Shown here piece after piece: positions 1-64,000 of a stretch of DNA of 64,000 nt; within the stretch, counting starts at the first letter, position 1, and each line of letters begins with the position of its first letter. Origin of the DNA: Algibacter sp. Its GTDB lineage: Bacteria; Bacteroidota; Bacteroidia; Flavobacteriales; Flavobacteriaceae. The stretch spans positions 1 through 64,000 of the forward strand of contig NZ_JAQWOO010000001.1 in the NCBI RefSeq assembly GCF_029245835.1. The letters are read 5' to 3'. The translations under genes and the position numbers were made by a program. The notes under the pieces were generated by a model. The model saw only the letters and a program-made list of their open reading frames with translations, ran no database searches and was not told where the DNA came from.

Positions 1-224
1 TGCTGGTATTAAACAATGTGAGATGTAAAATTATAGGTCGAATCTTTGCTGTTATTAATAGAGATTCCCCTTTTGTAGATACTTATAAATTTGTAGCCTG
101 ATTTTTTATGGAAATTACTTGTTTTCTATCATAGAATACGCTTATCTGCTAATACCAGTTTTTTAAATCATCCTTATGTTGTTTGGTTTGATTATTGCTA
201 TATTTATTGAATCTTTATGTACCG

Positions 225-1709
225 ATGAAACTAAAAAAATTGTCCTTACGTACCCGTATATTTCTAGCGATGATATTGCTGGTGTTATTAGCATCCATGC
301 TTATTTCGGCAGTAGCCATAATTCAATATAAAGAACAAAGTGAAGATTATCACAAAGGGCGATTAGAGCGTAAGGAAGGTAGTATTCAAACACATCTTAA
401 ACGCGTTTTAAATGGCCGACAAAATACTTGGGAGGTTAAAACAGAAAACGTTCCGTTAATTTTCAAAGAAGAAATCTATAATATCGCCGATATTCATAAA
501 CTTCAAATAAATTTATACGATTTAGAGGGCGGACTTCTAATTTCTTCAAAAGCAGGTTTGCAAAATAATAATGCAGAAAAATGCCTCGATGCAGTCATTA
601 TGAATGCCATAAGCCATAATGTAGAATTTAATAATGACTCTGAGATTGCACAACATAGGTATGTAGATAAACATAAAGAAAACGGAGAAACCTTCCAATC
701 CTCATACACTTATATTACAGATAATAAGTCAAAAGCCATAGCCATATTAAACATTCCGTATTTAGAAAAAGACGACTTTTTAGCCAAAGAGCTTCTAGAA
801 TTTTTAAAACGGATAGGTTTCGCTTTTATATTAATATTGCTAACCGCAATCGGGATTGCTTTTTTACTCTCAAAATACATCACAAAATCGTTAAAAACCA
901 TTAGCGATAAAATAAATACCACTAGGCTTGAAAAACGTAATAAAAAAATTGATGTAGATGAAACGAGTGAGGAGATTTCAACTCTTGTAAACTCCTATAA
1001 TAGCATGATTGACGAGCTTGAGGAAAGTGCTGTTCAATTAGCAAAAAGTGAGCGCGAGCAAGCTTGGAGAGAAATGGCAAAACAAGTAGCTCACGAAATT
1101 AAAAACCCATTAACACCCATGCGTTTAACGGTCCAGAATTTCCAACGAAAGTTTAATCCAGAAGACGAAAAAATCCATGATAAAGTTGATGAATACAGTA
1201 AAACTTTAATTCAGCAAATAGATACGATGAGTTCTATAGCCTCTGCATTTTCAAACTTTGCGAAAATGCCAGCACAACAAAACGAAACGCTAAATGTGGT
1301 AAAAATTGTAAAATTAGCGCTGGATATTTTCAATGAAGATTATATATTTTTTACGGCTGAAAAAGAAGAAATTATAGCAAAGTTTGATAGAACACAGCTA
1401 ATTCGAGTGGTAACAAACTTAGTTAAAAATGCTATTCAAGCCATGCCAGAACACCAAACTCCAAAAATTGTAATTAATGTTGGCGACAACAATGGGAACG
1501 TGATTATAACAGTGTCAGACAATGGTTCAGGAGTTTCAGAAGCAAATAAAGATAAAGTGTTTGAGCCAAAATTTACCACAAAAACCAGTGGTATGGGGTT
1601 AGGTTTAGCCATGGTTAAAAACATAGTAGAAACCTACAAAGGCCATATTTCCTTTGTGTCAGAAAAGGATAAAGGCACTACATTTAAAGTTATATTTCCA
1701 AAAGAGTAA
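225..1709 (+). CDS. Membrane sensor histidine kinase (HAMP + HisKA + HATPase)
   Basis: ORF 195..1709, likely start at internal MKLKKLSLRTR (225). Two TM segments, H-box VAHEIKNPLTPMRL, N-box NLVKNAIQAM, G-boxes DNGSGV / GMGLGLAMVK. Confidence 0.93.
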   Translation: MKLKKLSLRTRIFLAMILLVLLASMLISAVAIIQYKEQSEDYHKGRLERKEGSIQTHLKRVLNGRQNTWEVKTENVPLIFKEEIYNIADIHKLQINLYDLEGGLLISSKAGLQNNNAEKCLDAVIMNAISHNVEFNNDSEIAQHRYVDKHKENGETFQSSYTYITDNKSKAIAILNIPYLEKDDFLAKELLEFLKRIGFAFILILLTAIGIAFLLSKYITKSLKTISDKINTTRLEKRNKKIDVDETSEEISTLVNSYNSMIDELEESAVQLAKSEREQAWREMAKQVAHEIKNPLTPMRLTVQNFQRKFNPEDEKIHDKVDEYSKTLIQQIDTMSSIASAFSNFAKMPAQQNETLNVVKIVKLALDIFNEDYIFFTAEKEEIIAKFDRTQLIRVVTNLVKNAIQAMPEHQTPKIVINVGDNNGNVIITVSDNGSGVSEANKDKVFEPKFTTKTSGMGLGLAMVKNIVETYKGHISFVSEKDKGTTFKVIFPKE

Positions 1710-1714
1710 ATGTC

Positions 1715-1734
1715 ATTCCTGCACAGGCAGGAAT
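1715..1734. repeat. Short palindrome attcctgc-acag-gcaggaat (dispersed 'TCATTCCTGC..GCAGGAATC' type)
   Basis: Perfect 8-bp arms read in sequence, between two CDS. Confidence 0.7.
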
Positions 1735-1756
1735 CTTATTAATTGAAACTAGAATT

Positions 1757-2539
1757 ATGAAATACAACAATATCATTTCCGAAAAAAACAAAGGGATTAC
1801 AATAATAACTATAAACCGTCCCAAAAAACTAAATGCGTTAAACAGAGAAACTATTGAAGAGTTACACCTAGCGTTTGATGCAGCTAATAAAGATAAAAAC
1901 ACCAAAGTTATTATAGTAACGGGTAGTGGAGAAAAAGCCTTTGTAGCTGGTGCAGATATTAGTGAATTTGCTGATTATGATGTTAGCGAGGGCACAAAAT
2001 TAGCCGCCAAAGGACAAGAACTATTATTCGATTTCATCGAAAACCTATCCACACCAGTTATTGCAGCAGTAAATGGTTTTGCACTTGGAGGCGGGTTAGA
2101 ATTAGCCATGGCAGCTCATTTTAGAGTGGCTAGCGATAACGCCAAATTAGGCTTGCCAGAGGTATCCTTAGGTGTTATTCCTGGTTATGGTGGCACGCAA
2201 CGTTTACCGCAATTGGTAGGTAAAGGACGTGCTATGGAAATGATTATGACGGCAGGAATGATTGACGCTAACCAAGCCTTAAATTACGGTTTAGTTAACC
2301 ATGTAATCATCCAAGACGAATTACTGCCACTTTGCGAAAAAATAGCAACTAAAATAGCTCGTAATTCTATAGTGGCTATAGGTGCTGCTATAAAAGCTAT
2401 AAATGCTAATTTTAAAGATGGTGTAAATGGTTTTAATGTGGAAGTTCAAGAATTTGGAAACTGTTTTGGAACTGAAGATTTTGAAGAAGGGACTACCGCT
2501 TTTTTAGAAAAGCGTAAGGCTGATTTTCCGGGGAGGTAG
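1757..2539 (+). CDS. Enoyl-CoA hydratase/isomerase family protein
   Basis: Crotonase signatures: AFVAGADISEF, NGFALGGGLELAMAAHFRVAS, LGVIPGYGGTQRL. Confidence 0.95.
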   Translation: MKYNNIISEKNKGITIITINRPKKLNALNRETIEELHLAFDAANKDKNTKVIIVTGSGEKAFVAGADISEFADYDVSEGTKLAAKGQELLFDFIENLSTPVIAAVNGFALGGGLELAMAAHFRVASDNAKLGLPEVSLGVIPGYGGTQRLPQLVGKGRAMEMIMTAGMIDANQALNYGLVNHVIIQDELLPLCEKIATKIARNSIVAIGAAIKAINANFKDGVNGFNVEVQEFGNCFGTEDFEEGTTAFLEKRKADFPGR

Positions 2540-2612
2540 AACAGTTGAATAAATAAATAATTTTCTAAAACTAGCTAGATAAAAGTATTTTGATACTATG
2601 CTGGTATATAAA

Positions 2613-2639
2613 AAAAGTGAGCTATTACAGCCCACTTTT
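2613..2639 (-). terminator. Rho-independent-type terminator hairpin
   Basis: aaaagtgagc-tattaca-gcccactttt inverted repeat with A/T flanks, just downstream of the 2668 gene (- strand). Confidence 0.6.
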
Positions 2640-2667
2640 AACAACTAAACTAAATAAGGTAAGATCA

Positions 2668-3279
2668 TTAGTTTTTAATTGATTTAACAAATTGTCTGCC
2701 TTCAGAATGAAATTCTATTTTATAAGAACCTAAATCTAGACCTTCTAGTTTATAGATTCTTCCAATAGACTTCGTGTTTTTAATGGTTTCAGATAACACA
2801 AGTTCAGAATAAGAAGAATCAAACCCTGAAAAATACACCTTAATTTTCAGAGGCTCTTTATTTAATGAAAGTTTGTTAACATAAACTAGATTACCTTTAG
2901 TTCTAACCAAAGGTTTGTAGATTGTTTTTTCGTTTTCCTTATCAAAAACAACAACGTTAGATATTACCTTAAAAGGTATTGTACTTATTTCTAAATCTTT
3001 GTCAAGTTCAAAAACATATCCACCATTTGGTAATGTAGTTAAGTCAAATCCTTTTGTGTATTTTCCTGTTTCTTGTATAAATTCTTTATATAAAATTACG
3101 CCGTTAATATCTTTTACAGATAATAGGTTTCCTTGCTTTACATTTTCTAAAGAAAGATAGGTTCTTTTCGCTTCATTTTTAATGTTAAATAATGAAGCAT
3201 CATTTGCGAAACTTAACAAGGTAAAAGACATAGTTACCATTAAGATTCCTTTTTTTGAGTTTTTAATTAAATTTTTCAT
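2668..3279 (-). CDS. Secreted hypothetical protein, paralog A of a tandem pair
   Basis: ORF 2668..3342, likely start MKNLIKNSKKG (3279). Signal peptide. Similar along its length to the 3573..4166 protein (VKQGNLLSVKDINGVILYKE vs VKEGNLLYIKDSYDLVLYKE). Confidence 0.8.
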   Translation of the reverse strand: MKNLIKNSKKGILMVTMSFTLLSFANDASLFNIKNEAKRTYLSLENVKQGNLLSVKDINGVILYKEFIQETGKYTKGFDLTTLPNGGYVFELDKDLEISTIPFKVISNVVVFDKENEKTIYKPLVRTKGNLVYVNKLSLNKEPLKIKVYFSGFDSSYSELVLSETIKNTKSIGRIYKLEGLDLGSYKIEFHSEGRQFVKSIKN

Positions 3280-3514
3280 AATCTGGGTTTTTATAACGTT
3301 CAACACTACAAATATATGGCAGATTATAATTGTGTAAAACATTGATATTGACTAATTTATGTGCTAAATTATCTGTTAATTTTACATCATTTTTAGGTAA
3401 AATAAATGTATTATTTAGTAGCTAAATAATAAGGAATAGTAGGAAACAAAAAAATGCTTTATATAAAAGCATTATAAGTTATACTAATTAAAAAATGTGG
3501 TAATTATAAAAAAT

Positions 3515-3541
3515 AAAAGTGGGCCACCACAGCCCACTTTT
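3515..3541 (-). terminator. Terminator hairpin aaaagtgggc-caccaca-gcccactttt
   Basis: Perfect 10-bp stem with A/T tracts, downstream of the 3573 gene. Confidence 0.7.
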
Positions 3542-3572
3542 CCAACTAAACTAAACTAAATAAGACATTAAA

Positions 3573-4166
3573 CTAATTATTAATGAATGTTGTATACTCC
3601 TTGTTATTAGAGTTTATTACTATTTTATAATTTCCTTTTTCTAATTTGAAAGCTTTTTCAATAACTTTTTCGTTTTCAATTTTTTCTGAATAACGAAGTT
3701 TAACTTCATTATCATAAATGGCGAATATTTCAATTAAAGTTTTATCCAACATAGGAGCAAGCTTAGTTACTAAAACTAAGTTTCCTTTTTGTTTTATGTA
3801 AGGCTTAAAATATGTGGCCTCATCTTCTTTTTTAAAAATAACGTTGTTTGATTCAACAGAAAAAGGGATTTTGTTAACCTCTAAATATTTTTCTAATTCA
3901 AAGAAATAATGACCATCTGGTAATTCAGTTAAATTAAATCCTTTTTTATAAAGCCCATTATCTTCAATGGTTTCTTTGTAAAGTACTAAATCGTAGCTGT
4001 CTTTAATATATAGTAAATTACCTTCCTTTACATGTTCTAATACTAATGCTACTTTTTTAGAGTCTCTTTTAGAAAGCATGTTACCATCATTAGCGAACCC
4101 TGAAACCGTAGCCAATAGCGCTAAGATTAAAATTCCTTTTTTTGTGTTTATAAATACGTTGTTCAT
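3573..4166 (-). CDS. Secreted hypothetical protein, paralog B of a tandem pair
   Basis: Signal peptide; paralogous to the preceding CDS. Confidence 0.8.
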   Translation of the reverse strand: MNNVFINTKKGILILALLATVSGFANDGNMLSKRDSKKVALVLEHVKEGNLLYIKDSYDLVLYKETIEDNGLYKKGFNLTELPDGHYFFELEKYLEVNKIPFSVESNNVIFKKEDEATYFKPYIKQKGNLVLVTKLAPMLDKTLIEIFAIYDNEVKLRYSEKIENEKVIEKAFKLEKGNYKIVINSNNKEYTTFINN

Positions 4167-4370
4167 AATCTGGGTTTTTCATAACGTTCAACGGTACAAA
4201 GGTATATAGGAAGAAGACCTCTAAAAACATCAATTTTGACTAATTTATATGCTAAATTATCTGTTAATGCAATGTTAAGTTAATGTTAAGGTAATTTAAC
4301 ATATATTTAGGGTAATAGTATATATAATGTGTGCACAATAAGTATTAAATTTGCAATTAAATCCGCTCTC

Positions 4371-5246
4371 ATGATTAATAAAAAACCTACTTTAGAGAAA
4401 CTTACCCCAAGTTTTGGAAGCTCTATACTAGTTAAACGGCATTCAGAAAAGGCAGATAGACTCAATGCCTACTGGCATTTCCATCCTGAGTTAGAACTTG
4501 TGTATGTAAATAAAGGACAGGGAAAAACACATATTGGTAATCACTTATCTTATTTTAACAATAGTCAACTTATCTTAATTGGATCCAACTTGCCTCATAA
4601 TGGTTTTGCAGATAGATTAACAGCTAATGGTTCTGAAACAACAATCCAGTTTAAATCTAACTTTTTAGGTAATGATTTTGTCAAGATTCCTGAAATGGCT
4701 GGTATTAATGCGTTATTTGAAAGAGCAAAAAAAGGGATTCGTTTTCAAGTTGAAACCAAAGCCTATATTGGTCCAAAGATTGATGAACTTTTAGAGAGTG
4801 AGGGTTTAGAGCGTATTTTAAAACTTTTAAATATTCTTGATTATCTGGCAAAAACGGAAGATTACGGACTCTTAAATGCTGATGGTTTTGCGTTTGAAGC
4901 CGAAGCGCAAGATAGTGCTAAGATTGGAGCCATATTTAAATATGTGAATAAAAATTTCCAACAACACATTGCATTAGATGAAATTGCAGATGTGGTAAGT
5001 ATGACGATACCTGCGTTTTGTAGATATTTTAAAAAAGCTACTGGAAAAACATTTACTCAAATAGTGAATGAATATCGTGTGGTTCATGCCACAAAATTAC
5101 TCTCCGAAGAAAGTAATATGAGTATTGCTGATGTATGTTTTGAGTGTGGATTTAATAATTTCTCGCATTTTAATAAAGTGTTTAACGATATTACTGGCAA
5201 GAGTGCATCAAGTTACAGGAAAGAAATTAAGTTAATTATTCAGTAA
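4371..5246 (+). CDS. AraC family transcriptional regulator with N-terminal cupin domain
   Basis: C-terminal HTH_18: IALDEIADVVSMTIPAFCRYFKKATGKTF...IADVCFECGFNNFSHFNKVFNDITGKS. Likely start MINKKPTLEKL at 4371. Confidence 0.93.
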   Translation: MINKKPTLEKLTPSFGSSILVKRHSEKADRLNAYWHFHPELELVYVNKGQGKTHIGNHLSYFNNSQLILIGSNLPHNGFADRLTANGSETTIQFKSNFLGNDFVKIPEMAGINALFERAKKGIRFQVETKAYIGPKIDELLESEGLERILKLLNILDYLAKTEDYGLLNADGFAFEAEAQDSAKIGAIFKYVNKNFQQHIALDEIADVVSMTIPAFCRYFKKATGKTFTQIVNEYRVVHATKLLSEESNMSIADVCFECGFNNFSHFNKVFNDITGKSASSYRKEIKLIIQ

Positions 5247-5258
5247 AAAAATAAGTTT

Positions 5259-5432
5259 ATGGTAGATAAAATCAATGAAGCTTTAAATTACTATTCTTAT
5301 AAGAAAAAAGGAATCATGAATTTTGTTAATGGTAAAGACGATTTAACTGTTGAAGAAATTATAGAAAACGCTGAGGAATTATCCATATTAGAATATAAAA
5401 TTACAGCTTTACAAGTCGCTCTAGAGAACTAA
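5259..5432 (+). CDS. Small hypothetical protein (57 aa)
   Basis: Not in the supplied track. ATG 5259, TAA 5430-5432: MVDKINEALNYYSYKKKGIMNFVNGKDDLTVEEIIENAEELSILEYKITALQVALEN. Confidence 0.55.
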   Translation: MVDKINEALNYYSYKKKGIMNFVNGKDDLTVEEIIENAEELSILEYKITALQVALEN

Positions 5433-5434
5433 TA

Positions 5435-6094
5435 TTACATCTCTCCTTGCCATTCAGCGTAAAACTGATTTAAAAATCCTAACATGTAGTTGTGACGTTT
5501 TAAAGCAAGTTCTTTACCTGTTTTAGTGTTCATTTTATCTTTTAACAGCAATAGCTTTTCATAAAAATGATTGATTGTTGGAGAAGTTGAAGCTTTGTAT
5601 TCGGCCTTAGACATATTAAGATTAGGTGTAACCTCAGGGTTATAAAGTGCCCTATTTTTAAACCCACCATAATTAAAACAACGTGCAATACCAATAGCAC
5701 CAATGGCATCAAGCCTATCTGCATCCTGAACGACATCTAACTCTGGTGATTTGAATTTTTGAGCCTCATTACCGCCTTTAAAAGATATATGCTCTATAAT
5801 ATTTATAACATGTTCTATTATTTTTGAATCTACATTCAATTTAAATAGAAATTCTCGTGCTATTTTAGGGCCTATAGTTTCATCACCATTATGAAATTTA
5901 CTATCTGCAATGTCGTGTAATAAAGCACCTAGCGAGACTATAAACTCATTAACAGGTTCTGATTTTGCAATTAAAAGGCTGTTTTTGTAAACACGTTCTA
6001 TATGAAACCAATCATGACCACCTTCAGCGTTAGCTAAAGTAACTTTAACAAATTCAATGGTTTTGTTAATGATGTTGTCTGTTGAGGTTTGCAT
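5435..6094 (-). CDS. HD domain phosphohydrolase
   Basis: H..HD motif: AEGGHDWFHIERV...LGALLHDIADSKF; QDADRLDAIGAIGIAR. Confidence 0.92.
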   Translation of the reverse strand: MQTSTDNIINKTIEFVKVTLANAEGGHDWFHIERVYKNSLLIAKSEPVNEFIVSLGALLHDIADSKFHNGDETIGPKIAREFLFKLNVDSKIIEHVINIIEHISFKGGNEAQKFKSPELDVVQDADRLDAIGAIGIARCFNYGGFKNRALYNPEVTPNLNMSKAEYKASTSPTINHFYEKLLLLKDKMNTKTGKELALKRHNYMLGFLNQFYAEWQGEM

Positions 6095-6142
6095 TGGATA
6101 AAAATAAAAATCCCTTTTATTAAGAAAGGAATTTTTTAAGTT

Positions 6143-7141
6143 TTATTTTATGATAGCAGGCTCTACCCATTTAAATTGAAACGAATTTTCTGGAACCTTC
6201 ATACGCTCAGACAGACGATACATTCTTGAAGGAAGTTTCATGAGATAGTCTCTAGCTTTTTCAGCTTCATCATTAAGTCCAGTAATTTTATCAATTTCCC
6301 AACGTTCAATCAGTTTTTGTAAAATATCAACATAATCTGTTGAGGTATAGACGCCAATACGCTGAGCTGTATTAGAGAATTCTTCAAAAGCACTACTAGC
6401 TTCACCTCCAGATTCTCTCAAAAAATGTGCTGGCATAGTAATTTTTTGTTTCATCATATAATGAAAAGCCATCATCATTTGGTTAGGGTCTACAGCAAAA
6501 ATACGCTCTACAAACTCGGAGTAAGCATGGTGGTGTCGCATTTCATCTCCAGCAATAATTTTACACATTTTAGAGAGACGTTTATTGCCTTTATCCTTAG
6601 CAATTTTTGCAACACGATTATGAGAAACATAAGTAGCTAACTCTTGAAAGCTAGTGTATACAAAGTTTTTATAAGGATCTCTATCTGTGCCAATATCAAA
6701 ACCATCCGTAATAAGGTGCTGTGTGGTTTTTTCAATTTCTTTCATGTTTACTCTTCCAGAAAGATATAAGTATTTATTTAGTACATCTCCATGTCTATTT
6801 TCTTCACCGGTCCATTGGCGCACCCATTTTCCCCAGCCATTTTCCCCATTTACTTGGTCTACACCTTCAACATCCATTAACCAAGATTCGTAAGTAGGTA
6901 AAGCCTCTTCAGTAATCATATCACCAACTAAAACAACCCAAAAATCATAAGGTAAATCTTTAGCAAGCTCTCTAATTTCTCTAACTTCTTCAAAAAAAGC
7001 ATCATCTGTAGTTTCAGAATTAGGCAAAAAATCGGTAGGCTGCCAGATGCTATCAATTGGAATTAAGTATTTTTTCATTAATGCATCAACATCTTTTTCC
7101 AAAAACTGCATCACTTCTAATCTCTTATTCTTTAAAGACAT
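6143..7141 (-). CDS. Acyl-ACP desaturase (ferritin-like di-iron)
   Basis: EENRHGD and DEMRHHHAY di-iron motifs; length and layout of plant-type acyl-ACP desaturases. Confidence 0.93.
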   Translation of the reverse strand: MSLKNKRLEVMQFLEKDVDALMKKYLIPIDSIWQPTDFLPNSETTDDAFFEEVREIRELAKDLPYDFWVVLVGDMITEEALPTYESWLMDVEGVDQVNGENGWGKWVRQWTGEENRHGDVLNKYLYLSGRVNMKEIEKTTQHLITDGFDIGTDRDPYKNFVYTSFQELATYVSHNRVAKIAKDKGNKRLSKMCKIIAGDEMRHHHAYSEFVERIFAVDPNQMMMAFHYMMKQKITMPAHFLRESGGEASSAFEEFSNTAQRIGVYTSTDYVDILQKLIERWEIDKITGLNDEAEKARDYLMKLPSRMYRLSERMKVPENSFQFKWVEPAIIK

Positions 7142-7153
7142 GTATTCACTTTT

Positions 7154-7891
7154 TTAGTGTTGTATATGGTTTTTAATAGTAGATTCAATACTATTTATAA
7201 GCTCCTGCTTATTAACAAAGGTAGCTAATTCTATGGGTTTATGTACAGTAAATTTTAGATGATTGCCTAATCCCATTGGGAATTTCCCGTAGCGTAAGAT
7301 TTTCCAAGAATTATTTATTGTAATAGGAACGACTAATGCAGAAGGCACTTTTTTAAACAAAATTTCTAAGCCTTTTGTTTGAAATGACTTAGGTGTTCCA
7401 TCTTTACTTCGTGTCCCTTCAGGAAAAATAACAGCAGCATATTTATTTTTTTCAATATACTCGCCAAATTTTATGAGTGCTGGTAAAGATTGCCGTGGGT
7501 TCTTCCGGTCAATTAAAGCGGCGCCTCCATGTCGTAAATTATAGGATACACTTGGAATACCTTTTCCTAATTCTATTTTACTAATAAATTTAGGACTATG
7601 CTTGCGCATATACCAGGTAATAGGATAAATATCATGTAAGCTTTGATGATTTGCAACAATGATTAAAGGACGATTTGTACTAATGTTATGCGGATTATTA
7701 AAAGTAAAACGCGTGCCTAAAATATTGGCACATCGCATTAAGCATAATTGTAAAGCGTATACACTTCTTTGATGAGCTTGGTACCCAAAAATATTAAAAC
7801 ATAACCATTGTATTGGATGAAATACAATTAATGTTAATCCAAAAAACAAATAATAAATAAACGATATTGGATAGGACAAGAGTTTTATCAT
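7154..7891 (-). CDS. 1-acyl-sn-glycerol-3-phosphate acyltransferase (PlsC family)
   Basis: NHQSLHDIYP (NHxxxxD) and FPEGTRSKDG motifs. Confidence 0.94.
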   Translation of the reverse strand: MIKLLSYPISFIYYLFFGLTLIVFHPIQWLCFNIFGYQAHQRSVYALQLCLMRCANILGTRFTFNNPHNISTNRPLIIVANHQSLHDIYPITWYMRKHSPKFISKIELGKGIPSVSYNLRHGGAALIDRKNPRQSLPALIKFGEYIEKNKYAAVIFPEGTRSKDGTPKSFQTKGLEILFKKVPSALVVPITINNSWKILRYGKFPMGLGNHLKFTVHKPIELATFVNKQELINSIESTIKNHIQH

Positions 7892-7915
7892 GCCCCAAAA
7901 ATAATAAACTATGTT

Positions 7916-8314
7916 TTAGTATACGGCAACGCAAGCGTTATTTTCGCAATTTACGCTAACGGGCGGGTTGGCAACGGCACAATCAGAAACAATATCCCAT
8001 CTAGTATTGAAACTAGCTTCTTTGCTATTATAAGTATCAACCTTTTTTTTAAGTGCTTCGGTATCAATAGAAGTTGAATAGACTAAATAACCCCATGGAC
8101 CACCACAAGGTTTACTGCCAAAGGCAATAAATTTACACTCAAAAGTATCTCCACAAATAGAAGCACGCGCTAAATTTTCAATTTCAGCCTTTAAAACAGA
8201 TAATTCCTGTTGTTCATTTTCTTGGGTAATTGGAGGTATATCCTCTTCACATTGTGTAGAAAACAATAATAAGCAAACAGGTATTAAAATAAATTTAGAC
8301 AATGATGATTTCAT
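7916..8314 (-). CDS. Hypothetical lipoprotein
   Basis: Lipobox-like LLLFSTQCEED; conserved cysteines. Confidence 0.6.
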   Translation of the reverse strand: MKSSLSKFILIPVCLLLFSTQCEEDIPPITQENEQQELSVLKAEIENLARASICGDTFECKFIAFGSKPCGGPWGYLVYSTSIDTEALKKKVDTYNSKEASFNTRWDIVSDCAVANPPVSVNCENNACVAVY

Positions 8315-8371
8315 CTTTTTACAGTTTTTTAATAAGATGTAATAGATTTAAAAAGGTTGCGTCAAAATAAA

Positions 8372-8395
8372 AAACCACGAATTAATTCGTGGTTT
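8372..8395 (-). terminator. Terminator hairpin aaaccacgaa-ttaa-ttcgtggttt
   Basis: Perfect 10-bp stem flanked by A/T tracts, downstream of the bacilliredoxin gene. Confidence 0.65.
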
Positions 8396-8405
8396 AAATT
8401 TCATA

Positions 8406-8494
8406 TGTCATTCCGAGCGAAGCGTGGGCATCTGTTTTTAAATTTGTTCTTTATTTAAAGAGATTGCCGCAGTTGTTCCTCCTTCGCAATAACA
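8406..8494. repeat. Imperfect palindromic repeat, family A (TGTCATTCCGAGCGAAGCG...GAGATTGCC...CGCAATAACA)
   Basis: Resembles 12155..12240 and the element inside metG (13806..13890). Confidence 0.8.
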
Positions 8495-8498
8495 AATA

Positions 8499-8909
8499 CT
8501 AACAATGGTCGTTGTAAGCATCAACAAGGTTTTCTGCAATTAATTCTGCAGGACGCCCTTCAATATGGTGACGCTCTAACATGTGAACCAATTCGCCATC
8601 TTTAAAAAGTGCCATACAAGGTGAGCTTGGAGGAAACGGAACCATGTGTCCGCGAGCAGCATCAACAGCTTCTCTGTCAACACCTGCAAAAACCGTCACA
8701 ATATGGTCTGGTTTTTTTACATTCTGTAAACTCATTCTCGCCCCTGGTCTTGCATTTGCTGCTGCACAACCACAAACTGAATTTACTACAACAAGCGTAG
8801 TCCCCTCTTTTGCTAAAGCCAAATCAACCGCCTCGGCAGTGTGTAATTCTTCAAAACCAACTTTCGTTAAATCTTCTCGCATTGGTTTTACTAATTCTGC
8901 TGGATACAT
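8499..8909 (-). CDS. BrxA/BrxB family bacilliredoxin
   Basis: CGC active site in VVNSVCGCAAANARPG; PPSSPCMALFKDGELVHMLERHHIEGR typical of YphP/YqiW family. Confidence 0.9.
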   Translation of the reverse strand: MYPAELVKPMREDLTKVGFEELHTAEAVDLALAKEGTTLVVVNSVCGCAAANARPGARMSLQNVKKPDHIVTVFAGVDREAVDAARGHMVPFPPSSPCMALFKDGELVHMLERHHIEGRPAELIAENLVDAYNDHC

Positions 8910-8980
8910 ATCTTTAAATTTTAATTTTTCATATTAATAATTATGCAAAGTTAATCAAAACCTTCGTAATAATTATTTTG

Positions 8981-9074
8981 GCGTTCCCTTAAAACGCTTA
9001 TGGCGTTATAAGGTCAGGCTATCCGTTATATCTTTTGCTAAAAAGCAAAAGGATGCCACTGCTATCCTTAACGC
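8981..9074. repeat. Intergenic palindromic repeat, family B (GGCTATCCGTTATATCTTTTGCT..AGCAAAAGGATGCC..CTATCCTTAACGC)
   Basis: ttttgct/agcaaaa stem and gcgtt...aacgc termini; core shared in opposite orientation with 31269..31405. Confidence 0.7.
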
Positions 9075-9150
9075 AGTACAATTGTAACAAAATCGTATAA
9101 AATTCAACTAACAATAGTATATTTGGGCGTATTAAAAACAAAAAAATTAC

Positions 9151-9927
9151 ATGAGTTTTTCAAAATGGATAGGTGGTGCTTTAGGTTGGTCGTTTGGTGG
9201 CCCTATAGGTGCAATAATTGGTTTAGCAATAGGTAGTGTTATAGACGCCATGGCAGATGGTAACAATAACCCGCTTTTAGGAGAAAGACAATCTACAGGT
9301 CAACGAAGAACAACCTATAGAACACAGCCCAGACAGAGACCACAAACCCAATCTGGAGATTTTGAATTAAGCTTGTTAATTTTAGCGTCTATAGTTATAA
9401 AAGCGGATGGCAAGCAAAACCAAAAAGAACTCGATTTTGTACGTCAGCAGTTTTTAAATATGTACGGCAAAGAACGTGCAAACCATGCTTTTAAATTATT
9501 TAAAAATATAAATAAACAAAATGTTTCGGTAAGACCAGTGTGTTTGCAAATACGTCAAATGATGGACCATCCATCGCGTTTGCAACTTATGCATTTTTTG
9601 TTTGGAATAGCTAAAGCAGATGGTACGGTAACTAACGATGAAGAACGCCAAATCTATACCATTTCAGGCTATTTAGGCATTAGCTCTAGAGATTACGAAA
9701 GTATTAAAGCGATGTTTTATAACAGTAGCGATAATGCTTATAAAGTTTTAGAAATAGATAAAAGTGCTACCGACGATGAGGTGAAAAAAGCATACCGAAA
9801 AATGGCTAAAAAATACCATCCAGATAAAGTAATTCATCTAGGAAAAGAGCATCAACAAGGCGCCGAAGAAAAGTTTAGACAAGTTCAAGCGGCTTATGAG
9901 CAGTTGCAGAAGGAGCGTGGATTTTAA
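9151..9927 (+). CDS. DjlA-like TerB + DnaJ domain protein
   Basis: C-terminal J domain [19 protein letters not shown] with HPD motif; central TerB-like segment; Gly-rich TM N-terminus. Confidence 0.9.
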
Positions 9928-9960
9928 TACAAAAGGAGTTTAATTTGAAAAAGTTAGATA

Positions 9961-10413
9961 ATGAAAAACATATTTGAAACAAAAGAAACCGAAGCAGTCA
10001 TCGATAGAATTAATAAACTATCACCTACAACTAGACCACTATGGGGAAAAATGAGTGCAGACCAGATGTTAGCACATTGTAGCGTGACTTACGAAATGGC
10101 TTTTGAAGACAAACATCCAAAACCAAATGGGTTAACAAAATTTATGCTAAAACTATTTGTAAAAAAGACAGTTGTTAGGGATAAGCCTTATAGAAAGAAT
10201 AGCAGAACTGCACCACAATTCTTAATAACAAACGCTAGAAATTTTGTAGAAGAAAAAGCGAGATTAATAGACTATTTAATAAAAACACAAAAATTAGGTG
10301 AAAATCATTTTGATGGTATGGAATCGCATTCTTTTGGCAATTTAACAAAAGAAGAATGGAATATTATGTTTTACAAACATTTAGACCATCATTTAAGTCA
10401 GTTTGGCGTATAA
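9961..10413 (+). CDS. DUF1569-like (DinB-fold) protein
   Basis: PLWGKMSADQMLAHCSVTYEMAF and YKHLDHHLSQFGV pattern. Confidence 0.7.
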   Translation: MKNIFETKETEAVIDRINKLSPTTRPLWGKMSADQMLAHCSVTYEMAFEDKHPKPNGLTKFMLKLFVKKTVVRDKPYRKNSRTAPQFLITNARNFVEEKARLIDYLIKTQKLGENHFDGMESHSFGNLTKEEWNIMFYKHLDHHLSQFGV

Positions 10414-10414
10414 A

Positions 10415-10444
10415 AAAACCAACTAAAAGGATTAGTTGGTTTTT
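10415..10444. terminator. Bidirectional terminator aaaaccaacta...tagttggtttt
   Basis: Perfect stem between convergent genes, A and T tracts on both sides. Confidence 0.75.
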
Positions 10445-10463
10445 AAATTTTAAGCTAAAATAA

Positions 10464-10706
10464 TTATTTAGTCTTGTAAATTCTTGAGTTTTTGTCTTTG
10501 TCAAAAATCATTACCAATTCATCATTAGCATTAAGGTAAACAGATTTTAATTCCCAGCCTTCTTTCTCCGAAGCCTCTAGTAGACATTTCCTTACATCAG
10601 GATTGTATAAATTTAAATTTGAATTGACAATAACGTCATCAGCTTTCATATCAATAGATAATAAAAGCATCATTGTAACAAACAATAATTGTAATTTTTT
10701 CATCAT
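10464..10706 (-). CDS. Small secreted hypothetical protein
   Basis: 80 aa with signal peptide. Confidence 0.6.
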   Translation of the reverse strand: MMKKLQLLFVTMMLLLSIDMKADDVIVNSNLNLYNPDVRKCLLEASEKEGWELKSVYLNANDELVMIFDKDKNSRIYKTK

Positions 10707-10887
10707 GTTGGGGTTTTTAAAAATGATTAATATTTACACAAGATTATAGCATATATTGATAATTCTTAAAAATATTAGCTGATTGCCCATTATCTGCTGT
10801 TCAATGACCAAAAGACACTATGAAAAGCCTTTTTTTTTTCGATAAAAAACATGAGTATTTTGTGGTTATTTTAGAGTATTGATTTTT

Positions 10888-11904
10888 TTACTTAAAAATA
10901 ACTTTAGATTCATTGGAATTTACAGTTAAATTAACCATTCTACCTAAAATTAAAGCCCGATTATCCTTTTCATGACCCGTAGGCATATTAAATGCTATTG
11001 GAAAATCATAAACTGATAAAGCATCAAGAATAAGTTGCTCGATGGAGGTGCCCCAAAGTGTTGTGTTTTTTCTAAGTTTTGTCATATCTCCTATAATAAC
11101 ACCTTTGCAATTATCAAAATAACCAGCACGCTTTAAGCTTTGAAGCATCCGGTCAATATGGTATTTGTATTCACCAATTTCCTCAATAAATAAGATTTTT
11201 CCAGAAGTATTAATGCTAGTTTTAGAGCCTAACATGGTGTGAAGGATAGTTAAATTACCGCCAACTAACTGCCCTGAAGCGCTTCCTGTTTTGTTGTATT
11301 TAGAACCTTCTAACGTGTAGTTTAAAGGCTTGCCAAAAATGGTATTTTTAAATGTAGAAAGACTTTCTTTAATTTCAGATTCATCTTTTGGTAAACTTAC
11401 ACACATAATGGCATGTAAACTTTCAACACCTTCATTATGTATTTGATTATGAAGCGCCGTAATATCAGAATAGCCAATTACCCATTTTGGATTTTCTTTA
11501 AATTTTGAAAAGTCTAATTTGTCTAAAAGTCTAACGATGCCGTAACCACCACGCGCACACCAAATAGCACTAATTTTTGGATTGTCCAACGCTTTTTGGA
11601 GATCTTCACAACGTTCATCATCAGTTCCTGCAAAGTGGTCTGCTTTACTAAATACATGCTCCCCAACTACTGAATGTAAGCCCCAACGTTTTAGAAGCGC
11701 TTGAGCTTGTTGTACTTCGTCTGTTCTGTTTTTTAAAATTCCTGATGGTGCAACAATAGCAACCGTATCGCCTGCTTTTAAGTATGGTGGCTGTTTCAAA
11801 GTATTGTTTTGTTTTTCAATAGCCATACTTTGTGTGGATGCCTTTTCTATTTTAAAGAAAAACGCAACACAAAATAAGCTTAAAATTAGTAGGTTTTTTG
11901 ACAT
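10888..11904 (-). CDS. LD-carboxypeptidase (S66 family)
   Basis: GDTVAIVAPSG, WCARGGYGIVRLLDKLD, VGGNLTILHTMLGS, FIEEIGEYKYHIDRMLQ. Likely start MSKNLLIL near 11904 (ORF to 11961). Confidence 0.93.
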   Translation of the reverse strand: MSKNLLILSLFCVAFFFKIEKASTQSMAIEKQNNTLKQPPYLKAGDTVAIVAPSGILKNRTDEVQQAQALLKRWGLHSVVGEHVFSKADHFAGTDDERCEDLQKALDNPKISAIWCARGGYGIVRLLDKLDFSKFKENPKWVIGYSDITALHNQIHNEGVESLHAIMCVSLPKDESEIKESLSTFKNTIFGKPLNYTLEGSKYNKTGSASGQLVGGNLTILHTMLGSKTSINTSGKILFIEEIGEYKYHIDRMLQSLKRAGYFDNCKGVIIGDMTKLRKNTTLWGTSIEQLILDALSVYDFPIAFNMPTGHEKDNRALILGRMVNLTVNSNESKVIFK

Positions 11905-11982
11905 CATGTAAATGTACATTTTTTTAGTGAAACTCGATTTTGAAAATCCTGAAAGGCACATTCAAAATTTCAAGTTTAACTA

Positions 11983-12002
11983 ATCCCGATTAAGATCGGG
12001 AT
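11983..12002. repeat. Short palindrome atcccgat-taag-atcgggat
   Basis: Perfect 8-bp arms in sequence. Confidence 0.6.
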
Positions 12003-12154
12003 CTTATAAATTGTATTTAGAATTCAAAAAAAAATATGAAAAGCAAATTAAAATAACTTGAAGTAAAGCATTGCACTATGGACTATTCTTTTTGTTTAGT
12101 ACTTTTTTCTAAATAGGCTTCAAAATGTGTACTTTTACGGCTTCAAAAATGAAG

Positions 12155-12240
12155 TGTCATTCCGAGCGAAGCGCGGGAATCTGTTGAATTACAACTCCAA
12201 TTCATGAGATTGCCACTGTCGTACCTCCTTAGCAATGACA
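12155..12240. repeat. Imperfect palindromic repeat, family A
   Basis: TGTCATTCCGAGCGAAGCGCGGGAATCTGTTG ... GAGATTGCCACTGTCGTACCTCCTTAGCAATGACA. Confidence 0.85.
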
Positions 12241-12263
12241 ATCAAATTTAATTTTTTAGATTA

Positions 12264-14399
12264 ATGAACAAACCAAAAAGATATACAATTACCACAGCGC
12301 TTCCTTATACTAACGGCCCAATTCACATTGGGCATTTAGCTGGGGTTTACGTTCCAGCAGATATTTATGCACGCTATTTACGTTTAACAGGAAATGATGT
12401 TGCGTTTATTGGTGGTAGTGACGAACACGGTGTGCCAATTACCATTAAGGCAAAAAACGAAGGTGTTTCTCCTCAAGATATAGTTGATAAATACCATGCG
12501 ATTATTAAAAAATCGTTTGTAGATTTCGGAATTACTTTTGATAATTATTCGCGGACATCAGCACCAATTCATCATGAAACAGCTTCGGAATTCTTTAAGA
12601 CTTTAAATGACAAAGGAGCGTTTATTGAAGAAACTTCAGAGCAGTTGTATGATGCTGAAGCCAACCAGTTTTTAGCAGATCGGTTTGTAGTAGGAACATG
12701 TCCAAAATGTGGAAATGAAGAGGCTTATGGCGACCAATGTGAAAAATGCGGAACTAGTTTAAATGCAACTGATTTAATTAATCCAAAATCGGCAATTACA
12801 GGAAATGTACCGACTTTAAAACAAACAAAACATTGGTTTTTACCGTTAGATAAACATGAAGCCTTTTTAAAAGAATGGATTTTAGAAGGTCATAAAAAAG
12901 ACTGGAAACCTAATGTTTATGGGCAAGTAAAATCTTGGATAGATGATGGTTTACGTCCGCGTGCAGTAACCAGAGATTTAGATTGGGGTATCCCAGTACC
13001 CGCAGAAGGTGGCGAAGGCAAAGTGCTATATGTATGGTTCGATGCGCCTATTGGGTATATTTCATCTACTAAAGAATGGGCAGCACGCGAAGGAAAAGAC
13101 TGGGAACTATATTGGAAAGATAAAGATACCAAACTAGTACACTTTATAGGAAAAGACAACATTGTATTTCATTGTATTATTTTTCCAGCAATGTTAAAAG
13201 CGGAAGGCAGCTATATTCTACCAGATAACGTGCCAGCAAACGAGTTTTTAAATTTAGAGGGCAATAAACTGTCTACCTCTAAAAATTGGGCGGTTTGGTT
13301 ACCAGAATATTTAGAAGATTTTCCAGGACAACAAGATGTATTGCGCTATGCCTTAAATGCTAATGCGCCAGAAACTAAGGATAACGATTTTACTTGGAAA
13401 GATTTTCAGGCTAGAAATAATAACGAGTTAGTAGCTATTTTTGGGAACTTTATAAACCGCGTAGTCGTGTTAACTAACAAGTATTATGAGGGTATTGTTC
13501 CAGCTCCAAGTGATTTTACCCAAGTAGATGCCGAAACTTTGGCAGCCATAAAAGCTTATCCAGATGTTATTGCGAGTTCTATTGAGCGTTACCGTTTTAG
13601 AGAAGCAGGACAGGAATTGATGAATTTAGCCCGATTAGGAAATAAATATTTGGCAGATGAAGAGCCTTGGAAAACCATTAAAGTTGATGAATCGCGGACT
13701 AAAACCATCATGTATGTGGCGCTTCAAATAGCTTCCGCATTAGCAACTCTATGTGAACCATTTTTACCGTTTACTTCTGAAAAACTGAAAAACATATTAA
13801 AGTTACGTCATAACGAGGAGCAAAACGACGAAGTTATCTCAAACAAAAAAGAGATTGCCACGACTCATAAAAATGAGTCTCGCAATGACGCTGTAAGTTG
13901 GAACGACGTTTCAACTAAAAAAGAATTACTCCCTGCAAACCATAAAATAGGAAAAGCTGAATTATTATTTTCTAAAATTGAAGATGACACCATCCAAAAA
14001 CAGTTGGATAAATTAGAAGCTAGTAAAAAAGCCAACGAAATAGCAAATACTGCTGTAGAGGCTCAAAAGGAAACTATTACGTTTGAAGATTTTACCAAAT
14101 TGGACATTCGAGTTGGGACTATTCTTGAAGCTGAAAAAATGCCAAAAACTAAAAAACTTTTAAAACTAAAAGTAGATACAGGAATTGATACAAGAACAAT
14201 AGTTTCAGGTATTGCTGAAAGTTTTTCTGCGGAAGAAGTTATTGGAAAACGGGTTACTGTTTTAGTAAATCTCGCCCCAAGAGCGTTAAGAGGTGTTGAA
14301 AGTCAAGGTATGATTTTGATGACGGAGACGGCTGATGGTAAGTTGGTGTTTGTTAATCCTGATGATGCTGAGGTTGGTAATGGCTTACAGGTGAGTTAA
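12264..14399 (+). CDS. metG: Methionyl-tRNA synthetase with C-terminal EMAP/tRNA-binding domain
   Basis: [16 protein letters not shown] (HIGH), CPKCG/CEKCG zinc knuckle, [13 protein letters not shown] (KMSKS-type), C-terminal [29 protein letters not shown]. Confidence 0.98.
13806..13890. repeat. Family A palindromic repeat lying inside the metG reading frame
   Basis: cgtcataacgaggagcaaaacgacgaagttatctc...gagattgccacgactcataaaaatgagtctcgcaatgacg; right half matches the intergenic copies. Confidence 0.75.
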
Positions 14400-14440
14400 A
14401 AAACAAACGTTTTTAGTAACTTTACAAAAAACCCAATATT

Positions 14441-14959
14441 ATGTTATCAAAAACCATACAAGACGCATTAAATAATCAAATACGAATTGAAGCAGAGTCT
14501 TCTCAAATCTATTTAGCCATGGCATGTTGGGCTGAGGTTAAAGGTTTAGAAGGCGTTTCTAATTTTATGTATGCACAATCGGATGAAGAACGCGAGCATA
14601 TGTTGAAGTTAGTAAAATTTGTAAACGAACGCGGAGGTCATGCAAAAATTTCACAATTAAAAGCACCAAACGTTACATTTAAATCGATTAAAGAAATGTT
14701 CGAAAAGTTATTTGAACATGAGGTATATGTATCGCAAAGTATCAACGAATTGGTGCATATTAGTCTTCAAGAAAAAGACTATGCCACCCATAACTTTTTA
14801 CAATGGTATGTAGCAGAGCAAATAGAGGAAGAAGCTGTTGCAAGAACCATCTTAGATAAAATAAATATGATTGGCGATGATAAAGGTGGTTTGTATTTAT
14901 TTGATAGGGATATTGAAAATTTAACAGTAACTACTGCAGCCGCAAATACACCCGAATAA
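14441..14959 (+). CDS. Ferritin
   Basis: RIEAESSQIYLAMACWAEVKGLEG...EEREHMLKLVKFVNERGGHAKI; WYVAEQIEEEAVARTILDKI. Confidence 0.96.
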   Translation: MLSKTIQDALNNQIRIEAESSQIYLAMACWAEVKGLEGVSNFMYAQSDEEREHMLKLVKFVNERGGHAKISQLKAPNVTFKSIKEMFEKLFEHEVYVSQSINELVHISLQEKDYATHNFLQWYVAEQIEEEAVARTILDKINMIGDDKGGLYLFDRDIENLTVTTAAANTPE

Positions 14960-15035
14960 TTTTAACATTTAAGCTTATTTAGATTTAATAAAAATAACTT
15001 ATTTTTGCTTGTAGATTCGAGTATTATATTCTACT

Positions 15036-15197
15036 GTGGGCAAAAAAAAGAAAAAAAAGGCAATAAAAGAATTACAAAAATTAGGTGTAGAGTTGCCTAA
15101 AAAAGTAAAAGATAGTTGCTGTAAAAAGTTTAAAAAAGGAGCGAACAAGCGCTGTAAAAAATGCCCTTGTTTTGATTTGATTAAAAAAGTGGCATAG
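15036..15197 (+). CDS. Small Lys/Cys-rich protein (53 aa, GTG start)
   Basis: Not in supplied track: (V/M)GKKKKKKAIKELQKLGVELPKKVKDSCCKKFKKGANKRCKKCPCFDLIKKVA; CC...C..CPC pattern. Confidence 0.55.
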   Translation: MGKKKKKKAIKELQKLGVELPKKVKDSCCKKFKKGANKRCKKCPCFDLIKKVA

Positions 15198-15217
15198 TAT
15201 CATAAAAAATATAATCC

Positions 15218-15250
15218 AGACCTGTCAGGTTTCTAAAACCTGACAGGTCT
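15218..15250 (+). terminator. Perfect 15-bp hairpin agacctgtcaggttt-cta-aaacctgacaggtct followed by T-run
   Basis: Read directly; 3-nt loop, T tract immediately 3'. Confidence 0.85.
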
Positions 15251-15311
15251 TTTTAGTTAAATTGAATAGAATTTTTTTAGTTTCGTTGTACGTTAGCTCA
15301 AAACAATTAGA

Positions 15312-17429
15312 ATGATACCATATATAATCCTACAAACAAAACTTCCAGAGCAATCAGTAAAAAATACGATTGAATTACTTAATGAAGATTGCACCATTCC
15401 TTTTATATCGCGTTATAGAAAAGAACGTACAGGGAATCTAGATGAAGTTCAAATAGGCAATATCGTAAAATATAAAGAACAATTTGAAGCTTTAGATAAA
15501 CGAAAAAAAGCCATTTTAAAAGCTTTAGAAGAACTAGACGTTTTAACTTCAGAATTAAAACAAAAGGTATTAATTACTCAAGATATAACAGCACTTGAAG
15601 ATTTATACTTGCCGTATAAGAAAAGTAGAAAAACCAAAGCTGAAAAAGCGAGACAAAATGGATTAGAACCATTGGCAAAAATAATCATGTCTCAAAACGC
15701 TAACGATGTTGAATCTATTGCCTTTAAATATGTAAAAGGTAATCTAGACTCAGTAGAGGACGCTTTACAAGGTGCTAGACATATTATCGCAGAATGGATT
15801 AATGAACGTGCTGATATTCGAAACAATATCCGTTGTCAATTAGAGCGTTTTGCTATGATTTCCACGACAGTGATAAAAACAAAAACTGAAGACGAAAAAG
15901 CTCAAAAGTTTAGAGATTATTTTAATTGGGAAGAAAGTTTAAGCCGAATTCCGTCGCACCGATTATTGGCTATTTTACGTGCAGAAAAGGAGGGCTTTAT
16001 TCGTGTAAAAATTCAAATTGATGATGATCGTGCTTTGGATACTATTGAAAGACGCATTATTAAAAGTAATAGTGCTTGCGCAAGCGAGATAAAAGCAGCC
16101 ATTAAAGATGCATACAAACGCTTATTATTACCATCTTTAAGTAATGAAGCCTTACAAATAGCTAAAGATAAAGCTGATGAATCTGCAACTACAGTTTTTG
16201 CTAAAAACCTAAAACAATTATTATTAGGTTCGCCATTAGGAGAAAAACGTGTTTTAGCCATCGACCCTGGTTTTAGAACAGGTTGTAAAGTGGTGTGTTT
16301 AGATGCGCAAGGGCAATTAAAATATAACGAAACTATTTATCCGCATCCACCAAAAAGCGATAGTTTGGGTGCTATGAAAAAGATAAGTTCGCTTTGTGAG
16401 GCGCATAAAATTGAAGCGATTGCCATAGGAAACGGAACAGCGTCTAGAGAAACTGAAGCCTTGATTAGAAAGGTGCATTTTAAGAATAATATTCAAGTGT
16501 TTGTGGTAAGTGAAGCCGGAGCAAGTATTTATTCAGCATCAAAAATAGCACGAGAAGAATTTCCAAATTATGATGTCACTGTTCGTGGATCAGTTTCAAT
16601 TGGAAGACGCCTGCAAGACCCATTAGCAGAATTGGTTAAAATTGACGCCAAATCTATTGGCGTTGGCCAATACCAGCATGATGTTGACCAAACGAAACTT
16701 CAAAAACAGTTAGATGTAGTTGTAGAAAATTGCGTTAACTCAGTTGGAGTAAATATTAATACAGCAAGTAAGTCTTTGTTGAGTTACGTTTCAGGTATTG
16801 GTCCAAAACTAGCCGAAAATATTTTTAATTACAGAAAGGAAAATGGCGTATTTGCATCTAGGGTAGCTATTAAAAATGTACCACGATTAGGAGGAAAAGC
16901 GTTTGAACAAGGCGCTGCTTTTTTAAGAATTAAAGACGCTAAAAACCCGTTAGATGATTCTGCTGTTCATCCTGAAAGCTATGGGATAGTTACAAAAATG
17001 GCTAAAGATTTAGGGAAATCTGTTGAAGATTTAATTGGGAATAAAGAGTTACTTCAAAAAATAGATTTAAAAAAATATTGTTCAGAATATGTTGGTTTAC
17101 TAACACTAGAAGATATCATTAAAGAACTAGAGAAACCAGGACTAGACATCAGGGAACAAGCCAAAGTATTCACATTCAATCAAAATATAAAAACCATTAA
17201 CGATTTAAAAGAAGGGCAATTACTTCCTGGAATCGTCAACAATATTACTAATTTTGGTTGCTTTGTAGATGTTGGTATTAAAGAAAGCGGATTAATCCAT
17301 GTATCAAATCTATCCGATAGTTTTGTAAAAGATGTGAATGAACACGTGAGTCTGCATCAGCAAATTATAGTAAAAGTATTGGAGGTTGATGTACCGCGAA
17401 AACGAATTCAATTGAAATTGCATAAATAG
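15312..17429 (+). CDS. tex: Tex family RNA-binding transcription accessory protein
   Basis: PFISRYRKERTGNLDEVQ, AIDPGFRTGCK, YRKENGVFASR HhH, C-terminal S1 domain LLPGIVNNITNFGCFVDVGIKESGLIHVS. Confidence 0.96.
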   Translation: MIPYIILQTKLPEQSVKNTIELLNEDCTIPFISRYRKERTGNLDEVQIGNIVKYKEQFEALDKRKKAILKALEELDVLTSELKQKVLITQDITALEDLYLPYKKSRKTKAEKARQNGLEPLAKIIMSQNANDVESIAFKYVKGNLDSVEDALQGARHIIAEWINERADIRNNIRCQLERFAMISTTVIKTKTEDEKAQKFRDYFNWEESLSRIPSHRLLAILRAEKEGFIRVKIQIDDDRALDTIERRIIKSNSACASEIKAAIKDAYKRLLLPSLSNEALQIAKDKADESATTVFAKNLKQLLLGSPLGEKRVLAIDPGFRTGCKVVCLDAQGQLKYNETIYPHPPKSDSLGAMKKISSLCEAHKIEAIAIGNGTASRETEALIRKVHFKNNIQVFVVSEAGASIYSASKIAREEFPNYDVTVRGSVSIGRRLQDPLAELVKIDAKSIGVGQYQHDVDQTKLQKQLDVVVENCVNSVGVNINTASKSLLSYVSGIGPKLAENIFNYRKENGVFASRVAIKNVPRLGGKAFEQGAAFLRIKDAKNPLDDSAVHPESYGIVTKMAKDLGKSVEDLIGNKELLQKIDLKKYCSEYVGLLTLEDIIKELEKPGLDIREQAKVFTFNQNIKTINDLKEGQLLPGIVNNITNFGCFVDVGIKESGLIHVSNLSDSFVKDVNEHVSLHQQIIVKVLEVDVPRKRIQLKLHK

Positions 17430-17494
17430 ATGCTTTATCAAATCTAAATGAGGTGTGTTGAGATTTTAAATAACACAGATAACCTATATGTAAT

Positions 17495-18397
17495 ATGTTA
17501 AAAATTGCTTATCACGATATTTATAAACATCCATTACCAGAAGGCCATCGTTTCCCGATGCTTAAATACGAGTTGTTGCCACAGCAATTATTGCACGAAG
17601 GTACCTGTGCTCCAGATAATTTTTTCGAACCACATATTCCAGAAGACACCCATATTTTAAGAGTACATACTGAAGCGTATTATAAAGATTTAAAAAATAT
17701 AACACTAGATGCTAGAGCAGCCAGAAAAATAGGTTTTCCACTAAGTGAGAAATTAGTAAAGCGTGAAGTTATAATAGCAGATGGAACTATAAAAGCTAGC
17801 GAATTTGCATTAAAATATGGGGTTGCTATGAATATTGCTGGAGGGACACACCACGCCTATTCTAATAGAGGTGAAGCCTTTTGTTTATTAAACGATCAAG
17901 CTATTGGTGCGCGTTACCTTTTCAATAAAGGATTATCTAAAAAAGTATTGATTGTAGACTTAGACGTCCATCAAGGAAACGGAACCGCAGAAATTTTTAA
18001 AAACGATAATAAAGTCTTTACATTTTCCATGCACGGAAAAGGAAATTATCCATTTAAAAAAGAGCAAAGTGATTTGGATATTGCTTTAGAAAATAACACC
18101 GATGATGATGCGTATTTATGTATTTTAAAAGAAACACTCACTAAACTTATTGAAGCGCAAAACCCCGATTTTATATATTATTTATGCGGTGTAGATGTTT
18201 TAGCTTCTGATAAACTTGGAAAGCTAGGAATGACTCTTGAAGGTTGTAAAGCGCGCGATCGTTTTGTGTTACAAACCTGTAAAAACAAGCAGTTGCCTGT
18301 TATGTGTTCTATGGGTGGTGGGTATTCTCCAGATATTAAAATTATTATAGAAGCGCATGCCAATACGTTTCGTTTGGCTCAGGAGATATTTTTTTAA
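17495..18397 (+). CDS. Histone deacetylase family protein
   Basis: AGGTHHAYSNRGEAFCLLNDQAI, VLIVDLDVHQGNGTAEIF, CGVDVLASDKLGKL. Confidence 0.95.
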   Translation: MLKIAYHDIYKHPLPEGHRFPMLKYELLPQQLLHEGTCAPDNFFEPHIPEDTHILRVHTEAYYKDLKNITLDARAARKIGFPLSEKLVKREVIIADGTIKASEFALKYGVAMNIAGGTHHAYSNRGEAFCLLNDQAIGARYLFNKGLSKKVLIVDLDVHQGNGTAEIFKNDNKVFTFSMHGKGNYPFKKEQSDLDIALENNTDDDAYLCILKETLTKLIEAQNPDFIYYLCGVDVLASDKLGKLGMTLEGCKARDRFVLQTCKNKQLPVMCSMGGGYSPDIKIIIEAHANTFRLAQEIFF

Positions 18398-18400
18398 GAC

Positions 18401-18444
18401 AATCAAAAAGTGGGTAAATAAAATATTTACCCTCTTTTTGATTT
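18401..18444. terminator. Long hairpin aatcaaaaagtgggtaaata...tatttaccctctttttgatt
   Basis: About 20-bp stem with one mismatch between convergent genes. Confidence 0.8.
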
Positions 18445-18517
18445 CTAGAAATTAAGTTATTTAGACCTCTAAGATTTTATATTTAACTTAAAGTATGTCA
18501 AATAGAAGTCGCACTAA

Positions 18518-19876
18518 TTATTCTTTTGTTTTTTTATTAAATGTATAGCTTACACCAAATTGAATCATTGATGTTGTCATTTCATAAGATACACTAGATC
18601 CAGGAATAGCTCCTAAAGTATTACTTGCGGAAATTTGTCTTGGATCTAATATTTGACCTTCTGTCGCACCATTACTATCACCATAATGATAAACAGCATC
18701 GATGTTCCAAGTATCGTTTATTTCATAACTTAAACCAAATTGGTAAGCATTTTTAATGACTGCTGTAGCAGGAATATTGAAAAATGTCAGGTTTTCTGGA
18801 ATTGGGTTAGAACTATAAGTATAACCAAAACGTAATGGTAATTTATTAATTCCTTTATACTGAATACCTGCAGATAAAATAGAGATATTTTCCCAACCAA
18901 ATCCAGCAACTGATGCTGTTGGCGTCCATCCAGTTTCAGAGAAACCGTCTGTATTTTCATAATCTACTCTTCTAAAATCAAACGCTAAATCAACATCTCC
19001 TTCGGAATACCCTAACCCAACAGAAAAAATTGCTGGATAATCCATTTGGAATTTGTTTTTAGCCGAAGAACCGTCAGGATACGTATTATCAAATTCAAAT
19101 TCACTAAACTTTTGAGCCGTTTTGTACGAAGCTCCAAGTTTTAAACCAAAGCCTGAATCATAAAACAACCCAAATTGGGCACCAAAACCTATAGCTGTAG
19201 CTTTATCTGTTGTTGGGTAGCCAGAGGCATTTGGATTAGCCGTTGGATTAGGAGCTAACTCTAAAGCGGCATAGTTTACATTTGGTTGTATCCCGATAGA
19301 GAATTTATCTGAAACCTCATAAGCATAAGATAAACCAATTTGTAACAACATATAATCTGATTCTATACGTCCAAAACCACCAGCATTTTGTGGAAAGTTA
19401 ATGGGGTTGGAATTTTCAGCAGGGTTGTAATTAGGGTTAAAATTAACCATTAAATCTTGTGGATAATTTGTGTTTTCTGGAAACGTTACACCGAATCCAC
19501 TAATACCAAAAGCAGATACACCAAAAGTATGTTTGCTGCCTTCTTTACCCCAAACCATGGCTAAAGCAGGCAAAGGTGATATCCCTCTATCATCTTCAGT
19601 ATTCCCACCAAAAGGACCCATTGGTGTTGGAACTGTAGAAAATAATTCAGGTGATGAAAAGAATAAACCAACATCCAGTTTGATAATTTTACTATCAAAA
19701 GTTGAGAGTGTAGCAGGATTCCATTGCATAGCTCCAGAAATATCAAGAGGTTGCGCCGTTGCAGCTCCACCCATAGACATGTTTACGGCGCCAACGCCTT
19801 GCATAATATGACCTGCCTGGGATAAAACTGATACGGAGAATAGTAAAAATAACGAACGTAAAATGGTAGTTTTCAT
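18518..19876 (-). CDS. OmpP1/FadL/TodX-type outer membrane protein
   Basis: Signal peptide; GAVNMSMGGAATAQPLDISGAMQWNPATL; beta-barrel pattern, C-terminal SYTFNKKTKE. Confidence 0.92.
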   Translation of the reverse strand: MKTTILRSLFLLFSVSVLSQAGHIMQGVGAVNMSMGGAATAQPLDISGAMQWNPATLSTFDSKIIKLDVGLFFSSPELFSTVPTPMGPFGGNTEDDRGISPLPALAMVWGKEGSKHTFGVSAFGISGFGVTFPENTNYPQDLMVNFNPNYNPAENSNPINFPQNAGGFGRIESDYMLLQIGLSYAYEVSDKFSIGIQPNVNYAALELAPNPTANPNASGYPTTDKATAIGFGAQFGLFYDSGFGLKLGASYKTAQKFSEFEFDNTYPDGSSAKNKFQMDYPAIFSVGLGYSEGDVDLAFDFRRVDYENTDGFSETGWTPTASVAGFGWENISILSAGIQYKGINKLPLRFGYTYSSNPIPENLTFFNIPATAVIKNAYQFGLSYEINDTWNIDAVYHYGDSNGATEGQILDPRQISASNTLGAIPGSSVSYEMTTSMIQFGVSYTFNKKTKE

Positions 19877-20013
19877 AACTAAGTTATTTAGAAGAATTCA
19901 GAAAATATTTTTAGAGTTGAATTCTTATAGTTAATAATTGATTGGTAAAATTACTTTGAGAATATGCTCTTATCTATGACTTTTGTCACGTATTGATTCT
20001 TTTTTTTAAAAGC

Positions 20014-20047
20014 AACCCCTTGTGTAACAAAGGTTACACAAGGGGTT
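20014..20047. terminator. Perfect 15-bp hairpin aaccccttgtgtaac-aaag-gttacacaaggggtt
   Basis: Exact inverted repeat with adjacent T/A-rich run. Confidence 0.5.
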
Positions 20048-20152
20048 TGTGATGCATTTTGTCATAATTTGATGATTGCCTCGTAATTAATTTTACAAAG
20101 TAATTATAATAAAAAATAAATAGGATTGTAATTACATTCTAAAGCAAAAAAC

Positions 20153-20181
20153 AATGCGAACTAGTTCAATTAGTTCGCATT
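20153..20181 (-). terminator. Hairpin aatgcgaacta...tagttcgcatt
   Basis: 11-bp perfect stem with A/T tracts, downstream of 20210..20641. Confidence 0.65.
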
Positions 20182-20209
20182 TTTAATATCATAATATTTG
20201 ATAGAAAAC

Positions 20210-20641
20210 CTATCTATTCATGTTTCTTATTTGATCCACAAAAAGATCTAAATCAGCACCATTATGTACTAATGTCATCGCCTTATCAATAATGTATTTT
20301 ACATTAACCGCATGGAAACCAAGTCCTACAGCAATCTTTTTCAAAAGCGAATGTTCAGGGTCTCCTTTAATCGTATCCACATGCACCATACGCACTAAAT
20401 CGTACAAACGCTCTAAACGCAAATCGTAAGATACTGGCGGATTAATCGGGTGCGAATTATAACTCTTCAAAATAGCCTTATAATCATCCTCACCTATCTC
20501 TAAACGCTGTGCCAAACGGTCTAAAAAGGCTTGCTCTTCAGATGTAATTATACCATCATCCATAGCCACACGAACAATTGCAGCAAAATGGCTCTCATTA
20601 CGCTTTTTAAACCCACTATCAAATAAATTCGAAAACGACAT
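20210..20641 (-). CDS. TerB-like (tellurite resistance fold) protein
   Basis: AAIVRVAMDDGIITSEEQAFLDRLAQRL, characteristic acidic TerB helices. Confidence 0.8.
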   Translation of the reverse strand: MSFSNLFDSGFKKRNESHFAAIVRVAMDDGIITSEEQAFLDRLAQRLEIGEDDYKAILKSYNSHPINPPVSYDLRLERLYDLVRMVHVDTIKGDPEHSLLKKIAVGLGFHAVNVKYIIDKAMTLVHNGADLDLFVDQIRNMNR

Positions 20642-20709
20642 ATACTTTTTTTTAGTGCTGCAAACCTACATATTTTTTTTAAGATTTTAAATTGAAATTT
20701 TAATTTTTT

Positions 20710-20791
20710 GGGCGTTACCCAAGGGTCGGGCTTTCACTACTCGCTCCCTCCTGCGTCGGGGAGCTCAAACATGCCGTTCAATCCCTAACGC
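20710..20791. repeat. GC-richer intergenic repeat (GGGCGTTACCC AAGGGTCGGGCTTTC ... CAATCCCTAACGC), family B-like
   Basis: Gcgtt...taacgc ends shared with 8981..9074; stands out from local composition. Confidence 0.6.
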
Positions 20792-20931
20792 GAGCGCAGA
20801 ACACCTTTCAAAAATCAGAACAAACAATTGTGAATTTTCTAGAAAAAACAAGACAAGCCCTAGCTAAACTATAAAATAAGAAATGGTATAATAATCCGAA
20901 ACCGTATATTTGCAAATCAAAACAAAATTAG

Positions 20932-23900
20932 GTGAGTAAAAACAGTATCTCTCAAACCTATTTACAGACTTTGCAAACGCAGAATCTGCAAAATGCTATT
21001 ACCCAAACTCAAAGTAAAACACATTTAAAAGGACTTGTAGGGTCTTCGTTTTCCTTTGTTATTTCAAGTGTTTTTAAAGCAACCGAAAAGCCTTTTTTGT
21101 TAGTTTTTAACGATAAAGAAGAAGCTGCACATTATCTAAACGATTTAGAACAATTATTAAATGATAAAGATGTGCTCTTCTATCCAGGAAGTTACAGACG
21201 GCCATACGAAATTGAAGAAACAGATAATGCCAATGTGCTCTTACGTGCCGAGGTTTTAAACCGCATCAACTCGCAAAAAAAACCAGCCATAATTGTTACC
21301 TATCCAGATGCGCTTTTTGAGCAGGTAGTTACTAGAAAAGAGTTAGAGCGCCATACACTTAAAGTTGGTGTAAATGATAAACTGTCTATTGATTTTGTAA
21401 ACGAAATGTTATTTGAATACAAATTTAAACGTGTCGATTTTGTTACCGAACCTGGAGAGTTTTCAGTACGTGGTGGAATTGTAGATGTCTTTTCATTTTC
21501 GCATGATGAGCCTTATCGTATCGAATTCTTTGGTGATGAAGTCGACAGCATCAGAACGTTTGATGTGGAAACCCAATTATCCATCGAACAAATAAAAAAA
21601 ATCAACATTATTCCCAATGTTGCGAATAAACTTTTAGAAGAAAGCCGACAAAGTTTCCTGAAATATATTGCACAAAAAACAGTAATCTGTTTAAAAAATG
21701 CAGACTTAATATTTTCTCGAATAGACGATTTTTATGGCAAATCAGAAGAAGCTTTTAAAACACTTTCACAAGATATAAAGCACGCCGAACCTCACGAATT
21801 ATTTTGTGATTCAGCATTGCTAAAAAAACAACTACTAGATCTTACCATTATTGAATTTGGTAGTACGTCTGTTTTTAATGCTAACGACATTGCGGGTAAA
21901 ACGTCGCAGTCTGTTTCATTGGAAGAAGTCACATTCAACACCACACCACAACCCGCTTTCAATAAACAATTCAATCTGTTAATAGAAGATTTAAATACCA
22001 ATCACGAAAACGGATATAAAAATTATATTGCTTGTGTTAGCGAGCAGCAAGCCAAACGGTTTCATGATATTTTTGACGACTCTCATCTTGATGTAAAAGG
22101 ATATCAAACTATTATTTTATCCTTGCATCAAGGTTTTATAGATCACGACGCCAAAATAGTATGTTATACAGATCATCAAATATTTGAGCGTTATCATAAA
22201 TTTCATCTTAAAAATGGCTACGCAAAAAAGCAGGCCATTACACTAAAAGAGCTCACCAATTTAGATATTGGCGATTACGTCACACACATCGATCATGGTA
22301 TTGGGCGTTTCGGCGGACTCCAAAAAATAGATGTTGAAGGCAAAAAACAAGAGGCTATTAAATTGGTTTATGGCGAGCGCGATGTGTTATATTTAAGCAT
22401 TCATTCGTTACATAAAATCACAAAGTTTAATGGTAAAGACGGCAAACCACCCAAAATTTACAAATTGGGTAGTAATGCTTGGAAAACCCTAAAACAAAAA
22501 ACGAAAGCACGTGTAAAACATGTAGCTTTTAACTTAATAAAATTGTACGCCAAACGTAAAACCAAAAAAGGCTATCAGTACAATCCAGATAGTTACATGC
22601 AACACGAGTTAGAAGCGTCTTTTATTTACGAAGATACCCCAGACCAAAGTACGGCAACTGCGGATATTAAAGTGGATATGGAAAGCGAACGCCCTATGGA
22701 TCGATTGATTTGTGGCGATGTTGGGTTTGGTAAAACCGAAGTTGCTATTCGTGCCGCGTTTAAGGCGGTAGATAACGGCAAACAAGTTGCAGTTTTAGTA
22801 CCAACTACTATTTTGGCTTATCAACACTCTAGAACCTTTAGAGCGCGTTTAAAAGACTTCCCGGTTACTGTAGATTATGTTAACCGATTTAGAACTGCTA
22901 AAGAAAAACGAGAAACTTTAGAGGCCTTAGAACAGGGTAAAGTCGATATCATAATTGGAACACATCAATTAGTAAATAAAAATGTAAAGTTTAAAGATTT
23001 AGGATTATTAATTGTTGATGAAGAGCAAAAATTCGGTGTCGCTGTAAAAGAAAAATTAAAGACTTTAAAGGATAATGTAGATGTATTAACCTTAACCGCA
23101 ACGCCAATTCCAAGAACGCTTCAGTTTAGTTTAATGGCAGCACGAGATATGTCTGTAATTACTACGCCACCTCCAAATCGTTATCCAATTGAAAGCAATG
23201 TAATCCGTTTTAATGAAGAAACTATTCGTGATGCTGTGAGTTATGAAATTCAGCGTGGCGGTCAAATATTCTTCATTCATAATCGCATTGAAAATATTAA
23301 AGAAGTAGCAGGCATGTTACAACGTTTAGTCCCCGATGCTAAAATAGGTATTGGTCACGGACAAATGGATGGAAAAAAATTAGAACAACTTATGCTGGCG
23401 TTTATGGATGGTGCTTTTGATGTTTTGGTGAGCACTACTATTGTGGAAAGCGGACTCGATGTTCCAAACGCCAACACTATTTTTATAAATAATGCCAATA
23501 ATTTTGGGTTAAGTGATTTGCACCAAATGCGAGGACGCGTAGGGCGAAGCAATAAGAAAGCATTTTGTTATTTCATCACACCAGAATATTCAGCCATGAC
23601 AGATGATGCTCGAAAACGTATTACAGCGTTAGAGCAATTTACAGAGTTAGGAAGTGGTTTTAACATAGCCATGAAAGATTTAGAAATACGAGGTGCGGGC
23701 GATTTATTAGGTGGCGAGCAAAGTGGATTCATCAACGAAATCGGGTTTGATACCTATCAAAAAATCCTAAATGAAGCCATAGAAGAACTTAAAGAAAATG
23801 AGTTTAAAGATTTGTATGATGAGGATGAAGCCGATAAGGTTTTTGTTAAAGACGTCACGATTGATACCGATTTTGAGTTGTTGTTCCCAGACAGTTATGT

Positions 23901-24309
23901 AAATAATATTGCAGAACGCCTAAAGTTATACACAGCACTAAACAATATAAAAACGGAAGAAGAATTGCATACCTTTGAAAAGGCACTAACTGACCGTTTT
24001 GGAGAATTGCCAGAACAAGTGACCGATTTATTAAATAGTGTCCAAATAAAGTGGTTAGCTACCAAAATTGGATTCGAAAAAATAATTATGAAAAAGGGTA
24101 AACTGATTGGCTATTTTATAAATGACCAACAAAGTAGATTTTATAAAAGTGCTCATTTTACTAAGGTTTTACAATTTGTTCAAACACATCCTCAATCTTG
24201 TAAAATGAAAGAGAAACAAACACGAACAGGTTTACGTTTAATGCTAAGCTTTGAACACATAAAAACCGTTAAACAAGCTCTAGAAGCTTTAAAACCTATT
24301 GTGGCTTGA
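20932..24309 (+). CDS. mfd: Transcription-repair coupling factor (GTG start)
   Basis: RID DYVTHIDHGIGRFGGL; helicase GDVGFGKTEVAIRAAF, VDEEQKFGV, TLTATPIPRTLQFSLMAARDMS; C-terminal TRCF. Confidence 0.98.
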   Translation: MSKNSISQTYLQTLQTQNLQNAITQTQSKTHLKGLVGSSFSFVISSVFKATEKPFLLVFNDKEEAAHYLNDLEQLLNDKDVLFYPGSYRRPYEIEETDNANVLLRAEVLNRINSQKKPAIIVTYPDALFEQVVTRKELERHTLKVGVNDKLSIDFVNEMLFEYKFKRVDFVTEPGEFSVRGGIVDVFSFSHDEPYRIEFFGDEVDSIRTFDVETQLSIEQIKKINIIPNVANKLLEESRQSFLKYIAQKTVICLKNADLIFSRIDDFYGKSEEAFKTLSQDIKHAEPHELFCDSALLKKQLLDLTIIEFGSTSVFNANDIAGKTSQSVSLEEVTFNTTPQPAFNKQFNLLIEDLNTNHENGYKNYIACVSEQQAKRFHDIFDDSHLDVKGYQTIILSLHQGFIDHDAKIVCYTDHQIFERYHKFHLKNGYAKKQAITLKELTNLDIGDYVTHIDHGIGRFGGLQKIDVEGKKQEAIKLVYGERDVLYLSIHSLHKITKFNGKDGKPPKIYKLGSNAWKTLKQKTKARVKHVAFNLIKLYAKRKTKKGYQYNPDSYMQHELEASFIYEDTPDQSTATADIKVDMESERPMDRLICGDVGFGKTEVAIRAAFKAVDNGKQVAVLVPTTILAYQHSRTFRARLKDFPVTVDYVNRFRTAKEKRETLEALEQGKVDIIIGTHQLVNKNVKFKDLGLLIVDEEQKFGVAVKEKLKTLKDNVDVLTLTATPIPRTLQFSLMAARDMSVITTPPPNRYPIESNVIRFNEETIRDAVSYEIQRGGQIFFIHNRIENIKEVAGMLQRLVPDAKIGIGHGQMDGKKLEQLMLAFMDGAFDVLVSTTIVESGLDVPNANTIFINNANNFGLSDLHQMRGRVGRSNKKAFCYFITPEYSAMTDDARKRITALEQFTELGSGFNIAMKDLEIRGAGDLLGGEQSGFINEIGFDTYQKILNEAIEELKENEFKDLYDEDEADKVFVKDVTIDTDFELLFPDSYVNNIAERLKLYTALNNIKTEEELHTFEKALTDRFGELPEQVTDLLNSVQIKWLATKIGFEKIIMKKGKLIGYFINDQQSRFYKSAHFTKVLQFVQTHPQSCKMKEKQTRTGLRLMLSFEHIKTVKQALEALKPIVA

Positions 24310-24344
24310 TTATTGATTTTTAATTTGAAAATGATTTTATATAA

Positions 24345-25679
24345 ATGAAACGTTTATTTGTTATAACACTTTTACTTCCTACCATACTTTTAGCACAACA
24401 TACTATTAAGGGTGTATTTTCGCCGGCAGAAGAATATAATTTTGCCTTATTGTATAAAGTAAATCCTACCATCTCTGATTATGTTACAAATGCGGAAATA
24501 CAAGAAGATGGAAGTTTTGAGTTTAAGCTGGACTCCACAAACACCAAAGGCATGTATCGTTTAGTTTATGCAGTACCTCAAGAAGATTATAATTTTGATA
24601 TTATTTATAATGGAAAAGAAGATATTGAACTCGCTTTTAATTCTGAAACAGGTGTAGCGTTTCAGAAATCGACTGAAAATAAATTGATAACGTCTTACAC
24701 GAATAGTATGTCTATGGTTACCCAAAGTATTGGTAACTATTTTAGTCAGGAGAGTAAGGATACCATAGCTTTGAAAGCTATTTTTAAAACACAAAGAGAA
24801 ACCCAAGCAAATTTTGAAAAGGCAGCAAAAAACACAAGAGCATTAGCTTTCATTAAGGCCAATAAACCCTACATACCAAAACATATTGAAGGCGTAAATA
24901 AGTATATCAACAATTTAAGAAATCATTATTTTGATCATGTTGATTTTAATAATCAGACACTTCAGAGTTCTAATTTTCTAGAAGAGCGCATGCTGAATTA
25001 TGTTTTTGGAATGTCTTCTGAGACTAAAGATGAACAATCAAGCTACATAGAGAATATTAATGTGGTTTATGGTCATATGCAATCTGCTCCAAAAGAAGTT
25101 AAGCGCATATTATTATTTGATTTATGGCAACAAATGTCTGATTTAGGACATGAATCTGTAGCAAATTACATTGCTGAAACCTATTTAATGGATATTGCCG
25201 TAGCACTTAACGATCAAGAGCTTTTGCAATCATTAATATTGTATCAAAACCTTTCAAAAGGAACTGTTGCTCCAGATTTTGAAGTTGAAATTAAAGAGAA
25301 AGATAAGCTAGTTACAAAAAAAATGAGCGCTTTAAAAGGTGCTGAAAATTATGTTATTGTTTTTTGGAGTAGCACATGTCCACATTGTTTAGATGAAGTG
25401 CCACAACTACAAACATTCGTAAAGTTGTTAGGAGAAGATAAAGTACAAGTGGTCGCTATTGGTTTAGAAGACGAACCTTATGGATGGAAAAACTTAACCT
25501 ATGATTACCCTAATTTTATACATGTTTATGGCGAAGGAAAATGGGATAATGAGATTGGTAATGCTTATGGCGTCAGTTCAACACCAGCGTATTTTATTTT
25601 AGATAAGGATAAAAAAATCGTTTCAAAACCTATAAACTTTGATGTTTTGAAACAGTATTTTAAAACAGAAGAGGAATAG
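24345..25679 (+). CDS. TlpA-like thioredoxin-fold protein
   Basis: Signal peptide; NYVIVFWSSTCPHCLDEVPQLQTF (CPHC). Confidence 0.9.
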   Translation: MKRLFVITLLLPTILLAQHTIKGVFSPAEEYNFALLYKVNPTISDYVTNAEIQEDGSFEFKLDSTNTKGMYRLVYAVPQEDYNFDIIYNGKEDIELAFNSETGVAFQKSTENKLITSYTNSMSMVTQSIGNYFSQESKDTIALKAIFKTQRETQANFEKAAKNTRALAFIKANKPYIPKHIEGVNKYINNLRNHYFDHVDFNNQTLQSSNFLEERMLNYVFGMSSETKDEQSSYIENINVVYGHMQSAPKEVKRILLFDLWQQMSDLGHESVANYIAETYLMDIAVALNDQELLQSLILYQNLSKGTVAPDFEVEIKEKDKLVTKKMSALKGAENYVIVFWSSTCPHCLDEVPQLQTFVKLLGEDKVQVVAIGLEDEPYGWKNLTYDYPNFIHVYGEGKWDNEIGNAYGVSSTPAYFILDKDKKIVSKPINFDVLKQYFKTEEE

Positions 25680-25682
25680 TTT

Positions 25683-26042
25683 TTAGAAATGATAAAAAGC
25701 GTTCTCTAAATGCTCAATATTAAAGCCTTTACCTTCTTTAACAATCGCTATAATATCAAAACGGACTTCAACATCTAAATCATTTACCGTTACATATTCA
25801 TCCACTGCTTTTACTAAACGTTGAATCTGTTTGGGTTTTACAAAATCTTGTGGATCTCCAAAATCTGTAGTCGAACGTGTTTTTACTTCAACAATAGCTA
25901 GAATCTTATCTTTTTGGGCAATAATATCTACTTCTGCCTTATCAAATCGGTAATTGCGTTCAATGATTTTATAGTTATGTTTCAGAAGAAAATCAACTGC
26001 GAGTTGCTCACCTTTTTTACCGAGTTCGTTGTGTTTTGCCAT
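25683..26042 (-). CDS. YraN/UPF0102 family protein
   Basis: GEQLAVDFLLKHNYKIIERNYRFDKAEVDIIAQKDKILAIVEVKTRS. Confidence 0.95.
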   Translation of the reverse strand: MAKHNELGKKGEQLAVDFLLKHNYKIIERNYRFDKAEVDIIAQKDKILAIVEVKTRSTTDFGDPQDFVKPKQIQRLVKAVDEYVTVNDLDVEVRFDIIAIVKEGKGFNIEHLENAFYHF

Positions 26043-26199
26043 AATGCTAAAATAAAAAAGTTTATTGTTATTCAGAAGGAGGCACGATTGAAGAATCTTA
26101 AAGTGTCATCATTTAAAAAAGATATATACTTTTTTTTTGTACTCAAAATTTAATACTTTTTTTATAAAGTAGATTCTTCGCTATACTCTGAATGACACA

Positions 26200-27360
26200 T
26201 TACCCTCTAAACAAAAAGAAATCATCTTTCATATGTTCAATTTGAGCATCTTCATTCGTAATAATATAATCTATAGCTTGAGACGTGAAATCTTCACCCT
26301 TTTCAGTTAAAGACACAATATTTTTATCAAACTGAATCATATTGTTTTTTAAGGCTAAATCTAAAACAGTTTTGGAGCGTACTTTTTGCCAATTGATATG
26401 TTCGTTGAGGTGATTGACATGGCGCTCACGTTCTTCTGTATGATTTTTTAAATGCAATAAAAAGGTTAATAAAGAAACTTCTGTACGTTGTTGTTTTTCG
26501 CGATACATGACAGCGATAATGCCTTTGCTTGGGGCAAATAAGTAAACTGCTAAAAATAGTAAACCCAACATGGTGGTTATAGATCCGGCTATTGAAGCAT
26601 CTAGCCAGTGAGCCAACCAATAGCCCGAAATAGCACTAAAAACACCAAAACAAATGGCGTAAATAAGCATACGCTTTAGTTCGTTGGTCAATAAATAAGC
26701 TGTAGCTGCTGGCGCAATCATAAGCGCAACAACTAAAATAGCACCTACGGCATCAAAAGCGCCAACAGTGGTTATAGATGAAACCGTCATCAATCCATAA
26801 TGTATTATGGCTGGTGAGAATCCTAGTGAAGCTGCTAAACCAGCATCGAATGTGCTTATTTTTAATTCTTTGAAGAATGCAAATAATAAACCTAAAGTAA
26901 TAATTAAAATACTTCCAATAATCCATAGTGATTTTGGACCTAAATCAACTCCAGAAATGATAAGTCTATCAAAAGGAGCAAAAGCCAATTCGCCTAATAA
27001 TACCGCATCTACATCTAAATGGACATCATTCGCATTTTTAGCAATCATGATCACACCAATACTAAACAAAATAGGGAATACTAATCCAATAGCGGTATCT
27101 TCTTTAACTAAGCCTGTTTTTTGAATGTACTCAACTAAAACAACGGTAATAATTCCTGTAAGGGCTGCAAGTAGTATAAGTAGCGGCGAGTTTAAATCTT
27201 GTGTGATAAAAAATCCAATAACAATACCCGGTAAAATAGAATGACTAATAGCATCGCTAATCATGGCCATTTTTCTGAGTACTAAGAATGTCCCAGGAAT
27301 AGCGCAGGCTATAGCAACTAAGCTTGCAATTAATTGTATTTCAATTTGTGCGCTACTCAT
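26200..27360 (-). CDS. Metal (Zn/Mn-type) ABC transporter permease with C-terminal winged-helix-like extension
   Basis: ABC-3 permease ISDAISHSILPGIVIGF; C-terminal cytosolic ~100 aa (VSLTEKGEDF) resembling the DtxR dimerisation/wHTH region. Confidence 0.9.
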   Translation of the reverse strand: MSSAQIEIQLIASLVAIACAIPGTFLVLRKMAMISDAISHSILPGIVIGFFITQDLNSPLLILLAALTGIITVVLVEYIQKTGLVKEDTAIGLVFPILFSIGVIMIAKNANDVHLDVDAVLLGELAFAPFDRLIISGVDLGPKSLWIIGSILIITLGLLFAFFKELKISTFDAGLAASLGFSPAIIHYGLMTVSSITTVGAFDAVGAILVVALMIAPAATAYLLTNELKRMLIYAICFGVFSAISGYWLAHWLDASIAGSITTMLGLLFLAVYLFAPSKGIIAVMYREKQQRTEVSLLTFLLHLKNHTEERERHVNHLNEHINWQKVRSKTVLDLALKNNMIQFDKNIVSLTEKGEDFTSQAIDYIITNEDAQIEHMKDDFFLFRG

Positions 27361-28543
27361 TGTTATCGCTTTGTTGGTTGTATAAATTGGAAGCTATTTC
27401 AAAGCCTTCTTCTGTTAAACTCCACATCGTACCATCTAAATTCACATAATTTTTTCTAACTAATTTTTGAAGGGTGCCTTTGGTGAATCCCTGAAAGTTG
27501 TTTAAGATTTTTATGGCGTGAGGGTGTGAGATATCTTCGTGAGTTTCTGCAATATTATACATAAACGCTAGTGTTTTATGCCATTGTAAATCACGACGAT
27601 TTTTTATAAAACGGATTTGTTTAAATAATAAACCGCGACTTGGAGAAAATATAAAAGACACTAAAACAAAAACTCCAGCAACAATAACAATAACAGGGCC
27701 AGTAGATAAATTATTTTGACTTGCACTAATTGCTGTACCAAAAACACCTGAAAAAGCACCAAAAATAGCGGCTAGGAACACCATGACACCTAGGCTGTTA
27801 GTCCATTGTCTTGCAGCAGCGGCAGGGGCTAATAGCATGGCGCTCATTAATACGACGCCTACGGTTTGTAAACCAAGTACAATGGCTAATACAATAAATG
27901 TAGTAATTAAAATATCGATAAATTTAGTGTTAAAGCCTAATGTTTTGGTATAATCTGCGTCAAATAATAAGATTTTGAATTCTTTCCAAAAGAGTAATAA
28001 TACGAATAGGCAAAGACCAGTAACCATGGCCATCATCCAGACATCACTTTCTACTAAAGTTGCTGCTTGTCCAAATAAATATTTATCTAACCCTGCTTGG
28101 TTTGCGTTGGGTTGTTTTTGAATAAACGTGAGTAGCAACATTCCAAACCCAAAAAATAATGATAAAATTAACCCTAAGGCGGTATCTGATTTTAAATGCG
28201 TCTTACTAATAATGCCCCGAATCCAAAAGGTTCCTATGAGTCCGCTAACTAATGCACCTAATAATAATACATTGCTATCTTTTGCACCTGTTATTAAAAA
28301 GGCAATGGCTATACCTGGCAATGCGGCATGGGAAATGGCATCGCCTAAAAGACTTTGTTTTCTGAGTACAGCGAAGCTTCCAAGCATCCCAGTAACTGCG
28401 CCTAGTATTGCAGTACCAAGTGTTATCGTTCTTAGCGTGTAGTCTGTAAAAACTAAAGAAAAGTATTCGGTTAAATCGATGGCTAGTAGTTTTTTCCTGT
28501 TAGTACAATTGATGATTTGGTATGATACTGCTCTTTTTTCCAA
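27353..28543 (-). CDS. Metal (Zn/Mn-type) ABC transporter permease with C-terminal winged-helix-like extension (start uncertain)
   Basis: ABC-3 permease LGDAISHAALPGIAIAFL; C-terminal WSLTEEGFEIASNLY. ORF overlaps the upstream CDS by 61 nt. Confidence 0.88.
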   Translation of the reverse strand: MEKRAVSYQIINCTNRKKLLAIDLTEYFSLVFTDYTLRTITLGTAILGAVTGMLGSFAVLRKQSLLGDAISHAALPGIAIAFLITGAKDSNVLLLGALVSGLIGTFWIRGIISKTHLKSDTALGLILSLFFGFGMLLLTFIQKQPNANQAGLDKYLFGQAATLVESDVWMMAMVTGLCLFVLLLFWKEFKILLFDADYTKTLGFNTKFIDILITTFIVLAIVLGLQTVGVVLMSAMLLAPAAAARQWTNSLGVMVFLAAIFGAFSGVFGTAISASQNNLSTGPVIVIVAGVFVLVSFIFSPSRGLLFKQIRFIKNRRDLQWHKTLAFMYNIAETHEDISHPHAIKILNNFQGFTKGTLQKLVRKNYVNLDGTMWSLTEEGFEIASNLYNQQSDNNE

Positions 28544-30108
28544 AATCTAAGTAGAAAATCTATATCATTTAGATAACTCTTGTAGGGTTCTTTTTTGAAA
28601 AATGAAAGTTTATCTTTAAAGTTGTTTATAAAGTAGTAAACCAATTCTGTTGAATAATTTTGAGAAATTAATAAATGCATAATATCATCTTCACTTTCTT
28701 GATTAAAAAACGAATTCTTTTTATCAGGAAAAGCATTTATAATATCAAAATAAATTTCTACTCCGTTTTTTGGATTGAAAAAAACAATAGCTTGTGCATC
28801 TTCTGAATTGAAATTTTCAAAAGAATCATCTGGTCCAAAATAACCATCACTTTTTGTGTGTTGTTTTGCTTCTTTTTTTTCTTTTGTTGATAGCTTCAGT
28901 GAATGGTTGTAATAATCCATAAAGCGATTTACAAAATCTTTCACTTTTTCTGAATTCATATAAGCAATTGGTGTACCTCCGTTATATTCTAAAAACGCTT
29001 TTTCTTGTTTGTTAAGAATGTCTTGGACTTCTTTATAATCATTTAAAAAATTAACTTTTGATCTTTCATCTGCCGAATTTTTTTGATCTAAAATAATATC
29101 TGCGTTAAATTCTGAAATACTAAAATTTCCTGAAAACCACCATTCGTCTTTATATTTTACCAATCCAATAAAGAGTATATCATCTTCTTCTAATTCGCTG
29201 CAATGATCAAATGATTTTTTTGTCATTTCAAATAACATACCTGATGCAATATATTCTATATAAACAGAGTGAGTATCTTGTTTTTTATATAAAAATAGCC
29301 CTGTTATTTTTTCAGAGATACTGGCTATATCTTTCTGGTTAGTATGAGAGTTATCTAATAAATTCTCTACCCAATTTTTAGCATTTAACCCTAAAAGCGC
29401 ACTGTTTGCGTTAAAAGTAAAATACTCAGTAGATTCTCGAATAAAGCTCATAACCGTTTCGGGGCTTTCATTTTCTTGCTTATTATTTTCTATGATTTCT
29501 AAAATTTCAAGATCCATTCTATATTTAATATCTGTATAAAATAAATAAGACTCGAAGAAAACAAACTGTAATAATGCTCTAGATATATAAAAATCCCCAT
29601 CCTTGTTTTCGAACTCATATAATTTTTTTAAAGTTTTATTTTCTGGCGCATATTCATATTCTTCTTCAAGAATTTGCATGGTTAACTTAGCAGTTATTAG
29701 GATGAAATCGTTATGTGGTGAAAAAAAATGATTGTCTTGAATGGTGTTTAGAAAATACCAAGTTAAAAAAGCAACATCTTCAAAATTAATTTCATCGTCT
29801 ATGTATGTTTCGTTTGTATTGTAAAATGGTAAGTTTTTATTATAAAATTTTTTGTAACAAGACTTAAATGTTTTCCATAGATTAATTCCAGATATGATAT
29901 CTTCAAAATAACATGTTAAAAAGCAACTAAATACCAATTGATCATCTTTCGATAAAAATTCATTAAGAAATGAATATGTATTTGGATTTGTATTAATGTT
30001 GGAATTAATTTTATTTGCTACTTTAAGATAATAAAAGTCTGTATTACTACTATAATGCTGTGGTTTTAAAGCTAACCAATGTTTTATATAAATTTTGTTT
30101 TTCATCAA
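28483..30108 (-). CDS. Hypothetical protein, possibly DUF3843 family
   Basis: 541 aa, N-terminal KIYIKHWLALKPQ..STDFYYLKVANKI; SEC-C-free, no obvious catalytic motif. Family call by recollection only. Confidence 0.55.
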   Translation of the reverse strand: MMKNKIYIKHWLALKPQHYSSNTDFYYLKVANKINSNINTNPNTYSFLNEFLSKDDQLVFSCFLTCYFEDIISGINLWKTFKSCYKKFYNKNLPFYNTNETYIDDEINFEDVAFLTWYFLNTIQDNHFFSPHNDFILITAKLTMQILEEEYEYAPENKTLKKLYEFENKDGDFYISRALLQFVFFESYLFYTDIKYRMDLEILEIIENNKQENESPETVMSFIRESTEYFTFNANSALLGLNAKNWVENLLDNSHTNQKDIASISEKITGLFLYKKQDTHSVYIEYIASGMLFEMTKKSFDHCSELEEDDILFIGLVKYKDEWWFSGNFSISEFNADIILDQKNSADERSKVNFLNDYKEVQDILNKQEKAFLEYNGGTPIAYMNSEKVKDFVNRFMDYYNHSLKLSTKEKKEAKQHTKSDGYFGPDDSFENFNSEDAQAIVFFNPKNGVEIYFDIINAFPDKKNSFFNQESEDDIMHLLISQNYSTELVYYFINNFKDKLSFFKKEPYKSYLNDIDFLLRFWKKEQYHTKSSIVLTGKNY

Positions 30109-30185
30109 ATTTTATTAATTAGGTTTTGAATTTATTTATCCATTCGAGTAAGCACTGTTTACTGTGACTGCGACTGTCAACTCAT

Positions 30186-30923
30186 TTATTCCTGTATGCT
30201 TACTTTATAATTAATGCCATAAGTTTTAGTTAAGTTGTCATCATTGAAGATGTCTTTAACAGGACCTGTAGCAATCTTTTTCACGTTTAAAAAAGTTACC
30301 CAATCGAAATACTCAGGAACAGTTTGTAAATCGTGATGTACTACAATAACCGTTTTTCCTGCTTTTCTTAATTCTTTTAAAATATTGATAATGGCTATTT
30401 CAGTTGTAGCATCTACACCTTGAAAGGGTTCGTCCATAAAATATATAGATGCATTTTGCACTAAAGCTCTAGCCAAAAATATGCGTTGTTGTTGACCTCC
30501 AGAGAGCTGACTAATCTGTCGGTTTTTAAAAGCTAACATACCCACTTTTTCAAGAGCTTCTAAAGCCGCCTTTTTTTCTTTTTGTTTTGGGCGTTTTATC
30601 CAGCCTAAACTACCATAAGTTCCCATCATTACAACATCTAATGCGGTAGTTGGAAAATCCCAATCTACACTTCCTTTTTGTGGCACATAAGCAACAAGAG
30701 AACGTTGTTTTTCGTAGGGTTTATTATAAATACTTACACTTCCAGCAATAGGTTTTAGAATCCCTAAAATAGATTTTATAAGTGTTGATTTTCCAGCGCC
30801 ATTAGGACCAACAATAGCCATTAGAACGCCTTCTGGGATTTCTAAATCGATATCCCATAGTACGGGTTTGTAGTTGTAGGCTACTGTTAAATCGTCTATT
30901 TTTACTGCGATTTTTTGTTCCAT
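30186..30923 (-). CDS. Metal ABC transporter ATP-binding protein
   Basis: [16 protein letters not shown] Walker [16 protein letters not shown] signature, [12 protein letters not shown] Walker B. Confidence 0.96.
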
Positions 30924-31033
30924 TTTCTTTTTTTAATGTTCATTTTGCCTTAGTGCACTATGTATCTTTAAATATCTAGTAGACATTTAAAGATACATAC
31001 TAAAACCAAAAAATCAAGTTCAAGCCGAGGAAT

Positions 31034-31060
31034 TTTCCAGTTTTTTAAGAAAACTGGAAA
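31034..31060. repeat. Hairpin tttccagtttt-ttaag-aaaactggaaa
   Basis: Perfect 11-bp inverted repeat in the gap between ATPase and binding-protein genes. Confidence 0.6.
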
Positions 31061-31268
31061 CCGATTTGAAAACTCTGCGTCGAACCGCGTTCTCCTGTTA
31101 TTGGAGCTTTTCTTCATCTATTCTTCGCCTTTACGTTCAATTGTGCGAATTGATTTGGGAGTTGACTTTTTATTTTTTTTTCTTTTATTATCAAATAGTT
31201 TTTTTAACTTCTCTATTTGCAGATTTATCACTTAATTTCTGCTTTAGGCCTGACCTTGGCTGATAATC

Positions 31269-31405
31269 TAGCCCTGATAGAAGCGGCATCCTTTTTTGTG
31301 TTACTAGATTTTATTGATGGCTAATGCCTTTATGATTGCTATACTTTTAATGTGATACTTAAGCATTGACACAAAAAAGATATAGCGGATAGCAGGAAAT
31401 AGCTT
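31269..31405. repeat. Intergenic palindromic repeat, family B (TAGCCCTGATAGAAGCGGCATCCTTTTTTGTGT...ACACAAAAAAGATATAGCGGATAGCAGGAAATAGCT)
   Basis: 11-bp arms 31291-31301/31369-31379; same cores (ggcatcctttt, gatatagcggatagc) as 8981..9074. Confidence 0.75.
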
Positions 31406-31414
31406 CAAATCATG

Positions 31415-32320
31415 TTATTTTAAAGCATTAATAATAGTATTTACGTTATACTCAAACATACCAATATAAGTGCCTTCAATAGTTTCTGCATCTCCCAATG
31501 CATCGGAATATAATGTGCCACCAATTTCAACTTGATGCCCTTTAGACACTACAGCAGCTTTTAGGGCTTCAATGGTGCGTTTTGGCACTGAGCTTTCTAC
31601 AAAAACAGCTTTTACTTTATGTTCTATTATGAACGCCGATAATTTCTGCACATCTTTAACACCAGCTTCTGTTGCTGTTGAAAGCCCTTGTAGGCCTACA
31701 ACTTCAAAATCAAATGCTTTACCAAAATAGTTAAAAGCATCGTGAGCAGTAACCAAAATACGCTGCTCTTTTGGAAGGGTGTTAATTGTAGCTTCTATTT
31801 TGGTTTTTAGTGTATTTAGTTGCTCAATATATTTAGCACCATTAGCTTCAAATGCTTTTTTTTGTTCTGGAATAGCTTCCGAAAGTTTTTCAACTATAAA
31901 CTGTGTGGCTTGTTTCCAATAGGTAACATCAAACCAAATATGTGGGTCGTAATTTGATGCAAAATAATCTGAACTTATTAAAGTATTTTTGTCTAAAGTA
32001 TCTGCTATGGCAATAGTTTTCTTGTTTTTCATTTTTTCAAAAACTTCAACCAATTTACCTTCTAAATGTAAGCCGTTATAAAAAATAATATCGGCGTTTG
32101 ATAGTTTGGTTACATCGCCTTCACTAGCTTTATACAAATGCGGATCTACGCCACTTCCCATCAAACCTTGTAAATTGATATGGTCGCCACCAATGTTTTT
32201 AACCAAATCGGTTATCATTGTAGTGGTGGTAATAACGTTTAATTTTCCGTTTTTTTGTTTTTCGTTTTTACAACTGAAAAAGGATAAGGTTATAACAAAG
32301 ATTAATATTGATTTTTTCAT
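31415..32320 (-). CDS. Metal ABC transporter substrate-binding lipoprotein (TroA/ZnuA-like)
   Basis: Lipobox FFSCKNE; TTTMITDLVKNIGGDHINLQGLMGSGVDPHLY; DPHIWFD; TAHDAFNYFGK. Likely start MKKSILIF at 32320. Confidence 0.95.
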   Translation of the reverse strand: MKKSILIFVITLSFFSCKNEKQKNGKLNVITTTTMITDLVKNIGGDHINLQGLMGSGVDPHLYKASEGDVTKLSNADIIFYNGLHLEGKLVEVFEKMKNKKTIAIADTLDKNTLISSDYFASNYDPHIWFDVTYWKQATQFIVEKLSEAIPEQKKAFEANGAKYIEQLNTLKTKIEATINTLPKEQRILVTAHDAFNYFGKAFDFEVVGLQGLSTATEAGVKDVQKLSAFIIEHKVKAVFVESSVPKRTIEALKAAVVSKGHQVEIGGTLYSDALGDAETIEGTYIGMFEYNVNTIINALK

Positions 32321-32321
32321 T

Positions 32322-33113
32322 TTAATTCTTTTTGGTAGGTAATCTGAAGCTAATGCCTCCACTTAATAAAATATCTTGTCCTTTTGTGATGCTTGAACCC
32401 ACAGTGGCATCTAGTTGGAAATTATTAGAAAGCAAGTAAGTAAAACCTGTATTCCAAAGGTGATTTGCTTTGTTGTTTTCTGGTAAATCGCCATATAATT
32501 CGGCATAGGCTCCTAGTTTATCTGTGATGCTATATCCGTATGATAAAGAATAAATATATGCAGCTTCGGGAGAATCGTCGCCCCACTGCGCACCCAAATT
32601 ATAGGATAAACTCGATTTTTCGTTTAATGTATGTGCAAATGCAAAACGAAAATCGACACCGGTAGTTTCTGGTTTGTAGTCGTTCCCTGCAGTGAATGGG
32701 AGGTAAAGATGACTTAAAAAACCAATTTCGGGCATGCCTCCTTTTTCCTCTGAAATGGCAATTTTAGCACCAAGTAAAAGTGGATTGAAACCGCTCATTA
32801 CATGATCTAATCCTTTTATCTTGCTTTCTACAAAATCCCAGCCTACGCGCAGTTCTAAGTTATCTAAAAGCCCTAACCTTACTAAGGTTGTATTCAATGT
32901 GTAGCTTTCGTTTTTAATAGCATCGTCTTTAAAACTTTCGTAAAAAGTACCAGTTTCCACTTGAACATAACCTGCTGGAATTGTTGATGGAGACTCGGTT
33001 GCGTCTGGTCTATCTGTTATTAATGCATTTAAGGCGTTGTTATCTTGTTGCGAAAAGCTTAACAGCGACTTTATGAAAAACAATGCTGTTGTTATGTTTT
33101 TAATCTTGTTCAT
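32322..33113 (-). CDS. Outer-membrane transporter-like protein
   Basis: ALITDRPDATESPSTIPAGYVQVETG pattern; C-terminal beta-barrel. ORF to 33143, likely start MNKIKNIT. Confidence 0.8.
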   Translation of the reverse strand: MNKIKNITTALFFIKSLLSFSQQDNNALNALITDRPDATESPSTIPAGYVQVETGTFYESFKDDAIKNESYTLNTTLVRLGLLDNLELRVGWDFVESKIKGLDHVMSGFNPLLLGAKIAISEEKGGMPEIGFLSHLYLPFTAGNDYKPETTGVDFRFAFAHTLNEKSSLSYNLGAQWGDDSPEAAYIYSLSYGYSITDKLGAYAELYGDLPENNKANHLWNTGFTYLLSNNFQLDATVGSSITKGQDILLSGGISFRLPTKKN

Positions 33114-33759
33114 TAACATATATAATTGAGGTGAAATCTTCATTTAGAAGAATAGTGTTATTATGAATTAAAATCTGAGTCATTTTATTTTTACTGAACT
33201 GTTTCGAAACTAAAATTGAGTTGCCGTATTTTAAACCATGTTGTGCACAGAAATCGAAAAACTCTTTATCATCACTCATTAATCGAGAAATGATATAGCT
33301 TTTACCTTCTTCAGTATTTGCTAGTGAAATGGAAGTATCGGTTGTTGTTATTTCTCCACGAGCATTTGGAATTGGATCACCATGAGGATCAAATTTTGGA
33401 TTGCCTAAATAGTCACTTATTTTATTAGCTAATAGATCTGAAGTTTGATGCTCTAATAATTCCGCTTCTCTGTGGATATCGTGTAATGATAAATCAAAAA
33501 GTTTAAATAAAAGGGCTTCCCAAAGGCGGTGTTTTCTAACCACGTTCAAAGCCATTTTAGTGCCTTTATCAGTAAGTTTTAGCTCTTGGTATTTTTCGTA
33601 ATCGATAAGGTCTTTAATAGCTAATTTCTTAGCCATATCCGTCGCAGCTGCATTTGATATTCCTAATTCTTTAGCGATATTTCCAGGTTTGGTATCGTTA
33701 TTATCACGTTTTCCGTTTTTGTAAATGGCTTTTACAAAATTTTCAATAGCTACTGACAT
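33100..33759 (-). CDS. DtxR/MntR family metal-dependent transcriptional regulator
   Basis: GNIAKELGISNAAATDMAKKLAIKDLIDYEKYQELKLTDKGTKMALNVVRKHRLWE; HDIHREAELLEH; FeoA-like C-terminus. Confidence 0.95.
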   Translation of the reverse strand: MSVAIENFVKAIYKNGKRDNNDTKPGNIAKELGISNAAATDMAKKLAIKDLIDYEKYQELKLTDKGTKMALNVVRKHRLWEALLFKLFDLSLHDIHREAELLEHQTSDLLANKISDYLGNPKFDPHGDPIPNARGEITTTDTSISLANTEEGKSYIISRLMSDDKEFFDFCAQHGLKYGNSILVSKQFSKNKMTQILIHNNTILLNEDFTSIIYVNEQD

Positions 33760-34058
33760 TCGTTAGGCTTTAAAATATTTTTAAGTAAGCTTAAAAATTT
33801 TTCAAATGTAACTAAAAAAAGTTAAAACAGAAAACCTTAAGAAAAGAAAGCAAATTTTTTTTTGGAATCGTTTTTACTATAGGAAGTAAAAAAGCTCTCA
33901 ACTACTTGATAAGATATCCTATATCGTTTAGATGATAATTAAAAACCAATGTTTAAGAGTAGGAAAATAAAAATTACACGAATTAAATCTGTGATAAAGA
34001 AACTAGAGTTTTATTTTTAGATAATATAAAAAACTAATTAAAATGCTAACCGTAAGGA

Positions 34059-34196
34059 TTAATGACAGCCGCAACCATCATCGCCACCACAAGCTTTTTT
34101 AGGTTTTGATTTTTTCCAGAAGAATTTTTTAATCAAGAAAGTCATAGCCAAAACCATGGCGGTAAAAACTAATATATTTTGAATGATGTCGTTCAT
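34059..34196 (-). CDS. FeoB-associated Cys-rich membrane protein
   Basis: MNDIIQNILVFTAMVLAMTFLIKKFFWKKSKPKKACGGDDGCGCH, directly downstream of feoB. Confidence 0.85.
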   Translation of the reverse strand: MNDIIQNILVFTAMVLAMTFLIKKFFWKKSKPKKACGGDDGCGCH

Positions 34197-34283
34197 AATT
34201 TTTAAGTCGATTAAAACCCTTCCGACTTTCAATTTCTTAGGGAATTGAAAGCCAGCTTCCATCAAAAGGGACGGAATTAGCTG

Positions 34284-36398
34284 TTATTTCAAAAACTGAA
34301 AAGCAATTAAAGCAACAATATACGCAAAAGCGGTCATAATAACCAGTTGTAATATAGGCCATTTCCAAGAGTTCGTTTCTTTTTTTACAATAGCTAAGGT
34401 ACTCATGCATTGCATCGCAAAGGCATAAAATAGTAATAACGAAATTCCTGATGCAAATGTAAATAATGGCCCCCCTAAAATGGGGTTGACTTCTGCGGCC
34501 ATTCGGTTTTTTATAGTGGCTTCATCATCGTTTCCAACACTATAAATAGTTGCTAGTGTACCCACAAAAACTTCACGAGCAGCAAAAGAACTTACTATGG
34601 CTATACCAATTTTCCAATCATAACCTAAAGGGCGAATAGCAGGCTCAATAGCATGACCAGCAATACCAATAAATGAATGTTCTAACTTATGCGAGGCTAT
34701 TTTTTGTTGCAGTTCTTCGATGCTTAAATTTTCTGAGGCAAATTGAGTTTTTACGATATTTTCGGCATCATTAAATTCTTTTCCTGGACCATAAGATGCT
34801 AAAAACCATAATACGATGGAGATGGCTAAAATAATTTTACCTGCACCAAAAATAAAGGCCTTCGTTTTTTCAATTACGGTTAGCAAAACATTTTTAAAAA
34901 GGGGTAATTTATAATTAGGCATTTCAATTACAAAGAACGTTTTACTTTTTATTTTTAAAATCTTATTTAAAATGTATGCTGATACGATTGCGGTTCCAAA
35001 ACCAATAAGATAAAGTAGCATTAAGGTTAGTGCTTGGTAACTTAAACCAAAAATGCGTCCTTCAGGAATAACCAAAGCAATAATAATAAGATATACTGGC
35101 AATCGTGCAGAACAGGTTGTGAAAGGCGTAACTAAAATAGTGATTAAGCGTTCTTTCCAACTTTCAATATTACGCGTTGCCATAATAGCAGGAATAGCAC
35201 AAGCAGTTCCAGAAATAAGGGGTACAATACTTTTACCGCTAAGCCCAAAACGACGCATAATTCTATCCATTAAAAATACCACACGACTCATGTATCCACT
35301 TTCTTCAAGCACCGCTATAAATAAAAATAGAAAAGCAATTTGTGGAATAAAAATAACAATGCCTCCAAGTCCGGGAATAATACCTTCAGCCAATAAACTA
35401 GTAAAAGCCCCCTGTGGTAATTGATTTTTTGTCCATTCGCTTAATGACGCAAATAAGCTATCAATAAAATCCATGGGCACGCTAGACCAATCATAAATAG
35501 CTTGAAATATGGTGAGTAAAATGATACCAAAAACAACATATCCCCAAACTTTGTGTGTTAAAATTCTATCGAGTTTTATGCGTAAATCTTTAGCTTGACT
35601 TAAGTCTATTGATTGCCCTTTATCTAAAGCGTTATTTATAAATTGGTAGCGTTTTATGGTTTCCTTTTGCTGTAAACGTTTTAAATCGCCTTTACTTTTT
35701 GTTTTAAAATCGGCAACAGCATCAATTACATTTCTATCTGTTTTTCCAAAGTTTACATCTTGAGTGATGACTAACCAAAGTTTGTAAAGTAATTGGTTTG
35801 GAAACGCCTTTTTCAAATTCCCAAAATAATCGGGGTCAATTTGTGTGGTATCAATACAAGGTGTAATAGAAACTTCTTTATAGTTCGAAATTAGTAGTTT
35901 AAGCTTCTCAATACCTTTGTTTTTCCGGGTACTAACCAGCGCAATTTTCGTATTCAGCTTCTCTTCTAAATAATCAATATCTAAAGAAATACCCTTGTAA
36001 CTCATTCGATCTGCCATATTAATAACTAACAGCGTCGGGATTTCTAAGTCTTTAATTTGAGTAAAAAGTAAAAGGTTTCGTTTTAAATTTTCAACATCGG
36101 TAACTACAACAGCAATATCCGGAAAATCTTTATCGTTTTTATTAAGTAATAGTTCGATAACTACATTTTCATCAAGAGAAGAAGCGTTTAAACTATACGT
36201 TCCTGGTAAATCAATAATATGCGCTTTTACGCCACGCGGAAGTTTACAAATCCCCTGTTTTTTTTCAACAGTAATACCCGGATAATTTCCAACCTTTTGG
36301 TTTAAGCCTGTTAAAGCATTAAACACAGAGGTTTTTCCGGTATTCGGATTACCAATTAGCGCCACGTTAATTTGTTTACTCATGCGCCTTTTTTTCAA
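34284..36398 (-). CDS. feoB: Ferrous iron transport protein B
   Basis: GNPNTGKTSVFNALTG (G1), DLPGTYSL (G3), Gate domains. Confidence 0.98.
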   Translation of the reverse strand: MKKRRMSKQINVALIGNPNTGKTSVFNALTGLNQKVGNYPGITVEKKQGICKLPRGVKAHIIDLPGTYSLNASSLDENVVIELLLNKNDKDFPDIAVVVTDVENLKRNLLLFTQIKDLEIPTLLVINMADRMSYKGISLDIDYLEEKLNTKIALVSTRKNKGIEKLKLLISNYKEVSITPCIDTTQIDPDYFGNLKKAFPNQLLYKLWLVITQDVNFGKTDRNVIDAVADFKTKSKGDLKRLQQKETIKRYQFINNALDKGQSIDLSQAKDLRIKLDRILTHKVWGYVVFGIILLTIFQAIYDWSSVPMDFIDSLFASLSEWTKNQLPQGAFTSLLAEGIIPGLGGIVIFIPQIAFLFLFIAVLEESGYMSRVVFLMDRIMRRFGLSGKSIVPLISGTACAIPAIMATRNIESWKERLITILVTPFTTCSARLPVYLIIIALVIPEGRIFGLSYQALTLMLLYLIGFGTAIVSAYILNKILKIKSKTFFVIEMPNYKLPLFKNVLLTVIEKTKAFIFGAGKIILAISIVLWFLASYGPGKEFNDAENIVKTQFASENLSIEELQQKIASHKLEHSFIGIAGHAIEPAIRPLGYDWKIGIAIVSSFAAREVFVGTLATIYSVGNDDEATIKNRMAAEVNPILGGPLFTFASGISLLLFYAFAMQCMSTLAIVKKETNSWKWPILQLVIMTAFAYIVALIAFQFLK

Positions 36399-36612
36399 TT
36401 AAAATAAGAGAAGCCGTTTCTTTTCTTATAGCCAAATGCGATCCATTAATATTTAAATACATGGGGTCTTGAAAAGGCGCAACCTGAACAAGTTCAACCG
36501 AATTACCAGGTAAACATCCCATTTCTAATAATTTTAAAGGGATGTAAATAGATGAAACATCAGTAATAATGGCTCTTTCCCCACGTTTTAATTGTGCTAA
36601 AGTATCTTGCAA
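36376..36612 (-). CDS. feoA: Ferrous iron transport protein A
   Basis: 78-aa FeoA domain, LLEMGCLPGNSVELVQVAPFQDPMYLNINGSHLAIRKETA; overlaps feoB start. Confidence 0.93.
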   Translation of the reverse strand: MQDTLAQLKRGERAIITDVSSIYIPLKLLEMGCLPGNSVELVQVAPFQDPMYLNINGSHLAIRKETASLILIEKKAHE

Positions 36613-36848
36613 GCTTATTTAGATTGATTTTAAAGAAGCAAAAATAAGGTAAAATTTTAGAAGGGAAAAGTTTAGAAGTTTAAAAATAGAAAATAATTAT
36701 TTAGGCGTCTGCCTGCCGGTTGTTAGGTTGCTATAAGAGTAGAGCTTTATGATGTAAGTTCTCGTTAGTAACTCAATCTGGGCTTTTCTTTTCAATCCTT
36801 AACGCAATCTACAATCAACATCTCATATCTTAGCAATAAACCAACTTA

Positions 36849-37514
36849 TTATTCCTGCTTTAAAATTTGAATATCCTCAAGAAGTCTGTCAATGTCATCA
36901 GTATTAGTGCCATCATAAAACCCGCGAATCTGTTTCTTTTTATCAATCAACATAAAATTTTCGGTATGTACCATGTCAAAAGGACCGCCATCGCCATTAT
37001 CTTTAACAGCTAAGTAGCTTTTACGAGCCATTTTATAAATGGCTTTTTTATCACCAGTTACTAAGTTCCATTTTTTATCATTCACGCCCTTTTTAATAGC
37101 ATAACGTTTTAATTGTGCTACGCTATCAATTTCTGGAGTAACAGAGTGTGAAAGCAGCATGACTTGGTCATCATCTAAAATTTCTTTTTGAATATCTGCC
37201 ATGTGGCTTGTCATAATCGGGCAAATCGTTCTACATGTTGTGAAAAAGAAATCGGCAACATATATTTTATCTTTATAATCGTTTTGAGTAATGGTTTTGC
37301 CATTTTGATTTGTGAAACTAAAATCGGCAATTTTATGATATTTTTTTTGATGTTGAATAGTGCTATCAACCAACTCTGTACTAACCATAGTAGGTTGATA
37401 AATAGGAAGCGGTTGGTAAACATTTAATGTATTATAAATAATAGCAATTATTATAATCGAGATAAGGCCGAACACTATTGCGAATATCTTATAATCCTTA
37501 AAAAATGAAAGCAT
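36849..37514 (-). CDS. SCO1/SenC family protein
   Basis: FFFTTCRTICPIMTSHMADIQ (CxxxC), distal His in DMVHTENFMLID. Confidence 0.95.
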   Translation of the reverse strand: MLSFFKDYKIFAIVFGLISIIIIAIIYNTLNVYQPLPIYQPTMVSTELVDSTIQHQKKYHKIADFSFTNQNGKTITQNDYKDKIYVADFFFTTCRTICPIMTSHMADIQKEILDDDQVMLLSHSVTPEIDSVAQLKRYAIKKGVNDKKWNLVTGDKKAIYKMARKSYLAVKDNGDGGPFDMVHTENFMLIDKKKQIRGFYDGTNTDDIDRLLEDIQILKQE

Positions 37515-37669
37515 TTTTAGAACTTTAAAATTAAAACTCCTGTAAAAATACGATGATTTTTACTTTGAATCCATGTATGGCAAGCTTAAATTATTGTTAA
37601 ATCAGATTCCATTAGACGAATGACTTTTTAAACTTGGTTTAAAAGCTTACTTTTGCACGATTATAAAAA

Positions 37670-39031
37670 ATGGTTAATCTATATATGGAATTTGTTATAA
37701 AAATTTCTCAGTTTTTACTAAGTCTTTCGTTGCTTATTATTTTACACGAATTAGGGCATTTTATCCCAGCAAAGGCGTTTAAAACTAGAGTAGAAAAGTT
37801 TTACTTATTTTTTGATGTAAAGTTTTCATTATTTAAAAAGAAAATTGGTGATACTGTTTATGGTATTGGTTGGTTGCCCTTAGGCGGTTATGTGAAGATT
37901 GCTGGTATGATTGATGAAAGCATGGATACTGAGCAAATGGCACAAGAACCACAACCCTGGGAGTTTCGTTCTAAACCCGCATGGCAACGTTTAATTATTA
38001 TGTTAGGTGGTGTTACGGTTAATTTTTTATTAGCCATTTTCATCTACATTGGTATGAGTTATTTTTATGGAGATACTTTTCTGCCAAATGAAAACATAAA
38101 AGACGGATTAGAAATTGAAAACACGGTTGCTATTAAAGCAGGTTTACAAACAGGTGATAAAATATTAGCTGTAGATGGCGATGAGATAGAGACATTTTCT
38201 GAGATTCCAGAGAAAGTATTATTTGGGAAAGAAATTCTTATCGAAAGAGATGGGGTTCAGTCAACCATAAAAATGCCAGAAGATTTCTTAGCACAATTAT
38301 TAGATTCCAAAGAAAAAGGACTCATAAAATTAAGACAACCCTTTATTGTGGTTCAAGTTCCAGATACATCTTTTAATAAAGTAAGTGGTTTAAAAAAAGG
38401 CGATATAATTGTTGGTTTAAATGATTACCCAACTAAATATACTGATGAGGTTAAAATAGCATTAGAAAAGTTTAAAGGTCAAACAGTTTCTGCCACGGTT
38501 AAAAGAGAGGAACAAAAAATCATATTGCCTCTTAAGGTTAGTGAAGATGCTTTGTTAGGATTAGTAGTTGCTGGACAATCAACATCAAAAACATTGGAAG
38601 CTTTAGGATATTATGATTATGATGTTAAAGATTACGGCTTTTTTGAGTCTATTCCTGTTGGTTTAAATAAGGCTAAAGATAAATTAGTATCCTATTGGGA
38701 TCAATTAGGCGCTATTTTCACACCAAGCACAGGGGCTTATAAAGGAGTAGGGGGCTTTAAAGCTATTTACGATATCTTTCCAAGCTTTTGGAGCTGGCAA
38801 GTATTTTGGAGTATTACAGCATTTTTATCCATTATGTTAGGGGTTTTAAATTTACTGCCTATTCCTGCCTTAGATGGGGGTCATGTAGCATTTTTACTTT
38901 ATGAAATGGTGTCTGGAAGAAAGCCTGGAGACAAATTTATGGAGTATGCGCAAATGGTTGGTTTCTTTCTTTTAATAGCTTTAGTTTTATTTGCAAATGG
39001 GAATGATATTTATAAAGCGATTTTTGGATAA
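37670..39031 (+). CDS. rseP: Site-2 intramembrane protease RseP
   Basis: HELGHFIPAK (HExxH), PDZ segments, NLLPIPALDGGH. Confidence 0.96.
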   Translation: MVNLYMEFVIKISQFLLSLSLLIILHELGHFIPAKAFKTRVEKFYLFFDVKFSLFKKKIGDTVYGIGWLPLGGYVKIAGMIDESMDTEQMAQEPQPWEFRSKPAWQRLIIMLGGVTVNFLLAIFIYIGMSYFYGDTFLPNENIKDGLEIENTVAIKAGLQTGDKILAVDGDEIETFSEIPEKVLFGKEILIERDGVQSTIKMPEDFLAQLLDSKEKGLIKLRQPFIVVQVPDTSFNKVSGLKKGDIIVGLNDYPTKYTDEVKIALEKFKGQTVSATVKREEQKIILPLKVSEDALLGLVVAGQSTSKTLEALGYYDYDVKDYGFFESIPVGLNKAKDKLVSYWDQLGAIFTPSTGAYKGVGGFKAIYDIFPSFWSWQVFWSITAFLSIMLGVLNLLPIPALDGGHVAFLLYEMVSGRKPGDKFMEYAQMVGFFLLIALVLFANGNDIYKAIFG

Positions 39032-39104
39032 AATTTATTTAAAAAATATTTGCAGTAATTAAAAAACAACATATATTTGCACTCGCTTAGTAAAAAAAGC
39101 ACAC

Positions 39105-39178
39105 TCCTTCTTAGCTCAGTTGGTTAGAGCATCTGACTGTTAATCAGAGGGTCCTTGGTTCGAGCCCAAGAGAAGGAG
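39105..39178 (+). tRNA. tRNA-Asn (anticodon GTT)
   Basis: TCCTTCT/AGAAGGA acceptor, GCTC..GAGC D-arm, TCTGA CTGTTAA TCAGA anticodon arm, CTTGG TTCGAGC CCAAG T-arm; 74 nt. Confidence 0.97.
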
Positions 39179-39303
39179 CAAAATTAAAGTCCAGCTTATG
39201 AAAATAGGTTGGATTTTTTTGTTTACACCATGCTGTGGCTGTATTTATTGCACTAACTGCATTTTCCAATAAAACTTAATTTATCAACTTTATTAGAAGA
39301 AAA

Positions 39304-39345
39304 AGGTATCCTTTTAGGTATCCCACTTAAAAAGCTAGGTATCCC
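39304..39345 (+). promoter_or_regulatory. Three direct repeats AGGTATCCY, candidate integrase arm-type sites
   Basis: aggtatcct 39304-39312, aggtatccc 39316-39324, aggtatccc 39337-39345; 12 and 21 bp spacing, between tRNA and integrase. Confidence 0.5.
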
Positions 39346-39390
39346 ATTCTAAAATCCGACTTGTATGCCAATTGTTTAACTTAAAATCAA

Positions 39391-40596
39391 TTGGTAATGA
39401 AACATCTAACCATGTCCGTTTTGTTCTATCTGAACAAGGCTAAAACTAATCAAAAAGGAGTCTGTCCTCTTTATTGTAGAATCACATTCCTTAAAAAAAG
39501 ACAACAATTCTCAACGGGACATTTTGTGAACCCAATTCATTGGAATTCTAAGACTCAAAAGGTATCGGTAAAAGATGTAAACAGTAATTTCATTAACACT
39601 CAATTATCCTTAATTACACAAAACATTCAGAAGACTTATCTAAAACTGCAATTACAAGAATTTGAATTTAGAGTTAATGATATTGTTAACTTATATTTTG
39701 GTAGAGCTAGCAATAAGGAAGATAACGTCTTGAGTTATTTTAAAAAATACCTTGTTAATATTAAAAACCTAATTGGGAAAAGTATTAAGGAATCAACGTA
39801 TAAAAAATCATATTATGTATACGGTAATGTAGCCTCATTTATAAAACATAAATATAAGGTTGGAGATATCGAGCTACGTAAGCTTAACCTCCAGTTTCTT
39901 TCTGATTTCGAGTATTACCTCAAGACCGAATTAAACCATAAACAAATAACAATTAATAAGGCTATTCAGCGCTTCAGAAAACCTATTAGGATTGCTGTAG
40001 CTGAAGGGTATCTTGATAAAGATCCGTTTGCACTACATAAACCAGGGCGCGTTTTTAAAGAGGTTCTTTTTCTATCCTATGAGGAATTATTGGTATTAGA
40101 AAAGCATTCATTTTCCCAAGTGAGATTGGCAATAGTGAGAGATTTGTTTGTCTTTTGTTGTTACACAGGACTTGCTTACAATGAGATGTCAAATCTTAAC
40201 GCTACGCATATAATAAAAGGGTTTGATGAAGCTCAATGGATTCGTATGACGCGAGCAAAGACATCTCGAGTAATCAATGTTCCCTTGCTTCCCAAAGCCC
40301 AGAAAATCTTATTAAAATATAAAGGTGAGGATGCTATATTACCTAAAATAAGTAACCAAAAAATGAATTCTTATTTAAAGGAAATAGGGGATATAGTAGG
40401 CATTCATATACCATTAACTCATCATATCGCTAGAAAAACATTTGCTTCTTCAGTATTACTTTATCACGAGGTACCCATGGAGATAGTAAGTGAATTACTT
40501 GGGCACTCATCTCTTAAAATAACCCAATCCTATTATGGAAAAATAGTAAATAAGTCTATAAGTCAAGCTATTAACACACTAAAACAAAAATTATGA
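39391..40596 (+). CDS. Tyrosine recombinase/integrase (Bacteroidetes IntDOT-like)
   Basis: N-terminal arm-binding LYCRITFLKKRQQFSTGHFVNPIHWN; C-terminal LTHHIARKTFAS ... LLGHSSLKITQSYYGKI; adjacent to tRNA. Confidence 0.95.
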   Translation: MVMKHLTMSVLFYLNKAKTNQKGVCPLYCRITFLKKRQQFSTGHFVNPIHWNSKTQKVSVKDVNSNFINTQLSLITQNIQKTYLKLQLQEFEFRVNDIVNLYFGRASNKEDNVLSYFKKYLVNIKNLIGKSIKESTYKKSYYVYGNVASFIKHKYKVGDIELRKLNLQFLSDFEYYLKTELNHKQITINKAIQRFRKPIRIAVAEGYLDKDPFALHKPGRVFKEVLFLSYEELLVLEKHSFSQVRLAIVRDLFVFCCYTGLAYNEMSNLNATHIIKGFDEAQWIRMTRAKTSRVINVPLLPKAQKILLKYKGEDAILPKISNQKMNSYLKEIGDIVGIHIPLTHHIARKTFASSVLLYHEVPMEIVSELLGHSSLKITQSYYGKIVNKSISQAINTLKQKL

Positions 40597-40946
40597 AAAT
40601 TAAACACTTTGAAGAACAACTAAACCATTTTGTAAAAAACATTAATAAGCACTATTCAAGCGATAGGATTCAAGGCATGTTTTTTATTGTTCAAACCTAC
40701 GAGAAGGATAAGATAGATCTTTATAATAGGCATACGTTTTATGAACACTATTACCTTAAATCATTAAGAGATTATTGTCAAAATAAGCTAATAAGCGACT
40801 GGAAGTTTGAATATGGGTCTAGCGAGAGCCGCCTATTCTCTAAAATTTACATGTGCTGTCTTTGTTCTGATGCTTCAGATGTTAAGTACCGAGAATTTGC
40901 TGAAGGGTATTTTGAAGGTAAAAGGTTTATATATAAAGAGATTTAA
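40593..40946 (+). CDS. Hypothetical protein, translationally coupled to the integrase
   Basis: 117 aa; ATGA overlap with the integrase stop. Confidence 0.65.
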   Translation: MKIKHFEEQLNHFVKNINKHYSSDRIQGMFFIVQTYEKDKIDLYNRHTFYEHYYLKSLRDYCQNKLISDWKFEYGSSESRLFSKIYMCCLCSDASDVKYREFAEGYFEGKRFIYKEI

Positions 40947-41162
40947 AAAATGAAATGAAAGCAAGAGTAATGTTAGTATTTTTGTAGCCTTCTTTCTTTG
41001 TAAGTTTGAAAAGTGCCAGTACGGTATTCCGTAAAATTCTTTCGGATATAATTTATAGCTATGTACCATTGAAACTATAATTAAAACTAGTCACTTTTGT
41101 AATATTCTCTTTCAATTTTAAACCTGATTAAAAACTTCATTGATAATAAAACTAATAGAATT

Positions 41163-42071
41163 ATGAAAAAAAATATTGTTTTTACACTTTTGGTTATCTG
41201 CTTAATCATTTCTTGTTCAACAGAGGATAGCAATAACGATGAAAATAATATTCCGGAAAATGGTAAAAACCTTGTAAAAAGACAGTATTACGATCTTCTT
41301 GAAGATGATCAGGGTTATCAAAGGAATAATATAGATTATAGTTATAATCAAAACAATCTACTGATAAGGGTTTATGACTCTTTAACAAAGAGAAGGATGG
41401 TGTTATATATGCTGAATTTATAAGAAAGCATGATTTCCGTTATGATTCAAATAATAACATCTTAGAATGGGTTTATGAACGTGATCGTCCCCAGGATTAT
41501 GAAAAACATATCCGTAATTATGAATATGATTCAGAGAATAGATTAATTGCTGCTACGGGATATTTATTTTCTTATAATGGCAATATTGTAACCGTAAATG
41601 ATGGGTATGAAACATTAATTTTAAACGATTATGGGTTGGTAAGTAAAATGATTAGGTCTGATTATTACATTGTATTTAGTTATGATGAAAACCAAAATAT
41701 ATTAGAAATAAATACATTTGATAATAATGAAAATATTCTAGCGGCTTACAGATATACTTACGACCAAAAAGCCTAATCCATTTTATGGGCAGTTAAATTC
41801 AATCTACCTTTATCACTTTTTAACTGTAATGGGTGGCGTTTGGACTTATAGTCCTGGTGGTCCCGAATTTCATTTTCAAGCAAATATAAATTCCGGAGTG
41901 GATTTTCCGTTCTTAAAAAATAATTTAAAATCTAGTATGGAGGATAAATTTGAATATGGTATATTTAAATTTAGCAGTGAGTATACATATAATGAAGAGA
42001 ACTATCCCAAAAGTGCTCTAGTCCATTATCACAATTCGAGTAACACAATTAATTATGAGTATTTTGACTAA
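41163..42071 (+). pseudogene. Frameshifted YD-repeat-like lipoprotein gene
   Basis: Lipobox IISCSTEDS; coherent YSYNQNN / YDSNNNILEWVYERD / YEYDSENRLIAATG / YRYTYDQKA repeats continue across three frames with shifts near 41395 and 41775. Confidence 0.7.
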
Positions 42072-42151
42072 GTACCATTACTTTAAGAGCTGCTAAGAAG
42101 AATATTATAGCGACCTTAATTCAAAAATAATTCAAATGGATACCGTTAACA

Positions 42152-42367
42152 CTAAGATAATAAGGGATGCTCTTTGGTTACTTTACTTAATCTTCTCCTC
42201 TGAATAAAATATAGTAGAAGAAGTCCGAAAGTCAATAGGGGATAGATTAAACAAAATATCAGGAAGTTAATCTCATAATATGAAAGATTGAATATGTTAG
42301 CGATATTGATTATAAAATCAGTACAATACGCATATAGCTCTTTGCTAATTTCGATAAGTTTAAACAT
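42152..42367 (-). CDS. Small hypothetical membrane protein
   Basis: 71 aa with hydrophobic segments; overlaps next ORF by 8 nt. Confidence 0.4.
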   Translation of the reverse strand: MFKLIEISKELYAYCTDFIINIANIFNLSYYEINFLIFCLIYPLLTFGLLLLYFIQRRRLSKVTKEHPLLS

Positions 42368-42761
42368 TGGTCCGTCTCAATTTATTTATTTTATCCTGAA
42401 TATTAAGTGATTTGATTAACAAAAGCCACATTATTAGTGGTGCTAAAATCACAAGAAAAATAATATTAGCTAAGCCGTAATTCCCTGTTGAAAACAAGAG
42501 GCTTATTGCCCCGAAATATATGGTGTCGGTAAACCCAAAATACTTCTTAAGGTATCGTACATGATTTACTTTACAAAAGCTTGTGTTGTTATGACAAATC
42601 CAGGTACATTTATGTGCAACCTTATCAGCGGAATTTATTGCCATAATATTATTTATTGAATATGGATTCTCATTTATGGTATTTCGAGCACGTTCATTTA
42701 CTATAACCATAAGTAAGAAAGGAGCAATTAAAATACTAATATTTCTAATACGCTTTTTCAT
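42360..42761 (-). CDS. Hypothetical membrane protein
   Basis: 133 aa, TM segments at N and C termini, Cys/His-containing central loop. Confidence 0.55.
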   Translation of the reverse strand: MKKRIRNISILIAPFLLMVIVNERARNTINENPYSINNIMAINSADKVAHKCTWICHNNTSFCKVNHVRYLKKYFGFTDTIYFGAISLLFSTGNYGLANIIFLVILAPLIMWLLLIKSLNIQDKINKLRRTNV

Positions 42762-42795
42762 TTTTGTTCCTCTTCCAATAAGGGTGTATATACAA

Positions 42796-43425
42796 TTAAC
42801 TATATTTATATAACAAAAAGCTAAAACACAATGCAGCTAACACAATACAAGAAATAATAATAAAAGTCAGTTTTTTCACCTGTGTTTTATTTGTTTCTAT
42901 TTTGGTATTTAGTAATTGAAATTGCTTTAAAACCTCATTGTGATTATTGATTATTAATTTATTTATTTTTATTGATTGGTCTTCTATTTCTTTAGACGTC
43001 ACTTTTGTAAACTCTGTAATATCTGTTTCTAATTTTTCTTTAAGTGCATTTATCTCGGATGCAAAATCTTTAATTTTTACTTCCAATTTTTCTTTTACCG
43101 ATTCTAGAGTCTTATTAGATTCAATAGTATAGTTATTTGCCAAATTTTCAAACTTTTTAGTTTGTTTTTCAACATTGCTATTTAAAGTAGTTAAAGTCTC
43201 ATTTAATGAGTTTTCAATGACCTCGAAATCTTTCTTTTTAGATGTGTAGTCTTCTGTTATACTCTTTTTAAAAAGGGTCACCGACTGAACAAAAGATTCT
43301 ATCGCATCAATCGTTTTTTTTGCATTATTGCTATTTTCAGAAGTGATTTCGTTAATTGACTTTAATCGCTCAAGTTCATTAATAAGTGCTTCAAATTCTT
43401 CTTGTAATTCTATATTTTTTGACAT
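42796..43425 (-). CDS. Coiled-coil protein with C-terminal transmembrane anchor
   Basis: Heptad-rich E/K region ending in KKLTFIIISCIVLAALCFSFLLYKYS; immediately downstream of the helicase. Confidence 0.7.
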   Translation of the reverse strand: MSKNIELQEEFEALINELERLKSINEITSENSNNAKKTIDAIESFVQSVTLFKKSITEDYTSKKKDFEVIENSLNETLTTLNSNVEKQTKKFENLANNYTIESNKTLESVKEKLEVKIKDFASEINALKEKLETDITEFTKVTSKEIEDQSIKINKLIINNHNEVLKQFQLLNTKIETNKTQVKKLTFIIISCIVLAALCFSFLLYKYS

Positions 43426-43458
43426 TATGATGTTTTAATTTTAAAATTAATTATTTTG

Positions 43459-46400
43459 TTATTTATCAGATTCCTCCTCCTCGAGAGCGGATATTTTATC
43501 TATAAGTTCTTTCAATTTAAAATGTGTTCTATTCACTAATAATTCAGAAGAAAGCTCATTCATTAGCGGTTCTATTTCAGAATTAAAATCAAGCGTTTTT
43601 GTATTAAATAAGGTTATTAAGTATTTTACCTCTTGCCATGGGTCAATTCTCAACATTCGTTTAAACCCAGATCTATATAACTCAATAGCCTTTTCTACTA
43701 AAGGTTTTTCATTGGCACTCTCAATGGTGTCCTCCTCTTTTAATTCCAAAGCTAAAAGACTAAATGCAGTTAATAAATCTATACTAGCATTTTCAACCAT
43801 GTTAATACGTAAATTATCGCAAGCACCACGTAAATGTTTTGCATTATCAATTTGACCACCTAAACCGTCGGGTGGATTATCGATAAACCCTATATATTTT
43901 TTTACAATAGCACAATTTTCTTTTGTACCTTTCTCTGTGTCTGCTGGTAAGTAATCTTGTCGAGCATACTTAGAAGTAAAGTAGCGCACCATTCTATCAC
44001 GAAACTCATCTTCACCTTCATTCAAATGCACTTCACATAACTCTTTCATGTAATCTATAGATCGTTTTCTTTTATCAGAAATCTCACTTTCTATAAATTC
44101 AATCAAAACATATAAAACCTGGGTTAGTATAGAATTTTCTCTTACTTTTTTTATTTTATTAAGCCATGCTTTTGTAGTTTCAATTCCCAGATAACGTCTT
44201 AAATAAGCTTTAAAATTACTCTTGTATTCCTTGTTGCTTTTTGAAGTAAAACGTACTTCAATAAGATGCCCAACATAATCAATGACATAATCATCAATAA
44301 TTCCTAAAATATTTAACCTATAAACAGCACGCTGGGTATCTTGAGTATTTCTTATTCTTGAGAAATTATCTTTTAAGAACTGCAATGTATCTGGATTGGG
44401 GTCAAATTCATTTTTGGCAAAGCCATATGTATTCATTTGAAAATCATAATAATGGTGTCTTATACTTTCAGGAAAATCATTTTCATCTGTACTAAAATTA
44501 TACGCTGCTCTTATGATTCGTTCTTCAAAATCATCGTATCCAATACTTTTTATTACCTCGTTCATTTTGGAAACAATCCCATTTGTAAACCCGATTTTTA
44601 GGCTGTATCGTTCATTAGCACCGCTTTCAATAAGCGTTCTAATACCATCTGCAGATTTCGTTTTAAACCAAGCTAAGTAGTCTTGACCTTCGCAGGCTTC
44701 ATTTAATCTTTGTCTACTAAACTCTAATATTTCTTTTGCTTTATTAAAGTCAAAGTTTTGTGTTGCATTGTCATAACTGCGCAGGTTTCTTTGTAAATCT
44801 AATAATCCAATTTTTATGCGTTGTGCAGGATTGTCATGCCATGGTCCATTTATATAAATATATCTGTCCTTATATAGATTTACAGATTTAACTTCAGGGA
44901 ATTTATCCCTTATCTGTTGCTTTAATACATTGACATAAAAACCATCTTCATATTGAATCTCTTCCAGTAGTTCGTCTATAATGAGACGTTCTCTTTTGAT
45001 GCCTCTAAAAGCATTTTTATAAAAATCATAATTTGTCTCAATATCTATAGGATGATATATTATAGAACATAGTGAAGGGTTACCATCTCTACCTGCACGA
45101 CCAGCTTCTTGGTAAAAACTCTCAACAGAATTTGGAAAAGAATAATGAATGGAATATCGAATATTGGGTTTGTCAATTCCCATACCAAATGCTTTGGTTG
45201 CAATCATCAGGTTAGCTTTATTCTTAATAAAATCATCTTGATTTTTAAAAGATTCTTCTGCTTGGGATTTTATCGCGTTATTCTTAATAGTATTATCATT
45301 TCCTCCTCCAAAAAACGTTCTTACCTCTAAAAATGGGATTTCGTTTAATCCATTCCCAGCATAGTTTGGAACTAGTTTATTTCCTATTTTTTTCTTGCTC
45401 AGTTCCCTACCATAGGTTAAATGCATTACACCATTTGGTAATTTAGTTGATTTAGTTGGGCAGAAAATAACTCCAGCATTTTTGTACTCATCATTTGTTT
45501 GACCATAAAAATCGGGTACCTCATTAATATAACCATATTTCCGCTCTAGAGTACTGATTTGAGCTGGTATATCTCTAAGAAACTGTTTAATAACCGGATA
45601 TTTACTATCGCCAAGTCTACGCTCTCTATCATAATATTCCAATCCCTCGGGAACCTCAATAGAAATTGGAATGATATTAAAATTCAACTCTTCACGATCA
45701 ATCGCTTCAGCAGGTAAACTAATAATCGCTTCTTCTTTCAAATCTAGCTCTCTTTGTACATCTGCCAATACATCAAAGGATGCGGTAGCCGTTAATCCAA
45801 AAATGGTAAGTTTACCTGTTTTTGATGAGCAATGTCGTTTTAAATTTTCAGCCAGATTTAAGTACACATGCCTAAAGTCATGTCCCCATTCAGATACGCA
45901 ATGCGCCTCATCAATAACCGCATAACTGAAATAAACATTCAAATCTTTACAACTAGACAGCGATTGTCTAAAATTCTCCATTTGGAATCTTTCGGGCGAA
46001 ACAAATAATATTAAATAATTACTTTCTACTAGTTTCTGCATACGATTTTCTCGCTCTTCTTGCGAATTAAACGAGTTAATATAGCTTGCATTGCTAATAC
46101 CATTATCAATCAATTTATCATATTGATCCTTCATTAAGGAATTAATAGGATCAACTACAATAGTAACCCCTGGATGCAATAAAGCACATGTTTGAAAGGT
46201 TAACGATTTACCACCCCCAGTTGGCAATAACCCTATAACATCTTGACCAATTAAAGCTCTATTGATGATGGCTTCTTGACCTGGTCTGAACTTAACTTTC
46301 CTGAAAATATTTTGTAATAGGTATTCTAATCCCTCTTCCTGTTTTTTAGTGCTATATTCAAAATTATGGACTTCACTACGCTCGCCATTAGACATCTTCT

Positions 46401-47178
46401 TTTCTGTGATAACTACCTTTCCTAATTTTCGATACTTAATTTGACGGTCTGTTAATATTTTAAAATTTAATGTCGAATTTTCACCTTTTGATAGTGGCAC
46501 TATTTGTATGGCATCAGTATTCTCTTTGTTAAGAGAGATTGTTACCATATTGTTTTGCTCGTTTGTTTTAAGTAAGGGTATTTTAATTTCATCTTTTTCA
46601 CTTAAATCATTCAGCGCTGTAAATAATTCATTTAAATCGTCTTGTAATAAGCTCGACTCTTCTTCTGATAATCCTATAATTTTAAAATTGGTTTCTACTG
46701 GATTCGCCATTAACACCAACAACATGGTTTTTTGAAATTGATTAAATACGATTCCTTTTCTTATACATTTAAAAATATTGTAAGTAGAGTGTCCTAAATC
46801 GCTAACCTGGTTATCATCCAGAAAAGCAAATCCTTCCAAAACAAGAGCCAAATCAGATGGATAAAAGTTGTCGCCAATACTTAATTGCGCCTTAATTTCT
46901 GACTTTGAAAAATTAAATGGCTCATGATTGGGAAAATATGTATCTAATAAATATGAACTTAATTTTAATGAAGCTCGTGTAGCATCACCACGATTTAAAA
47001 TATTCCAAGCTGTTTTTAGTAAAGGCGGCACTTCACTTTGATTAATATACTCTGGTGCATTTGTAATAGAACAAGAGCTATTATCATTATAAAATTTCAA
47101 TAAAACATTATAACCAAAACTATGACGAAGCAATTGATTTAATTCGTCTATATAATATGCGCCTTTTAAAATAATCAT
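43459..47178 (-). CDS. RecQ-like superfamily 2 DNA helicase, 1239 aa with long N- and C-terminal extensions
   Basis: FRPGQEAIINRALIGQDVIGLLPTGGGKSLTFQ, VIDEAHCVSEWGHDFRHVYLNL, GLTATAS, YQEAGRAGRDG. Confidence 0.9.
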   Translation of the reverse strand: MIILKGAYYIDELNQLLRHSFGYNVLLKFYNDNSSCSITNAPEYINQSEVPPLLKTAWNILNRGDATRASLKLSSYLLDTYFPNHEPFNFSKSEIKAQLSIGDNFYPSDLALVLEGFAFLDDNQVSDLGHSTYNIFKCIRKGIVFNQFQKTMLLVLMANPVETNFKIIGLSEEESSLLQDDLNELFTALNDLSEKDEIKIPLLKTNEQNNMVTISLNKENTDAIQIVPLSKGENSTLNFKILTDRQIKYRKLGKVVITEKKMSNGERSEVHNFEYSTKKQEEGLEYLLQNIFRKVKFRPGQEAIINRALIGQDVIGLLPTGGGKSLTFQTCALLHPGVTIVVDPINSLMKDQYDKLIDNGISNASYINSFNSQEERENRMQKLVESNYLILFVSPERFQMENFRQSLSSCKDLNVYFSYAVIDEAHCVSEWGHDFRHVYLNLAENLKRHCSSKTGKLTIFGLTATASFDVLADVQRELDLKEEAIISLPAEAIDREELNFNIIPISIEVPEGLEYYDRERRLGDSKYPVIKQFLRDIPAQISTLERKYGYINEVPDFYGQTNDEYKNAGVIFCPTKSTKLPNGVMHLTYGRELSKKKIGNKLVPNYAGNGLNEIPFLEVRTFFGGGNDNTIKNNAIKSQAEESFKNQDDFIKNKANLMIATKAFGMGIDKPNIRYSIHYSFPNSVESFYQEAGRAGRDGNPSLCSIIYHPIDIETNYDFYKNAFRGIKRERLIIDELLEEIQYEDGFYVNVLKQQIRDKFPEVKSVNLYKDRYIYINGPWHDNPAQRIKIGLLDLQRNLRSYDNATQNFDFNKAKEILEFSRQRLNEACEGQDYLAWFKTKSADGIRTLIESGANERYSLKIGFTNGIVSKMNEVIKSIGYDDFEERIIRAAYNFSTDENDFPESIRHHYYDFQMNTYGFAKNEFDPNPDTLQFLKDNFSRIRNTQDTQRAVYRLNILGIIDDYVIDYVGHLIEVRFTSKSNKEYKSNFKAYLRRYLGIETTKAWLNKIKKVRENSILTQVLYVLIEFIESEISDKRKRSIDYMKELCEVHLNEGEDEFRDRMVRYFTSKYARQDYLPADTEKGTKENCAIVKKYIGFIDNPPDGLGGQIDNAKHLRGACDNLRINMVENASIDLLTAFSLLALELKEEDTIESANEKPLVEKAIELYRSGFKRMLRIDPWQEVKYLITLFNTKTLDFNSEIEPLMNELSSELLVNRTHFKLKELIDKISALEEEESDK

Positions 47179-47305
47179 AGATGCTTCTAGGTTTTCATAA
47201 TTTGTGTAATATCATATTTTAAATATTAATTTTGTTTATTCTGCAACGCCCTTTGATTAAGCACTAAACCGCAATTATTTTTATACGGTGTGCCTGTTGC
47301 ACAAC

Positions 47306-47351
47306 GCCTTGCTAAATATACAGAAATTTCGTATATTTAGTAATGCAAGGC
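47306..47351. repeat. Bulged inverted repeat gccttgctaaatatac ... gtatatttagtaatgcaaggc
   Basis: 15-16 bp complementary arms with a 'taa' bulge, overlapping the start of the transposase remnant. Confidence 0.6.
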
Positions 47352-47575
47352 AACAAAATATTTCAAGAAAAGTTGTTCAACAATTTCCAGTTGAGCGCAC
47401 GAGTTCCGAGAGACAATTTTTACCGCAGATTATCAGAGGTTCTAGATTTAGAATTTTTACATAAAGAGACGCAAATCTATTATGGTTCCTGTGGGCAAAA
47501 GAGCATCGACCCTATCGTTTTTTTTTTTTAAATTTTGTTTGGTAGGTTATTTAGAGAATATTGTAAGTTATGTAT
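47343..47575 (+). pseudogene. IS1182-type transposase N-terminal remnant
   Basis: DNFYRRLSEVLDLEFLHKETQIYYGSCGQKSIDPIVFF then, after a long T-run shifting frame, KFCLVGYLENI; nothing of the catalytic part follows. Confidence 0.75.
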
Positions 47576-47592
47576 TCTACAATTAAAAGACT

Positions 47593-48069
47593 TTAGGAAG
47601 CGTGACAAGTTGAACAAAAAAATTTATAAAGCTCAAAAAGAAGAACTAATGTTGAAAGTATTACAGCAAAAATAGAAGCGTTCTTAATTATCCTGTCGTT
47701 CCTTTGCGATGTTTTTAAGTCTTGTTTTGTCTTTTTTAGTTCTAATTTTCTGTTTGAAAACTCCTTTGTGTAACCACCTTTTTGAAGAAAAACTTCTCCA
47801 TTAAAATTTATTGAATAATGAGCAACATCTACGTTCTGAGAAACACTTTCTGTTCCCTGCATTTTTAAATTTAGATATCCGTCAGCGTAAAGTTTATTCA
47901 GTATATTAGTCACTTCCCTTCTTGTTAAAGTCATTTCTTTTGGCTTGGAATAAGTCCTTGTCAATCCATATCCATAAAAACAATCCAAATTATCTTTATT
48001 GTCAAAGAGCCACGTCAGAACTGCGTCTAATTTTTCAGTCGGTTTTATCTTTTCCTCTCTATCTTTCAT
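47593..48069 (-). CDS. Hypothetical protein with winged-helix-like N-terminus and C-terminal TM
   Basis: TLTRREVTNILNKLYADGYLNLK then coiled region and IFAVILSTLVLLFELYKFF. Confidence 0.6.
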   Translation of the reverse strand: MKDREEKIKPTEKLDAVLTWLFDNKDNLDCFYGYGLTRTYSKPKEMTLTRREVTNILNKLYADGYLNLKMQGTESVSQNVDVAHYSINFNGEVFLQKGGYTKEFSNRKLELKKTKQDLKTSQRNDRIIKNASIFAVILSTLVLLFELYKFFCSTCHAS

Positions 48070-48643
48070 CTATGTTTGTTTCAAATTAAACACAACTCGT
48101 AATATGTGTAACAAAAACTAACATTATCCATTAATTATTACGGGATAATAGGAATATTTGTTCATTTTATTCTATAAATCATAAAACTCAATTTTAGAAT
48201 TTTACGACAATATTTATGTTATTGAAACTTAATTCATTAATAATCAATTCAATAAATAAAGAGGGAGAGAGTACAGCGATATACCTCCGTCTGATATTAA
48301 ACCAAATGTAGTAAAATATTTATTTAATGTAGTTTTTTATTACAAATTTATATGTGAATATTTACAAAGTTTTATTTGGAATTAAACAGCATGTTCTGCA
48401 TTCTGAATAACCTCAACACGGGACTTAGTTAAAAACAAAATTAGTTAGCATATAATAAGTTGACAACTTTTATTCTAACTTTAAATGATTTAGTATTCTT
48501 AACTATTATTCTGAGAAAAAATTCTAAAAAAATTTTTTCAGCACTCAATTCTGTTTTCTCCCACCTGCCCATAAATCACTCCCCCACCTAAAGTTGGTAG
48601 TCGATAGTCGGGTGCCTTATTACTAACATTAAAATTATTTAAC

Positions 48644-49138
48644 ATGCCAAGAAAACGAAATTTGGATAGGTTCGATTACAAGATTATCGAGATACTCCAG
48701 GTCAACGCACTAATCACTAACAAGGAGCTTTCAAAACTAATTGAACTAAGTCCTCCAGCAACACTAGAAAGAGTCAGGAAGCTCGTTAAAAAGGACTATT
48801 TGTTACAGCCAGGTTATCCTTTAAATTGGGAAAAGCTTCACTTTAATTTTAAAATTCTCTTAGTGGCTAATATTGCTCCTAACGACCGGTTTTCATACTT
48901 AAAGGCTATTGCGGACTGTCCTCAAATACTTCAAACGAATCAAATCAAGCAAGAAGAGATCCTAGGGCTGTTTCAAGAGAAACTTAGATTTATGTCTATT
49001 GCTATATTTAGAGACCAAGAAGAGTTTAGAGAGGCTTGGATAGATATTACATCTAAAACAAAAGCTCCTATCAAGTTTCATATTTGGGAGCTTGGAGAGG
49101 AGTATAATTCAAAAAAGCCAATATCATTGATTGGTTAA
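48644..49138 (+). CDS. Lrp/AsnC-like transcriptional regulator
   Basis: RKRNLDRFDYKIIEILQVNALITNKELSKLIELSPPATLERVRKLVKKDYL. Confidence 0.85.
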   Translation: MPRKRNLDRFDYKIIEILQVNALITNKELSKLIELSPPATLERVRKLVKKDYLLQPGYPLNWEKLHFNFKILLVANIAPNDRFSYLKAIADCPQILQTNQIKQEEILGLFQEKLRFMSIAIFRDQEEFREAWIDITSKTKAPIKFHIWELGEEYNSKKPISLIG

Positions 49139-49149
49139 AGTTAATTTGG

Positions 49150-49167
49150 GGGCAGCTTCGGCTGCCC
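49150..49167 (+). terminator. UUCG-tetraloop hairpin gggcagc-ttcg-gctgccc
   Basis: Perfect 7-bp stem between convergent genes 48644+ and 49227-. Confidence 0.75.
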
Positions 49168-49226
49168 TAAATTAAATAAACCGGTTTTATTAAAACATTT
49201 ATTTTCTATCTGAAAATATTAAACTC

Positions 49227-49931
49227 TTAAACCATCAACCGCTCTAGTCTATCTTTAGTAGCTTTCCAATCTGGATACACTTGTTCTAAAAGTGTATAAA
49301 AGGCATTGCTGTGATTCAAATATTTTAAATGGCAAAGCTCATGAATAATAACATATTCAATACACTTTTTAGGTGTTTTGATAAGTTCTAGGTTTAGATG
49401 TATTTTACCGTGTTTATCACAGCTTCCCCAACGTTTTTTCATCCATCTATAAGTTAGTACAGGTTCTTCATTATAGAAGCTTTTAGAAATAGGTTTAAGT
49501 TCATTAAACAACTGGTTGAAATGTTGTTCTGCCCTGTCCTTGTACCATTGTTTTAAACTATTTTGAATCACATTTTTGTCTTCAATGTTCTTAGAATAGA
49601 TTTGGATATAACCTCCTGCCAATTTTACTTTTTCATCTTCAGCTAAATGAAGCTTTAATCTGTATTGTCTTCCTAAATATAAATGAGTTTCTCCACTTAT
49701 AAATTTACGTTCGGGTGTATACGGATGAAAGGATAAAAAGAAGTCTTGTTGTTTAATTATCCAAGGTGCTTTCTTTTTAATCTTTTCCTTGATCCTCTCA
49801 ATAGAACTCTCTTTAGGTGCCACAACATTAACCGACTTGTCAGGGTACACTTTTATTCCTAATGTTTTGCGCTCTGCAAATTCTAAATCGAAGTCTATTA
49901 TGGTATTTCCGTATTGAATCTGGTCTCTCAT
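49227..49931 (-). CDS. YgjP/DUF45-like zinc metallopeptidase
   Basis: YVIIHELCHLKYLNHSNAFY (HExxH...H), RWGSCDKHGKIHLNLELI. Confidence 0.92.
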   Translation of the reverse strand: MRDQIQYGNTIIDFDLEFAERKTLGIKVYPDKSVNVVAPKESSIERIKEKIKKKAPWIIKQQDFFLSFHPYTPERKFISGETHLYLGRQYRLKLHLAEDEKVKLAGGYIQIYSKNIEDKNVIQNSLKQWYKDRAEQHFNQLFNELKPISKSFYNEEPVLTYRWMKKRWGSCDKHGKIHLNLELIKTPKKCIEYVIIHELCHLKYLNHSNAFYTLLEQVYPDWKATKDRLERLMV

Positions 49932-49934
49932 AAA

Positions 49935-52900
49935 TTACTTATATTTCAATATGGCTACTTTCATACATTCTTCTATCAAATGGTCAATCTTTTTCCAGTT
50001 AGTATCTAAATCAAATTTTCTTAAAAGTTCGTATAGGGCATCTCCCAATTCAATATTTATTTTTCCTGTAATATCATTGTTCTTATGCCATTCTATAATC
50101 TTATTTCCATTTAAATAGATATAAGCTTTAACTGTGTTATCTATAGCTAAACTGACTTCAATATGAAATGGTGTTTTTAATAAACTAGAATCCTCATAAA
50201 CCGATTTACTAAAATTATAAAACGCTAATGCTGCATCATTGTTTGCTAATTCTTCAGGAGCATCATCAGACCGACCATGTAAAAATCTATCTTCATGCTC
50301 TTTTGCTCTTTTCAAGAATTCAGCTTCAGTAATTCGTTTTAAGTAGTACTCTTCAATGGTCTCTTTTATTAAATCTGCCAGTTTTTTATAGTATACTGGG
50401 TCTTCTTGCATCTTCACATTTATAGCCTTAATGGTTCGGCTTGATATGTGGTCTGCCTGAGCAGCTTTGCCAGTAATCTTTTCAATCTCTGCCTCTCGTT
50501 CTTCCTTATCAAAAATATTAACCAGCTCAGTAACTTTCATGATTTCTCCCTCTGTAGAAATATGCTTATTAATAAGCTTCTGTATTTGTGGCTCATACTC
50601 CTTATAAGATAAGTCATCGTTATATCGCCTTTTTACATCAACTCGTAATTTTAAAAAGAATAACGCATCCTTCTTATACATGTTTATTTTCTTCTCAGGG
50701 GTATTATTCACAAAGTCTACCGAAGATAAAGCCATCTTTAAAAGTCTAGCAAAATGACTTAGTTTTTCATAAAAATTATTCCTAATATCTTCTGGAGATA
50801 GTAATTCTTCATAAGCTGTAGGTTCTAAATTCTTGTCTTTTAGAGTCTTGAATATATCCCAAAGTTCAGAATGTGCTTGAGGCAGTTTTTTAACCTCCTC
50901 ATTAAGATTGGTCAATGTACCTTCTAACTCAGATTCATCAAAGTCCGCTAATCCAGAGTAGGTACTTAAAGCACTATCTAAATTTTCTAAATTCCCGTAG
51001 TAATCAATGATATAGCCATAATCTTTCCCGGGGAATACACGATTTACTCTGGCGACTGCTTGCAGCAAAGTATGTTCCTTTAAAGACCTACATAAATATA
51101 AAACAGTATTGTTTGGTGCATCAAAACCTGTCAATAGTTTGGCGACAACAATTAATATTTCTGGATGCTCTCTTTTTTTGAACTGAGTAATAACACTTTT
51201 CTCAAATCGTTTCAAGTCACCATATTTATCAATCATAGCATTGAAATAAGTATCCTCTCTTTCCTTTTCTTCATTTACATTATAAAAACCATCTTCGGTG
51301 CCTTCTCGCTGGTCAGATTGGGTAACAATGACTTCGGAAGAAACCATGCCAATATCTTTCAGAATTTCATGGTATAATAATGCGGTCTTAATACTCGGTG
51401 CTACTAACTGAGCTTTAGGCTTATACTTATCACTTTCTGTTTGAAAGAAGCTTCTATAGTGTTCTGAAATATCCCATGCTCTAGCATAAATAACCTTCTC
51501 TGTTTTATTCAGCTCATTAATGGTATTGAATTTCCTTTTCAAATTAGCTTTACCGTAATCTGAAAGAGGTTCTGAAAGCTTATCAAAATACCTGTTTATA
51601 GGGTCTTCATCAACCGTTATTAAGTTGTGTCTTCCCTCATAAAGTAAAGGCACAACCGCTCCATCTTCAACAGCATCTTTAACGGTATAAGGAAGCCCTA
51701 TATAGCCTCCAAACTTGTTGGCGGTACTTCTTTCCTTTTTCATTAAAGGAGTTCCTGTAAAAGCTAAAAAACAAGCATTAGGAAATACTCGCTGCATGCT
51801 CACATTAAAAGTTCCATACTGGGTTCGATGCCCTTCGTCAATCATCACAAATATATTTGGAGATAAGAAAGGTTGTTTGCATTGTTTTACAGCTGCTTCA
51901 AACTTATTTATAATGGTTGTTATTATAGCATCACTTTTATCTAATAAAAGCTCTGATAGGTGAGAACCTGTTTTCGCTTGCTTAACTTCTTTTTGACATT
52001 TTTTAAAGGTGTCTGAAATCTGGTCATCTAAATCAATCCTATCTGTAACCAATAAAATTTTTGGATTTGAAATTTCTGGACTCGAAGCAATCATTTGAGC
52101 AAGCATAACCATTGTAAGTGATTTTCCACTTCCTTGCGTGTGCCAAATAACACCGCCTTGTCGCTTCCCTGTATTATCAAAATGCGTAACTCGTTTTAAG
52201 GTGTCTTTTACCGCAAAATATTGCTGGTATCTTGCTACCTTTTTTATACCCTCATCATATAATGTATAGTTTCTAATAATGTCTATTATGCGGTCTGGTC
52301 TGCATAAGCTATATAGTAGCTCATCTTGTTTGGTTAGAGGTCGTTCTTCTTGCTCCAATCCATCAAAATAACGTCTCACATAATTGAATCCAAAAGTCCG
52401 TTCCGCAAAAAATACATCCTTAACAGCTTCTTTTAAGGGTTCGTTTTTTAAAACTTTTAATTCATTCCAATAATTAGACTCAGCATCTTTATTGGCAAAT
52501 TGTTCTTTCCATTTTGCCCAAAATTCTTTGCTGGTTCCTGTGGTTGCATAACCACCATCATTTGTGGCAATACTCATTAATAAATTAGAATAGATATATA
52601 GTGACCTAATCCCTTTTTTACTGAAATTTCTAATGTGTTGCTCTATTGCTAATTCTGTTGGTGATTTTGTGCCTTTCAAAGAAGGGCTTTTACATTCAAT
52701 AATTACAGTAGGAATTCCGTTAATAAATAAAACTATATCTGGTCTATATGTGTCTGTTCTTCCTGTTCGTAATACACTGTATTCTTCGGTTACATGGAAA
52801 ACATTATTGCTTGGGTTTTGCCAATCAATATATTGCAACGTATGGCTTTTTTTGTCACCATCAATACTTTGCTCCATGGCTTTGCCTAATGTGATTAGGT

Positions 52901-53195
52901 CATAAAAAGCTGCATTTGCATTTAAAAAACCTTCTTCTATTGGCAGTTCTTTTAAGCTTCTTATAGCAATAGTAATATTTGATTCTGAAAACTCATAGGC
53001 TTTCCCTTTTCTTTGTATGCTATTAATCTTTTTGAGCTGTGTTTTAAGAACATTTTCAAATAGTACTTGAGATTTTTTACCTCCTCGCCATTCTAAAGCT
53101 TGCTCTGGAGACACATAGTTGTATCCCATGTTTATTAGCAACTGAATTGCTGGAATTTGCGAAATATGGTCTTCTAAAAATGATGGAGTGTTCAT
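49935..53195 (-). CDS. hsdR: Type I restriction endonuclease subunit R
   Basis: Nuclease PDIVLFINGIPTVIIECKSP, Walker A HTQGSGKSLTMVML, DEGHRTQYG, FTGTPLMKKE, ARVNRVFPGKDYGYIIDY. Confidence 0.97.
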   Translation of the reverse strand: MNTPSFLEDHISQIPAIQLLINMGYNYVSPEQALEWRGGKKSQVLFENVLKTQLKKINSIQRKGKAYEFSESNITIAIRSLKELPIEEGFLNANAAFYDLITLGKAMEQSIDGDKKSHTLQYIDWQNPSNNVFHVTEEYSVLRTGRTDTYRPDIVLFINGIPTVIIECKSPSLKGTKSPTELAIEQHIRNFSKKGIRSLYIYSNLLMSIATNDGGYATTGTSKEFWAKWKEQFANKDAESNYWNELKVLKNEPLKEAVKDVFFAERTFGFNYVRRYFDGLEQEERPLTKQDELLYSLCRPDRIIDIIRNYTLYDEGIKKVARYQQYFAVKDTLKRVTHFDNTGKRQGGVIWHTQGSGKSLTMVMLAQMIASSPEISNPKILLVTDRIDLDDQISDTFKKCQKEVKQAKTGSHLSELLLDKSDAIITTIINKFEAAVKQCKQPFLSPNIFVMIDEGHRTQYGTFNVSMQRVFPNACFLAFTGTPLMKKERSTANKFGGYIGLPYTVKDAVEDGAVVPLLYEGRHNLITVDEDPINRYFDKLSEPLSDYGKANLKRKFNTINELNKTEKVIYARAWDISEHYRSFFQTESDKYKPKAQLVAPSIKTALLYHEILKDIGMVSSEVIVTQSDQREGTEDGFYNVNEEKEREDTYFNAMIDKYGDLKRFEKSVITQFKKREHPEILIVVAKLLTGFDAPNNTVLYLCRSLKEHTLLQAVARVNRVFPGKDYGYIIDYYGNLENLDSALSTYSGLADFDESELEGTLTNLNEEVKKLPQAHSELWDIFKTLKDKNLEPTAYEELLSPEDIRNNFYEKLSHFARLLKMALSSVDFVNNTPEKKINMYKKDALFFLKLRVDVKRRYNDDLSYKEYEPQIQKLINKHISTEGEIMKVTELVNIFDKEEREAEIEKITGKAAQADHISSRTIKAINVKMQEDPVYYKKLADLIKETIEEYYLKRITEAEFLKRAKEHEDRFLHGRSDDAPEELANNDAALAFYNFSKSVYEDSSLLKTPFHIEVSLAIDNTVKAYIYLNGNKIIEWHKNNDITGKINIELGDALYELLRKFDLDTNWKKIDHLIEECMKVAILKYK

Positions 53196-56100
53196 TTATT
53201 TGATTGTATTTAAGTAATTAAACTCATTCTTAAAACTCAAGTTGCTCTCTTCTTTTCCAATTCTTTGACGAGACTTATAAATTAGTCGCTCTAGAGGGTC
53301 TCGATGGCTAGAGTTTAATATTCTTACTGAATCTAAACTATCTATCGTTTCTTGAATAATTTTATTTCCTTTCAAATGCATTTGGTCATGAACAGAAATG
53401 TTCTTTACGTCATAAAGCTTTACATATCTTTTCTTGTCTTTTGAAATGTTAAGCTGAATAATATCAACATCTTTAGCTAATGTTAACAAAATTAACTTTG
53501 CATCCAAAAACTTACTATTGCTATATTGATAATCAAATCTATGGTCTAATAATGTTCTGATTTTAATTTTATTTACACATGTATTATCATATGCCTGAAT
53601 TAGAAATTTTTTCTTATCCTCTTCAAATATTGAAATACTATTTTCAATAATATTACTATTGAAATATTGTTTTGATAACATATATTTTCCACCTACTAAA
53701 AAATACAGAAATGCAATTTCTTTAGTTTTTCCATTAGAATTTAAAAACTGAATGTTTTTAGATTCCGACTTTTGGTTATTATAAAAATCAAATTTAATAG
53801 CCTGTTGACCGTAAGAAACACTTGGTTCTTCAACTACTTGATTACTTAGTATATTTTCTTTTCTTTTAAAAAATAAGAACAAGTCATTACCTTTTAGAAT
53901 CCTCGTTTCATTTCCTTGCCTTTGATAAAACTCTTCTCGCAAAGCTACAGGTATGTCATACTCAGGAATACTAATTTCTAGGTATTCTGTGTCATTTAAT
54001 TTTGAAAAATTGAATTCAATTTGACCATTTACATCCTTGTTAAAGTTTTCTACAATTAATTTTCTTATATATCTTTCATAAGTGTCATGATTACCATCTT
54101 TTAGAATTTTAAATTCTTCTTCTAATCCAATAGGGAAACCATAATCATTTACTCCCAAAAACAAACTTCCTCCATCCGCATTTAAAAAACCTGCAATTGT
54201 TTTCATAATAATAAATCCTTGTTCCTTTTTATTAATTTTGCTCGTCTCAGCAAAGAAAAAGACAGATGTTTTAAATTCTATTGTATTGGTTTCTCTTCCA
54301 AGTGATGCTTCTTCAGAAAGAATATCATCTTCATTTACTTCAGAACTGCTGTCCGTGATATCTATAATTGGCTCACTCATATCATCAGACACTGTTTGAT
54401 ATATTATTTTTTTTGTTGAAGAAAGAATAGTGCTATCTGTTATACCGCTTTTTACAAGAAGGTTATGAGCTAAGATTAAATCATTGAGTTTTTTATTTAG
54501 GGGGCTATAGTCTTCATTTGAAACTGAGATTAGTTGAGAAATCGAATCTACATCATTGAAGCAACTAAGTAACTTATAGCTTTCATTTATTTGAGATAAA
54601 GATTGAAACTTTTCTAACGTTAAATCTGTTATGAAATCAAATTGGCTAAATGTATTTTTATAGTCTAGATTTTTAAAGTCATCTATAGCCTCAATGTTTT
54701 TTATTAACGAATCGAAATAATAAGACCTCGAACTTTTTATAATTGAACAAATAAGCTTTATAACATAGTATAATTCAAGTTTTGATTCCTTTTTATCTTC
54801 AAGAAAGGCTAAACTTTCCAAGCTCATTATTAAATCTTCAATTAGCTTCTTATTTCCATCTAAGCCATCACTTGAATCCGTTTCTAAATTACTATTTTGC
54901 TCTATTATTGATGATTCGAGAAGGTTTCTAAACAGAGTCTTCGAATTAAGAATTATATTTTTTTGAGTATTTAGTTCAACATTGTACGTGTTATATTCAT
55001 CAGAATAGTTTATTATTTTGGCATTATAAACATCTCCGATTTTATAATCTTCACTGTGATTATCAAATAAATGACCAGAGCAGCCTTTTTCAGTTAAAAC
55101 AAAAATAGAATTTCTTGTAATCTCTACAATTAGAACGTTTACGTCATCACCGTCTTCATGTAAATTCTTAGATATCTCGTTTACTTGGTTAATCAATTGA
55201 AACTGGAGTCCTTTTTTATCAATGTCTTTTACTTCCGCAACAAAAATATCGCCAGGATTTATAATGCCTTTTAATCCATCAAGAAAATTTTTTGTTAAAC
55301 TACTTTTTGCTAGAATGCCCTCACCTTTTGAGGTGTTTTCTATGATTCTAACAAAAATTACCGAATCATTATCTTTATAGTAATTTTTAGCCTCTACCCT
55401 TACTAAATCACCAACATGAACATTAGAAATTGTTTTTGAATGTTTAACACTAACATCGGAGTAATATTCTGCCCAATTATAAGCATACTCCTTGATATTG
55501 TTTACATTTGATAATCTTATATCGAGGTTTAATGTAGATGATATGTTAATATTGTTGTTTACGTAACTCGAAATATTAGTTATACCGTATAAGTTGCTAT
55601 TCACTTTAAAGTGTTTATAGTTAATAAGATGTAAACCATTTTTTGATTGACATATTAAACCTTCATTGACATACACTTTTTTATAATTTTTAGAGTCTTT
55701 TGGAGGGCATATAATTTTAATATCATCCCTTCCTAGATATTTTTCTATTTTAAACTCATCTATTTCATCAGTATCTAATTTTAAGTAATTAGATTTAGTT
55801 ATACACTCAATTGCCTTAACTATTAAGGCTCTTTTATGGTTTACATTTGAATCTAGGTAGCTATAGTATCTAAACAAAGCTGATGAGTTTAATATACTTC
55901 CTTGAATATTTTCAGTCTTGTTATCAAGAGTAATTTGAAGAAGAATAAATTGAATAATTTGGACTATTCCATTTCTATCAACCTCATTCATTTGATAATT
56001 TCTTTGCTTGAGTCTTAGGTTTATCTCTTTCTTTACTTTTTTAATTTTGAAGCTAAGAAGGTTATTAAAGAATTTATAGTCATAAATTTCAAGACTACCT

Positions 56101-57566
56101 TTCTTTATTAGAAAATTAACAATAGAAATAATTTCGTCTGTTGATTTATTTATTAAGTCGTCTGAAAACAATAGTAATTCTCTAAAAATATTAATCGAAT
56201 TAGTTCTTAGGTTTTGACTTATCTTAATTTTTTTTGAAATATTTTCTATATAATCTATGTGAGTGTTTGAAGTTATTTTGTTCAATGCTTCAATCTTATA
56301 CTCAATTCTTTTTAATTCGCCTTCAGCCATTGTTATAATGCGTTCTTGCTTATCTGAACCAAAGTTTGTTAAATAATCTGAGCCTTCAAGAATCCATTCC
56401 TCTAACTTTTTTGTTAGCTTTAAAACATCTACAGCCGTATGATATTCTTTTTCATATATTAAATTTTTTAAATGACTTTGGGTTATGAAGTTCAAATATG
56501 AAAATATCCAAGTGTTTTCGTTAGAATGATATAAATCGAACAGGTTATTAAAAGCTGATGATTCATATTTTTCTAGTTTAAGTTCTTCTTCTAAATCATA
56601 GAAGTAAGGTTCGATTTTTTCAAAATATCCTATTGACTTAAATACGTTTTCTACATTATAAAATTTGCCTAGTGGGTCTGACGTAGACTTTAGAATCAAA
56701 TTGCCATAATCATCAAATTTTCTTAAAAAATATTCCTGTTCTGTTTCAATTATGTTATTGTTAGAACCTTCTAAAAAGTAATTTAAGTATATACGGTGAG
56801 TAAAACCATATTTGTCTTCAAGACGATAATAATCTGTATGTTCGTCTTTCTCTAATGATTTAACGGTAAATTTATAATTATTACCAACATTATAAAACTT
56901 ACTAAGGAGTGCCTTTTTATCTTGTCGGAGATATAATTTGTAGCCCACAATTTTAAAAACGATACAACGAAGGGTAGAACCAATCATTTCTTTACTTTGA
57001 AAATCGTAAGTTCTTACAGTTGTTTTATAACCATCGTAATCTAAATTGAAAATAGAAAATTCTTCATCAATTGCTTCAAGAGCGGTAATTTTGAAATCAT
57101 ATGATTTGTTGATTTCGAATAAATTTTTTGGGTCTATTTTTGTTGATAAATCAGGTTTCGTATCCGACTCGAAAAAAACATGATTTTTATCTAAATCGAA
57201 ATTTTTAACAGTTATTTCAATCTTATTATTTACAATACTATTTTCATAAAATAAAGGAATAAACAATTGGATATTCTCGTTATTTTCTATAACAAATCCT
57301 TTTTCTTTTTTTTCAATAATATCAAAGAGATAGGCTTCAGATTCCTTATAATCATTCAAAACACTATATTGAAAAATAACTGAGCCATCCATTCTAAATG
57401 AACTTAAAAATAAAATCACATATTCCCCTTCTGGTATATAAGCTTTTTTAAATGGATACTCTTGATTGTTAATTTCATCCCTGACAATTGTTGATTTTTC
57501 ATTTTGTCTTACCACTAAATATTTTCTGTGTTGTTTGGCAACAGGGTTTCTAGTTTGTGATATCAT
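53196..57566 (-). CDS. Giant (1456 aa) protein with S1/OB-like segments and AlbA_2 (Schlafen-type) domain
   Basis: GRETNTIEFKTSVFF...MKTIAGFLNADGGSLFLGVNDYGFPIGLEEEF is AlbA_2-like; upstream S1-like VHVGDLVRVEAKNYY, NPGDIFVAEVKDIDKKGLQFQL, YKIGDVYNAKIINYSDEYNTYNVEL. Confidence 0.75.
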   Translation of the reverse strand: MISQTRNPVAKQHRKYLVVRQNEKSTIVRDEINNQEYPFKKAYIPEGEYVILFLSSFRMDGSVIFQYSVLNDYKESEAYLFDIIEKKEKGFVIENNENIQLFIPLFYENSIVNNKIEITVKNFDLDKNHVFFESDTKPDLSTKIDPKNLFEINKSYDFKITALEAIDEEFSIFNLDYDGYKTTVRTYDFQSKEMIGSTLRCIVFKIVGYKLYLRQDKKALLSKFYNVGNNYKFTVKSLEKDEHTDYYRLEDKYGFTHRIYLNYFLEGSNNNIIETEQEYFLRKFDDYGNLILKSTSDPLGKFYNVENVFKSIGYFEKIEPYFYDLEEELKLEKYESSAFNNLFDLYHSNENTWIFSYLNFITQSHLKNLIYEKEYHTAVDVLKLTKKLEEWILEGSDYLTNFGSDKQERIITMAEGELKRIEYKIEALNKITSNTHIDYIENISKKIKISQNLRTNSINIFRELLLFSDDLINKSTDEIISIVNFLIKKGSLEIYDYKFFNNLLSFKIKKVKKEINLRLKQRNYQMNEVDRNGIVQIIQFILLQITLDNKTENIQGSILNSSALFRYYSYLDSNVNHKRALIVKAIECITKSNYLKLDTDEIDEFKIEKYLGRDDIKIICPPKDSKNYKKVYVNEGLICQSKNGLHLINYKHFKVNSNLYGITNISSYVNNNINISSTLNLDIRLSNVNNIKEYAYNWAEYYSDVSVKHSKTISNVHVGDLVRVEAKNYYKDNDSVIFVRIIENTSKGEGILAKSSLTKNFLDGLKGIINPGDIFVAEVKDIDKKGLQFQLINQVNEISKNLHEDGDDVNVLIVEITRNSIFVLTEKGCSGHLFDNHSEDYKIGDVYNAKIINYSDEYNTYNVELNTQKNIILNSKTLFRNLLESSIIEQNSNLETDSSDGLDGNKKLIEDLIMSLESLAFLEDKKESKLELYYVIKLICSIIKSSRSYYFDSLIKNIEAIDDFKNLDYKNTFSQFDFITDLTLEKFQSLSQINESYKLLSCFNDVDSISQLISVSNEDYSPLNKKLNDLILAHNLLVKSGITDSTILSSTKKIIYQTVSDDMSEPIIDITDSSSEVNEDDILSEEASLGRETNTIEFKTSVFFFAETSKINKKEQGFIIMKTIAGFLNADGGSLFLGVNDYGFPIGLEEEFKILKDGNHDTYERYIRKLIVENFNKDVNGQIEFNFSKLNDTEYLEISIPEYDIPVALREEFYQRQGNETRILKGNDLFLFFKRKENILSNQVVEEPSVSYGQQAIKFDFYNNQKSESKNIQFLNSNGKTKEIAFLYFLVGGKYMLSKQYFNSNIIENSISIFEEDKKKFLIQAYDNTCVNKIKIRTLLDHRFDYQYSNSKFLDAKLILLTLAKDVDIIQLNISKDKKRYVKLYDVKNISVHDQMHLKGNKIIQETIDSLDSVRILNSSHRDPLERLIYKSRQRIGKEESNLSFKNEFNYLNTIK

Positions 57567-57604
57567 TTTATTTGATGTTTTTATAAGGCATTGAATTATA
57601 TTTT

Positions 57605-57673
57605 TCTATCGGACATTTTTGAACAAATAACCATTAAATGTCCAATAGAATGTCTGATAGGGTGTCCGATAGA
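57605..57673. repeat. 12-bp-period array of TGTCCGATAGA-like units: one inverted, three direct
   Basis: tctatcggaca 57605-57615 (inverted); tgtccaataga 57639-57649; tgtctgatagg 57651-57661; tgtccgataga 57663-57673. Confidence 0.85.
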
Positions 57674-57675
57674 AA

Positions 57676-59310
57676 TTAAGAAATAATTTCATACTTTCTC
57701 CACCTATTATCTCCAGCACCCTTTATTACAGCTGATTCAATCATTTTATCTAATTGTCTTTTTATTTTCTTTTTATTAATTTCTTTACCAATCCTTTCAT
57801 GGATGTCTCCAATAGAACAGGGTTGATATACTTTTAAATCTTCTAAAATCAATTGCTCTAATCTATGCGTTTCTATATTCTTTAAATCAGTCTTTCCTTT
57901 GAAATCTAATTGTTTTAATAGTTTGGGGTTTACATAATATTCTGTTGCTTTAGTTTTTCCTTTACTGAGTATTATATCATGTTTTAGTAGACCGTTTATC
58001 CAATATTTTAAAGCATCATCATTTCTAATACTTAGTTTCTTACTTAAAACAATACTAGAAATAGATGTATTTTGAGCAATTAAGCCAAGAGCTATAATTT
58101 CTTTTTGTTTTAAAGGAAAATCTTCATTTACCTTACTCATTAATCTAACAACTTCCTTATTGATAATATTCTTTTTTATTGTTACAACAACTCTATCGTC
58201 CCATTCTTCTACAATAGGTTCTGGTTTTCCATTAAAAAGAAGTAACTCATATACTTTGTCATATCCACTTCCTTCTTTTTCCATGAGTTGCAAATCGTAG
58301 AATACTTTGGCTAGATGAGTGTTTCTATAAACAGATTTACTTATAATATTATTTGGGGTAACTCCTAAGGGTAATAGACCTGGAGAGTGAATTTCTAATC
58401 TATCACTAAACAAGTTAATAAATATGTCACCACGCATTGAATAAACCTGATGAACCAAAGCGTTAGCAATTAGTTCTCTAATAATTTCAATATCATAATT
58501 GGGAATATTTTTTCTGAATAAACCATCAGAAATTTCAATAGATTCTCTCCAATCTGAAAGACTAATAATCTCAGTCAATAGTTCCTTGGGATTTAACCTA
58601 AAATCATCCCATACAATTTTATTAACCTTATTTTCATTTTCATCATATTTTATAAATTGTACTGAAGGTGCGTAATGTAATTGGGCTCTGTCATTGCGCT
58701 TGCCTAACCATAAAACACCAAGGTTGGTTAACACGCCTTCTTTTGAGAGAAAATAGAAATCGCATAGTTCTTCAATGGACATTTCTTTTACAAAGTTGCT
58801 AACTCTATTAGAGGTTTTAACGTCTTTAATAAATTCATTGTATTTTACAATGTCAACTTCATTTAGCTGCAATTTGCGTACTATCTTTTCTTCCCAATTA
58901 AATGCTTGTTTCTCTGCTGCTACTCGTGTTAGCTCATCAGGCATAATTGGTTTACAGTCATCTGCAACTCTTATATAGTATTTGCCATCTGTAGTACTGG
59001 CAATAACTTGTTGACTTCTAAAAATTTGTAGTTTAATATACTCTCCTCCATTACTTGCAGTCTCTTTAGATGCAGAAATAGCTACTCCAACAGTTTTTTG
59101 TGGTATCGTTTTATTTACTTTCTCTACAAGAGCATCGGTGATTTTTTGAGAAGCATTGGGGTTATCCATATCATTCTCTATACCTATAGCTATAGTGCCG
59201 CCTTTGCCATTTGCAAAGCAAACACAATCTTTAGCTAATTCGCTCCAATCAGCAGATTTCCCTTGTATTAGTTTTAAAGATTTCTTGTCAAACTCGCTAT
59301 TTTCAATCAT
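57676..59310 (-). CDS. AlbA_2 + HATPase_c_4 + C-terminal winged-helix protein
   Basis: KSADWSELAKDCVCFANGKGGTIAIGIEND; RELIANALVHQVYSMRGDIFINLFSDRLEIHSPGLLP; C-terminal wHTH stretches. Confidence 0.9.
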   Translation of the reverse strand: MIENSEFDKKSLKLIQGKSADWSELAKDCVCFANGKGGTIAIGIENDMDNPNASQKITDALVEKVNKTIPQKTVGVAISASKETASNGGEYIKLQIFRSQQVIASTTDGKYYIRVADDCKPIMPDELTRVAAEKQAFNWEEKIVRKLQLNEVDIVKYNEFIKDVKTSNRVSNFVKEMSIEELCDFYFLSKEGVLTNLGVLWLGKRNDRAQLHYAPSVQFIKYDENENKVNKIVWDDFRLNPKELLTEIISLSDWRESIEISDGLFRKNIPNYDIEIIRELIANALVHQVYSMRGDIFINLFSDRLEIHSPGLLPLGVTPNNIISKSVYRNTHLAKVFYDLQLMEKEGSGYDKVYELLLFNGKPEPIVEEWDDRVVVTIKKNIINKEVVRLMSKVNEDFPLKQKEIIALGLIAQNTSISSIVLSKKLSIRNDDALKYWINGLLKHDIILSKGKTKATEYYVNPKLLKQLDFKGKTDLKNIETHRLEQLILEDLKVYQPCSIGDIHERIGKEINKKKIKRQLDKMIESAVIKGAGDNRWRKYEIIS

Positions 59311-59321
59311 GATATTGATGT

Positions 59322-59615
59322 TTAATTCAAATTTTGTTCAGCAGCAACGGCAGCTTCATATGCCAATTTATTTTGGTATTTAGATAAAGCTGTTATTCTG
59401 CCTGTTCCTTGTTCACCTATAGCTCTATCAAACTCAAAAGTGACTTTTAGGAATACTTCATCTTGCAAACGCATGTTTACTGTAACATCTTTCAGCTTTT
59501 CAATTTGCCCTTTGGTTTTATCAAAACATGTTATATACAACTGTTGCATATCCTTTTCTAACTCTGCTTTTTGAGCTGGTGTTAAACTGTTTATTAATTC
59601 TAATACTTTTTTCAT
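59322..59615 (-). CDS. Small hypothetical protein (97 aa)
   Basis: Overlaps the upstream ORF by 4 nt, within the hsd operon. Confidence 0.65.
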   Translation of the reverse strand: MKKVLELINSLTPAQKAELEKDMQQLYITCFDKTKGQIEKLKDVTVNMRLQDEVFLKVTFEFDRAIGEQGTGRITALSKYQNKLAYEAAVAAEQNLN

Positions 59616-59920
59616 CCTGTAAAACCACTTTTAGTTTTCACATGCAAGAATGTTTCAAACTGAATCCTGTTATGGTTCGTTGTCTTACTCGTCCCTTCTG
59701 CTTTAGCTCCTAAATCAAACACTGAAGCAATTTTAATCTTACCACCTCCATTTATTTTATCCTCATCACTAGATGTGATTGCCACATCAAAATGAATTTT
59801 TTTGTATGCATCTTGTATGCCATCACTTTTTTCGTATTTTTCCTTAATATGATTATGCCCTTCAACTAACCCGTCAGCAATTTGCTTTATGGTTTCTGAT
59901 ATAAATTCTTTTAACTCCAT
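59612..59920 (-). CDS. Small hypothetical protein (102 aa), possibly trypco2-like
   Basis: MELKEFISETIKQIADGL...IHFDVAITSSDEDKINGGGKIKIASVFDLGAKAEG...NHNRIQFETFL: amphipathic helix plus beta-rich domain. Confidence 0.6.
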   Translation of the reverse strand: MELKEFISETIKQIADGLVEGHNHIKEKYEKSDGIQDAYKKIHFDVAITSSDEDKINGGGKIKIASVFDLGAKAEGTSKTTNHNRIQFETFLHVKTKSGFTG

Positions 59921-59931
59921 ACTATTATTTT

Positions 59932-61131
59932 TTAAATTTTAACCCTTATTTTACCTGTTAATAGCTGTTGCATCAAGCCTTTCTTTTGGGCTTTTAGTTG
60001 CTCTAAATAGCTTAGTTGATATTCTATTTCTTGGTCTGTAAATTTAATAACTGAAGCTATCGTCTTTTGTTCATCTACTGATGGATATAAAATTTTCATA
60101 GTTGAAAATTCTTTATAGCTTATTTGTTTCCCATCTCTAATTCCGTAAATCATAGAATTAAGCTTGTTAATAAAGCTTTGGGTTTTCATATATTCTCTAT
60201 AAAACAATTTAGAAATTGGCTTTTTCTCTCTTAAAACAGTGTAAGCTGGACTTACAAGACCTTCATAGTTAGAATATTCAATTCCACCTTGAAAAGACCT
60301 TAAACTGATGACAAAATCACCGACATTTAATCTTTTGTAATTTGATAATGAATTTTTATCATACTTAATATCTATACCTGTTTCACTTCTTGGTATTACT
60401 CCTTTGTCTTGAGTAGCTGAAAGAACCTCCAAAGTGCCATCATGATTCTTATCAGTATGGTTTTTAAATAATTCTTCAGCTTTCAACAACTGCCAATTAT
60501 CAATAAAACCTTTCAAACGAGTTTTACCAGTTAATAACTGTTGCATTAATCCTTTTTTACGGAGCTCTAATTTCTCAATAAAAGTTTGTGTTTTTTTGAT
60601 AGTTTTATCCCAATCGGATAAAATAGAAGCTATTTTTTCTTGTTCCTTTATAGGTGGATAAAGGATTGGGCAATTTAAAACTTCTTCTTTTCTCAAATTG
60701 GTTTGCTTAACTCCATCATCAAATTTTAAATAATACTTATTTCTATTAATAGAATAGAACAAAAACTTATAATTTATTTTTTTTGCTTTAATTGCACCAA
60801 TCCTTTGATTTAATGAATAGTGGTTGTTTTTATCGACTAAAAAGCATTTCGCAATAGCTCTACCGTTTGGAACATCACTCATTACAATAGTGATTTCATT
60901 TTCGTATAATGGACTTAAATTTTGTTTAATATGTTTCCTGACTTCTCCTTCAGTTGAAACAAACCTAGAGTTAACTAAAACAAATCCACCTTCCTCATCA
61001 ATTATCATTTCATGCCCTTTGCCATTACGAAATTCGCATACATCATTCAGTTTTTTTAAATCCCAATCATTTGGAATCCATCCAATTTTGGTTTTTTTAT
61101 AACCAACTTTATGTTCTTCTATCATCTCCAT
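59932..61131 (-). CDS. hsdS: Type I restriction-modification specificity subunit S (two TRDs)
   Basis: Two half repeats, each ending in LxxxKKGLMQQLLTGK; KEQEKIASILSDWD / DEQKTIASVIKFTD. Confidence 0.95.
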   Translation of the reverse strand: MEMIEEHKVGYKKTKIGWIPNDWDLKKLNDVCEFRNGKGHEMIIDEEGGFVLVNSRFVSTEGEVRKHIKQNLSPLYENEITIVMSDVPNGRAIAKCFLVDKNNHYSLNQRIGAIKAKKINYKFLFYSINRNKYYLKFDDGVKQTNLRKEEVLNCPILYPPIKEQEKIASILSDWDKTIKKTQTFIEKLELRKKGLMQQLLTGKTRLKGFIDNWQLLKAEELFKNHTDKNHDGTLEVLSATQDKGVIPRSETGIDIKYDKNSLSNYKRLNVGDFVISLRSFQGGIEYSNYEGLVSPAYTVLREKKPISKLFYREYMKTQSFINKLNSMIYGIRDGKQISYKEFSTMKILYPSVDEQKTIASVIKFTDQEIEYQLSYLEQLKAQKKGLMQQLLTGKIRVKI

Positions 61132-61132
61132 A

Positions 61133-62617
61133 TTAAAATCCTAAAGCTGTTAAATGTTGTTCCAGTTTTTGCTCCACTTCTTCAATCTGTTGTTTTATAG
61201 CTTTAATTTCTTCTTGAGTGGCTTTAATATCAACAGGCTCCTCTTCTTCAAAGGTATCTACATAACGAGGGATGTTTAGATTGTAATCATTCTCTATTAT
61301 CTCTTCCAGTTTAGCAATATAACTGTATTTATCAACGGTTTCCCAGTTTTTATAGGTAGTAAAAATTTTATCAATGTTGGTATCACTTAACTTATTTTGG
61401 TTTTTAGCATTGTCAAACTCGTTACTGGCATCAATAAATAAAACTTCTGTATTATCGCCTTTGTTCTTATCAAACACTAAAATGGTTGCAGGAATTCCTG
61501 TCCCAAAAAACAAGTTAGCAGGTAATCCTATAACAGCTTTTAATAGGTTTTCATCAATAAGCTGTTTGCGTATTTTACCTTCAGAACTTCCTCTAAATAG
61601 TACGCCATGAGGCAATACAACTCCAGCTTTTCCATGTTCATTTAGCGTTTCAATCATATGGGTTATAAAAGCATAGTCTCCTTTGCTTTTAGGCGGAATA
61701 CCTCTATGGAAACGATTATATCGGTCTGCACTAGCATTATCTGCTCCCCATTTATCTAATGAAAATGGTGGATTAGCAACTACCACATCAAACTTCATTA
61801 AGGCATCATTTTCTTTTAGTAAAGGGTTATTAAGCGTATCTCCCCATTCTATATGTGCATTATCCATTTCGTGTAAGAACATGTTCATACGTGCCAATGC
61901 CCAAGTACTACCATTTAATTCCTGACCATTTAGAGCTACGTTTTTACTACCAATTTCATCAGCTACTTTTAATAATAAAGAACCACTTCCACATGTGGGG
62001 TCACATACACGGTCTCCCTCTTTTGGCTCCACTAGTTTAGCTAACAAAGTAGATACTTGAGAAGGTGTGTAGAACTCTCCAGCTTTCTTACCAGCATCGG
62101 AGGCGAAATTTGCTATAAGGTATTCGTAGCTATCCCCAATAATGTCATTACCTTCAAGATTAGAGGGTCTTAAATCCAATACTTCAAAATCTGTTAATAG
62201 ATGTTTCAATCTCCTATTACGGTCTTTAGTTTGTCCTAAGTTAGGCTCTGAATTGTAATCTATATTACGGAAAACCTTTTCCAGCTTAGAACGGTTGGCA
62301 TCTTCTATATTTTCTAGTGAAATATTGATGAGTTCTCCTAAATTATCGGCATTCCTGTTTTCGTATAAATGCTCAAAAGAACTGTCTTCAGGTATTTTAA
62401 AACGTTCATGTTTCATGGCACGTTCTACACGTTCAATGTCGCCGTTATATTTATCCATATAATCGGCTCTTTTTTCTTTATTTACATCAGAGATGTATTT
62501 TATAAAGAGCATGGTTAATATGTAATCTTTATACTGGGTGGCATCTATGGTGCCTCTAAAGGTATCACACGCTTTCCATACTTGATTATTTATTTCTTGT
62601 TGTGTTAATTTTTTCAT
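61133..62617 (-). CDS. hsdM: Type I restriction-modification N6-adenine methyltransferase subunit M
   Basis: DPTCGSGSLLLKV (motif I), VVANPPFSLDKWG (motif IV), GEFYTPSQVSTLLAKLV. Confidence 0.98.
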   Translation of the reverse strand: MKKLTQQEINNQVWKACDTFRGTIDATQYKDYILTMLFIKYISDVNKEKRADYMDKYNGDIERVERAMKHERFKIPEDSSFEHLYENRNADNLGELINISLENIEDANRSKLEKVFRNIDYNSEPNLGQTKDRNRRLKHLLTDFEVLDLRPSNLEGNDIIGDSYEYLIANFASDAGKKAGEFYTPSQVSTLLAKLVEPKEGDRVCDPTCGSGSLLLKVADEIGSKNVALNGQELNGSTWALARMNMFLHEMDNAHIEWGDTLNNPLLKENDALMKFDVVVANPPFSLDKWGADNASADRYNRFHRGIPPKSKGDYAFITHMIETLNEHGKAGVVLPHGVLFRGSSEGKIRKQLIDENLLKAVIGLPANLFFGTGIPATILVFDKNKGDNTEVLFIDASNEFDNAKNQNKLSDTNIDKIFTTYKNWETVDKYSYIAKLEEIIENDYNLNIPRYVDTFEEEEPVDIKATQEEIKAIKQQIEEVEQKLEQHLTALGF

Positions 62618-63195
62618 GACATTAATATTTTTTTACTCATTAGTTTATTTATAATTCCTTGTTTAAGAGCTGTTCTCTTTTCTAATAAATCTTGTGTTAA
62701 TCTTAAGTCCTCATCCAAAAGCTCTATAAAGTCTACTATCTTTTTTTGTTCCTCCAGAGAAGGAATGTCAACTGACACTTCCTCCAGTTCTCTTTTAGGA
62801 ATAGATGTAATAGTAGCTCCAGCTCCAATTAGCTTAAGGTTATACTGTATTTTTTCTGAATTGAGATATTGTGCCAAATAAGTACCTAAGACTTTTGAAG
62901 GTTTTGTTCTAATGATATAAAACAAAGAGGAGGGGATAGCTTTACCAAAATCAGGATTGTAAGCCCATGCAAAAGTACGATGACCTTTACCAGCTAAAAT
63001 AACATCATTGGGTTGCAACAGGAATTTATCATTTTTACCATCTAACTCAATAAAGCTTTCTTCAAACTTAGTTGGTTTGTAAAGCTTATCAAAATGACCA
63101 GCATGTAAGTACTTTATGCTCCCTGTTTCTTGGGGTTTGTCATACGAACCAAACTGAATTTCAGCAATATTTGCGAGTTTTTGAATCATAAACAT
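62614..63195 (-). CDS. Half-size HsdS-like specificity subunit (single TRD)
   Basis: 193 aa; SLEEQKKIVDFIELLDEDLRLTQDLLEKRTALKQGIINKLM; ATGA overlap with hsdM. Confidence 0.85.
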   Translation of the reverse strand: MFMIQKLANIAEIQFGSYDKPQETGSIKYLHAGHFDKLYKPTKFEESFIELDGKNDKFLLQPNDVILAGKGHRTFAWAYNPDFGKAIPSSLFYIIRTKPSKVLGTYLAQYLNSEKIQYNLKLIGAGATITSIPKRELEEVSVDIPSLEEQKKIVDFIELLDEDLRLTQDLLEKRTALKQGIINKLMSKKILMS

Positions 63196-63219
63196 CCTTT
63201 TTTATTATTTTATTTCTTA

Positions 63220-63256
63220 CAAATATATAAATATATTTTATTGTAGAACGTTTCTA
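63220..63256 (-). promoter_or_regulatory. Candidate hsd operon promoter: TATATTTG (-7-like) and palindrome TAGAA-N3-TTCTA
   Basis: Reverse complement of 63220-63227 is TATATTTG (fits Bacteroidetes TAnnTTTG); tagaacgtttcta at 63244-63256, 25-60 nt upstream of the first hsd start. Confidence 0.4.
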
Positions 63257-63495
63257 ATAAAATATTTGTAAAAAATAATTTTGTAGAGTATTTCAAATGT
63301 TTGTTGTTATTTAAAATAAAAGTAGCGTCTCTAACTATTCTACGAAGTTGTACACAACAAATAGTGTAGATGCGTTCTTTTTTTCTAATGTAGATTGTAG
63401 GTTAAATATTGAATTAATAATTTGTGTGATTTTTATCTTCTTCCTTTTATAGGGAGTGTGTTCTTCGAAACATAAAAATCACAAAATATTATTTG

Positions 63496-63957
63496 TTATT
63501 TTATATAAGTTGATAGTATATAAGCTCTATCGGTAAAAGTCTCTGATAATTTATAATTCTCCTTATTAGTTTTAATATCAAAATAGGGGTTGTTCTTTGC
63601 GTTTAATAGTATATAACCCATCTCAGTTGTAGTGTTTTTTCGTTTGCTTTTTTTCTTTATTCTAAAAACAGCTTTTAGAATATGTAACACTTCCGTCTTG
63701 TTAGTTACAATTATTTTTGATATGGTGTTGCTTTCAGTACTGTATTTGATGTCATTCCTGTTAATGTATTCTACCACCTCTTTTGGTTTAATTAAATAGT
63801 TTCTTTTAAGATGTGATATCAGGAGGTTTGTAATTTCTTTCAACCTGCATAAATCTTTATTATTTGGCACAGTAATACCTTTTTTAATAATTAGCTTATC
63901 GTCTTTGTTGACATTACTCAAATCACAGTATTGGTTTATTAAATTAAAGTACTCCAA
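63496..63957 (-). CDS. Hypothetical protein (possibly continues past window end)
   Basis: 153-aa ORF on minus strand; no recognised motif. Confidence 0.5.
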   Translation of the reverse strand: MEYFNLINQYCDLSNVNKDDKLIIKKGITVPNNKDLCRLKEITNLLISHLKRNYLIKPKEVVEYINRNDIKYSTESNTISKIIVTNKTEVLHILKAVFRIKKKSKRKNTTTEMGYILLNAKNNPYFDIKTNKENYKLSETFTDRAYILSTYIK

Positions 63958-64000
63958 AATGTTTAGGGTATTCTTGCGTTTATTGGGTTCATTGTTCCTA

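What the first reader, a model, noticed from the sequence alone, without database searches (positions are those of the whole stretch)
53196..57566. Unusual domain architecture: several S1/OB-like modules joined to a C-proximal AlbA_2 domain
Seen: repeated segments such as VHVGDLVRVEAKNYY, NPGDIFVAEVKDIDKKGLQFQL and YKIGDVYNAKIINYSDEYNTYNVEL look like S1-type beta-barrels, followed by GRETNTIEFKTSVFF...IAGFLNADGGSLFLGV, with a further ~250-aa C-terminal region I cannot assign. The ESLxxEFK-type acidic motif (ETNTIEFK) is kept. An RNA-binding array plus a Schlafen-type core suggests an RNA-acting enzyme.
Basis: partly seen in the sequence, partly recalled or inferred. Interest (0 to 1): 0.75.

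Follow-up and report, generated by a model that had tools for sequence, protein, structure and literature searches.

The report
Giant Schlafen-type protein inside restriction operon
A very large, previously undescribed bacterial protein that joins RNA-binding barrels to a Schlafen-type nuclease domain sits inside a DNA-restriction operon, in the slot where other bacteria keep back-up suicide RNases, so it is probably a second line of defence against phages.

Summary
The 1456-aa ORF (53196-57566, minus) has an SLFN_AlbA_2 domain (res 1092-1224, E 1e-13) and predicted S1/OB barrels. The unassigned C-terminus resembles the GyrA/ParC beta-pinwheel. The triad E1092/E1097/D1141 is kept (33/33, 33/33, 27/33 homologues).

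The gene lies between hsdS and hsdR of a type I restriction-modification operon, directly abutting hsdR, in a ~29-kb island inserted at tRNA-Asn. In related operons the same hsdS-hsdR slot holds different cargo: Fic, TIR/SLOG, HEPN-like DUF3644, other AlbA_2 proteins, or this family. prrC, the tRNase of EcoprrI, is likewise embedded in an hsd operon. HsdR-AlbA_2 fusions exist.

Best reading: a rare, uncharacterised Bacteroidota family of giant Schlafen-type RNases; this branch is a PrrC-like back-up effector of type I restriction. The architecture is well supported. RNase activity and control by HsdR are inferred, not shown. Most homologues elsewhere are not RM-linked. Verdict: new variant of a known kind.

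The parts
53196..57566 (-). Target gene, 1456 aa: OB barrels, helical region, two S1 barrels, helical region, AlbA_2, GyrA-CTD-like beta-pinwheel
57366..57533 (-). N-terminal OB-like barrel, residues 12-67 (five strands); the N-terminal 150 aa is occupied in few homologues
   Evidence: (strands, pLDDT 74-90)
56922..57104 (-). OB/S1-like barrel, residues 155-215
   Evidence: Foldseek bS1 E 1.1e-4 for the N-terminal half
56685..56879 (-). OB-like barrel, residues 230-294
55734..56654 (-). all-helical region, residues 305-611, repeat-like; no family assigned
   Evidence: only weak PCI-domain matches
55197..55406 (-). S1-type barrel A, residues 721-790
54960..55145 (-). S1-type barrel B, residues 808-869
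53895..54293 (-). SLFN_AlbA_2 domain, residues 1092-1224; E1092, E1097 and K1099 invariant in 33/33, D1141 in 27/33
   Evidence: Foldseek 3lmm, SAMD9 tRNase 9o0d, SLFN14/11/13
53277..53720 (-). C-terminal beta domain, residues 1283-1430, resembling GyrA/ParC C-terminal beta-pinwheel blades
   Evidence: 1wp5 E 3.3e-4; hhalign E 8.6e-4, best of 12 pairs
49935..53195 (-). hsdR, type I restriction subunit; starts at the base next to the target's stop codon
49227..49931 (-). YgjP-like metallopeptidase, constant last gene of this hsd operon family
57676..59310 (-). second Schlafen-type gene: AlbA_2 + HATPase_c_4, also in the slot
59322..59615 (-). 97-aa small protein, slot cargo (82% identical copy in G512)
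59612..59920 (-). 102-aa small protein, below-cutoff resemblance to Trypco2
   Evidence: E 0.17
59932..61131 (-). hsdS, specificity subunit
61133..62617 (-). hsdM, N6 methyltransferase
62614..63195 (-). short hsdS-like gene (193 aa), first gene of the operon
39148..39179 (+). attL: last 32 bp of tRNA-Asn, repeated exactly at contig C72 68579-68610 (outside the window)
   Evidence: empty site in G436
39391..40596 (+). tyrosine integrase of the island

Best explanation
The gene encodes a giant Schlafen-type endoribonuclease. At least five OB/S1 barrels would bind RNA, a single AlbA_2 domain (probably acting as a dimer) carries the E-E-D metal site, and a GyrA-CTD-like beta-pinwheel could contact DNA or a partner. 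In this branch of the family it is a back-up effector of the type I restriction system. It is encoded in the hsdS-hsdR interval and coupled to hsdR. It would stay silent while the Hsd complex works. When a phage blocks or overwhelms restriction it would cleave tRNA or other translation RNA, stopping growth, in the manner of PrrC in EcoprrI. Shown by sequence or prediction: architecture, conserved acidic residues, operon position, interchangeable slot cargo, HsdR-AlbA_2 fusions elsewhere, mobile island. Inferred: RNase activity, substrate, silencing and trigger.
For: AlbA_2 with E1092/E1097/K1099 invariant in 33/33 and D1141 in 27/33; SLFN13 E205/E210/D248 are required for RNase activity (PMC5862951). 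Foldseek to the SAMD9 tRNase domain and SLFN14/11/13. S1/OB barrels. Target abuts hsdR in the window (0 nt), overlaps it by 4 nt in G408, and lies 4 nt away in Empedobacter L042; these three form one clade (91/77). The hsdS-[slot]-hsdR-ygjP frame is kept in related operons while slot cargo changes: Fic, TIR + SLOG, DUF3644, AlbA_2-HATPase, DUF3800 pairs. G512, with HsdR 91% identical, lacks the target; G408, HsdR 90% identical, has a 45% identical one. HsdR-AlbA_2 fusions in G085 (within an hsdM-hsdS operon) and G361, and GmrSD-AlbA_2 and DUF499-AlbA_2 fusions. Precedent: prrC embedded in the EcoprrI operon and silenced by it (PMC3874165, PMC2610378). Schlafen RNases reported as back-up effectors in BREX loci (PMC12839542).
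Against: No activity data. Only 3 of 34 long homologues are RM-linked; others lie beside housekeeping or other defence genes. D1141 is N in 6/33. The acidic motif also occurs in AlbA_2 proteins whose nuclease activity is unproven. Models cover two halves separately and inter-domain placement is unreliable (pTM 0.36 and 0.52). The pinwheel match is modest. A second AlbA_2 gene stands next to it, so the effector role could be that gene's.
Confidence: 0.5

Rival explanations
1. It is a stand-alone Schlafen-type defence RNase that senses infection itself (for example phage RNA or translation status through its S1/OB array). Its place in the hsd operon only gives co-expression and co-transfer, with no control by HsdR.
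For: Most family members have no RM neighbours; one has an AIPR gene 53 bp upstream (L039) and two have a Mokosh-like helicase 8-60 bp upstream (L057, L061). The two S1 barrels and the 150-330 OB region are kept in most long members.
Against: Tight coupling to hsdR in all three RM-linked members; HsdR-AlbA_2 fusions elsewhere.
Confidence: 0.27
2. The AlbA_2 domain does not cut. The protein is a nucleic-acid-binding regulator or structural factor (RNA through S1/OB, DNA through the pinwheel) that modulates the restriction complex or gene expression.
For: Single AlbA_2 lobe only; the best AlbA_2 PDB match is DIP2311, an uncharacterised structural-genomics protein; D1141 is N in 6/33.
Against: E1092, E1097 and K1099 invariant in 33 divergent sequences, many only 16-20% identical to the target, as expected for a catalytic site.
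Confidence: 0.15
3. Housekeeping RNA-metabolism factor of Bacteroidota, with no role in defence.
For: Many Bacteroidales copies sit alone beside housekeeping genes such as a class I tRNA synthetase, recQ or transporters.
Against: Very patchy: long form in 2 of 396 Bacteroidota genomes and 2 of 400 genomes of the window's family; on plasmids and in a tRNA-Asn island.
Confidence: 0.08

Closest known systems
PrrC / EcoprrI (latent anticodon nuclease embedded in a type Ic hsd operon), and RloC
   Same: RNase-type cargo encoded inside a type I RM operon; here in the hsdS-hsdR interval and coupled to hsdR; PrrC is silenced by the RM enzyme and released on phage attack (PMC3874165, PMC2610378)
   Different: No ABC-type ATPase and no Arg-Glu-His nuclease triad; instead AlbA_2 with E-E-D and a large OB/S1 array. 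Silencing by Hsd is not shown here.
Schlafen (SLFN11/13/14) core RNases
   Same: AlbA_2-type fold and the E...E...D acidic triad
   Different: One lobe, not the two-lobed pseudo-dimer; no SLFN helicase; S1/OB barrels and pinwheel instead
SAMD9/SAMD9L
   Same: AlbA_2-type tRNase domain plus an OB-fold in one large protein (PMC5445408, PMC12331169; Foldseek 9o0d)
   Different: No SIR2, P-loop NTPase or SAM domain found here; several barrels, all N-terminal to AlbA_2 rather than one at the C-terminus
Prokaryotic AlbA_2-HATPase(-wHTH) proteins, called Schlafen-family RNases and back-up effectors in BREX loci
   Same: AlbA_2 in defence operons; one stands next to the target (57676-59310) (PMC12839542)
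   Different: Target has no HATPase or wHTH hit; it is about three times larger
Ribosomal protein bS1 / CvfB
   Same: tandem S1/OB barrels
   Different: barrels interrupted by helical regions and joined to AlbA_2
GyrA/ParC C-terminal beta-pinwheel
   Same: fold of the last ~150 aa by Foldseek and by profile
   Different: only part of a full pinwheel is matched; no Pfam DNA_gyraseA_C hit; DNA wrapping untested

Membership tests
SLFN_AlbA_2 (PF04326) | profile match over the curated cut-off | tested here: met
   52 bits against 25.3; 31/31 aligned members match
SLFN_AlbA_2 (PF04326) | three-carboxylate triad as in SLFN13 (E205/E210/D248) | tested here: met
   E1092, E1097, D1141 present; 33/33, 33/33, 27/33 in the family
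Schlafen (SLFN) proteins proper | two-lobed pseudo-dimeric SLFN core | tested here: not met
   a single AlbA_2 stretch in Pfam and in the model
Schlafen (SLFN) proteins proper | RNase activity on tRNA/rRNA | not testable with these tools
   needs biochemistry
S1/OB-fold nucleic-acid-binding proteins | five-stranded OB barrels with S1-type similarity | tested here: met
   Foldseek bS1 1.5e-7 and 1.1e-4; hhalign 0.007; no Pfam S1 hit
SAMD9 family | AlbA_2 - SIR2 - P-loop NTPase - TPR - OB order | tested here: not met
   no SIR2 or P-loop match; OB barrels precede AlbA_2
PrrC | ABC ATPase domain and Arg-Glu-His nuclease triad | tested here: not met
   no ATPase family at E <= 1
PrrC-like mode of action | RNase-type cargo encoded within a type I hsd operon | tested here: met
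   hsdM-hsdS-[slot with target]-hsdR
PrrC-like mode of action | silenced by the Hsd complex, released by anti-restriction factors | not testable with these tools
   needs genetics
GyrA/ParC CTD-like pinwheel | beta-pinwheel blades | tested here: inconclusive
   Foldseek 1wp5 E 3.3e-4, TMt 0.34; hhalign E 8.6e-4; no Pfam hit
catalogued defence systems (PADLOC) | target matches a model | tested here: not met
   no match at E <= 0.1

The most novel reading that the evidence does not exclude
A new class of restriction-guarding RNase: HsdR or the Hsd complex directly holds a giant S1-AlbA_2-pinwheel ribonuclease. The pinwheel reads the DNA state or the translocating complex, and the S1 array targets ribosomes or tRNA, so inhibition of DNA restriction is converted into translation arrest. 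It would have evolved independently of PrrC.
Probability: 0.25. Interest if true: 0.8.

Novelty: new variant of a known kind. Interest (0 to 1): 0.6.

Why it matters
RNases that guard restriction systems are best known from PrrC. If Schlafen-type RNases fill the same role, that role has evolved more than once, and the AlbA_2 fold links bacterial restriction-coupled suicide to the animal antiviral proteins SLFN11/13 and SAMD9. The hsdS-hsdR slot of this operon family is also a place to find further effectors, since most relatives examined carry different cargo there. The family is absent from the defence catalogue searched.

Tried and rejected
Full SLFN core: rejected, one lobe only. SAMD9 member: rejected, no SIR2 or NTPase. 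RM linkage as a rule of the whole family: rejected, 3 of 34 and one clade. Phage-borne gene: no full-length match in 50,697 phage records or the IMG/VR scan; partial AlbA_2 matches only. Foldseek against viral structures only repeated the S1 and AlbA_2 folds. PDB sequence search beyond SLFN proteins gave nothing usable. Laying the whole genome in the Python box was not available. Two paper searches returned nothing relevant. [quoted passage not shown] Whole-protein folding was not possible (1200-aa limit), so two overlapping halves were predicted; relative domain placement is not interpreted.
Full report
Observation. The ORF at 53196-57566 (minus) encodes 1456 aa without interruption. Pfam finds only SLFN_AlbA_2, residues 1092-1224, E 1.2e-13. 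No PADLOC or NCBIfam model matches. The best PDB sequence relative is human SLFN12, weakly (E 0.024); a profile of 31 homologues finds SLFN5 and SLFN11 (2e-6, 3e-4).

Family. Full-length relatives were found in G408 (45% identity over the whole length), Algoriphagus (27%), Segatella plasmids (~24% over the C-terminal third) and, by one scan of 85,462 species genomes, in about 30 further Bacteroidota contigs plus one MAG labelled Clostridium. 33 long proteins align. A short form (~530-590 aa) keeps only one OB-like region, AlbA_2 and the C-terminal domain, so the long form looks like the short form with ~800 aa between OB and AlbA_2. The long form is rare: 2 of 396 sampled Bacteroidota genomes and 2 of 400 in the window's family.

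Active site. E1092 and E1097 (spacing of five, as in SLFN13 E205/E210) and K1099 are invariant in 33/33; D1141 is D in 27/33 and N in 6. In SLFN13, E205A and E210A are completely inactive (PMC5862951). The SAMD9 tRNase domain also uses acidic residues (among them E196) and K198 (PMC12331169).

Fold. AlphaFold of residues 600-1456 and 1-715, each with ~30 homologues, gives five-stranded barrels at 12-67, 155-215, 230-294, 721-790 and 808-869; helical regions at 305-611 and 903-1060; AlbA_2; and a C-terminal beta domain at 1283-1430. Residues 73-140 are unresolved. Foldseek on the C-terminal half: bS1 1.5e-7, 3go5 1.2e-5, S1 D3-D4 4.9e-5, DIP2311 (AlbA_2) 4e-5, SAMD9 tRNase 2.8e-3, SLFN14/11/13 from 5.5e-3 to 1.4e-2, and topo IV/GyrA C-terminal domains from 3.3e-4. 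On the N-terminal half: bS1 1.1e-4. The tool does not print which query residues match, so the assignment of the gyrase hits to the C-terminus was checked by profile comparison: the C-terminal profile against GyrA gives E 8.6e-4, the 712-880 profile against ribosomal S1 gives E 0.007, and the other ten pairings give 0.1 or worse. These are single-comparison values with low HH probabilities and count as corroboration only. The same C-terminal domain lies near the end of a 1795-aa SF1 helicase plus MTES_1575 nuclease in G107, so it is a module shared between proteins.

Genomic context. The operon reads short hsdS, hsdM, hsdS, 102 aa, 97 aa, AlbA_2-HATPase, target, hsdR, ygjP. It lies in a ~29.4-kb island: the last 32 bp of tRNA-Asn (39148-39179) recur exactly at contig position 68579-68610, and a tyrosine integrase lies next to the tRNA. 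A same-genus genome, G436, has the tRNA followed directly by sequence 93% identical over 44 bp to the island's right flank, which shows the empty site.

The slot. HsdR relatives at E <= 1e-100 occur in 10 of 201 genomes of the family. Regions of seven were fetched and read together with the window, G408 and Empedobacter; hsdR and ygjP are constant and the hsdS-hsdR interval varies: window (two small genes, AlbA_2-HATPase, target), G408 (DUF3800, 171 aa, target), Empedobacter L042 (target; upstream part missing), G512 (97 aa, DUF3800, 179 aa), G546 (335 aa, Fic), G463 (DUF3644, AlbA_2-HATPase), G439 (DUF3800, 178 aa), G485 (770 aa), G434 (173 aa, 202 aa; contig ends) and G445 (TIR, SLOG and others). 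G512 has HsdR 91% and HsdM 92% identical to the window but no target; G408 has HsdR 90% but target 45%. The target is thus exchangeable or fast-evolving cargo on a stable hsd backbone. The three RM-linked targets form a clade (91/77).

Fusions. AlbA_2 is fused to the C-terminus of HsdR in G085 (1147 aa, inside an hsdM-hsdS-hsdR operon, with an AlbA_2-STAND gene next to it) and in G361, to GmrSD_N in G393, and to DUF499 in G050. Domain fusion is independent support that AlbA_2 works with restriction machinery.

Mechanism. PrrC is embedded in the EcoprrI operon, held inactive by the type I enzyme and released when T4 disables it (PMC3874165, PMC2610378). RloC-type genes occur as inserts in Campylobacter hsd loci (PMC2610378). 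Schlafen RNases are reported as widespread back-up effectors in BREX loci (PMC12839542). The target combines these: a cargo slot in a restriction operon, Schlafen-type catalytic residues and an RNA-binding array. The most likely mechanism is therefore a latent translation-blocking RNase released when restriction is blocked (0.5). RNase activity, substrate, silencing and trigger are inferred. The main rival is the same RNase acting on its own sensing (0.27).

Limits. Most family members are not RM-linked; two sit just downstream of a Mokosh-like helicase and one downstream of an AIPR gene, but many stand beside housekeeping genes. No experiment exists. The field's key preprint could not be read. 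Literature absence was judged only in the open library searched.

Noticed in passing
window 39148-39179 and contig C72 68579-68610: A ~29.4-kb integrative island at tRNA-Asn with exact 32-bp att repeats; the empty site is seen in same-genus genome G436. G647 has a second 23-bp tRNA remnant ~370 bp downstream, suggesting repeated insertion there.
   Followed up: yes
window 43459-47178 with 42796-43425: A 1239-aa DEAD helicase matching DpdF (PADLOC E 1e-86) with a 209-aa neighbour weakly matching LmuB: a possible second defence system in the island.
   Followed up: no
contig C72 63496-65667 and 66784-68259 (partly outside the window): A 723-aa ORF with an NTPase-like start (AKPGTGKTTF) and a 491-aa ORF between the hsd operon and attR, both uncharacterised here.
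   Followed up: no
window 57676-59310: The neighbouring AlbA_2-HATPase protein appears to lack the canonical ExxxxEFK motif at its N-terminus (MIENSEFDKKS), so it may be catalytically altered.
   Followed up: no
L197 7204-10647 and 10710-13226 (G085); L196 2655-5822 (G361): HsdR subunits with a C-terminal AlbA_2 domain; in G085 followed by an AlbA_2-STAND gene.
   Followed up: partly
L084 352-5739 (G107): 1795-aa SF1 helicase + MTES_1575 nuclease carrying the target's C-terminal domain followed by a GreA/GreB C-terminal domain.
   Followed up: partly
L129, L132 and L082: A recurrent DUF3800 gene plus a ~175-aa partner in the hsdS-hsdR slot, probably a further slot module.
   Followed up: no
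L039 9908-15481: A family member of 1857 aa with a ~550-aa C-terminal extension, directly downstream of an AIPR abortive-infection gene.
   Followed up: no
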